Shown here in pieces: positions 1-64,000 of a DNA stretch of 64,000 nt. Positions within the stretch are counted from its first letter, which is position 1. The number at the start of each line of letters is the position of its first letter. The translations under genes and the position numbers were made by a program. Location of the stretch: assembly GCA_945612235.1 (NCBI GenBank), contig CALZAE010000001.1:1-64000 (forward strand). Direction: 5' to 3'. Origin of the DNA: an uncultured Gammaproteobacteria bacterium. Lineage in GTDB: Bacteria; Pseudomonadota; Gammaproteobacteria; Pseudomonadales; Pseudomonadaceae. Under the pieces are notes generated by a model, which saw nothing but the letters and a program-made list of their open reading frames with translations, had not been told where the DNA came from and did not search any database.

Positions 1-124
1 GCTGTGATCCGTCATCAATGGAACGGGCGCTGATGGCCACATCATAGCCTTCACGGGCAAAAGCAATGGCTGTTGCCCGTCCAATGCCGCGGCTTGCGCC
101 GGTCACAAATGCAATTTTAGTCAC
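1..124 (-). CDS. Short-chain dehydrogenase/reductase, N-terminal part (truncated by window edge)
   Basis: Reverse complement from a GTG at 124 reads VTKIAFVTGASRGIGRATAIAFAREGYDVAISARSIDDGSQ; TGxxxGIG Rossmann motif; AAGGAG ribosome-binding site upstream. Confidence 0.85.
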   Translation of the reverse strand, partial: MTKIAFVTGASRGIGRATAIAFAREGYDVAISARSIDDGSQ

Positions 125-156
125 ATGACACTCCTTTTAAATCAGCACAGCTGCAA

Positions 157-1212
157 TTAAGCCGGATAGTCGCTATAACCCACAGGACCTGGCGAGTATA
201 AAGTGTCGCGATTAAACTCAGTCAATACGCGACCCGTCTTAAAGCACTCAACCAAATTGGGGTTGGCGATATAATGGCGTGCAAAGGACACAGCATCAGC
301 GACACCGTTATCAACGGCTTCTTTGGCAGTTTCACCATCAAAACCATCATTGATAATTAAACCGCCCTTAAACTGTTCACGTGCTACGGTAAAAGCATCC
401 ACTTTACGTGTATGCGCACGCATAATGTGCAGGTAAGCCAGGTTCATGGGAGCAATACCATCGAGCAAGGCCTGTAAGGTCTCAGCTGGCTGACTGTCAT
501 ATACATCATTAAACTTATTGCCTGGACAGAAGCGAAAGCCTACTCGTCCAGAGCCAATAGCTTCAGACATCGCTTTAAGCACCAACAAGGGGAAACGCAC
601 ACGATTTTCCACTGACCCACCAAACTCATCGGTGCGCTGGTTGGATGTTTCTGCCATAAACTGCATCGGTAAATACCCACTGGTACCGTGCAATTCAACG
701 CCATCAAAGCCAGCTTCACGTGCATTCAAAGCGGCTTTGCGATAATCCTCAATCACAGCGTATACATCGCTGTTACTCAGCTCCTGCGGCATATCTGTTG
801 CGGCCATGCCGACGGCATCGGTAAACAGCTCAACTTCAGCTTTAATCGCTGATGGAGCAATGGTCTTAGAGCCAGCAGGCTTGTTATGGACAGTGGCCAC
901 ACGACCGCAATGCATCAACTGCAAAACAATCGTACCGCCCTCGGCGTGTACCGCATCGGTCACTCGACGCCATTGAGCGATTTGCTCAGCATTGTAAATA
1001 CCTGGAGTGCGGCAATAGCCCATACCGTCTGCCGAAGGTGATGTACCTTCAGCAACAATCAAGCCTGCATTGGCACGCTGCGCATAGTAATCAATCATTT
1101 CAGCCGTAGGTACAGCTTGATCGGTTGAACGACTGCGCGTCATTGGCGCCATCACCACCCGATTTTTTAATTTAAGATCGCCAAACTGGATCGGCTCAAA
1201 TAACGTACTCAT
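157..1212 (-). CDS. Old yellow enzyme family NADH:flavin oxidoreductase
   Basis: 351 aa; LFEPIQFGDLKLKNRVVMAPMTRSR start and GFDGVELHGTSGYLPMQF motif typical of OYE. Confidence 0.92.
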   Translation of the reverse strand: MSTLFEPIQFGDLKLKNRVVMAPMTRSRSTDQAVPTAEMIDYYAQRANAGLIVAEGTSPSADGMGYCRTPGIYNAEQIAQWRRVTDAVHAEGGTIVLQLMHCGRVATVHNKPAGSKTIAPSAIKAEVELFTDAVGMAATDMPQELSNSDVYAVIEDYRKAALNAREAGFDGVELHGTSGYLPMQFMAETSNQRTDEFGGSVENRVRFPLLVLKAMSEAIGSGRVGFRFCPGNKFNDVYDSQPAETLQALLDGIAPMNLAYLHIMRAHTRKVDAFTVAREQFKGGLIINDGFDGETAKEAVDNGVADAVSFARHYIANPNLVECFKTGRVLTEFNRDTLYSPGPVGYSDYPA

Positions 1213-1221
1213 AACAACTCC

Positions 1222-1851
1222 TTAGCGGACACGAATTCTAGGTGTCGGAGCATTGCGCCGCATACCTTTGAGAAAACCGTCCAATGGCTGTGGCTGTGCA
1301 ACTTCTGGCAACGCATCATGCTCTGGTGTGTTGTTCCAGAACTCTTTCCATGACGGGAATAAATCATGGAAGGTGCCGTGATACGGCTCGCGTCCTGGCC
1401 AACGCATTTTCATATCGCCAATGGGTGGCTTATTCAGATCTGTGGCATACCAGTAGCACGGCAAGCGACGACGGAAATACCACACGCCATCAACACGCTC
1501 GTAATCATCCCAATACAGCATTTGCATGATCACCCACTCAGCGCCGGTTTCATGCTCATTCTTGGAATACACCACGCCAATGGCATGATCCGCATCGGTA
1601 AATTCAATAATGTGCTGACCAATGTGATGGGATGTACCGGTAAATTGATGACGCAAGGTGTCATCCACCCAAGCTTTGAGCTCAGCGCGACCGGTTTTAC
1701 CTTTACCCACACGAATGTCTGGAGCAAACAACCCGACATGCGCATCCAAATCACGCATATCCAGTGACAAGGAGTATTTACCCGCCAATTGGCGAATGGC
1801 TTCTGTCGACTCTAAACGATCGATACGCGCCAGCAGTTCATCTTGATTCAT
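1222..1851 (-). CDS. SnoaL-like / NTF2-fold protein (BaiE/Hsh2-like steroid dehydratase or isomerase candidate)
   Basis: 209 aa; N-terminal RIDRLESTEAIRQLAGKYSLSLDMRD pattern of SnoaL-like proteins; embedded in an SDR/OYE operon. Confidence 0.7.
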   Translation of the reverse strand: MNQDELLARIDRLESTEAIRQLAGKYSLSLDMRDLDAHVGLFAPDIRVGKGKTGRAELKAWVDDTLRHQFTGTSHHIGQHIIEFTDADHAIGVVYSKNEHETGAEWVIMQMLYWDDYERVDGVWYFRRRLPCYWYATDLNKPPIGDMKMRWPGREPYHGTFHDLFPSWKEFWNNTPEHDALPEVAQPQPLDGFLKGMRRNAPTPRIRVR

Positions 1852-1908
1852 GTTTTACAATCTCTTTTGCTGAATAAAAGGGTGCTCGAGTGACGAGCAC
1901 CCCCAAGA

Positions 1909-2679
1909 TCACTCAAGAACGGTATACAAATCTGAGCTACGACCACCATCCACAGGCAACGCAGCACCTGTGATGTATGAAGCTTCATCTGAAGCCAAGA
2001 ACACCACCGCATTCGCCAGTTCCGTTGCGCGACCCACACGCTTCATTGGAATCAGCTTAGAGGTGTTTTCACGCGCTGTATCATCGCTGAGCATACCCGC
2101 GGTGCCATCAGTTTCGATCACACCTGGAATCACCACGTTACAACGGATATTGAGTGCGGCGCCTTCAGAAGCAGCGGCACGGCTGAAGTTGGTCACAGCG
2201 GCTTTAGCGGCTGAGTAACCTGACATCCAAGCGGTACCAAAGGTGCCGCAAATGGAAGACAAGTTAACAATTGAGCCGCCATTTTCCTGCATCAACTGCA
2301 TGGCTTTACGGGTACCCCAGAAAGTGCCATCCACTGTGGTTTTAAAGTTCATATGCCAATCGTCAGTGCTCATCTCAGTCAGCGCGCCCCAAGTGTAGGC
2401 AGCGGCATTATTGACCATGATATCCAGCTTGCCATACTCATTAGCGACCGCATCAATGGCGGCGACAAACGCCTGCTCATCACTGACATCAGCGACTTTA
2501 TAAGCGGCTTGACCGCCCTGCTCTAAAATATTGGCCACTACAGCTTTAAGTGGCTCTTCACGACGGCCAAAAACTACGACGGTTGCGCCTTCTTCAGCCA
2601 TACGTGTGGCTGTTGCTGCACCAATACCTGTACCACCACCGGTGACAATCGCAATCTTATTTTCAAGTCTCTTTGTCAT
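1909..2679 (-). CDS. SDR family oxidoreductase (hydroxysteroid dehydrogenase-like)
   Basis: TGGGTGIG, NNAA, YSAAK motifs; start trimmed from the 310-aa ORF to MTKRLENK at 2679. Confidence 0.9.
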   Translation of the reverse strand: MTKRLENKIAIVTGGGTGIGAATATRMAEEGATVVVFGRREEPLKAVVANILEQGGQAAYKVADVSDEQAFVAAIDAVANEYGKLDIMVNNAAAYTWGALTEMSTDDWHMNFKTTVDGTFWGTRKAMQLMQENGGSIVNLSSICGTFGTAWMSGYSAAKAAVTNFSRAAASEGAALNIRCNVVIPGVIETDGTAGMLSDDTARENTSKLIPMKRVGRATELANAVVFLASDEASYITGAALPVDGGRSSDLYTVLE

Positions 2680-2690
2680 TTCAATTCCCC

Positions 2691-3422
2691 TTAATAGAAC
2701 GCCATGCCACCGTTGACGGCAATGTTTTGACCGGTAATAAAGCTGGCGTCGTCGCTGCCTAAAAATGCAACAACACGCGCAATTTCTAACGTTGTACCCA
2801 GACGACCCAAGGGAATCCCAGCAATCATTGAATCCATCCACTCTTGTGGAATGCCCGCCATCATTGGCGTGTCGGTTGCGCCAGGTACTAGGCTATTCAC
2901 ACGAATACCACTGGGCGCTAATTCACGCGCCGTGCTGCGGGTTAAGCCCATGATGCCGGCTTTGGACGCTACATAGTGGCTTGGGCCTTCACCGGTTTGG
3001 CCGGCTGTACTGGAGAAGTTCACAATGGCGCCGCTACCGGCTTTCACCATTAACTTAGCGGCTTCACGGCTGCACAAAAATGCGCCGGTTAAGTTGACAT
3101 TAATCACGCGCTGCCATGTTTCTAAGGTCGTTTCCAAGAACCCATCAACCGAACCAATACCCGCGTTATTCACCAGCAGGTCTAAGCGGCCTTGCTCTTG
3201 TTCAATACGCGCCATCAGATCAACTACAGCCGTTTCGTTGGTAATATCACACACCACGGCATGTGCCTTACCATCAAGGCCTTGCACTGTTTCTTCCAGC
3301 GCTTGGGCATTGACATCCACTGCGTACACAATGGCGCCTTGCTCAACAAAATACTGCACCATAGTGCGACCCATGCCTTGTCCAGCGCCGGTGACAACGC
3401 TGATTTTATTATTCAGTTTCAT
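2691..3422 (-). CDS. SDR family oxidoreductase
   Basis: TGAGQGMG, NNAG, YVASK motifs; start trimmed to MKLNNKISVVTG at 3422. Confidence 0.9.
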   Translation of the reverse strand: MKLNNKISVVTGAGQGMGRTMVQYFVEQGAIVYAVDVNAQALEETVQGLDGKAHAVVCDITNETAVVDLMARIEQEQGRLDLLVNNAGIGSVDGFLETTLETWQRVINVNLTGAFLCSREAAKLMVKAGSGAIVNFSSTAGQTGEGPSHYVASKAGIMGLTRSTARELAPSGIRVNSLVPGATDTPMMAGIPQEWMDSMIAGIPLGRLGTTLEIARVVAFLGSDDASFITGQNIAVNGGMAFY

Positions 3423-3481
3423 GGTTGTTCCTGTCTTGTTCTTAGTGTTATTCATCATCGGGTTACATGCCCACACAAGCA

Positions 3482-3497
3482 TCGTCTATTAAGACTA
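3482..3497 (-). promoter_or_regulatory. Cluster motif site (TCGTC TATTAA GACTA)
   Basis: 16-bp near-palindrome centred ~67 bp upstream of the SDR start at 3422; overlaps the stop codon of the upstream gene. Confidence 0.7.
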
Positions 3498-4979
3498 ATC
3501 TCTGGCAATGTTCGCCGCGACGCTCAGCCCTGCTTGGCGGCCAAAGAATGTTGAATCGCCTAATGACATGCCTGAACTGTATCCCTCACCCCAACGTGGC
3601 AAGCCACACGCAGTCCGCCCTGCCGCATACAGACCTTGAATGGCCTGCCCATCGGCGTTTAACACCTCTCCAGTAGGCAAAGTCGCTAAGCCACCCAAGG
3701 TAAAGGCATGCCCATCAAAATCACCACTGCAGTAACTCAGTGCTGCAAAAGGCGGTGACAGCAAGGGGCGTAACCACTCATCACTTTTATGCAAATACGG
3801 ATCTTGACCTTCAGCCGCATGGCGGTTGAATTCATTGACGGTGGCAACCAGTGAGCCAGGCTCTAATTGCAACTCTTCTTCGATTTCTTCCCAAGTCTCG
3901 CCCACTGCAGCGATGGTGATATTGGGCTGAATAACGGGACGTGCAAAAATATCGTTATCCACCAGCAGCCAAGCGCGGCCATTGGGCTGACGCAACACAT
4001 AGTGCGCCACACGACCGTGGTAGCTGTCTTCGTTAATAAAACGCTGTCCGCGCTCATTGACAAAAATACCTTTCACCAAGGAAGCCGGCGGAAAGAAAGG
4101 CAAGGTGGCAAAAAACTCATGCATATTCAGCGTCGTTGCTCCCACACTGATACCCATGCGAATGCCTGAACCGTCATCATTGCCGCCGGTGACTAATTGC
4201 TCACACTTTAAAGCTTCAGGGGCGTAGCGCTTGACCATGTCGCGGTTACCAATAAAACCACCGGCACATAAAATCACCCCTTGACGGGCTTGTACGTAAA
4301 CCGGCTGACCTGCAATGCGCACTACCACACCTTGCACAGCGCCGTCATGATCAGTAATCAAGCATAAAGCACGGGCATCGTAGTGCGCTGTCGCACCCAC
4401 TTGCAGCGCTTGGTCACACAATTTCTCCATAAACAATTTACCGCCGCCCCAGCCGGTAAACTCAACTGTATGACCGCGTGGTGCAGGCTTGGCTTGCGCA
4501 GAAAACGGCCACGCCTTTTCATTACCTGACCAGATTAAGGTGTCATCTGTGGTTGGCTCAATCCATTTACCTGGTAAATAAGTACCTTTAAACGGCACAC
4601 CCTGAGCACCCAACCAATCAAAGTGCGCGCTGGCGTTATTGGCGTATAAGGTGACGCGATCTTGGTCGGCTGCGGGGCCACCTGACATCATTAAATAACG
4701 TTGTAAATCTTCAGTGCTGTCTTCAAAGCCATGCTTGCGCTGGATTGTTGTACCACCGCTACCACCGACATAAACTTCACCACCCGACCAACTGGCACTG
4801 CCACCGGGCGCACTGGCCACTTCAAAAATATCGACACTGGAACCGGCATTACGCGCTTCAATCGCAGCGCAACTGCCCGCCGCACCAAAACCAATAATGG
4901 CCACATCAGTCACAATGTCCCACTGGGGAACATCAGCTACGGATACAGGATGTCCTGAGGTTAATACTTTGCTCATCAT
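3495..4979 (-). CDS. FAD-dependent 3-ketosteroid dehydrogenase / fumarate reductase-like flavoprotein
   Basis: 494 aa; DVAIIGFGAAGSCAAIEARNAG Rossmann and C-terminal GLYAAGRTACGLPRWGEGYSSGMSLGDSTFFGRQAG. Confidence 0.85.
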   Translation of the reverse strand: MMSKVLTSGHPVSVADVPQWDIVTDVAIIGFGAAGSCAAIEARNAGSSVDIFEVASAPGGSASWSGGEVYVGGSGGTTIQRKHGFEDSTEDLQRYLMMSGGPAADQDRVTLYANNASAHFDWLGAQGVPFKGTYLPGKWIEPTTDDTLIWSGNEKAWPFSAQAKPAPRGHTVEFTGWGGGKLFMEKLCDQALQVGATAHYDARALCLITDHDGAVQGVVVRIAGQPVYVQARQGVILCAGGFIGNRDMVKRYAPEALKCEQLVTGGNDDGSGIRMGISVGATTLNMHEFFATLPFFPPASLVKGIFVNERGQRFINEDSYHGRVAHYVLRQPNGRAWLLVDNDIFARPVIQPNITIAAVGETWEEIEEELQLEPGSLVATVNEFNRHAAEGQDPYLHKSDEWLRPLLSPPFAALSYCSGDFDGHAFTLGGLATLPTGEVLNADGQAIQGLYAAGRTACGLPRWGEGYSSGMSLGDSTFFGRQAGLSVAANIARD

Positions 4980-4999
4980 ATGCGCCTATAATTAATGAA

Positions 5000-5028
5000 C
5001 TACCCGCCACTTTAGAAGTGGGGGTTTC
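5000..5028 (-). repeat. IS605-type right-end hairpin
   Basis: Minus strand GAAACCCCCACTTCTAAAGTGGCGGGTAGTTCAT immediately 3' of the TnpB stop. Confidence 0.55.
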
Positions 5029-5310
5029 CTAGGTAATACACAGACTTGATGGGGTGCGCTGCACCCCATCAGAGGTTATGCAAATTGACTGGGCTAACTC
5101 CCTCGTACCGAGGGTTTTTGTACTTGATAGCAAGTAGCGCAATCCTTCCTTGAGGATGTTGATACTGGCGTTATAGTCACGATCTAGAACAGCGTTACAG
5201 TTTGGGCATTGCCACTGCCGCATGGCAAGAGTGAGTTCACCCTTACCAAGAACATGATCGCAGCCTGAGCAGGTCTTAGAGGATGGAAACCATCGGTCTA
5301 TTTTAAAATA
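5029..5310 (-). mobile_element. TnpB (IS200/IS605 OrfB) C-terminal remnant
   Basis: Reverse-strand translation FKIDRWFPSSKTCSGCDHVLGKGELTLAMRQWQCPNCNAVLDRDYNASINIL: zinc-finger and RDxNAxxN signature; N-terminal RuvC part absent. 5' junction is approximate. Confidence 0.85.
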
Positions 5311-5325
5311 AACATATTGCCAAGT

Positions 5326-5362
5326 AAAAAAGCCGACCTCTGCAATAGGGGTCGGCTTTTAT
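5326..5362 (-). terminator. Rho-independent terminator
   Basis: AAAAAGCCGACC ... GGTCGGCTTTTA inverted repeat directly after the ACAD gene. Confidence 0.85.
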
Positions 5363-5387
5363 TTAACGCTTCAACATGACTGCCCCA

Positions 5388-6554
5388 CTAACGCGAACGG
5401 GGTAAGCCAAGTCCAAATTGAGCGATCAGCTCACGTTGGATCTCGTTGGTGCCGCCACCAAAGGTTAAGGTCGGTGCTGCACGTACATCGTACTCAAGCT
5501 CACCCATTAAGAAGGCGGCTGCAGTACCGCTGCGCACTAAACCATTGGCGCCCACAATCTCAGTCAGCATGCGTAAAATCTCAATCACTGACTCAGAGCC
5601 GTACACCTTAGTGATGGACGCTAAAGCCACATCCATTTTGTCTTGCTCTAAATCAGCAGCAATACGGAAGTTGATTAAGCGCATGGCTTCCAGCTTGGTG
5701 TAGCACAGCGCTAAGTTGCGACGCACCCAAGCATGGTCTGTGGCACGTTTACCGCTTTCGTCTTCGGCTTTAGCCCACAAATAGACTTTACGGTACATAC
5801 CCACCACACGGTCAGCCCATGAACCTAAGCCTAAACGCTCATGGTTCAACTGCGCTGTGATCAGCTGCCAACCTTTGTTCAGCTCACCCACCAACATATC
5901 TTTAGGCACCACCACGTTGTCGTAATAGGACGCAGCGGTGTTGTTACTGGTGGTTGGGATGACAGTCTGGGAGAAGCCTTCAGTTTTGGTGTCAACGATC
6001 AGAATCGAGATACCTTTGTGACGGGCTTCTTCTGGATTGGTACGTGCCGCCAACCAAATGTAGTCCGCGCCATCGGCACCTGAAGTCCACATTTTGTTGC
6101 CATTGACAACAAAATGGTCTTCTTCAACTTTAGCTGAGGTTTTCAGTACGGCTAAATCACTGCCCGCACTGGGCTCAGAGTAACCAATCGCAAAATGAAT
6201 ATCGCCACTGGCAATACCGCCCAGAAACTTTTCTTTTTGCAGATCGGTGCCGTAGCTCATTAACGCAGGGCCTACGGTACTGATCGTCACAAAAGGCAAT
6301 GGCGCACCGACAATATTGGCTTCTTCAAAGAAAATCAATTGCTCAGTCGGACCATAGCCCTGCCCGCCGTACTCTTTAGGCCAGCCCACAGCCAACCAGC
6401 CGTCTTCACCCATTTGCTTAACGATTTTGCGAAACTGATCACCACCCTCAGAACCACGCAACTCATTGCGCAATTCAGGCGTCATCAGATGAGTAAAATA
6501 GTCGCGTACTTTTATTCGCAGCGCCCGCTGCTCGTCGGTTAAATCAACAAACAT
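5388..6554 (-). CDS. Acyl-CoA dehydrogenase (steroid side-chain, ChsE/FadE28-29-like subunit)
   Basis: 388 aa; GYSEPSAGSDLA and FGGGTNEIQRELIAQFGLGLPR motifs; next to Ltp/MaoC genes. Confidence 0.9.
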   Translation of the reverse strand: MFVDLTDEQRALRIKVRDYFTHLMTPELRNELRGSEGGDQFRKIVKQMGEDGWLAVGWPKEYGGQGYGPTEQLIFFEEANIVGAPLPFVTISTVGPALMSYGTDLQKEKFLGGIASGDIHFAIGYSEPSAGSDLAVLKTSAKVEEDHFVVNGNKMWTSGADGADYIWLAARTNPEEARHKGISILIVDTKTEGFSQTVIPTTSNNTAASYYDNVVVPKDMLVGELNKGWQLITAQLNHERLGLGSWADRVVGMYRKVYLWAKAEDESGKRATDHAWVRRNLALCYTKLEAMRLINFRIAADLEQDKMDVALASITKVYGSESVIEILRMLTEIVGANGLVRSGTAAAFLMGELEYDVRAAPTLTFGGGTNEIQRELIAQFGLGLPRSR

Positions 6555-6564
6555 AGTTCGCTCC

Positions 6565-7743
6565 TTACGCTACGCCTAAAATAAGGCCACTGGTGGGTAC
6601 ACCGGTACCGGCTGTCACAACCACGTTTTCAACATTATCGACCTGGTTAACCGCTTGCCCACGCACCTGACGCACGCCTTCAGCCACACCGTTCATACCA
6701 TGGATATAGGCTTCGCCCAGTTGTCCACCGTGGGTATTGATTGGCAAACGTCCACCGCGTGCATGGTGTCCAGCACGAATAAACTCTTTCGCTTCACCGC
6801 GCTCTGCAAAGCCAAACTCTTCCAACTGCGGCAGTACAAAAGGTGTGAAATGGTCATAAATGACCGCAGTCTGAATCGCATCCGGACCTAAACCTGCTTG
6901 ACGATAGATTTCCTTAGCGACCACACCCATTTCAGGCAAGCCGGTAATATCATCACGATAAAACGACGTCATGCTTTGCTGACCGTGCGAAATACCTTGT
7001 GACGCACCTTTGATGATCACAGGCTTTTGTTGTAAATCTCGAGCGCGCTCCACTGAAGTAATCACCATCGCCACTGCACCATCGGACTCTTGGCAGCAAT
7101 CGAGCAGGTGTAAGGGCTCACAGATCCAACGTGAGTTCTGATGATCTTCTAGGGTGATGGGTTTCTTATAGAAAAACGCAGCCGGGTTGGTTGCGGCAAA
7201 ATCACGAGCCGCTACAGCAATGCGTCCAAAGTCTTCTGAGGTTGCGCCATACTCATGCATATAACGCTGCGCAAACATACCCACCCATGCAGCTGGGGTA
7301 TGGAAGCCATGTGGCATATACCAGCCATAGTTGACGTTTTCAAAAATTGGCGTTGAACCAAAACCATAGTCTCCGGTACCAAAACGGTACCAAGAGCGCT
7401 CGTTCATCGCGCGGTAAACTACAACTGTTTTTGCCACACCCGTCGCTACAGCCATAGCCGCATGCATTAGAGGTGCACAAGCTGCACCACCACCATGTGG
7501 TACTTGCGAGAAGAACTTAACATCCTTACAACCCAGCAAGCGCGCAATCTCATATTCAGGTACTTTATCAACCGAGTAGCTGCTAAAACCATCCACTTCA
7601 GAGGGATCAATACCCGCATCCTCTAAAGCTGCAAGCGTGGCTTCCATAGCCAGTCTCAGCTCCGTACGGCCTGAGTTCTTGGAAAATTCTGTAGCGCCAA
7701 GTCCAACGATAGCCGCTTTACCCGACAGGAAAGAATCACTCAT
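6565..7743 (-). CDS. ltp2: Thiolase-like lipid-transfer protein (Ltp2-type retro-aldolase)
   Basis: AAIVGLGATEFSKNSGRTELRLAMEA and C-terminal LPINTHGGQLGEAYIHGMNG; start trimmed to MSDSFLSG at 7743. Confidence 0.82.
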   Translation of the reverse strand: MSDSFLSGKAAIVGLGATEFSKNSGRTELRLAMEATLAALEDAGIDPSEVDGFSSYSVDKVPEYEIARLLGCKDVKFFSQVPHGGGAACAPLMHAAMAVATGVAKTVVVYRAMNERSWYRFGTGDYGFGSTPIFENVNYGWYMPHGFHTPAAWVGMFAQRYMHEYGATSEDFGRIAVAARDFAATNPAAFFYKKPITLEDHQNSRWICEPLHLLDCCQESDGAVAMVITSVERARDLQQKPVIIKGASQGISHGQQSMTSFYRDDITGLPEMGVVAKEIYRQAGLGPDAIQTAVIYDHFTPFVLPQLEEFGFAERGEAKEFIRAGHHARGGRLPINTHGGQLGEAYIHGMNGVAEGVRQVRGQAVNQVDNVENVVVTAGTGVPTSGLILGVA

Positions 7744-7762
7744 TTCTAAAATCTCCCAGTGC

Positions 7763-8182
7763 TCAAGGCAGTACCACAGCAACCGTACCGGCAACGTGAT
7801 TACCCATTGAATTTTTACCTTTAAAGCTGACAGTCACTGAGTTTGTCGCTTCGTCGCGCTCTGTGACTTCACCTGTAAAGACCATCGTATCGCCAGGATA
7901 GTTGGGCGCACCCAACTTAATTTTCTGACTTTTAAATGTGGCTAAAGGGCCTGCCCAATCTTCGATAAACCGCTGCACCAAACCATTGGTGGTGAGGATA
8001 TTCATAAAAATGTGCGGTGAACCTAAAGCTTGCGCCGCTTCTTTATCGTGGTGCCCTGGAAAATAATCACGAGTGGCAATCGCACCACCGTTAATCAGGG
8101 TCACTGTGATCGCAATACTAAGCTCTGGTAGCTGATCGCCAACCTTAACCTCAGCGATTGATTTGGTTTTCTTCAAGGTCAT
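7763..8182 (-). CDS. MaoC-like dehydratase domain protein (ChsH1-like)
   Basis: 139 aa; DYFPGHHDKEAAQALGSPHIFMNILTTNGLVQRF; between Ltp and ACAD genes. Confidence 0.8.
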   Translation of the reverse strand: MTLKKTKSIAEVKVGDQLPELSIAITVTLINGGAIATRDYFPGHHDKEAAQALGSPHIFMNILTTNGLVQRFIEDWAGPLATFKSQKIKLGAPNYPGDTMVFTGEVTERDEATNSVTVSFKGKNSMGNHVAGTVAVVLP

Positions 8183-9287
8183 ATTTCCATCCCAATTTAT
8201 CGTTGTTGGCTAACCAGTTACCCAGGCGCTCAAGGCTGCCTGATGCGCTTCCTAAAACCATTGACAGGTGACGGCTCCAGTACAAGAAGCGGTGAATTGG
8301 ATACGTTAAATCCACACCCACGCCACCGTGTACGTGCTGGGTTTTGTGCCCCACTAAATGCGCTGCCTCACAACTTAAATGCTGTGTTGCCAACGCCTCT
8401 GGCGTGCTTTCTAGACCTGCATCGAGACGATAGAGCAACTGATAGAGCGTGCTGCGTAAAGCTTCAACAGCAATATGGCAATCGGCCATGGTCATTTGCA
8501 CAGCTTGGAAGGTGCCAATGGCTCGTCCAAACTGCTCACGCTCTTTGAGGTACTCAGACGTACGTGCGATTTGTTCAGCACTCACACCCAACTGCAATGA
8601 AGACAAGGCAGCAATCACGCGCTGCTCTAACCACTGCGCGGCCTCAGCAGGCAGCACATCGCTCGCACTGATATTGACCTGCTCGCACTGCACATCAGCC
8701 ACGGCCACACCATTGTTGGCCACACCCTCAACTAACGTCACACCTTGTGCTTGTGGGTTGAGCAGCACCAAACGCAGCTCATTACCGGCTTGCGCCAGCA
8801 CCAGCAAATGATCCGCCTGTGCAGCATAAGCAACAGCACCGATCTGCCCCTGCAAAGTGAAGCCTGCATCGGTTGCTGTGAGTTGTAAATCAACGCCTAA
8901 GCTACTGTTTAGGCTGGTTGCAGCAACGGCTAACAGCTTCTCAGCGCTGGCAGCTTGCTCAATCAATGCTTGATGCTGCTCGCCATGGAATTGGGCTAAA
9001 CAGCTGGCTGCCAACTGATGCTCCCAAATGGGCACCTGCGCCAAACTTGCGCCTTGCGCTTGCAGCACGCAAAACAGCTCAGTCATGCCTAAGCCACTGC
9101 CGCCAAACTCTTCAGGAATAGCCAGTGCATGCAGACCCGTTTCAATACAGGTTTGCCACACATCATCCATAAATGGCTTTGCCGCTAGGTCATAATCGCG
9201 CATCTGCTCATCGGAGCAATTGTCGCGGAACAAACCATCGGCCATTTGCGCAATCGCGCGCTGGTCTTCACTTAATGAAAAATCCAT
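8151..9287 (-). CDS. Acyl-CoA dehydrogenase partner subunit
   Basis: 378 aa; MDFSLSEDQRAIAQMADGLFRD and C-terminal HVHGGVGVDLTYPIHRFLYWSR. Confidence 0.88.
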   Translation of the reverse strand: MDFSLSEDQRAIAQMADGLFRDNCSDEQMRDYDLAAKPFMDDVWQTCIETGLHALAIPEEFGGSGLGMTELFCVLQAQGASLAQVPIWEHQLAASCLAQFHGEQHQALIEQAASAEKLLAVAATSLNSSLGVDLQLTATDAGFTLQGQIGAVAYAAQADHLLVLAQAGNELRLVLLNPQAQGVTLVEGVANNGVAVADVQCEQVNISASDVLPAEAAQWLEQRVIAALSSLQLGVSAEQIARTSEYLKEREQFGRAIGTFQAVQMTMADCHIAVEALRSTLYQLLYRLDAGLESTPEALATQHLSCEAAHLVGHKTQHVHGGVGVDLTYPIHRFLYWSRHLSMVLGSASGSLERLGNWLANNDKLGWKYDLEENQINR

Positions 9288-9300
9288 AGAGCCCCCTTAA

Positions 9301-10278
9301 TTAAGCGACAGGTCGAAACTGTGGCAAGGTTTGTCGGTCATCAAAACGATTGAACTCAACCTGCAGCTTCTGGCCAATTTCAAGATTCTTTGGATCAACA
9401 CCCACCAGACCTGCGATCAAACGCACACCTTCTTCGAGCTCAATCAGACCAATCGGATTGGGGTGATCAAAAGGCGCAACCTCTGGGTAGTGCATGACCA
9501 CAAAGGAGTACAGCTTGGCTTGACCACTGGCTTCAATCGAATCCCAATCAAAGCTGTGGCACTCGATACACACCGGCGCTGGTGGATGACGCAAAGTCTG
9601 GCAACTGGTACAACGCTGAATCAGCAATTTATTCTGCTCACAGCCTTCCCAGAAAAAGCGCGTGTCATCACTGACACCCGGCAATGGGCGCATACGTGCT
9701 GGCTTATCATCTTTTTTGACCGCTTTTTCTTCAGGCTTAGCTGCATGTGCAGGCTTAAACTTGAAGACACGGAACATCAGCTCACCGACTTTCTCATCGG
9801 TACCGCTGTCACTTTTCGAGTAGAACGGCATCGCCAAAGTGACGAAAAAGCCTGTACCCAAACCTGTGGTTTTCTCTTCGCTGATAGAATCCACATGACT
9901 GGTGTAATACAAGGTTTCGCCCAAGGTCACATGACGCTCAAAGCTCAACTCAGTATTCACCGCCACCACAGCTGGATAGCCATAACCCTCAATGACCTTC
10001 AACACCTCAAATGAATTTTCATCTGTTGAGCCCGGTGCATAGTTTTCATTATCCAACCCACCCATGCACCACACTTGGAGCATCGCTGGTGGCGCAACAA
10101 TATCGTCAAAGCCAGCCTCACGGGCAAATGCAGGATCGGTGTACAAGGGGTTATCAACACCCATGATTTCACACCAATGGCGAATCATCGGCGCGTTCAC
10201 TTGATCCCAAGCGTATACACGACCGTATTCACGACCCACAAAGGCTTCTATTTGTTTTAATAATTTAGGATCAGCCAA
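9301..10278 (-). CDS. MaoC dehydratase - DUF35 OB-fold fusion (ChsH2-like)
   Basis: 325 aa; N-terminal hot-dog domain, C-terminal zinc ribbon LIQRCTSCQTLRHPPAPVCIECHSFDW. Confidence 0.85.
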   Translation of the reverse strand: MADPKLLKQIEAFVGREYGRVYAWDQVNAPMIRHWCEIMGVDNPLYTDPAFAREAGFDDIVAPPAMLQVWCMGGLDNENYAPGSTDENSFEVLKVIEGYGYPAVVAVNTELSFERHVTLGETLYYTSHVDSISEEKTTGLGTGFFVTLAMPFYSKSDSGTDEKVGELMFRVFKFKPAHAAKPEEKAVKKDDKPARMRPLPGVSDDTRFFWEGCEQNKLLIQRCTSCQTLRHPPAPVCIECHSFDWDSIEASGQAKLYSFVVMHYPEVAPFDHPNPIGLIELEEGVRLIAGLVGVDPKNLEIGQKLQVEFNRFDDRQTLPQFRPVA

Positions 10279-10342
10279 TTTCGTCTCCTGATGATATCGG
10301 TGACAGCAGCGCTTTTAATAACTAAAAGTGAGTCTGTCGAGT

Positions 10343-11131
10343 TTATTCAGCTTTATTTGCTGTAGAAGAACTCAAGAACGCTGGCTTTTCGCCACCGCCA
10401 TGCAGTAAAAGATTGGTACCACTCCAGTAGCTTGCATACGGCGAAGCGGCAAATAAGCATGCCCCTGCCACATCGTTGGGTTCACCCATACGCCCCGCAG
10501 GAATCGTTTTACCGACCGCCTGAATACCAGCTTCATCGCCGTAATGCAGGTGGGATTGCTCAGTTTTAATCAGTCCAGGACTGACCGATACCACACGCAC
10601 TTTAGGTGCCCACTCAACCGCCAACGAGCTGACCAGTGATAAAACGCCCGCCTTAGCTGCGCCATAAGCAGCCGTACCTGGCGAAGGACGTGAAGCGCTG
10701 ACGCTGCCAATAAAGATTAAGACGCCGCCTTCATCTTGTTGCTGCATCAGGTTATTCGCCAATTGGGCCACATTCAGTGGAACTAACAAATTGAGTCGAA
10801 TAATGCCTTCGCTAAAACGTGGTGACACGGTTGCCGCATCCACAGCTGGACTGCCGCCCGCATTATTAACCACCACATCTAAACGGCCATAACGCTCAGC
10901 GATATAAGCAAACAAGGCTGATAACGCATCAAAATCTCGTAAATCTACAGCCTGGAAATCAGCTGTGCGATCCTGCGCTGTAGGTAACTGCTCAGGTGTC
11001 TGACGACCGCACACGATGACTTGTGCACCAGCCTGTAAAAAACTCTGCGCAATCGTTGCACCAATACCTTTGGTACCACCGGTCACTAGGACAACTTTTC
11101 CGGTGTAATCTAAACTCTCTTTAACCTGCAT
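10343..11131 (-). CDS. SDR family oxidoreductase
   Basis: TGGTKGIG, NNAGG, YGAAK motifs. Confidence 0.9.
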   Translation of the reverse strand: MQVKESLDYTGKVVLVTGGTKGIGATIAQSFLQAGAQVIVCGRQTPEQLPTAQDRTADFQAVDLRDFDALSALFAYIAERYGRLDVVVNNAGGSPAVDAATVSPRFSEGIIRLNLLVPLNVAQLANNLMQQQDEGGVLIFIGSVSASRPSPGTAAYGAAKAGVLSLVSSLAVEWAPKVRVVSVSPGLIKTEQSHLHYGDEAGIQAVGKTIPAGRMGEPNDVAGACLFAASPYASYWSGTNLLLHGGGEKPAFLSSSTANKAE

Positions 11132-11183
11132 CTAGGCTTCCTCATAGCATCGGTCTGTCATGACTTTATTGCCTTACCTATAA

Positions 11184-11213
11184 AGGTTCATCGTCTATAT
11201 AGACGATGAACCT
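11184..11213. promoter_or_regulatory. Fully symmetric 30-bp copy of the cluster motif in a divergent promoter
   Basis: AGGTTCATCGTCTATATAGACGATGAACCT equals its own reverse complement; between minus-strand SDR and plus-strand enoyl-CoA hydratase. Confidence 0.88.
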
Positions 11214-11275
11214 CAAGGGGTACAAAACCAGAATGCAGACAGCAATAATTGCTTATTTCTGCTGAGATCCCACAC

Positions 11276-12061
11276 ATGACTGACATTGATGAAGCCCCCG
11301 TTTTACTTGACTATCCAGAGGCTGGCGTGGCTAGACTCACTCTCAACCGCCCGCGCGTCAACAATGCCTTAAGCCTAAAGCTGCAAGCTCTTTTATCTGA
11401 GTATTTTGTCGCCTTAGCCGATAATCCTGACATTCGTTGTATTTTATTAACCGGCGGCGACACCGTCTTTGCTGCGGGCGGTGATATATCAAGCATGGCC
11501 GATACTGGTCCGATTGATATTTACCAGCGCCACACCGAGCGCGTTTGGGGTCCAATTCAACACTGCCCTAAACCTGTGATTGCAGCTATTTGTGGCTACG
11601 CTTATGGCGGTGGTTGCGAGCTGGCGATGCATGCCGACATCTTAATTGCCGGTGAAAGCGCACAGTTTTGCCAACCTGAAATTCGTATTGGCATCATGCC
11701 CGGCATTGGTGGCACACAACGTTTAGTGCGTGCGATCGGTAAGGCGAAAGCCATGCAAATGGCGCTCACCGGCAAACCTATTAGCGCCCACGATGCGTGG
11801 GTCGGCGGTTTAGTGAGCGAGATCGTGCCCGACGACCAAGTGCAAAGCCACGCACTGAGCCAAGCCAAATTGATTGCTAAAATGCCACCCTTAGCAGCTG
11901 AGCAAATCAAAGAAGTTATTTTGCTGGGTATGGATGCGTCACTGGAAGCAGGTCTGGCACTGGAACGTAAAGCCAACGCCCTGCTCTTCGCCTCGCGCGA
12001 CCAAAAAGAAGGGATGAATGCATTTATTGAAAAACGCAAACCCACCTTTACCGGCGAATGA
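11276..12061 (+). CDS. Enoyl-CoA hydratase/isomerase
   Basis: Crotonase motifs AAGGDISSMAD and AYGGGCELAMHAD; ORF can extend to a TTG at 11249. Confidence 0.88.
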   Translation: MTDIDEAPVLLDYPEAGVARLTLNRPRVNNALSLKLQALLSEYFVALADNPDIRCILLTGGDTVFAAGGDISSMADTGPIDIYQRHTERVWGPIQHCPKPVIAAICGYAYGGGCELAMHADILIAGESAQFCQPEIRIGIMPGIGGTQRLVRAIGKAKAMQMALTGKPISAHDAWVGGLVSEIVPDDQVQSHALSQAKLIAKMPPLAAEQIKEVILLGMDASLEAGLALERKANALLFASRDQKEGMNAFIEKRKPTFTGE

Positions 12062-12070
12062 CAGCTAACC

Positions 12071-12111
12071 ACACGCAAAAATGCCCGGATTAACCGAGCA
12101 TTTTTGCGTGT
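12071..12111. terminator. Bidirectional terminator between convergent genes
   Basis: ACACGCAAAAATGC ... GCATTTTTGCGTGT inverted repeat. Confidence 0.8.
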
Positions 12112-12128
12112 AACCGAAGCACACTCAC

Positions 12129-13730
12129 TTAAGAGACATGACGGCGCAACTCAAGCTTATCCACTTTATTTGACGCATTTTTTGGCAAGTCATCATAAAA
12201 CACCACGCGACGCGGTACTTTATAATTAGCCATTTGCGTGCGACTCCAGTCAATCAACTGTTTCTCAGTCAACTCCACACCAGCTTTTAACACCACACAG
12301 GCACAACCTACCTCCCCCATGCGCTCATCAGGTATACCGATAACCGCAACTTGAGCAATGCCTGGATGCTCAAACAATCCAGCTTCAATTTCTGCGGGAT
12401 AGCAATTAAAGCCACCCACAATAAACATATCCTTTAAACGGTCCGTGATGGTCAGGTTGCCTTGTGCATCCACATGACCGACATCACCTGTGCGCAACCA
12501 ACCATCCGCTGTAATCGCCTCTGCAGTGGCTTGTGGGTCATTAAAATAGCCTTGCATCACATGAAAGCCACGCAAACAAATCTCACCCGACTCGCCTGTC
12601 GCCACAGGCTGGCCTTGAGTATCAAAAATTCCCAATTCAGTACCCGGAATAGGACTGCCGCTGGTGCTGGCAATGGTTTCAGCCGGCGCCGTGGGATCAC
12701 AGATCGTCGCCAAACCGCCACACTCAGTTAAACCATAAGCTGTAGTGACCACTGAAAAGCCCAGCTCATTGCGCAAGCGCTCAATCAGCACAGGAGGAAT
12801 CGCCGACGCACCGGTCACAGCAATGCGCAAACTGCTCAAATCCGCCTCAGCTAAACGCGGATGCGCCAACATCGACAAATACAAGGTCGGCGGCCCAGGC
12901 AATACGGTAATGCGCTCTTCTTCCACGCGACGGAAGATATCTTGCGCATCAAACACCGCCTGAGGAATGATGGTTGCACCCGCAAGCAAACAGGTTAACC
13001 AACCGGCTTTATAACCAAAGCTATGGAAAAACGGATTGACCACCAAATAACGATCGCCAGGCACCAAACCAATAATGCGCACATACTCACGAAAGGCTTG
13101 CAGCGTTTGCGTGTGATTATTCATCACGCCTTTTGGCTTACCCGTGGTACCTGAAGTAAAGAGCAAGTCAGATAGATCTTCAGCACGAATCGACTGCGCA
13201 CGCTCACGCGCATCATCCAAAGGCACCGCTGCACCCGTTTTAATAAAATCAACCAGCGCAATCTGATCCTCACCTTGCGCCTCGCCCAGCACCACAACCT
13301 GCTCTAAGGTTGCAGGGCGGTGTGGCGCCAGCATGGCGGGGTAATTCACATCTAAAAAATCACCCACAACAAATGCAATACGCGAACCACTGCGCTCTAG
13401 AATATCAGCGGCTTCATTGCCTTTCATACGGGTATTAATCGGTACCAACAGCCCGCCAGCACAATGCACAGCTAAAGCCACTAAGACCCAGTCAGTTGAG
13501 TTGGGCGACCAGACACTGACTCGGTCACCGGTCTGGATGCCACTGGCCATTAAGGCCCGCGTGATGGCCAAGACGCGATCGGGCAGCTGTGCGTAACTGA
13601 TTGATTCGCCTGGCGCTTCCAAAGCAATCCGCTCTGCGAACTGAGTTGCACCGGCAAAGACTAATTCTGGAATAGTGCATGCAATTTTGCTATCGACATT
13701 CATCTCATTGATCCTACTCATTGGCGTCAC
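12129..13730 (-). CDS. fadD3: HIP-CoA ligase-like acyl-CoA synthetase (FadD3-like)
   Basis: 533 aa; LLFTSGTTGKPKGVMNNH, NPFFHSFGYKAGWL, VLPGPPTLYLSMLAHP closely resemble remembered FadD3 sequence. Confidence 0.8.
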   Translation of the reverse strand: MTPMSRINEMNVDSKIACTIPELVFAGATQFAERIALEAPGESISYAQLPDRVLAITRALMASGIQTGDRVSVWSPNSTDWVLVALAVHCAGGLLVPINTRMKGNEAADILERSGSRIAFVVGDFLDVNYPAMLAPHRPATLEQVVVLGEAQGEDQIALVDFIKTGAAVPLDDARERAQSIRAEDLSDLLFTSGTTGKPKGVMNNHTQTLQAFREYVRIIGLVPGDRYLVVNPFFHSFGYKAGWLTCLLAGATIIPQAVFDAQDIFRRVEEERITVLPGPPTLYLSMLAHPRLAEADLSSLRIAVTGASAIPPVLIERLRNELGFSVVTTAYGLTECGGLATICDPTAPAETIASTSGSPIPGTELGIFDTQGQPVATGESGEICLRGFHVMQGYFNDPQATAEAITADGWLRTGDVGHVDAQGNLTITDRLKDMFIVGGFNCYPAEIEAGLFEHPGIAQVAVIGIPDERMGEVGCACVVLKAGVELTEKQLIDWSRTQMANYKVPRRVVFYDDLPKNASNKVDKLELRRHVS

Positions 13731-13776
13731 AGCCTTTATTATTGTTCGAGATTAGCGAAGGCGATGCATGCACTCA

Positions 13777-13792
13777 TCGTCAAGGTAGACTA
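13777..13792 (-). promoter_or_regulatory. Cluster motif site (TCGTC AAGGTA GACTA)
   Basis: Centred ~54 bp upstream of the annotated fadD3-like start. Confidence 0.7.
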
Positions 13793-13809
13793 GATATTGA
13801 ATCCCCAGA

Positions 13810-15054
13810 TTAAGAATCGCGCTTAAGTGGTAGCAGCAACTCACCAGGCACCAGTGATTTTGTCGGTTGATTGGGGTCAACCGACGATCCACTGAGCGCA
13901 ACCACACTATTGAGCATCACGCGGACCAACTCAGCTTGGCGGCGCACACCGGTTTTAGAAAAAATAGCACGCAAATGGGCGCGCGCGGTATTGCGCATAA
14001 TACCCAACTTTTCTGCGGTATCTTCCAAAGACAAACCATTGGCCAATTCCAGCGCCAAGGCGGTTTCTGCCGGCGTAAAGTCAAACAACTCTTTCGCTAC
14101 CGAACTGCTAACACTCGACTTATTCACCGCGTCGCGTACATACAACAATAAAGCGCTGCGATCGCCATCATCCAGCCAGCTGGTATCGGGGACAGTTTCA
14201 AACACAATACCTAAGTTCACTTCACCTGAAGGACGTGTCACCGATAAAGGCCCGCTGCTAATCGGTTCACGACGCTCACGCGCATCAAACGCATCTTTGA
14301 TACGTTTTTGCAATTCCTTGTTATCACTCGGATAGCTGGCCTCAAGGCGATCACCAACCAACTTCAGTCCGTCAGATCTCTCCAGCAAGGTCTGCGCATA
14401 ATCATTGAGCTTTTGCACCACACCTTTATCGTTCAAAAGAATGGTGGCCACCGATAAGCGATTAATCGCATCAGCATATAAATTGCCCATCGACTCACTG
14501 CGACCCAACATACTGCGCACATAAAATGCACTGCGTATATGCGGTAACAGCATCTGGCATAACGCCCTATCCTGCTCATCAAACGCCGGCTCTGATTCAG
14601 CACGGGTAATGCGCAAGCGAAACACACCGTCATGCTCGGTGGAAATATCAGCGCCCATCACATGAAACACATTTTGATACTTACATGACGTTTGGTAATA
14701 GTCCGTTTTGACCCACTCTTCATCGGTCATCACATCACGCTGAGTAAATACGGTATCGATGGATTGCCCAGAAAAGGGTGTCAGACTGCGGTAATAACTG
14801 CTGTAAGCCAATTGCCCGTGTACGGCTAAGTCGCCTGAAACAAGCATTAAACCGACATCTTCAACACCTGGAATACGTAAAATAAGCGTGACAAAGTTGG
14901 CTTTAAAATGCTGACGCATACGATCCAATGCAACGGTAATAGTTGCGTCATCATGACTGCCGTCATGAATGGATAAAACCAATTGATCGTATTCTGCAAG
15001 GGAGATATTTAGACTACTGACTGCAGCCTCGGGAGTAGAATGATTTGGCTTCAC
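13810..15054 (-). CDS. LuxR-family transcriptional regulator (TeiR/TesR-like candidate)
   Basis: 414 aa; C-terminal HTH FTPAETALALELANGLSLEDTAEKLGIMRNTARAHLRAIFSKTGVRRQAELVRVM. Confidence 0.85.
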   Translation of the reverse strand: MKPNHSTPEAAVSSLNISLAEYDQLVLSIHDGSHDDATITVALDRMRQHFKANFVTLILRIPGVEDVGLMLVSGDLAVHGQLAYSSYYRSLTPFSGQSIDTVFTQRDVMTDEEWVKTDYYQTSCKYQNVFHVMGADISTEHDGVFRLRITRAESEPAFDEQDRALCQMLLPHIRSAFYVRSMLGRSESMGNLYADAINRLSVATILLNDKGVVQKLNDYAQTLLERSDGLKLVGDRLEASYPSDNKELQKRIKDAFDARERREPISSGPLSVTRPSGEVNLGIVFETVPDTSWLDDGDRSALLLYVRDAVNKSSVSSSVAKELFDFTPAETALALELANGLSLEDTAEKLGIMRNTARAHLRAIFSKTGVRRQAELVRVMLNSVVALSGSSVDPNQPTKSLVPGELLLPLKRDS

Positions 15055-15131
15055 GATAACCTCTTTATTTTATGCTTTAGTTCATGAAGATAATGCTTGA
15101 TTATACTCTTCCTTATACCAATTAAGCATAA

Positions 15132-15169
15132 CGTCTTCTCAGCACACTGTTATACGTGCTGAGAAGACG
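15132..15169. repeat. 14-bp perfect inverted repeat with 10-bp loop
   Basis: CGTCTTCTCAGCAC-ACTGTTATAC-GTGCTGAGAAGACG between the LuxR gene start and the RND gene stop. Confidence 0.85.
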
Positions 15170-15178
15170 AGGGTATAT

Positions 15179-17584
15179 CTAGACTATCGTCTCAGAAGAG
15201 GGCGCATCAGTACTTGCCGCCTTCTTCACTTGAACTAAACGCTTAGAACGATTAAACCAGCTCGCCAATGCAGGCAAAATGATAATAGCGCCAAACACGT
15301 TAACCAAGAACATAAAGGCTAATAAAATACCCATATCAGCTTGGAACTTCAGGGGCGCAAACGCCCAAGTACCCACACCAATGGACATGGTAATAGCGGT
15401 AAACAGTGAAGCGGTACCACGCTGCACCATCGCCTGATAAAAGGCTTCGCGCAGATCACGGCCCTCAGCCAGTTCATGCTGCAGCCGCTCATAGATATAG
15501 ATGCCGTAATCCACCCCGACCCCCACACCTAAAGCCAGCACCGGTAAAGTAGAGACTTTTAAGCCAATGCCCAGTGAGGCCATCAGCGCGTTACAGAATG
15601 TCGCAACCACTGCCAACGGCATGATGATACACAGCACTGCGCGGAACGAGCGGAAGGTCAACCAGCAAAACAAAGCCACCGATGCCAAGAGCGCACCATG
15701 CATTTGTACTTCTGCTTTTTTCACCGCTTCGTTCGATGCAGACTGCACACCCACGTTACCACCGGCCAGCTTAAACTCAACTTTAGGCTCATCAATATCA
15801 GCAATGATATCTTCAACGCGGTCCACTACACGGCTGACTAACTCACCCTGGTGGTTGGCCAGATACAGCACCACTTGCATGGTTTTACAGCCTTCAACGA
15901 CCAGACCGTGCTCACTGGAAAACGCCTGTGAACCCGCACGCAAACCGCGGCCTGAACCGGGGATCGCTGCCCAACGTGGGTTACCTTCGTTATTACCGGC
16001 AATGGTCACTTTACCCATACCCGCAACACTGGCGACCGACTGTACACCTAAAATACTGCGCGAGTGGAAATCAAGTTTTTCAACCGCACGCATCACATCA
16101 GGATCCAAGCACGCATCGCCATCGGGTGCGGCTGTTTCAACATATACGGTGAGCAGATCTAAACCCACTGAGTAACGGTTCACGATATTGGTATTGTCGA
16201 GGTTATAACGCGATTCAGCACGCAACTCAGGCGCACCTGTGCCCACATCACCAACCACCAAATCACGGCTTTTCCACGCTCCACCGACCAGCAACACTAA
16301 GCTGACCGTAAAGATGACAAAAGCCACACCAGGACGTGTTACAGCAGAGACCCACCACCATATTTTATGGTGCTGCGTTGCATTATCTTGAGTGACAACG
16401 CCAGCAGAGCGCTCCAACTGCAAATGAGACAAAATAATAGGCAGCATCATTTTATTGGTGATAATCATCAATAAAACACCCAAACATGCAGTCACACCCA
16501 ACTCATGCACGATGGGAATATCAATCAACATAATCACGCCAAAACCGAGCGCATTCATCAGCAGAGCCAGCGCACCCGGCACAAAAATCTTACAGAACGC
16601 TGAGTGTGATGCTTGCATTGATGTTTTACCCACCATCACATCTTGCTTCCAAGCATTGGTCATTTGTACCGCATGGGATACACCAATAGAGAAAATCAAG
16701 AAGGGTACCAAAATGGACATTGGGTCAATACCCATCCCCATCAAGCGCAATAGACCTATCAGCCACACCACCGGCAGCATAGCTACAATCAGCGACACAA
16801 TCGTTAGCTTGACTGAGCGAGTATACAGCCACAGTAAAATAGTCGTAATAACAAATGCGATCAAGAAAAACCACATCACATCAATCAGACCATCCACCAC
16901 ATCACCGGTCAGTTTCGAGAAGCCTACGATATCAATGGCAATATCATCACTTTCAAAGGTGCTACGAATTTTTTCTAACTGACGAGAGATTTCCACGTAC
17001 GACACTTGCTCGCCGGTATCGGGATTAATCTCTTGTAGGTCTGCACGCACCATCGCAGCGCTAAGATCGTTGGCCACGAGCTGACCAATTTGCCCAGAAC
17101 GCTCAGTATTACGGCGCACTTGCTGTAGGTCTTTATCCGTCCCACTAAAGTGCGGTGGCACGACCACATCACCGATATAACCTTGTTCTGTCACTTCAAT
17201 GTAGCGCACATCTGGCGTAAACAAAGAACTTACACTGGCACGGCGTACACCGGGAATAAAGAAGACTTCATCAGTCACTTTGCGCAACGCCTCAAGGAAC
17301 TGGGCGTTATAAATATCGCCTTCACCTTTCCAGCGCACGCTGACTAAAACGTTATTCGCCCCAGAAAACGTTTCACTATAATGCAAAAAGTTTTTCATAA
17401 AGGGGTGATTGACAGGAATCTGCTTATTAAAACCAGGGTCCAGTCGAATACCGGTCGCACTGTAACCCAGCGCGATGGTGATCAAGATAAACAGCGCCAT
17501 TAAAGGTCGGCGCCAAGCAAGTAGGTTATCGGCTGACCACCCCACCACTCTCTGAATTTTAGATTGCTGGTTACTCATGGTCAT
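15179..17584 (-). CDS. RND/MMPL superfamily transporter
   Basis: 801 aa with two repeated TM blocks (LGVGVGVDYGIYIYERL; FLIFSIGVSHAVQMTNAW). Confidence 0.88.
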   Translation of the reverse strand: MTMSNQQSKIQRVVGWSADNLLAWRRPLMALFILITIALGYSATGIRLDPGFNKQIPVNHPFMKNFLHYSETFSGANNVLVSVRWKGEGDIYNAQFLEALRKVTDEVFFIPGVRRASVSSLFTPDVRYIEVTEQGYIGDVVVPPHFSGTDKDLQQVRRNTERSGQIGQLVANDLSAAMVRADLQEINPDTGEQVSYVEISRQLEKIRSTFESDDIAIDIVGFSKLTGDVVDGLIDVMWFFLIAFVITTILLWLYTRSVKLTIVSLIVAMLPVVWLIGLLRLMGMGIDPMSILVPFLIFSIGVSHAVQMTNAWKQDVMVGKTSMQASHSAFCKIFVPGALALLMNALGFGVIMLIDIPIVHELGVTACLGVLLMIITNKMMLPIILSHLQLERSAGVVTQDNATQHHKIWWWVSAVTRPGVAFVIFTVSLVLLVGGAWKSRDLVVGDVGTGAPELRAESRYNLDNTNIVNRYSVGLDLLTVYVETAAPDGDACLDPDVMRAVEKLDFHSRSILGVQSVASVAGMGKVTIAGNNEGNPRWAAIPGSGRGLRAGSQAFSSEHGLVVEGCKTMQVVLYLANHQGELVSRVVDRVEDIIADIDEPKVEFKLAGGNVGVQSASNEAVKKAEVQMHGALLASVALFCWLTFRSFRAVLCIIMPLAVVATFCNALMASLGIGLKVSTLPVLALGVGVGVDYGIYIYERLQHELAEGRDLREAFYQAMVQRGTASLFTAITMSIGVGTWAFAPLKFQADMGILLAFMFLVNVFGAIIILPALASWFNRSKRLVQVKKAASTDAPSSETIV

Positions 17585-17587
17585 CTC

Positions 17588-18562
17588 CTATTTACTCCAT
17601 GCCGCCAAGTGAGCTTGATAGCTCTGCATTAAACCGCGCTGTCCAGCGACAACAACGTGACCTGAGGGTAAAACCACCGCTGAGGTCAGCGTACCTAAAC
17701 CTCCGACATTACTTGTATTAACCAACTCACCTTGATCATTAATAGAAACCAAAATACCGGCCGTACCAACGATCACCATGCGCTTACCATTCTCTGATAC
17801 AGCATGCCCATACAGGGGCAACTCACTGCCAATATCCACTTGGTTCCACTGTTCGCCATTGTCATTGCTAAAAAACACATGGCCGCGCATGCCATAAGCA
17901 ATCCAACGCGTACCATTTAAATGAGAGACCCCAAATAATGAGCCCTGATAAAAGGGATCTAACTTATCCCACGACTCACCTGCATCGAGGCTGCGCAAGA
18001 CCAAGCCCATTTCACCGACCATAATGCGCACATCGCCTTCGCCACCATCCATAGCACTCAAATGCTCACCAAAGAGGGGGAGTTCTTGAGCTGTAAAGTT
18101 GCGTCCTGCATCATCCGAGACTAAAAACTTGCCAAAGCTGCCATAAGCGAAAATGTGCTTACCGTCGGCACTCCAGGTGCCCATCAACGGCTCACCGGTT
18201 TCGGTGTCGCGCATGATCAGCTCCCAAGTGAGACCTGCATCTTCACTGCGCAGGATCACGCTGTCATGCCCCACTGCCAGCAACAAGGTATCGGACAGCG
18301 CGGTAATATCGGTTAAAGTGACGGGGACTTCATCATCACGATGGGTCTCCTTCCAAGTTTGGCCGTCGTTTTCACTGACCACAATGGTTCCACGCTCACC
18401 TACAGCAACCAACCGATCATTGACGGCGGTAATGTCGTTGAACTGGATGCGTCTGACATTGAAGTTCTCACTGTTTGTTTCATCATGCTCTCGGGGAGAG
18501 AACGCAAATAAAACAAGAGCAGCAACCATGACACAAAATGAATAGCTGATTAATCTGTACAC
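17588..18562 (-). CDS. YCF48 / BNR-like beta-propeller exported protein
   Basis: 324 aa; N-terminal signal, repeated VGERGTIVVSENDGQTW / VGHDSVILRSEDAGLTWE / VGEMGLVLRSLDAGESWDKL blocks. Confidence 0.82.
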   Translation of the reverse strand: MYRLISYSFCVMVAALVLFAFSPREHDETNSENFNVRRIQFNDITAVNDRLVAVGERGTIVVSENDGQTWKETHRDDEVPVTLTDITALSDTLLLAVGHDSVILRSEDAGLTWELIMRDTETGEPLMGTWSADGKHIFAYGSFGKFLVSDDAGRNFTAQELPLFGEHLSAMDGGEGDVRIMVGEMGLVLRSLDAGESWDKLDPFYQGSLFGVSHLNGTRWIAYGMRGHVFFSNDNGEQWNQVDIGSELPLYGHAVSENGKRMVIVGTAGILVSINDQGELVNTSNVGGLGTLTSAVVLPSGHVVVAGQRGLMQSYQAHLAAWSK

Positions 18563-18676
18563 GGAACTCTCCCGTTTAGAACTCTCACAGGTCTTGCCAA
18601 CCTAACCCGCGGAGCTCGATTTATCTTATTGTTCTAAGGGTTGACCCGATGGTGGTCTTGATCAGAAAACGGCGCA

Positions 18677-18692
18677 TCGTTCAAATGGGTTA
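18677..18692 (-). promoter_or_regulatory. Degenerate cluster motif candidate (TCGTT CAAATG GGTTA)
   Basis: Gene-proximal half reads AACGATG on the minus strand; ~122 bp upstream of the YCF48-like gene; distal half poor. Confidence 0.35.
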
Positions 18693-18766
18693 TATGCAAG
18701 CGATGCAAAAATAACGCGCAAAAAAGACAAATATTGCTGAGTAGACAAGGGCTTACTGGCAAAAAT

Positions 18767-18804
18767 AAAAAACCGCCAATGCTATACATATGGCGGTTTT
18801 TGTG
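18767..18804 (-). terminator. Rho-independent terminator of the HIP operon
   Basis: AAAAAACCGCCA ... TGGCGGTTTTTG just 3' of the thiolase gene. Confidence 0.85.
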
Positions 18805-18818
18805 TATTGCTGGTTATG

Positions 18819-20024
18819 TTACTGAGGGATTTCAAATAATCCTGCAGCGCCCATACCGCCACCAATACACATTGAGACAACAACGTACTTAACCTTACGA
18901 CGACGCCCTTCCAGGAGCGCGTGACCGACCATTCGCGCACCACTCATACCAAAGGGATGGCCAACTGAGATCGCCCCGCCATTGACGTTGAGCTTATCGT
19001 TATCAATACCTAAGTGATCACGGCAATACAGAACCTGTGAAGCAAAGGCTTCGTTAATTTCCCACAAGCCAATATCTTCAACTTTCAGATTGAAGCGCTC
19101 CAGCAATTTAGGAATGGCATACACCGGGCCAATACCCATTTCTTCAGGCTCACAACCGGCCACAGCTACACCACGATAGATACCCAGTGGCTCAATACCT
19201 TGTTTGTCTGCTTCTTCACGCGACATCAACAAGCAGGCTGCTGCACCGTCAGAAAACTGTGAAGCATTACCAGCGGTAATATGCTGACCTTGGGCAACCC
19301 ACTCGCCATCTTTCCAGACAGTTTTCAAACCCTGCAGACCTTCCAGCGTAGTGCTGGGGCGGTTGCACTCATCACGATCGGCGACGACTTCTTTGTGGCC
19401 AGCTGCGGTACCGTCTTTTTCAAACAACTGCATATTGGCGGTTAATGGCACAATCTCATCGTCAAAACGACCGGCTTCTTGCGCCGCTGCGGTACGTTGC
19501 TGACTTTGCAGTGCATACTCGTCTTGCGCTTGACGGCTGATATTGTAACGCTCAGCAACAATTTCAGCGGTTTCGATCATTGGAATATAGGCTGCAGGCG
19601 CAACGGCCATGACGGCTTCAGAGCGTGCACGGTAGGCGTTTTTGTGTTTATTTTGCGTCAACGACAGTGATTCAACACCGCCACCAATCGCCACATCATA
19701 CTCACCCGTCATGATGCCTTTAGCCGCTTCGCTGATGGCCATTAAGCCTGAAGCACACATGCGATCGACCGCCATGCCCGCCACACTATTAGGCAAACCG
19801 CCCGTGTAAGCACTTAAACGGCCAATATTGTAGCCTTGGGTGCCCTGTTGCACGGCGCAACCCATGATCACATCGCCCACAAGCGCAGGATCAATACCGG
19901 CACGCTCAACCACCGCACGAATCACGTGACCACCGAGTACCGGTGCTTCAGTATCATTGAAGGAACCGCGAAATGATTTGGTCAGCGCGGTACGCGCCGT
20001 AGAGACAATAACAACTTCTTTCAT
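18819..20024 (-). CDS. Acetyl-CoA acetyltransferase (thiolase)
   Basis: [20 protein letters not shown], active-site [32 protein letters not shown]; start trimmed to 20024. Confidence 0.9.
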
Positions 20025-20034
20025 GGAAGATTCC

Positions 20035-20505
20035 TTAATCATTTGATACAAAAGTATAGCGGCTGATGGTATCCACCACGCACGCAGGTCGGTCACTGCC
20101 TTCAATCTCAATAGTGACCCGCACAACCACTTGCACCGCGCCATTGGCGAGGCTTTCCACACCTGTGACTTCACCGGCACCGCGAATGCGCGAGCCCACA
20201 ATCACGGGTGCAGGGAAACGAATACGATCGCAACCGTAGTTCACACCCATGGCTAAGTTTTCGACCGTCATCAACTGCGGTAAAAAATAATTCACCAAAG
20301 ATAAAGTCAAATAACCGTGCGCTACAGTGGCACCAAAAGGTCCATCTTTAGCACGCACAGGATCAACGTGAATCCACTGGTGATCACCGGTTGCATCAGC
20401 GAAGGTATCAATACGATCCTGCTCGATCAGCAACCAGTCGGTGGCACCCAAGGATTGACCTTGGGCATCGATTAAACTTTGTGTACTTGAAAAAACTGTA
20501 CTCAT
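20035..20505 (-). CDS. MaoC family dehydratase
   Basis: 156 aa; DATGDHQWIHVDPVRAKDGPFGATVAHGYLTLSL. Confidence 0.9.
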   Translation of the reverse strand: MSTVFSSTQSLIDAQGQSLGATDWLLIEQDRIDTFADATGDHQWIHVDPVRAKDGPFGATVAHGYLTLSLVNYFLPQLMTVENLAMGVNYGCDRIRFPAPVIVGSRIRGAGEVTGVESLANGAVQVVVRVTIEIEGSDRPACVVDTISRYTFVSND

Positions 20506-20536
20506 TATTGTTATTGCACCTCTTTAAGTGACAGTC

Positions 20537-21334
20537 TTAAGCTTGTTGCGAACTGCACGACAACACTTCACCCGTCATATAAGACGAATAATCGCTGGCT
20601 AAAAACATCATTACGTTCGCCACTTCCCACACTTCAGCGCCACGGCCATAAGCCTCGCGCGACTCCAACTCTTTAAGTAATTCTTCAGGAGCAGATTTAC
20701 GCAACATCGCATGCACAGCCAAAGATGGCGCTACAGCATTGATACGCACACCAAACTCAGCGGCTTCCAATGCCGCGCAACGGGTAAAGGCCATCACGCC
20801 CGCTTTAGCAGCGGCGTAGTGTGATTGCTCTTTTTGTGCACGCCAGCCCAATACCGAAGCGTTATTAATAATCGCCCCGCCATTACCGCGCTCTTTCATT
20901 TTTCTCAACATATAGCGCGTCATGCGCATGGTGCCATTGAGCGTGACATCCAATACTTTATTCCACTCACTGTCATCCATATCCAGCAATGCACAGGTCG
21001 TACCTAAACCGGCGTTATTAATCAGTACATCCACACCGCCGAGTTGTTCTTCAGCAAAATCAATCAGCGCTTGTACTTCGTCTTCATTGGTGACGTTGCA
21101 CAGCTTGCCCCAGACTTGATCTGAGCCGCTTTCTTCTTTGATTTTTGCCACTGACGCAGCGAGACGACCTTCGTGTACATCACTGATCACGATGCCACGG
21201 CAACCTTCTTCCATTGCTTTAGTCGCTGCTGCACCACCAATACCGACACCCGCAGCAGCAGTGATCAATACGGAGCGACCTTTTAACAGGCCATGTCCTG
21301 GCACATATGCTGGATTACGTGTTACATCATTCAT
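20537..21334 (-). CDS. ipdF: IpdF-like SDR of HIP degradation
   Basis: HGLLKGRSVLITAAAGVGIGGAAA, NNASVLGWRAQKEQSHYAAAKAGVMAFTRCAALEAAEFGVRINAV matches remembered IpdF sequence. Confidence 0.85.
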   Translation of the reverse strand: MNDVTRNPAYVPGHGLLKGRSVLITAAAGVGIGGAAATKAMEEGCRGIVISDVHEGRLAASVAKIKEESGSDQVWGKLCNVTNEDEVQALIDFAEEQLGGVDVLINNAGLGTTCALLDMDDSEWNKVLDVTLNGTMRMTRYMLRKMKERGNGGAIINNASVLGWRAQKEQSHYAAAKAGVMAFTRCAALEAAEFGVRINAVAPSLAVHAMLRKSAPEELLKELESREAYGRGAEVWEVANVMMFLASDYSSYMTGEVLSCSSQQA

Positions 21335-21336
21335 AA

Positions 21337-22521
21337 TTATCTGCCTTTTGCTTCTTTGGGCATGCCCAGACCGCGTTCAGCAATAATATTGCGCTGAATT
21401 TGGTTGGTACCGCCATAAATAGTGTCGGATCGAGTAAAGAGAAACAGGGACTGCAAGCGCGTCAAATTGTAGGGCGCACTGTCCATCATTTCGGCCTCAG
21501 GCCCTAAGATATCCATCGCCAAGGCACCTAAATTACGGTGCCAGCTCGACCAGTGCAGCTTGTACACCAAAGCTGAACTGTCTGGACCGCTGCGCTCATC
21601 ATTGGACAGCATGCGCATGGCGTTATAGCGCATCAAACGCAAACCTGTATGCGCTTCAGCCAAACGCTGACGCATCACCGGATCTTGCGCAGCACCGTTA
21701 TCGCGAGCAATGCGAATGATCTCATTGAGCTCATTTTGAAACTGCATCTGCTGACCTAGAGTTGAGACACCGCGCTCAAATCCAAGCAGCGCCATGGCAA
21801 TCGCCCAGCCTTCGCCCGGCTCACCCACCAAATCTTCAGCCACCGCATCATCAAAAAACACTTCGTTAAACTCAGATGTGCCAGTCAATTGCTCAATCGG
21901 GCAAACGGTGATCTCAGGCTGCTGCATCTTCACAAGAAAGAAGCCCAAACCACGGTGCGCAACCGAGTTGGGATCGGTGCGTGCAATCACAAAGCACCAA
22001 TCCGACTCATGCGCCAATGAGGTCCAGATTTTCTGACCGGTAATACGCCACCGTCCAAGTGCCTCGTCGTACACTGCACGGGTGCGTACATTAGCCAAGT
22101 CAGAACCAGCTGATGGCTCAGAATAACCCTGACACCACAGCTCTGTACCATTCAAAATACCAGGTAGGTACTTAGCTTTTTGCGCTTCAGAACCAAAGGC
22201 AATTAAAGTTGGCGCAGTTAGGCCCTCGCCAATATGCCCAACACGACCTGGTGCGCCAGCGCGCGCGTATTCTTCAGCAAAAATGACTTGCTGCTCAATC
22301 GAGGCTCCGCGCCCGCCATACTCTTTAGGTAAGCCAATGCCTACCCAGCGACCTTCGGCCAACTTCTGCTCCCAACGCTGACGCTCTTTGGGGAACATAT
22401 GTTCATCGCCGGGGCCACCACGAAACTTGAGGTGTTCAAACTCACCGCATAAATTGGCTTGCAGCCAGTTGGCGATTTCCTCGCGAAAACGCTCATCTTC
22501 AGCACTAAAAGTCAGTTTCAT
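21337..22521 (-). CDS. Acyl-CoA dehydrogenase (FadE30-like)
   Basis: 394 aa; GYSEPSAGSDLANVRTRA, GGTNQIQRNIIAERGLG; adjacent to ipdF as fadE30 is in actinobacteria. Confidence 0.88.
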   Translation of the reverse strand: MKLTFSAEDERFREEIANWLQANLCGEFEHLKFRGGPGDEHMFPKERQRWEQKLAEGRWVGIGLPKEYGGRGASIEQQVIFAEEYARAGAPGRVGHIGEGLTAPTLIAFGSEAQKAKYLPGILNGTELWCQGYSEPSAGSDLANVRTRAVYDEALGRWRITGQKIWTSLAHESDWCFVIARTDPNSVAHRGLGFFLVKMQQPEITVCPIEQLTGTSEFNEVFFDDAVAEDLVGEPGEGWAIAMALLGFERGVSTLGQQMQFQNELNEIIRIARDNGAAQDPVMRQRLAEAHTGLRLMRYNAMRMLSNDERSGPDSSALVYKLHWSSWHRNLGALAMDILGPEAEMMDSAPYNLTRLQSLFLFTRSDTIYGGTNQIQRNIIAERGLGMPKEAKGR

Positions 22522-23714
22522 GAGGCATCCTCCGAGTCCAATAACATCGCTGCAATCAATTCACGTTGTGCGGCACCATGACCTAAATACAGCTCACTGG
22601 CTTTAGCGCGCTTAAAGTACAACTGAATATCATACTCTGCGGTAAAGCCCACACCACCAAACAACTGCAATGCGTTACCTGCGTTATAAAAAGCACTGTC
22701 TGAGCAATAGCCTTTAGCCATAGCTGCAGCTTCTTCAAGCTCAGCAGCTAAAACTGGATCACCTTCTGGCGCCAATACTTCACTGGCTACACAAGCTGCG
22801 TAATACACTGCTGAACAGGCCACTTCGGCTTTGAGCTTCATATCTGCAGCTTTATGCTTAACCGCCTGATAGCTGGCAATTGCGCGCCCAAACTGCTCGC
22901 GCTCCATGGTGTAGTCCACGGCCATCTCTAAGGTTTTCGCAGCAATACCTGATTGCTCAGCCGCTAAAGCAATTTTTGCTAAAGCCAAGGTTTTTTGTAG
23001 CTGTGGCCACGCCTGACCTTCCTCACCTAAACGCATATCCGTAGCAACTGCTACGGCGTTCAAACTGATTTTAGCTTGGCGGCGGGTTTGATCCATGCTT
23101 GGTGTCCAAGTCGCGTCAACGCCTGCGGTATTGGCAGGTACAGCAAACAAAGACACACCTTGGGTACCACTTGAACCGGGAGCGCGTGCGGCAATAATCA
23201 ACAGATCAGCCGTATCACCATCGAGCACATAGCTGAACTCACCATCCAGCACATAACCGCTGTCGTTCGCCTGATAGGTCGCTGAGATGGCTTGCGCACC
23301 CCAAGTGCCACCCATACGCGCCGTTTGCGGGCCGGTCCAGGCTAATGTTGCCGTGCATGAACCTTCAGCAATGGCAGGCAAGAGCTGCTGCTTTTGTGCA
23401 TCTGAAGCAGAAAGCACAATTGCATTGGTAGCAAAGGCTGTTGTCGCCAAAAAAGGCGAACACAATAATGTACGTCCCATTTGCTCAAGCACGATGGCCA
23501 GGTAGACATAACTCATACCTAAGCCACCGTATTCCTCAGGAATAGTGATCGCCTGCAAACACAACTCATTACATAAACGCTGCCAAACCGCGGGATCGTA
23601 ACTTGCCGCCTGTGTCATCGCCTCGCGTACTTGCTGCGGGCTGGACACATCCGCCAAAAAGGCTTGGGCACTTTCGCGAACCATGTATTGTTCGTCAGTT
23701 AATCTAAATTCCAT
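22518..23714 (-). CDS. Acyl-CoA dehydrogenase partner subunit
   Basis: 398 aa; EFRLTDEQYMVRESAQAFLADV, QLFGGVGFTAEYDIQLYFKRAKA; overlaps upstream partner by 4 bp. Confidence 0.88.
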   Translation of the reverse strand: MEFRLTDEQYMVRESAQAFLADVSSPQQVREAMTQAASYDPAVWQRLCNELCLQAITIPEEYGGLGMSYVYLAIVLEQMGRTLLCSPFLATTAFATNAIVLSASDAQKQQLLPAIAEGSCTATLAWTGPQTARMGGTWGAQAISATYQANDSGYVLDGEFSYVLDGDTADLLIIAARAPGSSGTQGVSLFAVPANTAGVDATWTPSMDQTRRQAKISLNAVAVATDMRLGEEGQAWPQLQKTLALAKIALAAEQSGIAAKTLEMAVDYTMEREQFGRAIASYQAVKHKAADMKLKAEVACSAVYYAACVASEVLAPEGDPVLAAELEEAAAMAKGYCSDSAFYNAGNALQLFGGVGFTAEYDIQLYFKRAKASELYLGHGAAQRELIAAMLLDSEDAS

Positions 23715-23729
23715 GAGACGCCTCCGGTT

Positions 23730-24620
23730 TTAGGTTCCGTACACTTTCTGCGCTGGGATCTCTTTGGCCAGCAGGGTTTGCATCGCTTCACCCACTTCAG
23801 CCGGTGCCCAACGCGCACCCTTATCAACGCCTTCAGTGGAGCGCCAGCCATCACCAATAGAAATTTTTCCGCCTTCGGCCTCAAAAATACGCCCCGTAAC
23901 CTCACTGGAGGCATCTGATGCTAACCATGCAAACAAGGACGACACATTTTCCGGTGCCCAATAGTCAAAACTACCATCGGTCGGCGCAGCCATACGTGTG
24001 GCCATCGCTTCAACGGCTGTAGTCATACCTGTGCGGGCTGCCGGTGCTACAGCGTTTGCCGTGATGCCGTAGCGTCCTAACTCCGCCGCCTGGTTCAAGG
24101 TCAGTGCAGCAATACCGGCTTTTGCCGCCGCATAGTTGGATTGACCAATCGAGCCTTGCAGACCCGCACCTGACGTGGTGTTGAGGATACGTCCGCTAAC
24201 GGGCTTGCCTGCTTTAGACTGGTTGCGCCAGTACTGCACAGCGTGTGAGGTGATGCAAAAGTGGCCTTTTAAATGCACACTCATAATCGCATCCCAGTCG
24301 GCTTCACTCATCGAAGCAAACATGCGGTCGCGGTTGATTCCAGCGTTATTCAAAACAACATGTAAATCACCCCAGGTATCAATGGCTTGCTGCACCGCAC
24401 GCGCACTGTCTTCATAGTTGGTGATATCTGAAGTGTTCACCGCCGCTTGACCACCAGCGGCAACAATCTCATCTACGACGGCTTGCGCAGCGCTTTCATT
24501 AATATCGTTCACTAATACACATGCGCCTTCAGCAGCAAATACACGCGCGTGTGCTGCACCTAAACCACCACCTGCGCCGGTAATAATCACAACGCGTTTA
24601 TCTAAAATACCCATGCTCAC
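23730..24620 (-). CDS. SDR, 3-hydroxyacyl-CoA dehydrogenase-like
   Basis: TGAGGGLGAAHARVFAAEGA, NNAGINRDRMF as in HSD17B4-type SDRs. Confidence 0.88.
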   Translation of the reverse strand: MSMGILDKRVVIITGAGGGLGAAHARVFAAEGACVLVNDINESAAQAVVDEIVAAGGQAAVNTSDITNYEDSARAVQQAIDTWGDLHVVLNNAGINRDRMFASMSEADWDAIMSVHLKGHFCITSHAVQYWRNQSKAGKPVSGRILNTTSGAGLQGSIGQSNYAAAKAGIAALTLNQAAELGRYGITANAVAPAARTGMTTAVEAMATRMAAPTDGSFDYWAPENVSSLFAWLASDASSEVTGRIFEAEGGKISIGDGWRSTEGVDKGARWAPAEVGEAMQTLLAKEIPAQKVYGT

Positions 24621-24640
24621 TTATCCTCTTATTTTTGTGC

Positions 24641-25795
24641 TTAACCCAAACGCTCAATAATCGTCACGTTAGCCTGACCACCACCTTCACACATGGTCTG
24701 TAAGCCAAAACGCTTGCCCGTGTGCTCAAGTTCATGCAGTAACGTGGTCATCAAGCGTGCGCCTGTTGCGCCCAGCGGATGGCCTAAAGCAATCGCACCA
24801 CCATTGGCGTTAGTACGCGCCGGATCAAAATCCAACTCTTTTTGCCATGCCATCACAACCGAGGCAAAGGCTTCGTTAATTTCGACCAAATCGATATCAG
24901 CCATGCTCATGCCCGCTTTTTTCAAAGCATGACGTGTGGCTTCAATGGGCGCGCGCAAATGCCAAATCGGATCATCACCGCGTACGCTTAAGTGATGAAT
25001 ACGTGCGCGTGGTGTGAGGTTATAACGCTTGAGTGCATCTTCTGAAACCACCAAAATAGCGGCTGACGCATCACAGGTTTGGCTCGACACTGCTGCAGTA
25101 ATATCCGGGTACTCAGGATTCACCGGCTCCAGTGTGGCCATTTTCTCCAGACTGGTTTCACGCGGCGTTTCATCGCGGGTCACATCACCGTAGGCAACGA
25201 TCTCACGATCAAAACGACCACTTTGAATCGCAGCAATAGCGCGGCGGTGACTTTCTAAAGCAAAGGCTTCCATATCAGCACGGCTCAAACCCCAGTGCTT
25301 AGCAATACGCTGCGCAGCATAGAACTGATCCACTGGCTGACCACCAAAACGCTTCTGCCAACCTAAACTGCCGGAGAACGGATCAGGAAAACCCAAGGGC
25401 TGACCGGCCAACATCGCGCTGGAAATAGGAATCTGCGTCATGGTTTGCACGCCACCCACAGCGATCACGTCTTGCGTGCCACTCATCACTGCTTGCGCAG
25501 CAAAATGCAGCGCTTGCTGCGATGATCCGCACTGACGGTCAACGGTGGTGCCTGGCACATTCAGGGCTAAACCTGCAGCCAACCAACTGGTGCGAGCGAT
25601 ATCACCGGCTTGCGAGCCAATGGTATCCACACAACCAAAGATCACATCATCGTAATCTTCATCTGGAATGTCATTGCGCTCAACCAGTGCTTTAAGAACA
25701 TGCGCGCCCAAATCAATGGCGTGTACATTCGACAAGCCACCTTTACGGCGACCTGTCGGGCTGCGTAAAACATCAACAATATAAGCTTCAGCCAT
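24641..25795 (-). CDS. fadA6: FadA6-like thiolase
   Basis: MAEAYIVDVLRSPTGRRKGGL, GTTVDRQCGSSQQALHFAAQAVMSGTQDVIAVGGVQTMTQIPISSAM; start trimmed to 25795. Confidence 0.88.
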   Translation of the reverse strand: MAEAYIVDVLRSPTGRRKGGLSNVHAIDLGAHVLKALVERNDIPDEDYDDVIFGCVDTIGSQAGDIARTSWLAAGLALNVPGTTVDRQCGSSQQALHFAAQAVMSGTQDVIAVGGVQTMTQIPISSAMLAGQPLGFPDPFSGSLGWQKRFGGQPVDQFYAAQRIAKHWGLSRADMEAFALESHRRAIAAIQSGRFDREIVAYGDVTRDETPRETSLEKMATLEPVNPEYPDITAAVSSQTCDASAAILVVSEDALKRYNLTPRARIHHLSVRGDDPIWHLRAPIEATRHALKKAGMSMADIDLVEINEAFASVVMAWQKELDFDPARTNANGGAIALGHPLGATGARLMTTLLHELEHTGKRFGLQTMCEGGGQANVTIIERLG

Positions 25796-25799
25796 GGTG

Positions 25800-26867
25800 T
25801 TACTCTCCAAAAGTGTATTGAGGTCCAACCGCAGCGCCATCTGCAAAAATATCATCAGCAATACGCTGGCGATGGAACTCACGGGTACCCCATGACGAAT
25901 TCAGAGCCCAAGCGCGCTTCATAAACATTTGCAAGTCAGCTTCCCAGGTGTAACCCATCGCACCATGCACTTGGATACCATGACGCGCTGCTAACAGAGC
26001 CGCCTCACAGCAGGTCAATTTCGCATGCGATACATACACATCGGCACGCGGATCATTATTCGCTAAAGCATAGGCCGCGCGATATAACGCAGGCTTGGCG
26101 AATTCAATCGCGCTGACCACATCAGCCAGTTTGTGCTTAACCGCTTGAAAACTACCAATGGGCTTACCAAACTGCTTACGCTGTACTGCGTAGTCGACCG
26201 ATAAATCCAGCATGCGCTGTGCTAAGCCTAAACTTTGTCCAGCCACTGCCAGCGCACCACGATTGAGTGTTTCATTCCACAGTTGGGCGCCCGCTTGCGC
26301 ATCCAGCACTTGGCTGTCGGCGGTGGGCGTAAAGCTGATTTTGCTTAAACGGCGTGAGCTATCGATGCTGCTATGCGCGCCACTGTTCTCGTAACCGGTC
26401 TGCTCGCGAGTCACCAGATGCACTGCACCTTCATGCTCAACCAGCACTCTGTCGGCTAAATGCACATCCGCCACCAGCGGATTAATGCTATGCGCGACAG
26501 CAATACGCAAATCACCTTCAGCCACTTGCGCTAAAATCTCATTGCGCACAGCCAGATCTTCGGGCAACGCACTTAATAAACCCACTGACACGTAGGCGGT
26601 GTCTACCATCGAATCAGGAATGGCGTAATAGCCCAATTCCTGTGTCAACAACGCCCAAGCAATATCATCCATACCCAAGCCGCCTTGGGCTTCAGGTACA
26701 GACAGTGCCGTCAGGCCTTGCTCAGCAATTTTGCGGTGCAACTCAGGTGAGCGACCCGCTTCAGTTTCCCAGATTTCACGCAACATCTCGGGGGCCGCTT
26801 CAGTCATCAAAAAACGGCTGATGGCTTCTTTGAAGACGAGTTGATCTTCGGTAAATGTAAAATCCAT
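25800..26867 (-). CDS. Acyl-CoA dehydrogenase (FadE31-33-like)
   Basis: 355 aa; MDFTFTEDQLVFKEAISRFL, QVHGAMGYTWEADLQMFMKRAWAL. Confidence 0.87.
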   Translation of the reverse strand: MDFTFTEDQLVFKEAISRFLMTEAAPEMLREIWETEAGRSPELHRKIAEQGLTALSVPEAQGGLGMDDIAWALLTQELGYYAIPDSMVDTAYVSVGLLSALPEDLAVRNEILAQVAEGDLRIAVAHSINPLVADVHLADRVLVEHEGAVHLVTREQTGYENSGAHSSIDSSRRLSKISFTPTADSQVLDAQAGAQLWNETLNRGALAVAGQSLGLAQRMLDLSVDYAVQRKQFGKPIGSFQAVKHKLADVVSAIEFAKPALYRAAYALANNDPRADVYVSHAKLTCCEAALLAARHGIQVHGAMGYTWEADLQMFMKRAWALNSSWGTREFHRQRIADDIFADGAAVGPQYTFGE

Positions 26868-26881
26868 GATCTATCCTCTTT

Positions 26882-28045
26882 TCATCGCGGCAGTTCGAGC
26901 AGACGCTCGGCAATGATATTGCGCTGAATTTCATTAGTGCCGGCATAAATCGGTCCGGCTTGAGCAAACAAGAAACCTTCCAACCAGTCGCCATTGGCAA
27001 CCACATCGCTGGAACCGGGCTGCAGCTCGGCATAGGAGCCCAGCATTTGCATGGCGGCTTCGTGCATTTTTAAGTCCAGCTCTGACCAGATGATTTTATT
27101 GATGCTCGATTCTGCACCAATAGTGGCACCCTTATGAATACGGCTGACGGTGTGATAAGCCGACTGTGCATAGGCCTCGGCGCTCATCCAGCACTCAATC
27201 ACGGCATCACGTAAGCTGCCATTTTCACCGTGCTCTTGCGCATAGCTGCGATACAAGTCCACTAAACGCTTCACTGTGGCTTGGAAACGCGCGGGTGAAC
27301 GCAATAACAATCCGCGCTCAAAGCCAGCGGTCGCCATGGCTACCGCCCAACCTTGGCCCACTTCACCGATGCAGTTAGCAGCGGGCACACGCACATCATC
27401 AAAGAACACTTCGGCAAAGGCTTCTTTACCATTGAGTGCTTTAATCGGACGTACTGTCACGCCCGGTGCATCCAAAGGCACCATCATGTAGCTCAGGCCG
27501 TGGTGGCGCTTGCTGTCAGGATCCGTGCGGAATAAGCCAAACACCCAGTCCGCATAAATCGCACGAGTGGACCAAGTTTTCTGGCCATTAATAACAAACT
27601 CATCGCCATCTGGCGTAGCGCGACTGCGAATAGCTGCCATATCAGAACCTGCATCAGGCTCAGACCAGGCTTGCGCCCACATATCTTCACTGGAGGCGAT
27701 GCGCGGTAGAAAACGCTCTTTTTGCTCTTCCGTACCGAACTCCATCAAGGTGGGTCCGAGTAACAGCTGGCCGTTGTGGTTGACGCGCATGGGCGCACCA
27801 GCCGCGTAGTATTCTTCTTCGAAAATCAACCATTCCATCAGGTCACAGCCACGACCACCTAAGTGCTCGGGCCACATCACCATCGATAGGCGACTCTCAT
27901 ACAATTTGCCTTCCCACTGACGATGCTCTTCAAAGCCTTCGCGAGTATCGTAGCTTTGCAGTGGCTGGGTTGGCACATTCTGCGCCAACCATTCGCGCAC
28001 TTCCTTGCGGAACGCATTTTGCTGATCAGTAAATTTTAATTGCAT
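26882..28045 (-). CDS. Acyl-CoA dehydrogenase (FadE31-33-like)
   Basis: 387 aa; AWSEPDAGSDMAAIRSRA, AGTNEIQRNIIAERLLELPR. Confidence 0.87.
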   Translation of the reverse strand: MQLKFTDQQNAFRKEVREWLAQNVPTQPLQSYDTREGFEEHRQWEGKLYESRLSMVMWPEHLGGRGCDLMEWLIFEEEYYAAGAPMRVNHNGQLLLGPTLMEFGTEEQKERFLPRIASSEDMWAQAWSEPDAGSDMAAIRSRATPDGDEFVINGQKTWSTRAIYADWVFGLFRTDPDSKRHHGLSYMMVPLDAPGVTVRPIKALNGKEAFAEVFFDDVRVPAANCIGEVGQGWAVAMATAGFERGLLLRSPARFQATVKRLVDLYRSYAQEHGENGSLRDAVIECWMSAEAYAQSAYHTVSRIHKGATIGAESSINKIIWSELDLKMHEAAMQMLGSYAELQPGSSDVVANGDWLEGFLFAQAGPIYAGTNEIQRNIIAERLLELPR

Positions 28046-28072
28046 AGCCGTATTCTCCTGCGCAAGCCTTAA

Positions 28073-28840
28073 TCAAAATTGAGCGTCGCGTTTTTCAACA
28101 AATGCGCGACGACTTTCGGCCGAATCCGCAGTGGTATAGGCTTCTAGAGTAAACCCTTGTTCCCAGCGGTATTTCTTCTCTAAATCACCGTCTTCAATAC
28201 CGTTCAGAGCTTCTTTGGCGATACGAATCATGGTGCCGCTTTTCGCTGCGATCTTGGCTGCGATTTCACGTGCTGCAGCAGGTAAATCAGCTTTAGTGGT
28301 CAGGCGCTCAATAAAGCCATACTGCATGGCATCCGGTGCGCTCACTGCTTCACCGGTAAAGAACATGTGACGCACTTTTTGTACAGGGAACAGGCGCTGT
28401 AAGTGTGCACCGCCGCCCATTGCACCACGGTCCACTTCAGGTAACGCAAAGCTGGCGCACTCAGAGGCTAAAACAATGTCTGCCGCACCAGTGATACCAA
28501 TACCACCGCCCAATACAAAGCCGTGTACGGCAACAATCACTGGTACAGGGCTCAGGTGCACAGCACGGAATGTGGCGTAGTTGCCCGCATTCACGCGCAC
28601 AATCAGGTCTGGATTGGCATCCAATTCTTTAATATCAACACCCGCGCAAAACCCACGGCCTTCGGCACGAATAATAATGACGCGCACGTCCTCATTAGCA
28701 CCCAAAGTGTCAATACCCTTTGCTAACGCCAGCCACTCATCGCTGTTCAATGCGTTAACAGGAGGCTTACACAGCACCAATTCCGCGATGCCATCGTTAA
28801 TTTGTGTTGTAAATGCAGTACTACTTGGGGTGCTCATCAT
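28073..28840 (-). CDS. echA20: EchA20-like crotonase
   Basis: ELVLCKPPVNALNSDEW, FCAGVDIKELDANP, RGAMGGGAHLQRLFPVQKVRHMFFTGE. Confidence 0.85.
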   Translation of the reverse strand: MMSTPSSTAFTTQINDGIAELVLCKPPVNALNSDEWLALAKGIDTLGANEDVRVIIIRAEGRGFCAGVDIKELDANPDLIVRVNAGNYATFRAVHLSPVPVIVAVHGFVLGGGIGITGAADIVLASECASFALPEVDRGAMGGGAHLQRLFPVQKVRHMFFTGEAVSAPDAMQYGFIERLTTKADLPAAAREIAAKIAAKSGTMIRIAKEALNGIEDGDLEKKYRWEQGFTLEAYTTADSAESRRAFVEKRDAQF

Positions 28841-28851
28841 GGAACTCCTGC

Positions 28852-29943
28852 TTACTCGGATTCAATATCGGTTGGGGATACACAGCGCGTTTGCAGGCGC
28901 TCAAAACATTGCTCTGCTTGAGCCACAATGCTGTTAATCAGTTCGGCACAGCTGGGTAAATCATCAATCGCCGCAGCCACTTGGCCACTGGGCAAAATAC
29001 CCTCAGCCGGAAAGCCTTCGACCATCGAACGCTGCAATAGCACCGGCTGATTAGCTGCCATCACCACTTGCGACATCGCAGATGGATCATCTTTAATGGC
29101 GCTAAAAAAGGTTTTAATCATATGACGGGTACTCATACCCGTTTGCGCTTTCCACTGACGGGCGCTGCGCAAAGCAATCCATAAACGGCCAATCGGACCT
29201 TTGGATTCCAAATGACGGATAAACTCGTTATCCACCATGCGGTGACGCATACCATCCACCGCTAAAGTGACGCGAATTTGTTGCGTATCATGGGTCGCTA
29301 AATAGCGATCCAGTGTCTTTTTGGGTGTTGGTGAATCTGAAGTCATCATAAAGCGTGTGCCCATAGCGATGCCTTCAGCACCTGCGGCCAACGCCGATGC
29401 CAAGCCACGACCGGTGGAATAACCACCCGCCGCAATCACCGGAACCGTCACGGCATCCAATACTTGCGGTAATAAAATCGTACTCGGAACACCGCCCGTA
29501 TGGCCGCCGCCTTCTGCGCCCTGGATGGTGATCATGTCAGCACCCAACTCAATGGCTTTGAGCGCATGTTTTAGCGCGCCCACTGTAGGAATGCACAACA
29601 CCCCTGCAGCTTTAAAACGGGCAATGGTTTCTTTATCTGGACCGCGACCATAGCTCACCGCTTTTAAACGGTACTCAATCGCCAGATCAATACACTGCGC
29701 CGCGTTTTCCTGAAACATGTGAAAGTTGAGACCAAAGTTACTGCCGCCTGTCGCAGCGACAACACGTTTAATCTCATTTTCCAGCTCAGATGCATCAATT
29801 GTGGCGCCGGCTAAAAAGCCAAAACCACCCGCCTGCGTTGTCGCAATCACCAGGTTGGAATCAGAGACCCAACCCATAGCGGTTTGAATAATCGGGTAAC
29901 GACACCCCAGTGCTTCAGTTAAGCGCGTGCGCGGCAATGTCAT
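28852..29943 (-). CDS. ipdC: IpdC-like nitronate monooxygenase-family flavoprotein
   Basis: 363 aa; PIIQTAMGWVSDSNLVIATTQAGGFGFLAGAT, QGAEGGGHTGG; adjacent to ipdAB. Confidence 0.85.
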   Translation of the reverse strand: MTLPRTRLTEALGCRYPIIQTAMGWVSDSNLVIATTQAGGFGFLAGATIDASELENEIKRVVAATGGSNFGLNFHMFQENAAQCIDLAIEYRLKAVSYGRGPDKETIARFKAAGVLCIPTVGALKHALKAIELGADMITIQGAEGGGHTGGVPSTILLPQVLDAVTVPVIAAGGYSTGRGLASALAAGAEGIAMGTRFMMTSDSPTPKKTLDRYLATHDTQQIRVTLAVDGMRHRMVDNEFIRHLESKGPIGRLWIALRSARQWKAQTGMSTRHMIKTFFSAIKDDPSAMSQVVMAANQPVLLQRSMVEGFPAEGILPSGQVAAAIDDLPSCAELINSIVAQAEQCFERLQTRCVSPTDIESE

Positions 29944-30845
29944 GGCTTCTCTCCTGCTTCAGCTTTATTGCGTGCTGCCATCGCCTTACCATCGAAACCA
30001 GCCAGCTTATCGCCCGACACTTGTTCGTTATGGACGTGGGCAAAATGGTGCCAAGCAAAAGCTGCTTCCATTCCGGTGCGCTTACCTTGCAAGTCTTCAA
30101 TGTGATTGATCGCTTGTTTGGTTAAGGCCAAGCCCATACGCGGCTGAGTGGCAATACGCTGCGCCATTTTCAAGGCTTCGTTATGCAGCTCATCGCGGGC
30201 CACCACACGGTTGACCATGCCCAACTCATAGGCACGCGTTGCTGGCATACGATCGCCGAGCATCAAGAACTCTTTAGCAATGCGCGGGTGCATTTCAAAG
30301 GCATGAGCAAAATACTCAACCCCTGGAATACCCATACGTACCACTGGATCTTGGAAGAAGGCATCATCACTGGCCACAATAAAGTCGCACACCCAAGCCA
30401 ACATCAAACCACCGGCAATACAACCGCCTTGCACCACAGCAATAGTGGGCTTAGGCATGTCACGCCAGCGGCGGCACATATTGAGATACACTTCTTGCTC
30501 ACGGACATAGAGAAACTCGCCGCCGGGCTTATTGGTGTGATCCCACCATAAACTTTTACGTTCAAATTCCTTGTTGACGTCACGTCCTGGCGTGCCAATA
30601 TCGTGACCTGCAGAGAAATGCTTACCGGTCGAGGTCAACATAATAACTTTGACGTCATCGTCATTGATCGCACGCGCAAAGCAATCATCAAGCGCATAGG
30701 TCATCTGCGAGTTCTGTACGTTGTTGTACTGCGGACGACTCATGGTGAGGATGGCAATGCCATCCTCAACCCGATACTGCACCGGCTCGTCGGTTTCGTA
30801 GACAGATTCATCAACACGGGGTGTTAATTTATCTAATTCACTCAT
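29940..30845 (-). CDS. Enoyl-CoA hydratase/isomerase
   Basis: 301 aa crotonase; FSAGHDIGTPG, GGCIAGGLMLAWVCDFIVAS. Confidence 0.87.
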   Translation of the reverse strand: MSELDKLTPRVDESVYETDEPVQYRVEDGIAILTMSRPQYNNVQNSQMTYALDDCFARAINDDDVKVIMLTSTGKHFSAGHDIGTPGRDVNKEFERKSLWWDHTNKPGGEFLYVREQEVYLNMCRRWRDMPKPTIAVVQGGCIAGGLMLAWVCDFIVASDDAFFQDPVVRMGIPGVEYFAHAFEMHPRIAKEFLMLGDRMPATRAYELGMVNRVVARDELHNEALKMAQRIATQPRMGLALTKQAINHIEDLQGKRTGMEAAFAWHHFAHVHNEQVSGDKLAGFDGKAMAARNKAEAGEKP

Positions 30846-31654
30846 ACTTCGACCTGCTCTGGTGTGCGGATGCCTGCTGGGTTGCCCTTTAACTGCTTAG
30901 CGCGCAAGTTGTGCGGATCTAACTTAGCAATCACGGCCAGTTGCTCAGCAGTCGGCGCCACAGTTTCTTTGAGGTCATCGGCTTTTAACAGTGGGAAACC
31001 GGTGTTTTTCTGCACATATTCAAAGCTGACGCCTGGGTGCAATGACAGCACACGGGCCGCATTGTTAGGGCCTTTAAAGTCCATAATGCATAAGTCAGTA
31101 ATCGTCAGACCAATACCCATGGTGTCGCGACGCATGTGCTCGCTCCAACGCTCTTCTTTAAAGCCAACGCTGGACACCATATCCACTTCATCTTCCACAA
31201 ACACACGCTTGCTGTGGCTGGGTACGAAGAAGGAGTTCATGTGGTTGATACTATTACCTGGTAAACCGCGCACACCCAGCATCGCTACTTTAGGCTTGTT
31301 GTAATCATCACCGATGATCGACAAGTTAGTCTGCGCCCAACGGTCAATCTGAATCGGACCGACCATGGCATGGCGCTGACCACGGAATACGTTGTCAAAA
31401 ATACGCTCAAATGGCATATAGCCTGAGTACTTTGGCTCGTAGTCGCCACGTGGACCCACTGGAATCGGCTCTTCAACTAAGAAGGCTTCACTGTCGGTCA
31501 TCAACAACTCTGGCGAGTGGGTCATTTTTGCCAGGCTGGCAGCCAAGCGCGGGATAATACCAAGACCCGAAGCTAAGACTTCACCGTTATCACGGAAGGC
31601 TTCTGCAGCCGCCACAATCATAAGTTCTGCAAGACTGAAATTTTGCGTAGACAT
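30842..31654 (-). CDS. ipdB: IpdB-like CoA-transferase/ring hydrolase beta subunit
   Basis: 270 aa; ELMIVAAAEAFRDNGEVLASGLGIIPRLAASLAK; paired with ipdA. Confidence 0.88.
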   Translation of the reverse strand: MSTQNFSLAELMIVAAAEAFRDNGEVLASGLGIIPRLAASLAKMTHSPELLMTDSEAFLVEEPIPVGPRGDYEPKYSGYMPFERIFDNVFRGQRHAMVGPIQIDRWAQTNLSIIGDDYNKPKVAMLGVRGLPGNSINHMNSFFVPSHSKRVFVEDEVDMVSSVGFKEERWSEHMRRDTMGIGLTITDLCIMDFKGPNNAARVLSLHPGVSFEYVQKNTGFPLLKADDLKETVAPTAEQLAVIAKLDPHNLRAKQLKGNPAGIRTPEQVEV

Positions 31655-31665
31655 ATCATTACTCC

Positions 31666-32541
31666 TTAAAATGATGGCACTGGAAGGGCTGCAAGGTGTT
31701 CCTTGCCGCCGTTGGCTTCGCGATACTGCTCTTCGCCGCCTTTAACATACTTATCAAAGTACGCATCCCAGCCGTTATCATCTTTAGCGCTGTCGCTGTA
31801 CTCTTGCAGATGCTTCATGTCCCAGCCGTAATCCGGGCTGCACATGGTTGGGTGCGCACCCAAAGGTGCTTCGATGACACCCGTAACCAAGGAGCGCTCA
31901 AAGGTATTGAAACGCGCTTGCTCTTTAGTTAAAGCAAATTTCTCTTCGACAACTTCAGCCGAAACAAAAGCTTGTTTGGCTGCGCGTACCACGTGGTGAT
32001 CAAAGTACGCATCGTTACCCGTCACTAAGGTGTTACCTAAACGGTCAGCACGGTTCACATGCACAAAGGCCACATCTAAGTACAGCGCTGGCATTGCCAA
32101 CACTTCTTCACCATCAGCATAGGGTGAACGGATGGTTTTCAGCTCTGGATTGTAGGTTAAAACGTCTGTCGCTAAACCAGCACGCGCGGGTAAAAACGGC
32201 ATACGCATACCGGCAGCTTTAAGACCTAACTGGAACAGACCTTCGTCCAGCTCCATCACGTCCAACTTGCCCGCTTGACGCAATTTGCGGAAATACGGCT
32301 CAAGTGGAATCGCATCCAGTGTGGCAAAACCAAAAATCAGTTTTTTAACTTTACCCGCAGCACATAACATCCCAACTTCAGGACCACCATAAGCCACAAC
32401 AGTTAAGTCTTTAACGTCACTGCGCAAAATCTCGCGCACGATCGCCATTGGCTTACGACGTGGACCCCAGCCACCAAACCCGATTGTCATACCATCTCTG
32501 AGCTGAGCAACCGCTTGTGCAGATGTCATTTGCTTATTCAT
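31666..32541 (-). CDS. ipdA: IpdA-like CoA-transferase/ring hydrolase alpha subunit
   Basis: 291 aa; MTIGFGGWGPRRKPMAIVREILRSDVKDLTVVAYGGPEVGMLCAAGKVKKLIFGF. Confidence 0.88.
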   Translation of the reverse strand: MNKQMTSAQAVAQLRDGMTIGFGGWGPRRKPMAIVREILRSDVKDLTVVAYGGPEVGMLCAAGKVKKLIFGFATLDAIPLEPYFRKLRQAGKLDVMELDEGLFQLGLKAAGMRMPFLPARAGLATDVLTYNPELKTIRSPYADGEEVLAMPALYLDVAFVHVNRADRLGNTLVTGNDAYFDHHVVRAAKQAFVSAEVVEEKFALTKEQARFNTFERSLVTGVIEAPLGAHPTMCSPDYGWDMKHLQEYSDSAKDDNGWDAYFDKYVKGGEEQYREANGGKEHLAALPVPSF

Positions 32542-33440
32542 TGTGTTTCTCCTTGCTGGCCTACACTGAAGTCGTGACCCCAGACGCTAACGCGATTAAA
32601 TTCGAAAACAGAGTGTTTTTCCCAGTCAACTAGGAGACCGCCCCAACCAAACTCCAGATCAAATCCGGATGGCGTTTTCATATAAAAAGAAGTCATTTTG
32701 TCGTTCAGATGCTGACCTAAAGTGGCCGACAACGGCACACCGTGGGCTTCACGGCGGTCATGCGCACGACCTACTTCGGTCATGCTGTCCACTTCAACCA
32801 TCATGTGCACGCATTTGCTGGGCACATCGTATTCGGCAATCGCCAAACTGTGATGGCGCGCATTGCCGCAATGCATAAAGTGGATGCGTGTTACATCAGC
32901 ATCAGGAGCTGGACGGAAATTAAAGATATCGGATTTACGAAAACCCAACACATCACGATAAAACGCAGCACATTCATCAAAGTTAGGCGCCGGCAGCACG
33001 GTGTGACCTAAACCCATGCCATCGGTCACAAAGCGCGGTACGCCTTGCGGAGAGACAAATGGCTGACAACCTGAGATATGACCCCAGCTCAACTCGTGAC
33101 GGTTACCGGCTGGATCAGCCAGGCAGGCAATGGCTTGCACACCACGCGACACACACAGCGCGCGATCACCTAACTCGTAGCTGACGCCCTGCTCTTCTAT
33201 ATGCTTGAGCATGGCGGTAAAGTCTTCCTCACTGCCCAGCTCCCAACCGGAAGCCAGGTACACATCAGTGGCACCCTCTTGTACTAAAATACGAAAAGGA
33301 CGCTCGTCCATTTTAACGCGCAGCGATCCGTCGGCTTCGGTCGTCGTCATCATGCCCAACACTTCTTCAGCGTAGTGGCGCCAAGACTCAAGACTCTGAA
33401 CTTGGGTGACGATATAACTCAATGATTGAACAGTGCTCAT
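32538..33440 (-). CDS. hsaC: HsaC/TesB-like extradiol dioxygenase
   Basis: VOC-fold extradiol dioxygenase; GLGHTVLPAPNFDECAAFYRDVLGF and SFYMKTPSGFDLEFGWGG; start trimmed to MSTVQSLSYI at 33440. Confidence 0.88.
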   Translation of the reverse strand: MSTVQSLSYIVTQVQSLESWRHYAEEVLGMMTTTEADGSLRVKMDERPFRILVQEGATDVYLASGWELGSEEDFTAMLKHIEEQGVSYELGDRALCVSRGVQAIACLADPAGNRHELSWGHISGCQPFVSPQGVPRFVTDGMGLGHTVLPAPNFDECAAFYRDVLGFRKSDIFNFRPAPDADVTRIHFMHCGNARHHSLAIAEYDVPSKCVHMMVEVDSMTEVGRAHDRREAHGVPLSATLGQHLNDKMTSFYMKTPSGFDLEFGWGGLLVDWEKHSVFEFNRVSVWGHDFSVGQQGETQ

Positions 33441-33510
33441 TATAATTATTCTCCTGATACACCTAATTTTAGGACTGTTTCGATTATTGCGTGAACGCCC
33501 CAATTGCTCA

Positions 33511-33526
33511 TCGTCCATTGAGACTA
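33511..33526 (-). promoter_or_regulatory. Cluster motif site (TCGTC CATTGA GACTA)
   Basis: Centred ~78 bp upstream of hsaC start. Confidence 0.75.
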
Positions 33527-33561
33527 ATGTTTTTTTGACGAGCAACCACGCGGGTTTAAGG

Positions 33562-33600
33562 CAAAAAAAAGCCGTCTGGCTTACGCGTAGACGGCTTAAA
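33562..33600 (-). terminator. Rho-independent terminator
   Basis: AAAAAAAAGCCGTCT ... AGACGGCTTAAA inverted repeat after the DUF35-MaoC gene. Confidence 0.8.
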
Positions 33601-33641
33601 AAGGGAGTTGCATTCCAGGTGAAACCTAAGCTTTGAAACTC

Positions 33642-34583
33642 TTACATATAGAGGATAATCAAGTCATTAATCACGGCTGGACGCTCTTGCCCAACCACGT
33701 GAATATTCATCTCAAGTACCATCTGAGTACCGCTACGTACTTTCTCAATGGACTTCACACGCGCACGCGAATGAATCAAAGAGCCAGCGGGCACCGGTGA
33801 TGGAAAACGCAAACGCTGAGAGCCGTAGTTGACCATATTGGTAAAACCTGTGATCTCAAAACCTAAATCCAACTGCAGCTTAGAGGTCAGCACTTGCACC
33901 AAAGCACCATGGGCAATCGTGCCGCCAAAGGGACCTTCTTTACGCGCACGCTCAGGGTCAGTGTGAATCCAGTAATTGTCACCTGATAATTCAGCAAACT
34001 GATTGATCATCGCCTGATCCACCAACAGCTGATTACTCCAAGGGCTGAACTCCTCTGAAACCAAGGCTTGCAAGCCTGCCTCATCGGTCAACGCCACTTG
34101 ACGCGCAGGTGCTGCATCGGTATCCACTGCAGGCGCTTCAGGCTGCTGCGGCACTTCATCTAATTCAACTAAGTCGACATTTGCTCCAGTAAAGCGCAAC
34201 AACACTGTGCCGTCTTCGCTGACGCGGGCACGCACAGGTTTAACGCGCATACCGATTTCAATATCGCTTTCTTGCAAACCCACCAAAGTGGTGTTCACAC
34301 GCACACCTTCATCGAGCTCTACCACAGCCAACAATTGCGGCTCGGGACCGGCAAACTCAGGCAAAGTTGGTATTCTGGCCACAGTATAGGTGTACAACGT
34401 ACCCGCACCTGTCACCTCACGAAACTCAACTTGATCGGACAAACAATGCGAGCAGTGACGACGTGGATAAAAGGTCCACTTGGCACATGCACTGCAATGC
34501 TGCAGCAAAATTTTGCCTGCTTTCAAGCCATCCCAAAAAGGAGCAGAGATAGCTGTCTGTATCGGCATAGGTTTATTTGACAT
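33642..34583 (-). CDS. DUF35 OB-fold - MaoC dehydratase fusion
   Basis: 313 aa; N-terminal zinc ribbon LLQHCSACAKWTFYPRRHCSHCLSDQV, C-terminal FAELSGDNYWIHTDPERARKEGPFGGTIAHGALV. Confidence 0.87.
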   Translation of the reverse strand: MSNKPMPIQTAISAPFWDGLKAGKILLQHCSACAKWTFYPRRHCSHCLSDQVEFREVTGAGTLYTYTVARIPTLPEFAGPEPQLLAVVELDEGVRVNTTLVGLQESDIEIGMRVKPVRARVSEDGTVLLRFTGANVDLVELDEVPQQPEAPAVDTDAAPARQVALTDEAGLQALVSEEFSPWSNQLLVDQAMINQFAELSGDNYWIHTDPERARKEGPFGGTIAHGALVQVLTSKLQLDLGFEITGFTNMVNYGSQRLRFPSPVPAGSLIHSRARVKSIEKVRSGTQMVLEMNIHVVGQERPAVINDLIILYM

Positions 34584-34585
34584 GT

Positions 34586-35806
34586 TTATGCTCCCTCAAG
34601 AATCAGTGCACCCTGCTCACTCATGACGCCGCCAGTACCGGAGACGAACACTCGATCACAGTTTTTCAATTGACGCTCACCGGCCTTACCACGAATCTGA
34701 TCAAAAGCCTCAATCACCTGCGAGAAGCCACCGGCCGATCCCGCCTGACCAAAGCTGAGCTGACCACCATGGGTATTGACAGGGAAGTTACCTTTCCAAG
34801 TCAGATCATTCTCAAGAATAAAGCGCATACCTTCGCCCTTCGGACAAAAGCCTGCATCTTCTAAACTGAGCAACACGGTAATGGTGTAGCAGTCATAAAT
34901 CTGCGCGGCATTCATATCCGACGGCTTCAAGCCCGACATTTCAAAGGCGCGACGCGCTGCTGGACCGACGGGTGTTTCTGTCATGTCTGGCGAATAGGTG
35001 GGTGACTTATAGCCTAAACGCTCACCGAAACCTGTGATATGTGCACCACGGTTACGTGCACGTGCGGCGACTTCTTTGGAAGCTACAATCACTGCAGCAC
35101 CACCGGCGACGGGCATGACAATTTCCAACACGCGCAATGGATCAGCGACCATGCGGCTATTGAGCACATCTTCAATGCTCAAAGGTTTGCCATGGAAAAT
35201 CGCATTGGGATTGGCTAACGCATTGGTGCGCTGATCCACGGCAATCTTCGCCATAGCGCGCTCATCGTAGCCATATTGCGCAGCATAACGCTTAGCAATC
35301 ATGGCATAACCGGTATTCTGACCTAAGTGGCCATAGGGTAAATCAAACTCAGCTTCTGGCGCACCAAATGCGGTACTGTGACCACCAAAACGCATGGCAC
35401 GTGCCATGGCTGCAGGGTCTTCATCACGCCCAAAAGGCGCCATACGCATCGGCAACACACAGAGCACCGCTTGACACAAACCCATCTCAATTGCCGCAGC
35501 GGCACGCCACACCATACCCACAGGGGTGGTGCCGCCCAAATCCACAACTTCAGCAAAGTTGACAGCAATACCGAGATACTCAGCCGCCATCGCCGGAACA
35601 AAGACCGAGGCCTCATGAAAATGTGGACCGTTAATCACCAAGCCATCCAAATCACTGGCTTGCAGACCCGCATCATCCAAGGCTTGTCGAGCTAGATCCG
35701 CCACCTGTTCCAAGTGAAACATTTGCGGGGCTTCAGAGTATTTTTGTGGTTTGTACTGCGCAGCACCAACAATTGCTGCTTCTCCTTTCCATCCCATGTA
35801 GAGCAC
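34586..35806 (-). CDS. Thiolase-like lipid-transfer protein (Ltp/SCP-x family)
   Basis: 406 aa; EAAIVGAAQYKPQKYSEAPQMFHLEQVADLARQALDDAGL, NFPVNTHGGQLSFGQAGSAGG; alternative start MGWKG at 35797. Confidence 0.85.
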   Translation of the reverse strand: MLYMGWKGEAAIVGAAQYKPQKYSEAPQMFHLEQVADLARQALDDAGLQASDLDGLVINGPHFHEASVFVPAMAAEYLGIAVNFAEVVDLGGTTPVGMVWRAAAAIEMGLCQAVLCVLPMRMAPFGRDEDPAAMARAMRFGGHSTAFGAPEAEFDLPYGHLGQNTGYAMIAKRYAAQYGYDERAMAKIAVDQRTNALANPNAIFHGKPLSIEDVLNSRMVADPLRVLEIVMPVAGGAAVIVASKEVAARARNRGAHITGFGERLGYKSPTYSPDMTETPVGPAARRAFEMSGLKPSDMNAAQIYDCYTITVLLSLEDAGFCPKGEGMRFILENDLTWKGNFPVNTHGGQLSFGQAGSAGGFSQVIEAFDQIRGKAGERQLKNCDRVFVSGTGGVMSEQGALILEGA

Positions 35807-35871
35807 CTTTTTTATAGATATTATCTGCTATCTTTCTGCATCTTTTTTACAAGACTGCAGACCATCACTCA

Positions 35872-35887
35872 TCGTCCAAAAGGCCTA
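35872..35887 (-). promoter_or_regulatory. Cluster motif site (TCGTC CAAAAG GCCTA)
   Basis: Centred ~74 bp upstream of the Ltp-like gene start. Confidence 0.65.
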
Positions 35888-36005
35888 GAGTCAAACACTT
35901 ATTTAACACAAAATCATTCTCACTGGACAACCTACACTGCAACAGCAGCTTACTTGATTCCATACAGCCCAGTTCTGCAACTTGAGTGATCTAAACCCGG
36001 CAAAC

Positions 36006-36035
36006 AAAAAAGCCCACGCATTGGCGTGGGCTTTA
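36006..36035 (-). terminator. Rho-independent terminator
   Basis: AAAAAGCCCACGC ATT GGCGTGGGCTTT after the DUF1329 gene. Confidence 0.85.
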
Positions 36036-36064
36036 GGTACCGCAAGGTTAACAACTATGACAAA

Positions 36065-37456
36065 TTAGCGACCCTGAGCACGTAGACGATCAGGTGTGTA
36101 GTCACTTTTCTTTTGATCGCCCTTGTTAATAATCGAGCTGATACGACGCTCGTTCGTCAAGTTATAACCCACATAGTCACCCGTGTTGAGATCATGATAG
36201 AACGAAGCACCTGATCTCCACGCACTCATATCTGGGTGGTAGATGGTGTTAAGGAAAGCAAACTTCCACAAGTTACCACGGGTATCGTAGTTATCCGCCA
36301 TCACTGCATGCCAAGTATCTTCATCAAGGTAAAGACGACGCTTACCATAGAGGTGACGACTGGTCTCTTTCAACGTAGCTTCCAAGATCCACACGCGACG
36401 CAATTCATAGCGAATATACTTAGGATCAGCATGGTTAGGTGTTAATAAGTCTTTGTACTTCAGATCAGCCACTTCGGTTTTGTAGCCGTTAGCAGGAATA
36501 AAGACTTCTTTTTTACCTTTCAACTCCCAATTATAACGATCTGGCGCACCGTTAAATAAACGGTCTTCATCAATGGTCATGGTACCGTTACTACCACCCA
36601 GCGACTGATCATAACCGTAACCTGGCGCCAAACGCACACGACGTGTCCCCGCGTTGTAGGACCATGCAGTACGTGACGAAGTTAGATAGTTATAGGGCTC
36701 GTGAGCCATAGAAGTATTACCGCTGTCGCGTGTTGGCAACACAACTTCAGTACGGCACATGGCTGAAATACCGTCTTTTGAATGCGGCGTTACGTTGGGG
36801 TCATTGGATAAGGCTAGGCACTTACCATAGGAACGGCCATAACCGTAAGAACCACCAGCACCGACAGTCACGATGTCACGCGTACTTTCTTCAGTCCAAT
36901 CACGGTAAGGCAATTGGTGATTCCATAACGCTTCCATCGCAGTTTTTGGAATTGGGAAAGGGTTGTGACTAATACCGTCAATACCATAACCATCATCTAC
37001 AACTTTGGCTGTCAGTGCGTTTTCTTTAGCGCGCTCACAGACAAACTCTGGGTAACGGAAATCACGGTGAGTCGGGTAGACTTCCATGCGATAGGTATCG
37101 GGGTACTTTTCAAACATCGCCTTCTGCCCTTCAGACAGTTTATCAGCGTGTTCTTTATAGTTTGCAGCGGTCAAAACCAAGCGTGGCTTTTCATCTGCAT
37201 ACGGATCGATGGGGTGATCACCACTGTGCGGCTTAATATTCCAGCCCGGTACTTTACCTAGGTACTTACCGGTGTACTCAGGAATCGTACCTGCTGCGTT
37301 ACCTGCCTGCTCAGCACCAACACAGGTTAATTCATTACCCAGCTTTGCGGCTTCTTCAGCACTGACCGCTGCAAAAGCTGCAGAAGGCAAAGCTAAAACA
37401 GAGGCGATTGCAAGAGCCATACTAGCGCGACGATATATCATTATTATTATCTCCAA
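36065..37456 (-). CDS. DUF1329 family exported protein (copy 1)
   Basis: 463 aa with signal peptide; VSAEEAAKLGNELTCVGAEQAGNAAGTIPEYTGKYLG, paralogous to 51620..52999. Confidence 0.87.
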   Translation of the reverse strand: MEIIIMIYRRASMALAIASVLALPSAAFAAVSAEEAAKLGNELTCVGAEQAGNAAGTIPEYTGKYLGKVPGWNIKPHSGDHPIDPYADEKPRLVLTAANYKEHADKLSEGQKAMFEKYPDTYRMEVYPTHRDFRYPEFVCERAKENALTAKVVDDGYGIDGISHNPFPIPKTAMEALWNHQLPYRDWTEESTRDIVTVGAGGSYGYGRSYGKCLALSNDPNVTPHSKDGISAMCRTEVVLPTRDSGNTSMAHEPYNYLTSSRTAWSYNAGTRRVRLAPGYGYDQSLGGSNGTMTIDEDRLFNGAPDRYNWELKGKKEVFIPANGYKTEVADLKYKDLLTPNHADPKYIRYELRRVWILEATLKETSRHLYGKRRLYLDEDTWHAVMADNYDTRGNLWKFAFLNTIYHPDMSAWRSGASFYHDLNTGDYVGYNLTNERRISSIINKGDQKKSDYTPDRLRAQGR

Positions 37457-37469
37457 CTCTTATTTTTTT

Positions 37470-37506
37470 TAAGCCCAGTGTTTTATTCATTTAATACACT
37501 GGGCCC
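37470..37506 (-). terminator. Intercistronic terminator/attenuator
   Basis: Minus strand GCCCAGTGT..ACACTGGGC followed by TTAAAAAAAATAAG; lies between DUF1302 and DUF1329 genes. Confidence 0.65.
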
Positions 37507-37525
37507 TGCTCGCATATATCAGGTA

Positions 37526-39199
37526 TTAGAACGAGTACTTGGCTGAGAAGCTCAACTGATCACGGTCAGTTAACTGACGGTTTCTTCTCTCGCTGGCCTC
37601 ACCCATATAAGCCACATAGGTACCATTGAGCTCCAAGTTACCTAAACGCTTGAAGGTTGTACCCACTGACAAGCGGCGGTCACCTTGTCCACCACCGATA
37701 GCACCTTGCAAAGGTGTTTTACCGTCAATTACATGCGAGAAGCTCACTGGAACCGATAAATCCCAACCAGAGAAAATGCCTGGATAGCTCAAAGCAACTT
37801 GCGCTGTATAAGCGGTAGCACTCTTCGTTTGGTAAGCACCTTTTTCGTCATACTCATATTTACTATACGACTTGCCACCTTCATGGATCGCGTCCACACC
37901 CGTAGCGCGCACATGCACAATTTCACCCAACAACGTAGTACCACGTGCCCAAGGCATATCGCCCAGGGTATGAACAAAGCTGACTTGAGCCTGATACCCT
38001 TTACCACGAGTAGCCTCAGCACTATATTTCCCATCAGCGCCTGGGGCTTTTAACACTGAAACTGGCGCACCATCACGATAAGAGACTTCACCGGACACCT
38101 GCGTATCGCCAATACGTGTTGAGACGCTGGCACCAGTTAACTTGATGTTGTCGAAATAATTAATTTTATAACTGCCGGGCACCGTTGTAGTTAAATCACC
38201 GGGAACTAATTGATAAAAATCAGCTAACTCAACCCCAGAAGGGTTCTTATCGTGATAGTTGATATGAAAGACCGAAAACTCCCAGTCAAAGTTCGGTCGA
38301 ACCGTGGCGCGCACACCGTACTGCCCGCTACTTTTCGGCTTCTTCTTTCCTGCGTATGCACCGATACCACCGAGCGCCACGAAGTCTGGTCGAGGACCAA
38401 TCATATTTACTGTAGAGAGATAACTGCCCACTGGGCTTAGCTCATTGGGTAACCACTCATACTGATAATAAGCAGACAAGCCAAACAGCGGATTGATGTT
38501 CCAGTCCACCGACACTTGCCCGGTAGGTAACAAGATTTCCTTGGTTTCAGTACCTGGCGTACTGGATTTAACCACGTCAACAGGCCCTTGCGCACCGTTT
38601 ACGCCTGGGTAGAACAAGCCCTCCCCCCACGACACCACATGACGACCACCTTTAAGCGCTAAGTACTGATCAGACGGCAGTTGAATATCAGTAAATACAT
38701 AGGCATCTAGGAAACGAGTACGGCCACCGCTGTAATACTTAGCGCCACTGCTGAACTCATCAACCTTACCGCCGTGGTGAACCGGCTTTCTGTTATCATT
38801 TGAGCGGTGATAGACATCATCGTAGAATGTTGTACCGCGTACCACACCACCCCACTCACCCCAACTGCTATTGGTGTTGGTATAGACCAACTCACCCAAG
38901 GCACCAACACGGTGCGTGGTTAAGGAGCCACGATCAAAGTTGCGGTTACCTTCAGCGCCCAGCAATTTTTTGTCTTGTTTCTCCATCCGAACACCAAGCC
39001 CGTAACTTGTGGTCAAACTCCACTTTAAGTTCGCGCCATGATCGAATTGGATGGTTTCCCCAGCATGGGCCATCGATGCCACACCGGCTGCAACTGCAGC
39101 TACGAGAGTGGTCTTGACCAATCGATTAAGATGAAAGATAGAGCCTTTGTTCTTATTGTTACTCATGCTTACTCTCCAAATAAAAGATATGCTTGCCAC
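37526..39199 (-). CDS. DUF1302 family outer-membrane beta-barrel-like protein (copy 1)
   Basis: 557 aa; signal peptide, IQFDHGANLKWSLTTSYGLGVRMEKQDKKLLG, C-terminal LSFSAKYSF; real start probably MSNNKNKGSIFHLNR. Confidence 0.87.
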   Translation of the reverse strand: MASISFIWRVSMSNNKNKGSIFHLNRLVKTTLVAAVAAGVASMAHAGETIQFDHGANLKWSLTTSYGLGVRMEKQDKKLLGAEGNRNFDRGSLTTHRVGALGELVYTNTNSSWGEWGGVVRGTTFYDDVYHRSNDNRKPVHHGGKVDEFSSGAKYYSGGRTRFLDAYVFTDIQLPSDQYLALKGGRHVVSWGEGLFYPGVNGAQGPVDVVKSSTPGTETKEILLPTGQVSVDWNINPLFGLSAYYQYEWLPNELSPVGSYLSTVNMIGPRPDFVALGGIGAYAGKKKPKSSGQYGVRATVRPNFDWEFSVFHINYHDKNPSGVELADFYQLVPGDLTTTVPGSYKINYFDNIKLTGASVSTRIGDTQVSGEVSYRDGAPVSVLKAPGADGKYSAEATRGKGYQAQVSFVHTLGDMPWARGTTLLGEIVHVRATGVDAIHEGGKSYSKYEYDEKGAYQTKSATAYTAQVALSYPGIFSGWDLSVPVSFSHVIDGKTPLQGAIGGGQGDRRLSVGTTFKRLGNLELNGTYVAYMGEASERRNRQLTDRDQLSFSAKYSF

Positions 39200-39220
39200 A
39201 TCTTTTTAGTCTCTTACTGT

Positions 39221-40312
39221 TTAAATATGAGTGACCTGCACCTCTACAGAACACTCATTACTAGCCAGCACACGCTGGTAGCGGTAACACTCCCCAATCA
39301 GTTGTCGTGTGATGCGTCCCTCTTCCAGTAGTAAATTAAGATGTGCCAAGACCTCACCATTAGCGAGCAGCACATCAAACGATGAGCGCACACGTGGAAA
39401 CATAAACCGCATCAGCTCATCCGCAGTTCGTGCCTCACACATATGCTCCAGTAACCGATCCAGATGACCCTGATGGTGCTCGGTTAATTGTTCTAAGCGA
39501 TGGTGCAAGCCATAAAAAGGCCGCTCATGCGCCGGCAGAACTAACACGTCATCTGAGACACAACGCAATCCTTGCAAACTGTCCAACCATTCTTTTAAAG
39601 GATTAGCGTCCGGCTCCGTCACCGTCACACAGACACTTGAAGTGATACGCGGCAAAACCTGATCACCTGAAATAAATAAGCCCGCTTGGCGGTTATACAA
39701 ACATGCATGCTCAGGCGAGTGCCCTGAGGCAATCACCACTTCCCAATCGTGATGACCGATGCGCAACACCTGATTGGCTACTAAACGGTTGTAGCTTTCA
39801 GGTGCATCCTGCACATAACTGCTGTCGCCCATCACGCTGAGCAAGCCCGATATATCTTCATCTGGCATACCGCTGTGGCGATAAAACTGGCTCATTTGCC
39901 AGCCCATACCACCCTCAGTCGATGGGCTAACAAACAACGCCTGATACTCACCGCGCGTCATATATACAGGGCACTGAAAACGATCCGCCAACCAGCCTAA
40001 TGAGCCGCAATGGTCATAATGAAAGTGCGTGGCGATCACGGCTTTGACTGGCGCATCCTGCATCACTTCAGTAAAGACACGCTCCCATACATCACGGGTT
40101 TGTTGCGTGCCTAAACCGGTATCGACAATAACCCAGCCGTCACCATGCTCTAAAAGATACAAGTTGATGTGATCTAGACCAAAAGGTAGCGGCATACGCA
40201 GCCACACCACGCCTTCAGCGACCACCTGCCAATCTCCTCGCTCAGGTGGCGTTGTCCAAGGGAAGCTCAGCTCAAAATGCTTCTGTTCGGTCGGGGCTGG
40301 GTAATGTCTCAT
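39221..40312 (-). CDS. Metallo-beta-lactamase fold hydrolase
   Basis: 363 aa; THFHYDHCGSLGWLADRF and ASGHSPEHACLYNRQAGLFISGDQVLP. Confidence 0.9.
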   Translation of the reverse strand: MRHYPAPTEQKHFELSFPWTTPPERGDWQVVAEGVVWLRMPLPFGLDHINLYLLEHGDGWVIVDTGLGTQQTRDVWERVFTEVMQDAPVKAVIATHFHYDHCGSLGWLADRFQCPVYMTRGEYQALFVSPSTEGGMGWQMSQFYRHSGMPDEDISGLLSVMGDSSYVQDAPESYNRLVANQVLRIGHHDWEVVIASGHSPEHACLYNRQAGLFISGDQVLPRITSSVCVTVTEPDANPLKEWLDSLQGLRCVSDDVLVLPAHERPFYGLHHRLEQLTEHHQGHLDRLLEHMCEARTADELMRFMFPRVRSSFDVLLANGEVLAHLNLLLEEGRITRQLIGECYRYQRVLASNECSVEVQVTHI

Positions 40313-42189
40313 GCACCACTCCCGACAAAAGGCGGCAACGCATTACGAGCCAGCACTTCATCACTGTAAGGGCTGTAGGTGTTGTGAATGTCATCTTTGA
40401 TATACAAATCATCAGCAAAGCTGTCAGGGTTATAGCCCTCTTTTTGTAAATCAATTTTGCGATGCTTAAAGGTAGTGGTCATATCTGCCTGATACCCCAC
40501 ACGCAAAAACACCGGGCGCGCATAGTGCGGCAAACGCTCACACACAAACTGGTAAAAGGCTTGGGGATCAAACTCACAATCTGGCTGCATCACCACTTGC
40601 GCCATACCCGCACGGCCTTCATGCTCAGGCACAGTTACACCATAGATATTGATGAACTCCATGCCGGCAAAATCACCTAATTCTGAAGCCACCTCTTGAG
40701 TGGAGACGTTTTCACTTTTCCAGCGGAAGGTATCGCCCATACGGTCAACAAAATAACAGTAACCATTGGCGTCGTAGCGCAACAAGTCACCGGAGCTCCA
40801 CCAAGCATCGCCCTTCTGGAACACATCTCTTAAAATTTTAGTTTCTGTGGCCGCAGCAGAGGTATAGCCTTCAAAGCGACCCGCACCGATCTCAGGCGAA
40901 TCGACAATAAAACCTACCGCTTCACCAATCTCTCCTGGCTGGCAATGCACATAGAAACCATTTTCATCACGCACATGCATTTGCGTTTCTGGATCGATGC
41001 GCAATAAGCGTAAGTTGGTTTTTTCCCAGTTCGGAATACGGCCACATGAGCCGATGTAGTTCTCAAGATTAATGGTTGAAGTATTCGCTTCTGTGGAACC
41101 CCAGCCTTCGTATACATCAAGCTGACCAAAACGCTCAACCCAGCGACGCCAACTGTCAGCCGTTAAACCCGCACCCAGCATGCAGCGCAATGAGTTGTTC
41201 TTTTCCTCAGGCGCTTCTGGACGATTTAATAAATAGCGGCAAATCTCGCCCACATATTGGAAAACCGTCACACCATGCGTGCGCACATCGGACCAAAAAC
41301 GGCTGGCACTGAATTTGCGACGAATCACAATCGAAGCGCCCGACGATAATGCAGTGGAGGCCACTGAGGTTGCTGCAGCACCGTGATACAAAGGTAAGCA
41401 GCAATAGAAGACATCATTCGTATCAGTTTCGAGGGTAACTTCCATCACATTACCTGATGTCATCCAACGCATGTGGCTGTAACGTGCGGCTTTAGGTAAG
41501 CCGGTCGTACCTGACGTGAAGATGTAAAGCATGTCATCTTCAGCGCGAATACCTGCACGTAATGCTGCATCAGGTCGAGCCGTTGAAGCACGCTCGACCT
41601 CAACAGAGAAATTATGATCAAAACTAGCAAGCTGCTCAGCATCAGCAACGTTTTCAGCATCGGGGATCAACCACTGCGGCCACTCTTGTGTTTCAGGCGT
41701 TTCCAAAAATGGCGTAATACATTCCTCACCAACCAGCACAATTTTAGTACCCGTGGCTTGCAATACATGCGTCAACGGATTGCCTTGCAAGTGGTAGTTC
41801 ACCAATGCTGATACTGCACCGATCTTAGCGAGCGCGAACCAGCAAAAAAACAACTCTGGACGATTCTCTAAGGCGACCGCGCAGACATCACCAGGCTGAA
41901 CTCCACGCGCAACAAATGTATTAGCGTACTGATTAACGCGCTCATCTACTTCTTTATAGGTGTAGCTGCGATCACCATAAATCAGAAAAGGCCGATCAGA
42001 AAACTTGTCGACTTGGTCTTCAATGCGCTGTCCTAACGTATATAAATCGCTTGGCTTAATCTGCCCAGCAACCTTTGAACGTAAATCATGTTTTGCTTGA
42101 GCACGATCAACGACTGGATGATGTACTGACTGATCACTATTTTTATTTTTATCGCATGAGTCAACGTTGAGCATATGCACTCCGGTCAT
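40309..42189 (-). CDS. FATP/FadD-type long-chain or steroid acyl-CoA synthetase
   Basis: 626 aa; YIFTSGTTGLPKAARYSHMRW, WGSTEANTSTINLENYIGSCGRIP. Confidence 0.85.
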   Translation of the reverse strand: MTGVHMLNVDSCDKNKNSDQSVHHPVVDRAQAKHDLRSKVAGQIKPSDLYTLGQRIEDQVDKFSDRPFLIYGDRSYTYKEVDERVNQYANTFVARGVQPGDVCAVALENRPELFFCWFALAKIGAVSALVNYHLQGNPLTHVLQATGTKIVLVGEECITPFLETPETQEWPQWLIPDAENVADAEQLASFDHNFSVEVERASTARPDAALRAGIRAEDDMLYIFTSGTTGLPKAARYSHMRWMTSGNVMEVTLETDTNDVFYCCLPLYHGAAATSVASTALSSGASIVIRRKFSASRFWSDVRTHGVTVFQYVGEICRYLLNRPEAPEEKNNSLRCMLGAGLTADSWRRWVERFGQLDVYEGWGSTEANTSTINLENYIGSCGRIPNWEKTNLRLLRIDPETQMHVRDENGFYVHCQPGEIGEAVGFIVDSPEIGAGRFEGYTSAAATETKILRDVFQKGDAWWSSGDLLRYDANGYCYFVDRMGDTFRWKSENVSTQEVASELGDFAGMEFINIYGVTVPEHEGRAGMAQVVMQPDCEFDPQAFYQFVCERLPHYARPVFLRVGYQADMTTTFKHRKIDLQKEGYNPDSFADDLYIKDDIHNTYSPYSDEVLARNALPPFVGSGA

Positions 42190-42289
42190 GAGTCAAATTT
42201 ATCTTCGCCAGCCAAACCAATTAAACAATTTTCAGGTCGGCGCTATAGGTAACGTAAAGCCAGATTATGAAAGGCCATAGCACGGAGCA

Positions 42290-42305
42290 TCGTCCGTAAA
42301 GACTA
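42290..42305 (-). promoter_or_regulatory. Cluster motif site (TCGTC CGTAAA GACTA)
   Basis: Centred ~108 bp upstream of the FadD-type gene. Confidence 0.72.
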
Positions 42306-42336
42306 AATCGGTAATACATTAAGATGGCTGACCAAG

Positions 42337-42352
42337 TGGTCTAAATGGACGA
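42337..42352 (+). promoter_or_regulatory. Cluster motif site (TGGTC TAAATG GACGA)
   Basis: Centred ~75 bp upstream of the MFS gene, opposite orientation to its neighbour. Confidence 0.72.
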
Positions 42353-42419
42353 TGTCGTTTAAGCGACCTGACGGCAATGATTAGTCACGCACAACAATAA
42401 TGATAAGAGATGTACATTT

Positions 42420-43769
42420 ATGGCCCACCCCACAGACAAAGTACCTGGCAACGCGCATTACGCATTAGTATTACTGGCAATAATTTATGTATTGAGTTAC
42501 ATCGACCGCCTAGTGATTTCGGTATTGATTGAGCCGATTAAGGCTGAATTTTTAGTCTCCGACACCATGATGGGCTTGCTCACGGGTGTTGCTTTTGCAA
42601 TTTTCTACACGGCCTTTGGTTTACCTTTAGGTCGTCTTTCTGATCGCGTCGGCCGTAAAGTTGTGATTGCTGTCGCCTGTATCGTCTGGAGCATCTTCAC
42701 CATGTTCAGCGGTATTGCGGCCAGCTTTTTTATGCTGGTTTTACTGCGTATTGGTGTCGCTGTCGGTGAAGCAGGAGCCGGTGCACCCTCGGTGGCGATG
42801 ATTTCCGAGTTATATCCGCCACGTTTACGCGCACGCGCACTGGCTATCTTTGGTCTAGGCCCAGCGCTCGGCGCGGTTTTGGGCATAGGTTTTGGTGGTG
42901 TGTTGGCAGAGATGTACGGCTGGCGCGCCACTTTAATTATTGTCGGCGCACCTGGCGTTCTTGTCGGTCTGATTTTTGCATTTACCGTTAAAAGCCCCAA
43001 GCAAACCATGTCAGCCAGCAAAGGCATACCTGAAGAAGGCATGTTGCGTACGGCTTTTTCTCTATTGAAAATCCCCAGCATGTTAATGATTGTACTGGCC
43101 GGTGGCGCAGCTGCAGTGACCGGTTATGCCATTCAAATGTGGACCCCCAGCTTTATGATCCGCTCACACCAAATCACCATCCAAGATGCAGGGATGTTAA
43201 TGGGTATTGGTGGCGGCGGTATTTCGTTACTTGGTACGCTCGTGTGCGGTTATGTCACCGATAAAATGTCAGCGCGCGATCCAGGCTGGCAGCTGGGCAC
43301 AGCTCTGGCTGGCACCTTGATCAGTATTCCTTTAGCCATGGCATTTTATCTATGGCCGGCTGGCACCGCGTTTTCAATTGGCAGCCTTGCGGTCCCCACA
43401 GGTTTCTTATTCTATATGGGCTTTGCCTTCTTTGGTGTGTGGTGGACGATCCCATCATTTAGCGCACTATCGCGCATATTACCCAGCAACAAACTGGCAC
43501 AAGGTACCGCGCTATTCTTTATGAGCGTAACCCTCTTGGGTGCCGGTCTTGGCCCTGTTGTTGCGGGCTTCATCAGCGACACCCTACACAATATTATTGG
43601 TGGCGTTGAAGCCTTGCGCTACGCCTTAGTAGCGACTACAAGCTTGCTCCTTATACCTTGCTTGTTCTTTTTGAGCGCTATTCCAAAATACCGTAAACAA
43701 CTGCTGGACAATACTCCTGCATCAACCACTACCACTATCGCGCCGGGTGTTAAACCAGCCGTTTCTTAA
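42420..43769 (+). CDS. MFS transporter
   Basis: 449 aa, 12-TM pattern; GLPLGRLSDRVGRKVVI MFS signature. Confidence 0.92.
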   Translation: MAHPTDKVPGNAHYALVLLAIIYVLSYIDRLVISVLIEPIKAEFLVSDTMMGLLTGVAFAIFYTAFGLPLGRLSDRVGRKVVIAVACIVWSIFTMFSGIAASFFMLVLLRIGVAVGEAGAGAPSVAMISELYPPRLRARALAIFGLGPALGAVLGIGFGGVLAEMYGWRATLIIVGAPGVLVGLIFAFTVKSPKQTMSASKGIPEEGMLRTAFSLLKIPSMLMIVLAGGAAAVTGYAIQMWTPSFMIRSHQITIQDAGMLMGIGGGGISLLGTLVCGYVTDKMSARDPGWQLGTALAGTLISIPLAMAFYLWPAGTAFSIGSLAVPTGFLFYMGFAFFGVWWTIPSFSALSRILPSNKLAQGTALFFMSVTLLGAGLGPVVAGFISDTLHNIIGGVEALRYALVATTSLLLIPCLFFLSAIPKYRKQLLDNTPASTTTTIAPGVKPAVS

Positions 43770-43781
43770 AAGGATATATTC

Positions 43782-44618
43782 ATGACTCAAGTTAAAGATC
43801 TGCCACTACCTGTCGGTAAATACGCCAAACTGGACAATGGTTTGACGCTGCACTACTTAGATATTGGCGACGGCCCTGTTGTGGTCTGGCTGCACGGTTC
43901 AGGCCCAGGCGCCAGTGGTTTCAGTAACTTTAAAGGCAACTACCCCGCTTTTGATAATGCTGGCTTTCGTAATATTGTTCTCGATTTACCCGGTTTTGGT
44001 CGTTCTGATAAACCCGACAATGTGAACTACGATTTAGCGTTTTTTGTAGAAAACCTCAAGTTACTGCTCGATAACATCGGCATTACCAGCTGCACATTAT
44101 TGGGTAACTCACTGGGTGGTGCGATTGCTTTGGGCTACACACTGGACAACCCAGAGCGTGTGGACAACTTAATATTGATGGCACCAGGCGGTGTTGAAGA
44201 GCGTGAAACCTACTTCGAAATGGAAGGTATTAAACGCATGGTCGAAGTCTATGCCCAAGGCCCAATGGGCGTTGAGCAAATGCGCCAAGTGATGACCTTA
44301 CAGCTCTATGACAGCAGCCAACTGCAAGACAGCATTTTAGAAGAGCGCGCAGCCGTAGCGGTCACTCAGCCTGCGAACTTATTTACCACCATGATGGTGC
44401 CGAATATGACCGAGCGCTTACACGAAATTAAGTGCCCGATTCTTGGCTTCTGGGGAACAGACGATCGTTTCAACCCTGCCAGCGGTACGTTTAAAGTGTT
44501 GGAAAATGCACCCCATGCGCGCTTTACCTTATTGAACCGTTGCGGTCACTGGGTACAAGTTGAGCACAAAGAACTCTTTAATCGCCAGTGCCTGAACTTT
44601 TTGCGCGAAACTGAGTGA
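43782..44618 (+). CDS. hsaD: HsaD/TesD-like alpha/beta hydrolase (meta-cleavage product hydrolase)
   Basis: 278 aa; WLHGSGPGASGFSNFKGNYPAF, LLGNSLGGAIALGY nucleophile elbow, NRCGHWVQVEHKELFN. Confidence 0.88.
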   Translation: MTQVKDLPLPVGKYAKLDNGLTLHYLDIGDGPVVVWLHGSGPGASGFSNFKGNYPAFDNAGFRNIVLDLPGFGRSDKPDNVNYDLAFFVENLKLLLDNIGITSCTLLGNSLGGAIALGYTLDNPERVDNLILMAPGGVEERETYFEMEGIKRMVEVYAQGPMGVEQMRQVMTLQLYDSSQLQDSILEERAAVAVTQPANLFTTMMVPNMTERLHEIKCPILGFWGTDDRFNPASGTFKVLENAPHARFTLLNRCGHWVQVEHKELFNRQCLNFLRETE

Positions 44619-44661
44619 TCGACTTTTTAAAACTCAATTGTAAATATCAGGAAAAATAATA

Positions 44662-46788
44662 ATGACCCAATACAAACATCTGCTGAGCCCAGGAAAACTG
44701 GGCCCGATTGACCTGCGTAACCGTATCGTACTCTCCCCGATGGGTGATAACTTCTCCGACCCTGATGGCTATTGCACCGAACAGATGCAGGCCTACTATG
44801 AGGCTCGCGCAGCAGGTGGCGCTGGCCTGATTATTATGGGTTCGGTGTCGATCGCCTTCCCACATGGCACCGCTGAGCCTTTTCAGTGTGCCATCTCGGA
44901 TGATAAATACATCCCAGGTTTAGCCAAGCTTGCAGAAAATGTACACAAGCATGGCGCGAAAGTGGCTATGCAAATCCAGCACGCGGGTAAAGTATCCGCG
45001 CGCGACTTAGCTGAAGGCCGCGACCTATGGGTGCCATCGATGCCACGTGCAGTGAAAAACGACATTATGTCGTCACTGACAAAAGAGGAAATGGGCAAGT
45101 TTATTAGCTCGCAGCGCCGTGATAACAACCCCACCATTCGCGTGATGGATAAAGCCGATATCGCGCAAATGGTTGAATGGTTTGCCGCTGCCGCTGAGCG
45201 TGCAGAACGCGCAGGCTTTGATGGTGTTGAGATCCATGCTGCGCACAACTACATTATTGCCGGTTTCTTATCGCCCTATCACAACCAGCGTGATGATGAA
45301 TACGGCGGATCCTTTGAAAACCGCGTACGCTTTTTCCGTGAAGTGCTGCAAGCGGTACGCGCGCGCGTTAAGCCTGACTTTGGCGTGTGGGTGCGTATTG
45401 ATGCGTACGAAATGCACACTGAAGGCGGGATTAACTTAGAAGAAGCAAAAAAAGTCGCACAAATTGCTGAAGAAGAAGGCATGGATGCTATTGCCGTCTC
45501 AGCCTACGCCACTCTCACTACGGGCTCAGCCTTTACCGATGCGCCTTTAGTGCAAAAACCCGCGGGTTATTTAGACTGGGCTGCGCAGGTTAAGTCTGTG
45601 GTCAATACCTCAGTGATTGCTCTGGGACGTATCGAGCCTGATGTAGGTAATAAAGCCATTGCTGATGGCAAGTGTGATTTTATTGCCATGGGCCGTAAGT
45701 TACTGGCGGACCCTGAGCTGCCCAACAAGTTGATTGCTGGCACGTCTGAGCTGATTCGCCCATGCCTCTATTGCTATGTATGTGTGAGCCAAATCTTTAT
45801 TAATGAACGCATTAAATGCGCTGCCAACCCGTTCACTGGGCAAGAGTTTCAAAAAGTTATTCTACCTGCCGCACAAAATAAGCATGTCGTGATTATCGGT
45901 GGTGGCCCAGCGGGTATGGAAGCCGCGCGCATCGCAACTTTACGCGGTCATAAAGTCACCTTACTCGAGCGCAGTAATCGACTGGGCGGCACACTGTTCT
46001 TTGCCGCACTGGCCTACCCTGAAAACGGTGTCTTGCTGGACAACCTAACCGCTCAAGTGAAAGCACTCAATATTGATATTCGCTATAACACTGAAGCCAC
46101 ACCGGAGTTATTGAGCAGCTTAAATGCCGATCAAATCTTTGTGGCAACCGGTGCCAAGCGTGATGCACCCAATATTGCCGGTGCTGAGATGAAGCATGTC
46201 TGGAGTGGTGATGAACTGCGTCGTTTAATGACTGGTGATCGTGCCGATGAGATTGCGAAAAACAAACTCTCACTCACACAACGCACCATGATGAAAGCCG
46301 GTAGCCTCAGTGGAGCTACCAACAGCCGTGACGCGCTGCAAGGTCTCTCCAAGCTGTGGATGCCGCTGGGTAAAAAAGTCGTCATTATTGGTGGCGGCTT
46401 AGTAGGCCTAGAGCTGGCTGAGTTCTTGATTGAGCGCGGTCGTAATGTCACTGTACTCGAGCCTGGCCCATCCTTAGGTGCGGAGCTGTCCATTGTGCGC
46501 CGCTGGCGTGTGCTGGATAACCTGCGCGACCATCATGTCCCGATGCTGACCCACTGCGTGATCAATTCGATTGATAAAGACCACGTGCACTACCAAGATA
46601 AAGACGGTGTGGCACATAGCATTGCAGCCAACTCTGTTGTGCTTGCGGTCGGCGCCAGTCCAGACCACAGCCTAGCTGACAATCTGAACGCTCTCGGTTT
46701 TAGCACGCAGACCATTGGTGACTGCGATAACCTAGGTTACATCGAAGGCGCTTTAAGCAGCGGCACCAAAGCGGCACTCGCTCTTTAA
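44662..46788 (+). CDS. OYE/Fe-S/FAD multidomain oxidoreductase (2,4-dienoyl-CoA reductase / BaiCD-like)
   Basis: 708 aa; N-terminal OYE TIM barrel, RPCLYCYVCVSQIF cysteine cluster, VVIIGGGPAGMEAARIA and VVIIGGGLVGLELAEFL. Confidence 0.9.
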   Translation: MTQYKHLLSPGKLGPIDLRNRIVLSPMGDNFSDPDGYCTEQMQAYYEARAAGGAGLIIMGSVSIAFPHGTAEPFQCAISDDKYIPGLAKLAENVHKHGAKVAMQIQHAGKVSARDLAEGRDLWVPSMPRAVKNDIMSSLTKEEMGKFISSQRRDNNPTIRVMDKADIAQMVEWFAAAAERAERAGFDGVEIHAAHNYIIAGFLSPYHNQRDDEYGGSFENRVRFFREVLQAVRARVKPDFGVWVRIDAYEMHTEGGINLEEAKKVAQIAEEEGMDAIAVSAYATLTTGSAFTDAPLVQKPAGYLDWAAQVKSVVNTSVIALGRIEPDVGNKAIADGKCDFIAMGRKLLADPELPNKLIAGTSELIRPCLYCYVCVSQIFINERIKCAANPFTGQEFQKVILPAAQNKHVVIIGGGPAGMEAARIATLRGHKVTLLERSNRLGGTLFFAALAYPENGVLLDNLTAQVKALNIDIRYNTEATPELLSSLNADQIFVATGAKRDAPNIAGAEMKHVWSGDELRRLMTGDRADEIAKNKLSLTQRTMMKAGSLSGATNSRDALQGLSKLWMPLGKKVVIIGGGLVGLELAEFLIERGRNVTVLEPGPSLGAELSIVRRWRVLDNLRDHHVPMLTHCVINSIDKDHVHYQDKDGVAHSIAANSVVLAVGASPDHSLADNLNALGFSTQTIGDCDNLGYIEGALSSGTKAALAL

Positions 46789-46806
46789 TCCTGATTATTG
46801 AGCAAC

Positions 46807-46842
46807 AAAAAAGGCGGCTTATATATAAGCCGCCTTTTTTTA
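46807..46842. terminator. Bidirectional terminator
   Basis: AAAAAAGGCGGCTTATATATAAGCCGCCTTTTTTT between convergent genes. Confidence 0.88.
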
Positions 46843-46907
46843 TCTCTGATATCTCATCCGTACGGATGTTGAAGCCACCTGCACCACTCGGGTGCAGGCT
46901 TATCGCT

Positions 46908-48584
46908 TTACTCTAAACCTGCATACTCTTTACGCACTGCAGCTTTTAAAAGCTTACCCGTTGCGCTGCGCGGTAGAGGCTGCTGAGCAAACCAAATCTG
47001 CTCAGGCAACTTATACGCAGCCAAACGCTCAGCCATAAAGGCGGTTAAGTCTTCAGCAGACAGCTCAGTACGGGTGCGTACTACCATGCCCACAGTCTCA
47101 CCAAAGTTGGCGTCAGGCAGCATAAATACAGCGGCTTCTTCCACTTCTGGATGCTCACTGGCGCAGTGCTCCACTTCCACAGCAGAGATATTTTCGCCAC
47201 CGCGAATAATAATATCCTTAATGCGATCCGTGATGTAGAGCATGCCATTGTCATCTAAATAGCCCACGTCACCGGTGAAGAACCAACCATCCTTCATCAC
47301 TTCTTGTGTGGCTTCAGGCTTATTCCAATAGCCACTCATTAAAGCGGATGTGCGCAGCCAAATCGGCCCACTGGTGCCTGTTGGCGCAGATGCATCCGGG
47401 CTTTCACCAATAATGACGTCCACCAAAGGCAGTGGCCAACCCACCGACTCAGGGAAGGTCATAAACTGATTACCACCGTGCGCGGCACAAATGCCATTAC
47501 TCTCAGTCATGCCGTAACCATTGCCCGATAAAGCCATAGGCTTACTCTCAAGCAACTTATCCAGCAAGGCCCGCGAAGCAGCGCTGCCGCCCAGTCCGAG
47601 CGCAAATAAAGTGTCGGTATCTGAACTGGCAAACCGCTCACTGTGAATCAATTGCTGCATCATGGTGGGCACACCCGCAAACTGGGTGATTTTCTCATCA
47701 CGAATCGTATTGATCGCGTCATCTACGTCCCACTTATAGATAATCACCAAACGGCGACCACTGCGCAAAGCACTCATAAACTGCGAGAGCAAGCCGCTCA
47801 CGTGGAACATTGGGTACGCCAATAACATCGTTGGCTGCAGACCTGAATCCAATAACGGCTGAACCCGCTCGGGCGAGGTCATATAGGCCAGTGCACCTTG
47901 GAAATCCAAAGCATACAGCGCCTGACACACTGCCTTATGGCTCGACACAACACCTTTGGCCTGACCTGTAGTCCCTGAGGTATACAAAATCAATGCTGGA
48001 TCCTGCGGATCAGGCTGCGCCAACACAGCTTCTTCAGGTGCATGATTCAGCATGCTCACCCAGCTGCGATCACCGGGTCTTAAGGGTGTTTCATCGGCGA
48101 CAATAATAGTAATGTCATCGCTCAATTCTTTAAGCAATTCATAGCGCTGTGGATCACAAAACACTACACGTGCGCCACAGTCTTCAATGGCGTACAGCAA
48201 CTCTTCTGCAGTACTCCAGCTGTTGATCGGTACTGGAATCGCACCCACCTGCACTGCTGCCATAAAAGAGATCATCCAAGCCGGACGGTTGCGCATGGCA
48301 ATCGCAATACGGTCACCTTTAACGACCGCTAACTCTTGTTGCAATGCCGCGGTAATTTTATCCGCTTTAGTAAAAAACTCGTTATAGGTGTAGCTCTGCC
48401 CCTGCCATCTGACAAAAGGCTTATCGCCGTGCTCACGTCCAACCTGCAGAGCCTCGACAACATCATGCGGTGCATTGGCAAACTCAGGAATACCCTGCTC
48501 GCCTTTAATCACTGCAAAAGGTGAGGCTTGGTGAATTAACTGACCCCAAGCCGTGCGCCAACCTTGTATTTGCTCATTGATCAT
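46908..48584 (-). CDS. AMP-dependent acyl-CoA ligase
   Basis: LILYTSGTTGQAKGVVSSHKAV, GWFFTGDVGYLDDNGMLYITDRIKDIIIRGGENIS; start trimmed to MINEQIQGW. Confidence 0.9.
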   Translation of the reverse strand: MINEQIQGWRTAWGQLIHQASPFAVIKGEQGIPEFANAPHDVVEALQVGREHGDKPFVRWQGQSYTYNEFFTKADKITAALQQELAVVKGDRIAIAMRNRPAWMISFMAAVQVGAIPVPINSWSTAEELLYAIEDCGARVVFCDPQRYELLKELSDDITIIVADETPLRPGDRSWVSMLNHAPEEAVLAQPDPQDPALILYTSGTTGQAKGVVSSHKAVCQALYALDFQGALAYMTSPERVQPLLDSGLQPTMLLAYPMFHVSGLLSQFMSALRSGRRLVIIYKWDVDDAINTIRDEKITQFAGVPTMMQQLIHSERFASSDTDTLFALGLGGSAASRALLDKLLESKPMALSGNGYGMTESNGICAAHGGNQFMTFPESVGWPLPLVDVIIGESPDASAPTGTSGPIWLRTSALMSGYWNKPEATQEVMKDGWFFTGDVGYLDDNGMLYITDRIKDIIIRGGENISAVEVEHCASEHPEVEEAAVFMLPDANFGETVGMVVRTRTELSAEDLTAFMAERLAAYKLPEQIWFAQQPLPRSATGKLLKAAVRKEYAGLE

Positions 48585-48594
48585 AACCATTCCC

Positions 48595-49743
48595 TTAATG
48601 TGTCTCAGCAAATAACTGCTGCGCCATTCGACCATATCGCTCACAGTGAAAATCACTGTCGCCAAATAGAACTTGCGCCACCCGTGAACGTTTGAGATAA
48701 AGACCTAAATCGTATTCGTCCGTCACGCCGATTCCACCATGCATCTGTACAGCTTCACGGCTGATCTTATGTGCCGCTTCACCGGCTTTCCACTTGGCTA
48801 AGCTGACCATCTGCTGGCGGTTTTCCACACTGCAGTTTGCATCATTTAAGGCTTCAAAACCGGCCATCACAGCGCTGCGCGCCAACTCAAGATCCACCAT
48901 CATCCAGGCTGCACGGTGTTGCAGTGCTTGGAAACTACCAATCGCCGCACCAAACTGGGTACGGGTTTTCAAGTATTCAATGGTCATTTCAAACATCACA
49001 GCGGTCGCACCGAGCAACTCAGCCGCTACACACACCGCACCACAATCCAATGCACGCTCAAGCTGAGCTTGTGCATCGCCCGTGCCAATACGTGCAGCAG
49101 CAGGCAATTGCACCGCATGCAGTGACACGCGTGCGTGATTTCTGGAATCGAGCAAACTCATGGATTCAATTTCTAAGCCGTGTGTATCCTTAGGCACTAA
49201 AAACAATGCGGTCTCACCGCAGGACATGCGCCCCGCCACCAGCAAGGCATCTGCACCCTGCGCGTCCGGCACCCACAAATCTTCCCCGCCTAATACAAAG
49301 CCATCGCCTTGCTCGCTCACTTCAACATCCAAGTGCTCGGGGTGAAAGCGGTCTTTACCTTGAGTGGCCAAAGCAAAACGCTGCTGGCCTTCAATTAAAG
49401 CTGGCAAGAGTTCAGCGCGCTGCGCTTCAGTGGCAACATCATTAATTAAAGAGGCGCAGAGTACGACCGATGACAATAAAGGTGCGGGCGTCAAGTTACG
49501 GCCAAGATGCTCAAATACCGGTGCAAAACCTTGGAAACCAAACTCCAAGCCACCGTAAGCCTCTGGCAAAGCAATACCACCCCAGCCAAACTCCAGCATT
49601 TGCTGCCAAACTGCGGTGTCAAAACCTTGTGGAAGTTGTTGATCTCGTATGCGTCGTTGCTCACTGACGGGCGAGCGCGCGGCTAAAAATTCGCGTGCGC
49701 TGTCGTCCAGTTGTTGTTGTTCTTCGTTATAGACAAGACTCAC
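48595..49743 (-). CDS. Acyl-CoA dehydrogenase partner subunit
   Basis: 382 aa; LVYNEEQQQLDDSAREFLAAR, QMHGGIGVTDEYDLGLYLKRSRV. Confidence 0.88.
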   Translation of the reverse strand: MSLVYNEEQQQLDDSAREFLAARSPVSEQRRIRDQQLPQGFDTAVWQQMLEFGWGGIALPEAYGGLEFGFQGFAPVFEHLGRNLTPAPLLSSVVLCASLINDVATEAQRAELLPALIEGQQRFALATQGKDRFHPEHLDVEVSEQGDGFVLGGEDLWVPDAQGADALLVAGRMSCGETALFLVPKDTHGLEIESMSLLDSRNHARVSLHAVQLPAAARIGTGDAQAQLERALDCGAVCVAAELLGATAVMFEMTIEYLKTRTQFGAAIGSFQALQHRAAWMMVDLELARSAVMAGFEALNDANCSVENRQQMVSLAKWKAGEAAHKISREAVQMHGGIGVTDEYDLGLYLKRSRVAQVLFGDSDFHCERYGRMAQQLFAETH

Positions 49744-49752
49744 ATTAACCTC

Positions 49753-50943
49753 CTATTTTCCTTCCGGAAGTCCAAGTACGCGCTTGGAAATCACGTTCAG
49801 CTGAACCTCAGAAGTTCCACCTGCAATGGCTTGGGAGAATGCATTGAGCCAAGTATTGGTCAGTGCTAACTGTTCATCACTAAAGGCTGAACCTTCCCAG
49901 CCCAGAGCACGACGCCCCATTACATCCAGTAAAACTTCAAACTTGTTCTTTTCTTGCTCACTATGCACCAGCTTCTGAATGGATGCCATCGAGGTAATAT
50001 CTTGACGGGCACGGGCCGCTTCATTTAAACGGCGCTGCGTGAGTTCAAAAGCATGCTCATCCATACGCAGCGCCATGGCGCGTTGGAACAGCGCGATATC
50101 ACTGTGCTCTTGTGGTTCAGGCAGGTAATCAAACAGAGTTTCTAACAAACTGAAATGGGTCGGCAGACTGATTTCACTGAACTTAGACATGGCGCGACGC
50201 TCATGCCCGAGTAAGGCCTTGGCCAGCGCCCAACCTTCATTCATCTCACCAATGAGCTGCGACATAGGCACACGCACATCATCAAAAAAGACTTGGCAAA
50301 AGCTGGATTTACCGCTGATCAAGTCAATGGGTGTCGGCGTGACACCTGGGGATTTCATATCCAACACAATCAGGCTGATGCCTGCGTGCTTAGGCTCTTT
50401 GGGGCCGGTGCGTACTAAAGCGTACATCCAGTCGGACTGATCACCGTAAGAGGTCCAGATTTTTGTACCGTTGACTACCAGATGATCGCCATCAACCCGT
50501 GCGGCTGTTTGTAAACTGGCTAAGTCAGAACCTGCGTTAGGCTCGGAGAAGCCTTGGCACCAACGGATTTCACCACGCGCCATGGGTGGTAATAATTCAC
50601 GTTTTTGGTCTTCAGTACCAAACTCCAGCAAGACTGGGCCCAGCATCCAAATACCCAAGTTGATCTGCGGTGGACGGCAACGCAGCTTACGCATTTCGGT
50701 TTCTAGCACTGTGGTTTGCTCAGCACTCAGACCACCACCACCGTACTCGACCGGCCAGCTTGGGCAAAACCAGCCTTTATCACGCATGCGTTCAAACCAC
50801 AGACGTTGATCATCGTTTTTAAAATCTATTGTGCGTCCGCCCCAGACCATTTCATCGGCCGGCATCAGCCCGCGCATAGATTTTGGGCAATTCTCTTCCA
50901 GCCACTCACGTACATTGTGGCGGAACTCTTCTATGTCGTTCAT
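49753..50943 (-). CDS. Acyl-CoA dehydrogenase
   Basis: 396 aa; GFSEPNAGSDLASLQTAARVDGDHLVVNGTKIWTS. Confidence 0.9.
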   Translation of the reverse strand: MNDIEEFRHNVREWLEENCPKSMRGLMPADEMVWGGRTIDFKNDDQRLWFERMRDKGWFCPSWPVEYGGGGLSAEQTTVLETEMRKLRCRPPQINLGIWMLGPVLLEFGTEDQKRELLPPMARGEIRWCQGFSEPNAGSDLASLQTAARVDGDHLVVNGTKIWTSYGDQSDWMYALVRTGPKEPKHAGISLIVLDMKSPGVTPTPIDLISGKSSFCQVFFDDVRVPMSQLIGEMNEGWALAKALLGHERRAMSKFSEISLPTHFSLLETLFDYLPEPQEHSDIALFQRAMALRMDEHAFELTQRRLNEAARARQDITSMASIQKLVHSEQEKNKFEVLLDVMGRRALGWEGSAFSDEQLALTNTWLNAFSQAIAGGTSEVQLNVISKRVLGLPEGK

Positions 50944-51140
50944 AGGTTTTCCCGCTTGTTACACAAGGCTAATGAACTTTACGTTCGGTTTATTATTGTT
51001 GTCTTAATAGCTATAGCAGCGTGACGAGCACACACAATTGCTCGATAAACCTATTGTGTTTATCTACAAGCAGCAGGCTGACAACGTTCACAAACTGAGC
51101 CTGATCAAGTATAGATTCAGGCCCAGCTTGCTATGAAGGC

Positions 51141-51323
51141 TTACCAGTTCTGTAAGGGGGAGTAAGCAGCTGAGAAGTTCTGTGGCATTACACACTGATT
51201 CGGACTGGCCTCACAGATTTGTGCAATGGATGAAGTACCGGTTGGCGTGAGCACAACGGTGGCACTTAGCGCCATAAAGAACCCAGCGACTATAAACCCA
51301 ACGGTTAATTTTTTTATTTTCAT
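51141..51323 (-). CDS. Small putative exported protein of unknown function (60 aa)
   Basis: MKIKKLTVGFIVAGFFMALSATVVLTPTGTSSIAQICEASPNQCVMPQNFSAAYSPLQNW; upstream CGGAGGAAATA RBS; signal-peptide-like N-terminus. Confidence 0.65.
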   Translation of the reverse strand: MKIKKLTVGFIVAGFFMALSATVVLTPTGTSSIAQICEASPNQCVMPQNFSAAYSPLQNW

Positions 51324-51427
51324 TATTTCCTCCGCTACATCCGCTTTTATAAGCTTATGCGAGGTATCAGTTGCAATCACAACTTGCCACCTCAACTCCA
51401 AGATACTCCCGCCGATGGACCAATGCG

Positions 51428-51443
51428 TCATCTAAATGGACTA
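51428..51443 (-). promoter_or_regulatory. Variant cluster motif site (TCATC TAAATG GACTA)
   Basis: One mismatch in the proximal half; ~112 bp upstream of the small exported protein gene. Confidence 0.55.
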
Positions 51444-51568
51444 GTTTGAAAAATACCTCAGCAGCTCAGCATTAACGCCTTTAAAACCATACACCCAGCC
51501 CTATATTTCACAATTATCCATTGAGCCACATGCGACTTAAGTCGCAATAAATCTTGAATTTAAGGCAT

Positions 51569-51606
51569 AAAAAAAGCCGCTTACTCAATGCGAGTAAGCG
51601 GCTTTG
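51569..51606 (-). terminator. Rho-independent terminator
   Basis: AAAGCCGCTTACTC AATGC GAGTAAGCGGCTTT after the second DUF1329 gene. Confidence 0.88.
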
Positions 51607-51619
51607 ATGTGCGCGAAGC

Positions 51620-52999
51620 TTATAAACCTAAGCGACGTGCAGCCTCAGGTCCAAAGTCACCTGATTTCAGCTTACCCGTATTGAGGGTATAGGCTGATTT
51701 CTGCTCATTGACCAGGTTAAAGGCAAGGTATGAACCCGCCAGTAGATCATGGTACAGACCTACACCCGCTTGCCATGTTTGCGCTTCATAGGCATAGAAG
51801 TAGTTGACCATCGATGTGCGCCAGAGTTGGCCACGAGCATCGAAGTTCTCACCCATCAACATCAACATGCTGTCTTCATCAACATACATGCGGCGTTTGC
51901 CATATAAATGGCGGTAGCCATCTTTGAGCTTACCTTCGAGCACCCAAACACGGTGCAGCTCATAGCGCATATGATCTGGATTCACGTGCCCCTTAGTCAA
52001 GAGTTCATCGTATGAGATATTTTTGTCGTGAATACCATAGGCGTTGTAAGGCACATACATTTCTTGCTTGCCCACAATGTCCCAGTTGTAACGCACACCG
52101 GAACCGTTAAAGATACGCACTTCATCGACAGTAATAGAGCCGCCACTGCCTGGAAACTGCATATCAAAACCATACTCAGGCGCCTGACGTACACGACGGG
52201 TACCTGGATCATAGCGCCAGCTCTGACGTGGTTCAGCCTTGTGGTTAAAGTACTCAAGACCGGTATTGACTTCACCACGATCACGCTGTGGCAAGTTGGT
52301 TTGGTTTAAGAAATAAGCGGATGGACCTTTAGTAGGACCTTCATTACCTGGCTTTAAAAACAATGCCAAGTTCGCTGATTTGAGCTGACCATGGCTGCGG
52401 CTACCGTCAGCCAAGACATACATATTGTCAGACACCAACTCTTCACTCCACGGACGGTAAGTAAAGAATGATGAAGTCCAGAGCAGCTCTAAGCCCGTTT
52501 TCGGGAATGGAAAGGCAATACCACCGGTGGTGGCATCAATGCCTTCACCATCATCCACGAGCTTGGCATTTTTAGCATTCTTCAACGTCACCTCACACAC
52601 AGAATCCGGAAAACGGAAATCACGGTGCGATGGATAAATTGGCATTTTGAAAGTATCTGGGTACTTCGCAAATAACGCTAACTGGCCTTCCGATAACTTA
52701 TCTTTATGCTCTGCTAAGTTAGCTGCAGTAATCACAAACAAGGGTTTTTCACCCGCGTAAGGATCAATCGGGTGATTGCCTGTGCCTTTAAAATCAACAT
52801 GATCAGGTGCACCCAACCATTTACCGCTCCACTCAGGAATGGTACCTGCAGCGTTACCTGCTTTTTCTGCGCCAACGCAGGTTAAATCTTTGCCTAAGCG
52901 CTGGATTTCAGCGTCAGTGGCTGCCTGCGCTGTACCAGCAAGCAAGCCCCCTACGGCTGTGACCAGCAGCAGCCTTTTTAAAGTATGCGTATAAGACAT
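51620..52999 (-). CDS. DUF1329 family exported protein (copy 2)
   Basis: 459 aa; TDAEIQRLGKDLTCVGAEKAGNAAGTIPEWSGKWLG, paralogue of 36065..37456. Confidence 0.87.
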   Translation of the reverse strand: MSYTHTLKRLLLVTAVGGLLAGTAQAATDAEIQRLGKDLTCVGAEKAGNAAGTIPEWSGKWLGAPDHVDFKGTGNHPIDPYAGEKPLFVITAANLAEHKDKLSEGQLALFAKYPDTFKMPIYPSHRDFRFPDSVCEVTLKNAKNAKLVDDGEGIDATTGGIAFPFPKTGLELLWTSSFFTYRPWSEELVSDNMYVLADGSRSHGQLKSANLALFLKPGNEGPTKGPSAYFLNQTNLPQRDRGEVNTGLEYFNHKAEPRQSWRYDPGTRRVRQAPEYGFDMQFPGSGGSITVDEVRIFNGSGVRYNWDIVGKQEMYVPYNAYGIHDKNISYDELLTKGHVNPDHMRYELHRVWVLEGKLKDGYRHLYGKRRMYVDEDSMLMLMGENFDARGQLWRTSMVNYFYAYEAQTWQAGVGLYHDLLAGSYLAFNLVNEQKSAYTLNTGKLKSGDFGPEAARRLGL

Positions 53000-53015
53000 A
53001 ATGGCCTCGAAGCTA

Positions 53016-54644
53016 TCAGAATGTGTATTTTAAGTTAATCGCAAGGTGATCACGGTCAGCCATCAGACGATTTTGATTCACACTTGCCGATGACAAGAAG
53101 TTGACCAGCGTTGCACCCACAGCAAAGTTTTGCTTGTAGGTGAAATCTGCACCCAGTGTTAAGCGCTTCTCATCACGACCAAAACCTTGGGCACCCGTGC
53201 CGCTGATGTTCTGTGTCCAGACAGCTGAAGTGGTTAAGTCCCAACCTTGTACGATGCTGGGGTAATCCATATAGATACCACCACCGAATAAGCTGCTTGA
53301 TTTGGTTTGCTTTGCTGATCGATATTTATTAAAGCTTGCGTCTGCTCCACCGCCGGTAATATGCAGCGTATCCACACTGTGAATCCGCTCATTCAGCACT
53401 TCAGCCATAAAGGTGGTTTGATGGGATAACCAGGATGGACCCAAGACATAAATCGCATTTAAGTTGGTCTGGATAATTTTACCGGTCGTAGGACCCACAT
53501 CATTTGCAAGATTAACAACCGCGCCTTCACGCAAACTTAAATCACCACCCACCTGTACTGCGTCAGCAATTTTGGTACTTAAGCTCATACCGGTCAGTTT
53601 GATATCTTCAAAGTATTTAAACTTGTAAGTCCCAAGATCAACAACGCCTAAGTCTTTAGCAGAACTGTACTGGGAGCCCCCACCAAAGAATACAGCTGGT
53701 GTACGGTCATGGTAACGGTAGTGGTACAAACCAATTTCGGTATTAAAGTCTGGGTTAAAGCGAACCCCTACACCCCACTGGCCTTTATTATCGGGCTTTT
53801 TAGTACCTGCATTCGTAACATAAGCATTACTATCAAAGTTGCCATTCAAGTCTGGCACGTAAAAACGCTCTGAACCTGGTCCAAAGAAATCCGAACCAAA
53901 GAAATCGCCCACAGGGTTGAGCAGTGTTTCTTCCCACTTGTACTGCCAGAAACCTGTCAAAGTGACCTGCTCGTTCAGCGCCAAGTTAAAAGACACTTGA
54001 CCTGCAGGCAGGTAGGCATCTTTAGCTTCGGTACCAGGTACGTTAAATTTCGTGGCATCAACAGGTGCTTGCCCCTGACTGATATTGGGCCAGAATAAAC
54101 TCTCACCCCACGCCACTAAGTGACGACCCGCTTTCACCGACAGGTACTTTGAGTCACCCATGGTGAAGTTACCAAACACATAGGCATCCAGCAGACGTGC
54201 TTGTCCGCCGCTGCGCTCTTTAGTTTTGCTGGTAAATTTGCGGTGGTTGCCGGCCTTGTTGACCGTACCCGGTGAGTTGTTTTTGTTGGTGTTGTGGTAC
54301 ACATCATCATAGAAATGACTGCCGCGTAACACTGCCCCTACATTCTCGTAACGAGCAATCACTTCACCAAACAGGCTGACACGGTTATTGATTAATCCCC
54401 ATTTATCAAAGTTGCGTGTGCCGTCATCATTGTTTGGATCTTTTAAGTAAGCTGAATTAGCCGAACCTGTACGCGTTGAAAGCGTGTAGTTTGCGGTTAA
54501 TTGGCTTTGCAAACTGAAGCCATTATCAAAATGGACTGTTGGCAGAGCCAGTGCTGAAGCACTGCAGGTGATGGCTGCAATAGCCACAGACAATTGCCTT
54601 AAAGAGCTTATCGTTTTTGTTGCAGTTAGCGTGTGCCGGTTCAT
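53016..54644 (-). CDS. DUF1302 family outer-membrane beta-barrel-like protein (copy 2)
   Basis: Signal peptide; VHFDNGFSLQSQLTANYTLSTRTGSANS, C-terminal LAINLKYTF; start trimmed to MNRHTLTATK at 54644. Confidence 0.87.
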   Translation of the reverse strand: MNRHTLTATKTISSLRQLSVAIAAITCSASALALPTVHFDNGFSLQSQLTANYTLSTRTGSANSAYLKDPNNDDGTRNFDKWGLINNRVSLFGEVIARYENVGAVLRGSHFYDDVYHNTNKNNSPGTVNKAGNHRKFTSKTKERSGGQARLLDAYVFGNFTMGDSKYLSVKAGRHLVAWGESLFWPNISQGQAPVDATKFNVPGTEAKDAYLPAGQVSFNLALNEQVTLTGFWQYKWEETLLNPVGDFFGSDFFGPGSERFYVPDLNGNFDSNAYVTNAGTKKPDNKGQWGVGVRFNPDFNTEIGLYHYRYHDRTPAVFFGGGSQYSSAKDLGVVDLGTYKFKYFEDIKLTGMSLSTKIADAVQVGGDLSLREGAVVNLANDVGPTTGKIIQTNLNAIYVLGPSWLSHQTTFMAEVLNERIHSVDTLHITGGGADASFNKYRSAKQTKSSSLFGGGIYMDYPSIVQGWDLTTSAVWTQNISGTGAQGFGRDEKRLTLGADFTYKQNFAVGATLVNFLSSASVNQNRLMADRDHLAINLKYTF

Positions 54645-54714
54645 GGTTAAAGTTCCTTTATTATTATGCAGTTCAACCGTGCACAACAGTAACTTTGCCC
54701 ACATAACCCCAGCA

Positions 54715-54730
54715 TCGTACAAACGGACGA
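54715..54730 (-). promoter_or_regulatory. Cluster motif site (TCGTA CAAACG GACGA)
   Basis: Centred ~78 bp upstream of the DUF1302 copy 2 start. Confidence 0.6.
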
Positions 54731-54769
54731 TACCTAGGCGCCGTTCAGCGCCTAGATTTAAACGCTCTT

Positions 54770-55804
54770 TTAATCAGGAAACTTCAAATGAACCTTGCCT
54801 GAGGTCGCCACAGCTTGGCAGGCCAGTGTCCAGCCTTCAGCCAGCTCATTTTTATCCAAGGCATCATTGGCCAGTAAATCCACATCACCTGAGACTAAAG
54901 TACACATACAGGTTGCACAGGAACCCACCAGACATGAATGTGGCGCTTTAATGCCTTCACGCAACATGGCGGCCAGTAATATTTCGCCATCCTCACACTC
55001 GATTTCACGGGTTTCACCATCCAACTCAACAGTCAATTGAGTTGCAGTTGACCCAGCGTGCTGCACAACGGCTTCAAAACCGCCTTCACTTTCACCTGGC
55101 AATGAAACAAAACGCTCAACATGCACAGATTTACCATTGATGCCGGCAATTTTTGCAGCTTGCTCAACACACTGCATAAAAGGCTCAGGGCCACAGACAA
55201 AGACTTCTGGGTTGTCCAAACCTTCAGCAAACTGGGCTAAATGCGCTGGTGATGTATGCCCCTGCACAGAATCCAACCAGTGAATAATCTGCAAGCGCTC
55301 AGGGTGCTGCACAGCGAGTTCACGCAGCAAACTTTTGAAAATAACCGAACTCTCGTCGCGGTTGGCGTAGACAAAACGTACTCGCCCCTGCCCCTGACTT
55401 AAAGCCGAGCGCAGAATCGATAACACAGGTGTAACACCACTACCGCCGGCAAATAACAGGAAGTTCGCATCCAGATTTTTCGGTACAAACACGCCAGCGG
55501 GCTTTAACACTTCTAAGGTATCGCCGGCTTTAATGTTATCGCACAGCCAGTTTGAACCACGGCCATCTGTCACACGCTTAACAGTGACACGCAGGTTCTC
55601 ATTTTCATAAGGCGAGCTGGATAATGAATAGCAGCGTGGCAACCAATCATCCTGCCATGGTGTACGCAAGGTTAAAAACTGACCCGGGCGGTATTTAAAA
55701 TCCGCCTTTAATTCCTCAGGGATATCAAACTCAAATGAGCAGGCATCATGGGTTTCCTGTATGACCGAAGCCACACGCAGCTTATGGTAACTGGGTAGAC
55801 TCAT
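54770..55804 (-). CDS. kshB: 3-ketosteroid 9alpha-monooxygenase reductase-like (KshB)
   Basis: 344 aa; FNR-type RPGQFLTLR, LLFAGGSGVTPVLSILR, C-terminal plant-type [2Fe-2S] APHSCLVGSCATCMCTL. Confidence 0.85.
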   Translation of the reverse strand: MSLPSYHKLRVASVIQETHDACSFEFDIPEELKADFKYRPGQFLTLRTPWQDDWLPRCYSLSSSPYENENLRVTVKRVTDGRGSNWLCDNIKAGDTLEVLKPAGVFVPKNLDANFLLFAGGSGVTPVLSILRSALSQGQGRVRFVYANRDESSVIFKSLLRELAVQHPERLQIIHWLDSVQGHTSPAHLAQFAEGLDNPEVFVCGPEPFMQCVEQAAKIAGINGKSVHVERFVSLPGESEGGFEAVVQHAGSTATQLTVELDGETREIECEDGEILLAAMLREGIKAPHSCLVGSCATCMCTLVSGDVDLLANDALDKNELAEGWTLACQAVATSGKVHLKFPD

Positions 55805-55806
55805 AA

Positions 55807-56565
55807 TTAAATACTCATTACAAATTGGCCACTGTCAATGCGCAACTCAATGCCATTCACAGCACGGGCCTCATCCGAAGCCAAATACAGTACAGCATCA
55901 GCCACATCAGATGGACGACAGGCACGGTTCATCGGATCTTTATCAATTGTTAACAACTCAGGATCAACCCCGTCAGGATACCCCCCCCGCGTCATAGGCG
56001 TTAAAATGCCATCAGGATGAATCGAGTTACAACGAATTCGGTAACGTTTCAAACGGCAATCAGCAGCAACAGCACGCGTTAATGCTGCGACAGCACCTTT
56101 ACTTGCGCTATAAGCCACATAGTCTTCTTTAGCAGCAAGCGCAGCAATGGATGACATATTCACAATCGCGCCGCCTTGCTTTTTCATCACAGCAATAGCG
56201 GTTTTACAACCTAGAAAGACACTGTCAGCATTAACCGTTAATAAACGCTTCCAGTCTTCATAACTGGCTTCTTCAATATCACCTTTCAATAAAACCCCAG
56301 CGTTATTCACTAAAATATCCAACCGGCCAAATGCTTCAACCGTTGTATCAACCACGTGCCGCCAACCTTCCGGATCAGTGACATCATGACGAACAAATGT
56401 CGCACCAATTTCTTGCGCAATACGGCTTCCGTCAGTTTCATTCAGATCCGACATAATGACATGCGCCCCTTCGCAAGCGAAGCGACGCGCCACGGCTTCA
56501 CCAACACCACTAGCAGCGCCAGTGACAATAGCTACTTTTCCAGAAAGTCTTTGGCTCATTTTCAT
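55807..56565 (-). CDS. SDR, hydroxysteroid dehydrogenase-like
   Basis: 252 aa; TGAASGVGEAVARRFACEGAHV, NNAGVLLKGDIEE, YSASKGAV. Confidence 0.87.
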   Translation of the reverse strand: MKMSQRLSGKVAIVTGAASGVGEAVARRFACEGAHVIMSDLNETDGSRIAQEIGATFVRHDVTDPEGWRHVVDTTVEAFGRLDILVNNAGVLLKGDIEEASYEDWKRLLTVNADSVFLGCKTAIAVMKKQGGAIVNMSSIAALAAKEDYVAYSASKGAVAALTRAVAADCRLKRYRIRCNSIHPDGILTPMTRGGYPDGVDPELLTIDKDPMNRACRPSDVADAVLYLASDEARAVNGIELRIDSGQFVMSI

Positions 56566-56573
56566 CTTCCTTA

Positions 56574-58286
56574 TTATTTAGCCGCTGCATTCAGCGCTGC
56601 AACGTAACCAAAAGTCATTGCGGGCCCCAATGTTCCACCCGCGCCTGGATAAGTAGTACCCAATACTGAAGCTGAGGTATTACCAATCGCATACAGTCCT
56701 TCAATCACTTGCCCATCAGGCTTAACCACTTGCGCATGCTCATTGGTTAACAAACCACCTTTAGTACCAATATCTCCGCCTTGAATCGGCATCGCGTAAT
56801 AGGGTCCTTTCGCAATTGGCGCCAAGCAAGGATTAGGGGTGATATTGCTGTCACCGTAGTAACGATCAAATACGTTACCACCGCGACCAAAGTCTTCATC
56901 CACACCTGTTTCAGCATAGCGGTTCATCTTTTTCACTGTGTCCTGCAAGCCTGCAGCATCCACACCAATTTTCTGCGCTAGCTCATCCAAGGTATCGGCT
57001 TTAAAGTAGAGTTTATTCAACCATTCTTTACGCAAGCGCATGTCTGGCATGATTTGCCCCGGCATCAACGGACCCATAGCATAATTAAACCGAAATTTCG
57101 CATCAAAAATTGCCCAGCTTGGAAAAGTCTTGCCTTGCGTCACCTGATTGTCAGCATGCATGGCTGTCACAAACTCAAGATAAGGGGATGCCTCATTAAC
57201 AAAACGCTTACCTAAGCTATTCACCACAATTGCACCAGGGAAAGCACGCTCAGCAAAAATACCACGGGCTTTTGTTTCACCTGGCACTAAAAAGGTGGGA
57301 GCCCACCATGCCCAATCCATCAAAGCAGTTGCCGCACCCAACTTTTGACCCGCTTCTAATGCGGCTCCAGTATTAGCGCCTTCAGGTGTTGCACACCATT
57401 CAACCTTATTCGGTTGTGGTAAATACTTCGCACGCAGCTCTGGGTTTTGCTCAAAACCACCCGCACCTAAAATCACACCTTTCTCGGCACGAATGCGTTG
57501 CTGCTGGCCATTACGCTCAACCACCACACCACACACACGACCATTTTCTTCAATTAAATCAACAAAGTTGGTGTTCAACCACAAAGGAATATTCTTATCC
57601 AGCATGGATGCACGTAAGCTCGCAATCAACGCATTTCCTAAAGCGGTACGACGGTCACGTTGTTCTCCGGTTTTTTTACGCCAGCTAAAATCCAGCTTGT
57701 AACGCAACATCATCCACATCACCATCAGCCGCCAGCCGCGACTTTTAGACATCGCAACGTGTGCCTGACGTGCAGTCCATGAAATGCGCCCCATCAACAA
57801 ATTGCCGCGTGACGCTTCACGTAAATTGGATATTTCATCTTTTAGTGAAGATAGATCAAACAACTCAGGATCAAGGGTACGGCCACCGGGTAAAAACCCT
57901 TCTAAATGCGGGTAGTAATCTGGGTACTTCTCAGCAACGGCATAACGCACCCGTGAGTTTTTCTCCAACCACTGAACCATTTCTGGTGCTTTTTCGATGT
58001 ACTTACGCACACGCGTCTCATCAATATCAGCACCGATCGCATTTTTTAAATACGTCCAAGCTTTCTCCGGACTATCCTGCCCCCCCTTCGCCTTAAAGTG
58101 GTGGTTGCATGGAATCCAAATGCCACCACCCGATAATGCTGAAGTTCCGCCGTACTTATCAGTTTTTTCAATCACTAGCACTCGTAAACCTTGTGCTTGT
58201 GCAGTGATTGCAGCAGTTAAAGCACCAGCGCCTGAACCCACGACTACCAGATCGTAATCTGTATTGTAATTATTTTGAACAGTCAT
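56574..58286 (-). CDS. kstD: 3-ketosteroid Delta1-dehydrogenase family flavoprotein
   Basis: 570 aa; DLVVVGSGAGALTAAITAQAQGLRVLVIEKTDKYGGTSALSGGGIWIPCN, C-terminal TYPGAGGTLGPAMTFGYVAAL. Confidence 0.87.
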   Translation of the reverse strand: MTVQNNYNTDYDLVVVGSGAGALTAAITAQAQGLRVLVIEKTDKYGGTSALSGGGIWIPCNHHFKAKGGQDSPEKAWTYLKNAIGADIDETRVRKYIEKAPEMVQWLEKNSRVRYAVAEKYPDYYPHLEGFLPGGRTLDPELFDLSSLKDEISNLREASRGNLLMGRISWTARQAHVAMSKSRGWRLMVMWMMLRYKLDFSWRKKTGEQRDRRTALGNALIASLRASMLDKNIPLWLNTNFVDLIEENGRVCGVVVERNGQQQRIRAEKGVILGAGGFEQNPELRAKYLPQPNKVEWCATPEGANTGAALEAGQKLGAATALMDWAWWAPTFLVPGETKARGIFAERAFPGAIVVNSLGKRFVNEASPYLEFVTAMHADNQVTQGKTFPSWAIFDAKFRFNYAMGPLMPGQIMPDMRLRKEWLNKLYFKADTLDELAQKIGVDAAGLQDTVKKMNRYAETGVDEDFGRGGNVFDRYYGDSNITPNPCLAPIAKGPYYAMPIQGGDIGTKGGLLTNEHAQVVKPDGQVIEGLYAIGNTSASVLGTTYPGAGGTLGPAMTFGYVAALNAAAK

Positions 58287-58361
58287 CTACACACCTATCT
58301 TAATCACAAAGTTGACAAGCAAAAACCGTCGTGCTATTTGGAACTCGCGACAGCAATACTT

Positions 58362-59552
58362 TTAAACATAAGGATCAGGGTTAGGTAAGCCTAGCTGAAC
58401 TGTTCCGTAGGCCCGTGCGTAAGCAGCCATATTGTTAGCAATATGCCCACGCGCCTGGTGAATATCGCGGAAAATACGCTCGACTGGGTTTGTTTTGTAC
58501 AGACCCGATGCCGCCATCGCCTTCAACAGAGCGCTGACTTTCTCAGCACAGGTGTTGGTCACATAAGCGGACTGGTAGCGATACAGCAAACGCATCTCTA
58601 CATCTGGCAGCTCGCCTTTCTCAGCGATTTCCAGCAGCTCGCCGTAGTTGCGATGCAAAACCAGCTTGAGCATATCCAGCGTCAAAATCGCATCCGCGAC
58701 GGTATCTTGTGCAACTGGATCTTCAGCCGTTTTGGCACCATGCTTACCAATGTGCTTGGCCGCATTGTCACAAAACTCATTGATAGCGCCTTGTAACGCA
58801 CCTAAAACTGAAGTAGACACTGCACGCGTAAAGACCTGTGCAAATGGAATCGCAAAGATCGGGTTGGTGTTTTCTTTCAGACCCGGTGTGGCTTCAAGCG
58901 AGCTGTTGTTGGTGCGCTGTACACGGTGCGCCGGTACAAAAGCATCATCCACAATAATATCGTGACTGCCCGTGCCGCGCAGACCCAATACATCCCAGTT
59001 ACGCTCAATGCGGTAGTCGGCACGTGGTACTAAGAAGGTGCCGTGTTCAACGCCTTCACCGTTCTCATCAGGCGGCAAAATACCACCCAACAAAGTCCAC
59101 TCACAATGCTCACAACCACTGGAGAAACCCCAGCGACCGCTGATGCGATAGCCACCTTCAACCGGTGTCACTTTAGCCACTGGCATATAGGTTGAACCCA
59201 CTAATGTATCTTGGTTCTCACCCCATACATCAATCTGAGCTTGCTCTGGGTAACGCGCCAACTGCCATGGGTGTACACCCATCACGCCATAAATCCATGC
59301 TGTCGACATACAGCCTTCAGCCAATGCCATTTGGATTTCAAAGAAGGTCCGTGGATCCACTTCAAAGCCACCATGACGCTTAGGTTGCATGGCTTTAAAT
59401 AAACCTGCGGCTTGCATTTCTGCAATCGTTTCATCAGGGATTTTCAGGTCAATCCCAGCTTGGGCGGAACGCGCTTTCAATGCAGGAATCAGGTTGCGCG
59501 CACTTTCGATTAACTCGAGATCTTTCTTGGTTTTAATATGTGCGGTAGCCAT
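58362..59552 (-). CDS. hsaA: HsaA-like flavin-dependent monooxygenase oxygenase component
   Basis: 396 aa acyl-CoA dehydrogenase-fold hydroxylase; LFKAMQPKRHGGFEVDPRTFFEIQMALAEGCMSTAWIYGVMGVHPWQLA, GRWGFSSGCEHCEW. Confidence 0.88.
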   Translation of the reverse strand: MATAHIKTKKDLELIESARNLIPALKARSAQAGIDLKIPDETIAEMQAAGLFKAMQPKRHGGFEVDPRTFFEIQMALAEGCMSTAWIYGVMGVHPWQLARYPEQAQIDVWGENQDTLVGSTYMPVAKVTPVEGGYRISGRWGFSSGCEHCEWTLLGGILPPDENGEGVEHGTFLVPRADYRIERNWDVLGLRGTGSHDIIVDDAFVPAHRVQRTNNSSLEATPGLKENTNPIFAIPFAQVFTRAVSTSVLGALQGAINEFCDNAAKHIGKHGAKTAEDPVAQDTVADAILTLDMLKLVLHRNYGELLEIAEKGELPDVEMRLLYRYQSAYVTNTCAEKVSALLKAMAASGLYKTNPVERIFRDIHQARGHIANNMAAYARAYGTVQLGLPNPDPYV

Positions 59553-59630
59553 AGTTAATTCTCTCGGTGATTAATACAGATATTGTTTTCCAATGTTTTA
59601 CGATTATCAGCGCAGCCTGCGTGCCTCTCA

Positions 59631-59646
59631 TCGTCAAACTGGACTA
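59631..59646 (-). promoter_or_regulatory. Cluster motif site (TCGTC AAACTG GACTA)
   Basis: Centred ~86 bp upstream of hsaA start. Confidence 0.75.
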
Positions 59647-59902
59647 GGAATTAATGAACACACTCAACAGGCTCTTAGACCTTGGTATTCCTCCTTATAC
59701 AAAACAGCCTGAATTTTTATTTCCTAACCGCAAGAATCGCTGCTAACCCACGTATTACCTTCCCTACAACACCTCCGCCGTTAAAACCATATGGACTGTA
59801 GAAGACTTATACAGATCTTCTACAACTCAATAAATAACACACCCGTTTAAAAACTCAAACTTTATTGCACTCAATCAACAAACAATGACAACACGCCAGA
59901 AT

Positions 59903-59940
59903 AAAAAAGCCCGAGCACAGATCAACTGCACTCGGGCTTG
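59903..59940 (-). terminator. Rho-independent terminator
   Basis: AAAAAAGCCCGAG ... CTCGGGCTTG after the aldehyde dehydrogenase gene. Confidence 0.82.
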
Positions 59941-59956
59941 GGTCACTCAATAAGAA

Positions 59957-61387
59957 TTAACGGGTCACTTGCGTGATCAACCCTGGAGTAAAGTGCTCAG
60001 AGAAAGGCGGCAACATCCCCCACTCACCGCGCGGATCCACTGGCGCACTCTTAAATACCGTACGCGCATGACTGAACTCCAAAAAGCCATCACGACCGTG
60101 GTAATGCCCCATCCCCGACGCGCCCACACCACCAAAGGGTGCTTCTTCCATCGCCGCATGCATCAACGCATCATTGAGCGTGACACCACCGGACAAAGTA
60201 TGGTTGAGCACGTAATTCTGCTCCGCCTCATCCTCACCAAAGTAATACAGCGCCAGAGGACGCTCACCCTGGTTAATCTCTTGCACCACATGCTTTACAT
60301 CGCTGTAAGTGAGCAACACCAGCGCTGGCCCAAAGATTTCCTGCTGCATAATGTCCGACAGCAACGGCGGATTAATCACAATACTCAGCGGATGCTTACG
60401 CCCTACAGCTGGCACAGGCACATCTGGGCAACGCACAACTTCAGCGCCTTCTTCTTGCGCCTGTGCGACATAACCTGCGACCCGCGCCAAGTGCTGCACA
60501 TTCACCACAGCAGTAAAATCTGGATTGTCTTCTACAGTCGGATACAGCGCGCTGTAGGTCTCACAAAACGCACTGACAAACTCATCTTGCGCAGCCACCG
60601 GCACATAAATACGATCCGGCGAGATACACAACTGCCCACCATTCATACCTTTGGCGATCGCTAAACGACGCGCCGCTTCACGCACATCAGCCGTTTCACT
60701 GATAATCACCGGCGACTTACCACCCAACTCCAAAGTCACTGGCACTAAATTATCCGCTGCAGCGCGCATAATTTTTTTGCCCACCTCGGTACTGCCGGTA
60801 AACACCAAATGATCAAACGGCATACCTGCAAACGCTTGACTCACCTCGACGCCACCGGTAATGACTGCCACATCCAGCGGATCAAAGCACTCAGCAACAA
60901 TCTTCGCCAACACTTGTGCGGTGTGCGGCACAACTTCAGAAGGTTTTAAGACTGCACGGTTACCCGCGGACAAGACTGAAGCTAACGGACTGAACAGGGT
61001 GAATAAAGGCGCATTCCAAGTCCCCATAATGCCCACTGTACCTTTAGGCTTATATTGCACCCAAGCTTGCGCACCCATCTGGTCATAAGGAGAAAACACT
61101 TGGCGCGACTCAGAACCCACCCACTGCTCAAGGTTGTCACGCGCATGCTTCAGCGAGCCTAAGGATCCTAAAATATCGTTCATTAAGCTAAAGCCGGTAT
61201 GCCGTCCGCCAAAATCCTTATCAATGGCCGCGCACAGCTCTTCATGATGATCCACCAGTAAATCAATCGCTGTTTGCAATCGACGTTTACGCGTATCGAC
61301 GTCGACCACACCTTGCTCGTCTGTGGCTTTGCGGTGCTGTTTCAATAAATCAGACAATTGCTGCGATGTTTCTAATTGAGCGCTCAT
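59957..61387 (-). CDS. Aldehyde dehydrogenase (coniferyl aldehyde dehydrogenase-like)
   Basis: 476 aa; VTLELGGKSPVIISETAD, MNGGQLCISPDRIYVP. Confidence 0.9.
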   Translation of the reverse strand: MSAQLETSQQLSDLLKQHRKATDEQGVVDVDTRKRRLQTAIDLLVDHHEELCAAIDKDFGGRHTGFSLMNDILGSLGSLKHARDNLEQWVGSESRQVFSPYDQMGAQAWVQYKPKGTVGIMGTWNAPLFTLFSPLASVLSAGNRAVLKPSEVVPHTAQVLAKIVAECFDPLDVAVITGGVEVSQAFAGMPFDHLVFTGSTEVGKKIMRAAADNLVPVTLELGGKSPVIISETADVREAARRLAIAKGMNGGQLCISPDRIYVPVAAQDEFVSAFCETYSALYPTVEDNPDFTAVVNVQHLARVAGYVAQAQEEGAEVVRCPDVPVPAVGRKHPLSIVINPPLLSDIMQQEIFGPALVLLTYSDVKHVVQEINQGERPLALYYFGEDEAEQNYVLNHTLSGGVTLNDALMHAAMEEAPFGGVGASGMGHYHGRDGFLEFSHARTVFKSAPVDPRGEWGMLPPFSEHFTPGLITQVTR

Positions 61388-61456
61388 GGACTCTTCCTTA
61401 TTTTATTTATTTTAAAGCCTTTAAATTGAGCATAAAAGCATGCCCATCAAGCAGCC

Positions 61457-61472
61457 TCGTCTATTCGGACCA
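61457..61472 (-). promoter_or_regulatory. Cluster motif site (TCGTC TATTCG GACCA)
   Basis: Centred ~77 bp upstream of the aldehyde dehydrogenase start. Confidence 0.7.
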
Positions 61473-61521
61473 TAACCTTGAAAACCCTTGATTTTACAGC
61501 ACTTTCACGGCAGTCAAACGG

Positions 61522-61537
61522 TAGTCCATTGAGACGA
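61522..61537 (+). promoter_or_regulatory. Cluster motif site (TAGTC CATTGA GACGA)
   Basis: Centred ~73 bp upstream of hsaB start, oriented toward it. Confidence 0.75.
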
Positions 61538-61602
61538 TGTTTAACCCCTGCACCCACTTGATAATCAAGTCAACATAGCATGACTAAACGAGGTGCTTCA
61601 CT

Positions 61603-62607
61603 ATGGCCAAAGCAAGCTTTGACCCGCAAGAGTTTCGCTCAGCATTGAGCACATTTACCACCGGCGTGACCATTATTACGACTCGTGCCGAAAACGGTGA
61701 TCCTGTCGGCATTACTGCTAACAGCTTCAACTCGGTGTCGTTGAATCCACCGATGGTGTTGTGGAGCCTAGACAAGTCAGCCATGAGCTTACCGTCCTTC
61801 ACTAACAACAAACATTGGAACGTACACATCCTATCCTCTGAACAAGAAGCCTTATCAGGCCGTTTTGCTTCACGTGGCGAGGATAAGTTTAAGGGTCTAG
61901 ATTTAGAACCTGGAATGAATAACATTCCCTTACTACGCAACTGTACTGCACGCTTTAACTGCCGCACGGCCTTTATTTATGAAGGCGGCGACCACATGAT
62001 TTTTGTAGGCGAAGTGCTAGGCTTTGACAAAACTGATCTACCACCTTTGGCGTTCCAGAGCGGCCTGTACGCATTAGCCGCACGTAAACCACGTGAAGGT
62101 GTGCAGCTCAGCGCAGCACCGACACCTGAGTGCAGCTACACCGAAGACTTGCTAGGTTATCTTGCTGGTCGCGCGCATTTCCAGATGGTTGCAACCTTGC
62201 AGAACGTCTTAAAATCTCAGCAATTGAACGAGCAGCAGTTTTTTATTCTGTCCGTTTTGAGTATCCAAGACAGCTTAACGCTCGAAGAGATCAACCAATT
62301 TGTGGAATACACAGGCGGCGCAATATCTGCAGAAGATATGGCCAGCCTAATCGAGCAAGAACACGTTGTCTTAGTGAAGAAAAATGGCGACAGCCGTTAT
62401 GTACTCACCGCCAACGGGCGTGATGCTTCTTTGAAGCAAATTGCAGTCGCGAAAGCGGTTGAAGAGCAAATTGCTAAGCAAATTGGTCACGGTGACGCTG
62501 AGGCTTTAAAAATCCTTCTCAAGCGTGTGATCAAGGCTACAGACTTAGGTTTACCTGATCTGTGGGCGACCAAAGAAGAAAATAACGCTAAAAAAACAGC
62601 ATCATAA
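61603..62607 (+). CDS. hsaB: HsaB-like flavin reductase with C-terminal winged-helix-like extension
   Basis: 334 aa; FRSALSTFTTGVTIITTRAENGDPVGITANSFNSVSLNPPMVLWSL flavin reductase; C-terminal ~140 aa SLTLEEINQFVEYTGGAISAEDMASLIEQEHVVLVKKNGDSRYVLTANG. Confidence 0.87.
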   Translation: MAKASFDPQEFRSALSTFTTGVTIITTRAENGDPVGITANSFNSVSLNPPMVLWSLDKSAMSLPSFTNNKHWNVHILSSEQEALSGRFASRGEDKFKGLDLEPGMNNIPLLRNCTARFNCRTAFIYEGGDHMIFVGEVLGFDKTDLPPLAFQSGLYALAARKPREGVQLSAAPTPECSYTEDLLGYLAGRAHFQMVATLQNVLKSQQLNEQQFFILSVLSIQDSLTLEEINQFVEYTGGAISAEDMASLIEQEHVVLVKKNGDSRYVLTANGRDASLKQIAVAKAVEEQIAKQIGHGDAEALKILLKRVIKATDLGLPDLWATKEENNAKKTAS

Positions 62608-62626
62608 TAATAAGAAGGGATAAAAC

Positions 62627-63400
62627 ATGAGTCTGATTGACCGATTCAGCCTAAACGGCAGTGTTGCAGTGATTACCGGCGCAGGCAAAGGTATTGGCCG
62701 CGCCATTGCGCTGGCTTACGCTGACGCCGGCGCTAAAGTTGTTTGCGCTGCACGCACCCTCAGCGATGTCGAAGCTGTGGCCAATGAAATCAAAGCCCGA
62801 GGCGGTGAAGCCATTGCCGTGACCTGCGATGTGACCTGCGCTGAAAACCGAGAAGCTTTAGTGCAACAGGCTGTTGCGGCGTTCGGAAAAATCACTCACT
62901 TGGTCAATAATGCCGGCGGCGGCGGTCCCAACGACCCAGCCACCATGCCATGGCAAGAACTGGATCGCCTTCTTAACTTTAACGTGACCACCTCCTACCA
63001 CCTGATTCAGTTGTGCGTTCCACATATGCGCGCAGCCGGCAGCGGTAATGTGATTAATATCACTTCGGTGGCCGCCAACTATATCCAGAAAAACTTCAGT
63101 GCGTATGGCACGGCTAAAGCCGCTTTAGTGCATATGACTAAGCTGTTGTCACAAGACTTCGCCCCTGAAATTCGCGTCAATGCCATTTCACCCGGTCCGA
63201 TTCTGACTGACGCGCTGTATTCTGTGATGCCAGAAGCAGTTAAAAACATCATGACTAAAAACACCCCTCTGCAGCGCTTGGGTGAAGTCGAAGATATTGC
63301 TGCTGCTGCGTTGTATTTCGCCTCTCCAGCATCGGGCTGGGTCTCAGGCAAAATTCTGGATATTGACGGCGGTGCCGGCGTCAGTGTGTTCCCCAGCTAA
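62627..63400 (+). CDS. 7alpha-hydroxysteroid dehydrogenase-like SDR (HdhA-like)
   Basis: 257 aa; NNAGGGGP, PGPILTDALYSVMPEAVKNIMTKNTPLQRLGEVEDIAAAALYFASPASGWVSGKIL resembles remembered E. coli HdhA. Confidence 0.8.
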   Translation: MSLIDRFSLNGSVAVITGAGKGIGRAIALAYADAGAKVVCAARTLSDVEAVANEIKARGGEAIAVTCDVTCAENREALVQQAVAAFGKITHLVNNAGGGGPNDPATMPWQELDRLLNFNVTTSYHLIQLCVPHMRAAGSGNVINITSVAANYIQKNFSAYGTAKAALVHMTKLLSQDFAPEIRVNAISPGPILTDALYSVMPEAVKNIMTKNTPLQRLGEVEDIAAAALYFASPASGWVSGKILDIDGGAGVSVFPS

Positions 63401-63424
63401 ACACTCACGCGGAGTAATAATTTC

Positions 63425-64000
63425 ATGATTGATGACATATTGATTCAGCAGCTCGGCGATGAACTCTTTGCCGCACTGCAATCCAAAACCAGCCTAACAC
63501 CGCTGACCGAGCGCTACCCTGACTTGACGATTGAGCAGGCTTATCAGATTTCCTTACAGTTTCTCAAGCGTCGTGAAGCGGCTGGCGAAAAACTGATTGG
63601 TAAGAAAATTGGCGTGACCTCCAAGGCCGTACAAGACATGCTCAATGTGCATCAGCCTGACTTTGGTTTCCTCACCGATGCCATGCAAGTGGCTGACGCC
63701 AGCAGCGTGAGCAAAGCGCAATATGGCTTGGTGCAACCTCGCGCCGAAGGTGAAATCGCTTTTATTTTAAAAGCTGATCTCAACGGCCCAGGTATCACAG
63801 CCAGCGACGTCTTAGCTGCCACTGAATATGTGGTGCCCTGCTTTGAAATTGTTGATTCACGTATTCGTGATTGGAAAATTGCGATTGAAGACACTGTGGC
63901 GGATAACGCATCCTGCGGCGTCTTTGCCTTAGGCTCTGCGCGCATTGACCCACGTACCGTGGATCTGGCCAAGGTTGAGCTGACGATGACGAAAAATGGT
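63425..64000 (+). CDS. hsaE: HsaE/TesE-like 2-hydroxypentadienoate hydratase, N-terminal part (truncated by window edge)
   Basis: MIDDILIQQLGDELFAALQSK ... KLIGKKIGVTSKAVQDMLNVHQPDFGFLTDAM ... PRAEGEIAFILK; open to window end. Confidence 0.85.
   Translation, partial: MIDDILIQQLGDELFAALQSKTSLTPLTERYPDLTIEQAYQISLQFLKRREAAGEKLIGKKIGVTSKAVQDMLNVHQPDFGFLTDAMQVADASSVSKAQYGLVQPRAEGEIAFILKADLNGPGITASDVLAATEYVVPCFEIVDSRIRDWKIAIEDTVADNASCGVFALGSARIDPRTVDLAKVELTMTKNG

Follow-up and report, generated by a model that had tools for sequence, protein, structure and literature searches.

A perfect palindrome between two divergent genes of a steroid catabolic cluster: a likely shared operator for a LuxR-type regulator

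Why should one copy of a regulatory motif be perfectly symmetric when other copies are not? This question is raised by positions 11184-11213 of the window, which is the whole stretch of 64,000 nucleotides of gammaproteobacterial DNA analysed in this study. The segment reads AGGTTCATCGTCTATATAGACGATGAACCT and, as the initial annotation had claimed, is identical to its own reverse complement over 30 bp. It lies in the intergenic gap between an SDR oxidoreductase gene on the minus strand (10343-11131), which is transcribed leftward from the gap, and an enoyl-CoA hydratase gene on the plus strand (11276-12061), which has its ATG at 11276 and its longest open reading frame from a TTG at 11249. The core, CATCGTC-TATATA-GACGATG, occupies positions 11189-11208, has no strand of its own and is proposed here as an operator common to two divergent promoters. 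When the window was simulated 40 times with a first-order Markov model, perfect palindromes reached 26 bp at most. The longest in the window itself is a different one, a 34-bp perfect palindrome (AAAAAAGGCGGCTTATATATAAGCCGCCTTTTTT) at 46807-46840, which is located between convergent genes and, with its terminal T run, looks like a two-way intrinsic terminator.

The palindrome belongs to a family of sites. The aligned GACGATG copies give the motif TAGTC-Y-N5-GACGATG, the core of which, GTCYN5GACGATG (GTCYNNNNNGACGATG), has nine matches in the window compared with a mean of 0.03 in shuffles; the palindrome contributes two of the nine, one on each strand. The exact pattern TAGTCYN5GACGATG has six matches in the 2.18-Mb assembly (about 83% complete), and all six are inside the steroid cluster of this window. 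The copies sit upstream of steroid-catabolism genes, in a cluster with KstD-like (56574-58286), HsaA-like (58362-59552) and HsaC-like (32538-33545) products. On the minus strand, copies are found at 3480-3498, upstream of an SDR gene annotated at 2691-3482; at 13775-13793, immediately after a LuxR-type regulator gene and upstream of a fadD3-type acyl-CoA ligase gene (12129-13730); at 33509-33527, upstream of the extradiol dioxygenase (HsaC/TesB-like) gene; at 35870-35888, a TAGGCC variant upstream of a thiolase-like gene (34586-35806); and at 59629-59647, upstream of the HsaA-like monooxygenase gene and its operon. Longest-ORF calling places gene starts at or upstream of the operator in two of these cases (3480-3482 and 33509-33545), and the start codon of ORF 2691-3482 is the ATG within GACGATG; the likelier starts are about 3422 and about 33440. 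The gap at 4980-5387 carries, on the minus strand, what by eye seems to be a degenerate IS200/IS605-type TnpB-like remnant. Elsewhere in the assembly, a one-mismatch copy (TAGGCTTAGTGGACGATG; G000:C59:7680-7697, minus strand) neighbours genes for a Tat-signal protein, a cytochrome c-like protein and an aldehyde dehydrogenase, and it is possibly an extra member of the regulon.

Two further divergent gaps of the window differ in design from the SDR/hydratase gap. One contains a left-facing copy at 42288-42306 (minus strand), which faces an acyl-CoA synthetase gene (40309-42189), and a right-facing copy at 42336-42354 (plus strand), which faces an MFS transporter gene (42420-43769). The other contains a copy at 61521-61539 (plus strand) upstream of a flavin reductase gene (61603-62607) and, upstream of an aldehyde dehydrogenase gene (59957-61387), a weaker copy with GACGAGG at 61455-61473 (minus strand). 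The paired, outward-facing asymmetric sites that the initial annotation had described in other divergent regions are thus present in both gaps, with the reservation that the 61455 copy is the weaker. Its statement that the palindrome is the sole fully symmetric copy holds within the window; outside the window, symmetric copies exist.

The position of the promoters relative to the motif indicates which half sets direction. Among 141 non-redundant TAGTCY-N5-GACGATG sites from relatives, 96% have a -10-like nAnnnT element at +27/28 on the side of GACGATG, whereas only 10% have one in that register on the TAGTC side, against a background of about 6%. Therefore, GACGATG marks the promoter side, which bears out its earlier designation as the polarity half. 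In a set of 160 non-redundant sites, the conserved bases that emerge outside the searched pattern are T and A upstream of GTC and, downstream, A and T at distances of 28 and 32 nt from the G of GACGATG. The sites were gathered with GACGATG fixed, and the tolerated variation in that half is consequently under-sampled.

In the palindrome, -10-like hexamers are found at exactly +27 on both sides, which is a two-sided promoter layout. The predicted -10 of the hydratase promoter, CAGAAT, is at 11229-11234 on the plus strand, 27 nt after the G of GACGATG, and the register of the 141 sites would place the transcription start at about 11241. The predicted -10 of the SDR promoter, TAAAGT, is at 11163-11168 on the minus strand in the same register, with a predicted start at about 11156. 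Since each flank has its -10 in register, the SDR and enoyl-CoA hydratase promoters are probably served by a single dyad. The dyad centre is about -42.5 relative to the predicted starts, which fits class II geometry (a fixed site expected near -41.5). A consensus scan of the gap found no sigma-70-type promoter, and a recognisable -35 is absent; assuming a 17-nt spacer, the TTG position of a -35 hexamer would be taken by the ATG of GACGATG. A transcribed 30-bp perfect palindrome would also fold strongly, and the segment could be read as an RNA hairpin, a terminator or an attenuator, instead of a DNA operator. We consider this extremely improbable; the predicted starts on both sides fall outside the palindrome, and its core is the regulon-wide motif, which is asymmetric elsewhere. 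Moreover, no T run follows the palindrome, and a terminator search of the gap was negative.

The shared-operator reading, in which one dyad serves two divergent genes, had been put forward in the initial annotation, and it is supported by what is found in relatives. Each of the 32 orthologous SDR/hydratase gaps examined contains one dyad, mostly with -10-like hexamers in both directions; nearly all 32 gaps have such hexamers on each side, the SDR-side form being TAGAGT, TACAGT or TAAAGT. The hydratase-facing half is GACGATG in 32 of 32, although the scan itself sought GACGATG and every gap contained one. The SDR-facing half is GACGATG only in the four genus members that have the gap, all of which keep CATCGTC...GACGATG. 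Outside the genus it is GACGAAG, GACGAAT, GACGACG, GACGTAG or AACGACG, and the gene pair and both -10 elements are kept despite this degeneracy. Conservation of the palindrome is therefore partial: the symmetric halves are kept within the genus, the SDR-facing half decays beyond it, and the two-way layout persists. Even within the genus, variation affects the outer ACCT and the six bases at the centre, and the perfect palindrome measures 30 bp in the window, 26 bp in G006 and 24 bp in G001, while the central bases are asymmetric in G003. The gene order is also the same on a Vibrio alfacsensis plasmid, where a near-palindrome, TTTCATCGTC-CATTTA-GACGACGAAAG, is found.

The imperfect SDR-facing half outside the genus might suggest that the exact symmetry is due to chance, that an ordinary one-sided site is what matters and that the SDR gene is read from elsewhere. 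However, the symmetric halves are retained by every genus member with the gap, the SDR-side -10-like elements are conserved in nearly all of the 32 genomes, and symmetric cores recur at another divergent pair. In light of these observations, chance symmetry appears very unlikely.

The recurrence of symmetric cores deserves a closer description. The pattern CATCGTCY-N4-RGACGATG is found in 39 of 399 genomes of the family Pseudomonadaceae, compared with one for a reversed control. Four of the 30 family loci inspected are the SDR/hydratase gap. Roughly half of all the symmetric-core loci are upstream of kshA, which encodes the Rieske 3-ketosteroid 9-alpha-hydroxylase (closest PDB chain 4qdc, E 1.8e-115), and most of these have a divergent SDR or oxidoreductase gene opposite. 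The kshA gaps have conserved -10-like elements in both directions in nearly the same register. Most of the remaining loci look like coding sequence or chance. Beyond the family, the rest of the order adds only four genomes with the symmetric core; at least some of these matches are within coding sequence, and none showed the two-promoter layout. Symmetry is thus seen at least twice, at the SDR/hydratase and kshA gaps, with two genes per dyad each time; the kshA cases, in other Pseudomonadaceae, are an independent recurrence.

A different explanation of the symmetry had been offered, namely that the palindrome is the highest-affinity or best model operator. The analysis does not support this claim. 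On a matrix built from the sites of relatives, most canonical asymmetric sites outscore the palindrome, which reaches 22.2 bits compared with 25.1 bits for the site at 33509 and 25.4 bits for the best canonical window site at 42288; nor is the perfect palindrome itself conserved. Two promoters that share a site account for the symmetry better than affinity does.

Which protein might bind the motif? The regulator gene identified within the window, at 13810-15054 on the minus strand, is located inside the steroid catabolic cluster, with ChsH2-like and CoA-transferase genes also around it, in a position resembling that of TeiR/TesR. Its product, a LuxR-type regulator with GAF-like, PAS-like and C-terminal HTH regions, is our candidate. 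Its match to Pfam GerE (PF00196; residues 327-379) scores 22.8 bits against a cut-off of 23.5 (E 7.1e-05). The AlphaFold model is modest (pLDDT 68.6, pTM 0.45); it contains the GAF-like, PAS-like and HTH regions, with a helical C-terminal region and low confidence after residue 370. The PDB matches of the model are PAS/GAF sensors at low TM-score, and a PDB sequence search with the regulator profile returned no match. Between this gene and an MMPL-type transporter gene there is an inverted repeat at 15132-15169 (14-bp arms, 10-nt loop), possibly a terminator or a second operator.

The regulator and the sites occur together across genomes. Genome-wide counts with the looser GTCYN5GACGATG were hard to read in large genomes, and many regulator-less genomes scored high, with coding matches suspected; the tighter exact pattern TAGTCYN5GACGATG was used in its place. 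Among 98 relatives, at least five exact sites are found in 13 of the 16 genomes with a strong homologue of the regulator (E<=1e-50) and in 1 of the 82 without (Fisher p=1.4e-12, phylogeny ignored). The lone genome in the second group, G001, is a fragmented assembly. Three genomes (G069, G086 and G090) have a homologue and no exact sites, and some homologue loci, such as those of the P. fragi group, have no site within 10 kb. Around the 77 named homologue loci, 147 sites were counted, compared with 0-10 for scrambled patterns, and at 37 of the 77 a site is within 400 nt of the matched regulator gene. The site-bearing loci include those of Pseudomonas, Halopseudomonas, Marinobacterium, Stutzerimonas, Thauera, Zoogloea, Aromatoleum and Azoarcus. 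Furthermore, the regulators of site-bearing genomes have in common a recognition-helix region, RNT(A/V)(R/K)AHLR, with few variants. Together, these comparisons make the product of 13810-15054 the likely binder of the motif.

The cluster contains a second LuxR-type gene at contig positions 72669-73910, just beyond the window, with a recognition helix that differs from that of the first and with no site assigned to it. The motif could be bound by its product instead. G007, a genus member that is 99% complete, has four motif sites without a close homologue of the first regulator and retains only the second protein. In this genome the cluster is represented by its right half alone, which includes the four sites (C3:374058-399085); a close homologue is lacking because the left half, which carries the regulator, is missing. 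Against the second protein as the binder, its helix, SAARNYSK, bears little resemblance to the conserved RNTARAHLR, and each of the site-rich genomes G097 and G028 has just one LuxR-type match, of the first type. We rejected the second gene as the binder on these two grounds and regard it as quite unlikely to fill that role.

Taken together, we consider it likely that the palindrome is a single operator common to two divergent, activator-dependent sigma-70-type promoters and that it is bound by the LuxR-type steroid regulator 13810-15054 in the class II manner. A dimer of this regulator would bind the dyad GTC-N6-GAC, extended to TAGTC...GACGATG. From a position centred at about -42.5 relative to both predicted starts, beside an otherwise poor -35, it would recruit RNA polymerase, with a steroid or a steroid intermediate as the presumed inducer. 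At ordinary sites, the GATG extension is present on one half only, the one facing the promoter, and its ATG would fall at the -35 TTG position, which may be why the GATG half marks polarity. A site for two genes would carry the extension on both halves and would therefore be palindromic.

The same geometry might serve a repressor. Repressors commonly occupy the -35 region, which the dyad overlaps, sites near -42 could serve one, and TetR operators are usually palindromic. Moreover, the steroid regulons of Actinobacteria use the TetR repressors KstR and KstR2 (PMC6678751). A protein of this kind would block RNA polymerase at the -35 until released by a steroid intermediate. However, the scan of window proteins, which did not extend to every small ORF, revealed no TetR-type gene. 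Activation fits both the rigid 27/28-nt spacing to the -10 and the absence of a recognisable -35. In addition, it is a LuxR-type gene that accompanies the sites, and TesR/TeiR of Comamonas is reported to be positive. Repression is therefore unlikely, and we infer activation.

According to the literature, TesR/TeiR of Comamonas testosteroni is a LuxR-type positive regulator needed for the induction of steroid degradation (PMC6678751). In strain TA441, the regulator is at the end of the gene run that begins with tesB (PMC13101464). TeiR-like genes have been noted in Pseudomonas stutzeri Chol1, in which deletion of one delays growth on cholate, and a 2021 review described the regulatory mechanisms of bile-acid-degrading Proteobacteria as largely unknown (PMC8399759). 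Our candidate resembles TeiR/TesR in type and position, as a LuxR-type protein whose gene closes a comparable run within a steroid cluster; TeiR has also been described as a membrane-located kinase-like sensor. Searches of the open-licence literature found no published operator for TeiR/TesR and nothing relevant to the motif TAGTCY-N5-GACGATG. The sites form a clear and apparently undescribed family in the steroid degraders of several proteobacterial groups. We lean towards the view that the motif is the operator, not described before, through which TeiR/TesR-type steroid regulators act in beta- and gammaproteobacteria: an asymmetric LuxR-type site, the promoter-facing half of which acts as a -35 surrogate that sets direction, and which has been repeatedly symmetrised where divergent genes share a site. 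An operator, a candidate binder and a promoter register offer a direct route to listing steroid-regulon genes in many genomes and a direct way to test the regulator.

In class II activation by LuxR-type proteins, the dyad of the lux box is centred near -42.5, beside the -35. The sites described here resemble the lux box in dyad position and in the LuxR-type HTH protein, but the dyad sequence differs, the halves are unequal except where divergent promoters share a site, and the structure predicted for the regulator includes GAF-like and PAS-like domains. The regulon resembles those of KstR and KstR2 in having one operator across the steroid catabolic genes; it differs in that those proteins are TetR-type repressors, whereas the window proteins scanned include none of that type and the site architecture suits activation. 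Finally, divergent promoters with one symmetric operator are known, in which one dyad serves two mirror-image promoters. Unlike those systems, this regulon also has asymmetric, one-way copies, and symmetry therefore tracks promoter number; the symmetric copies are a clean natural test of how the site of a dimeric activator encodes direction.
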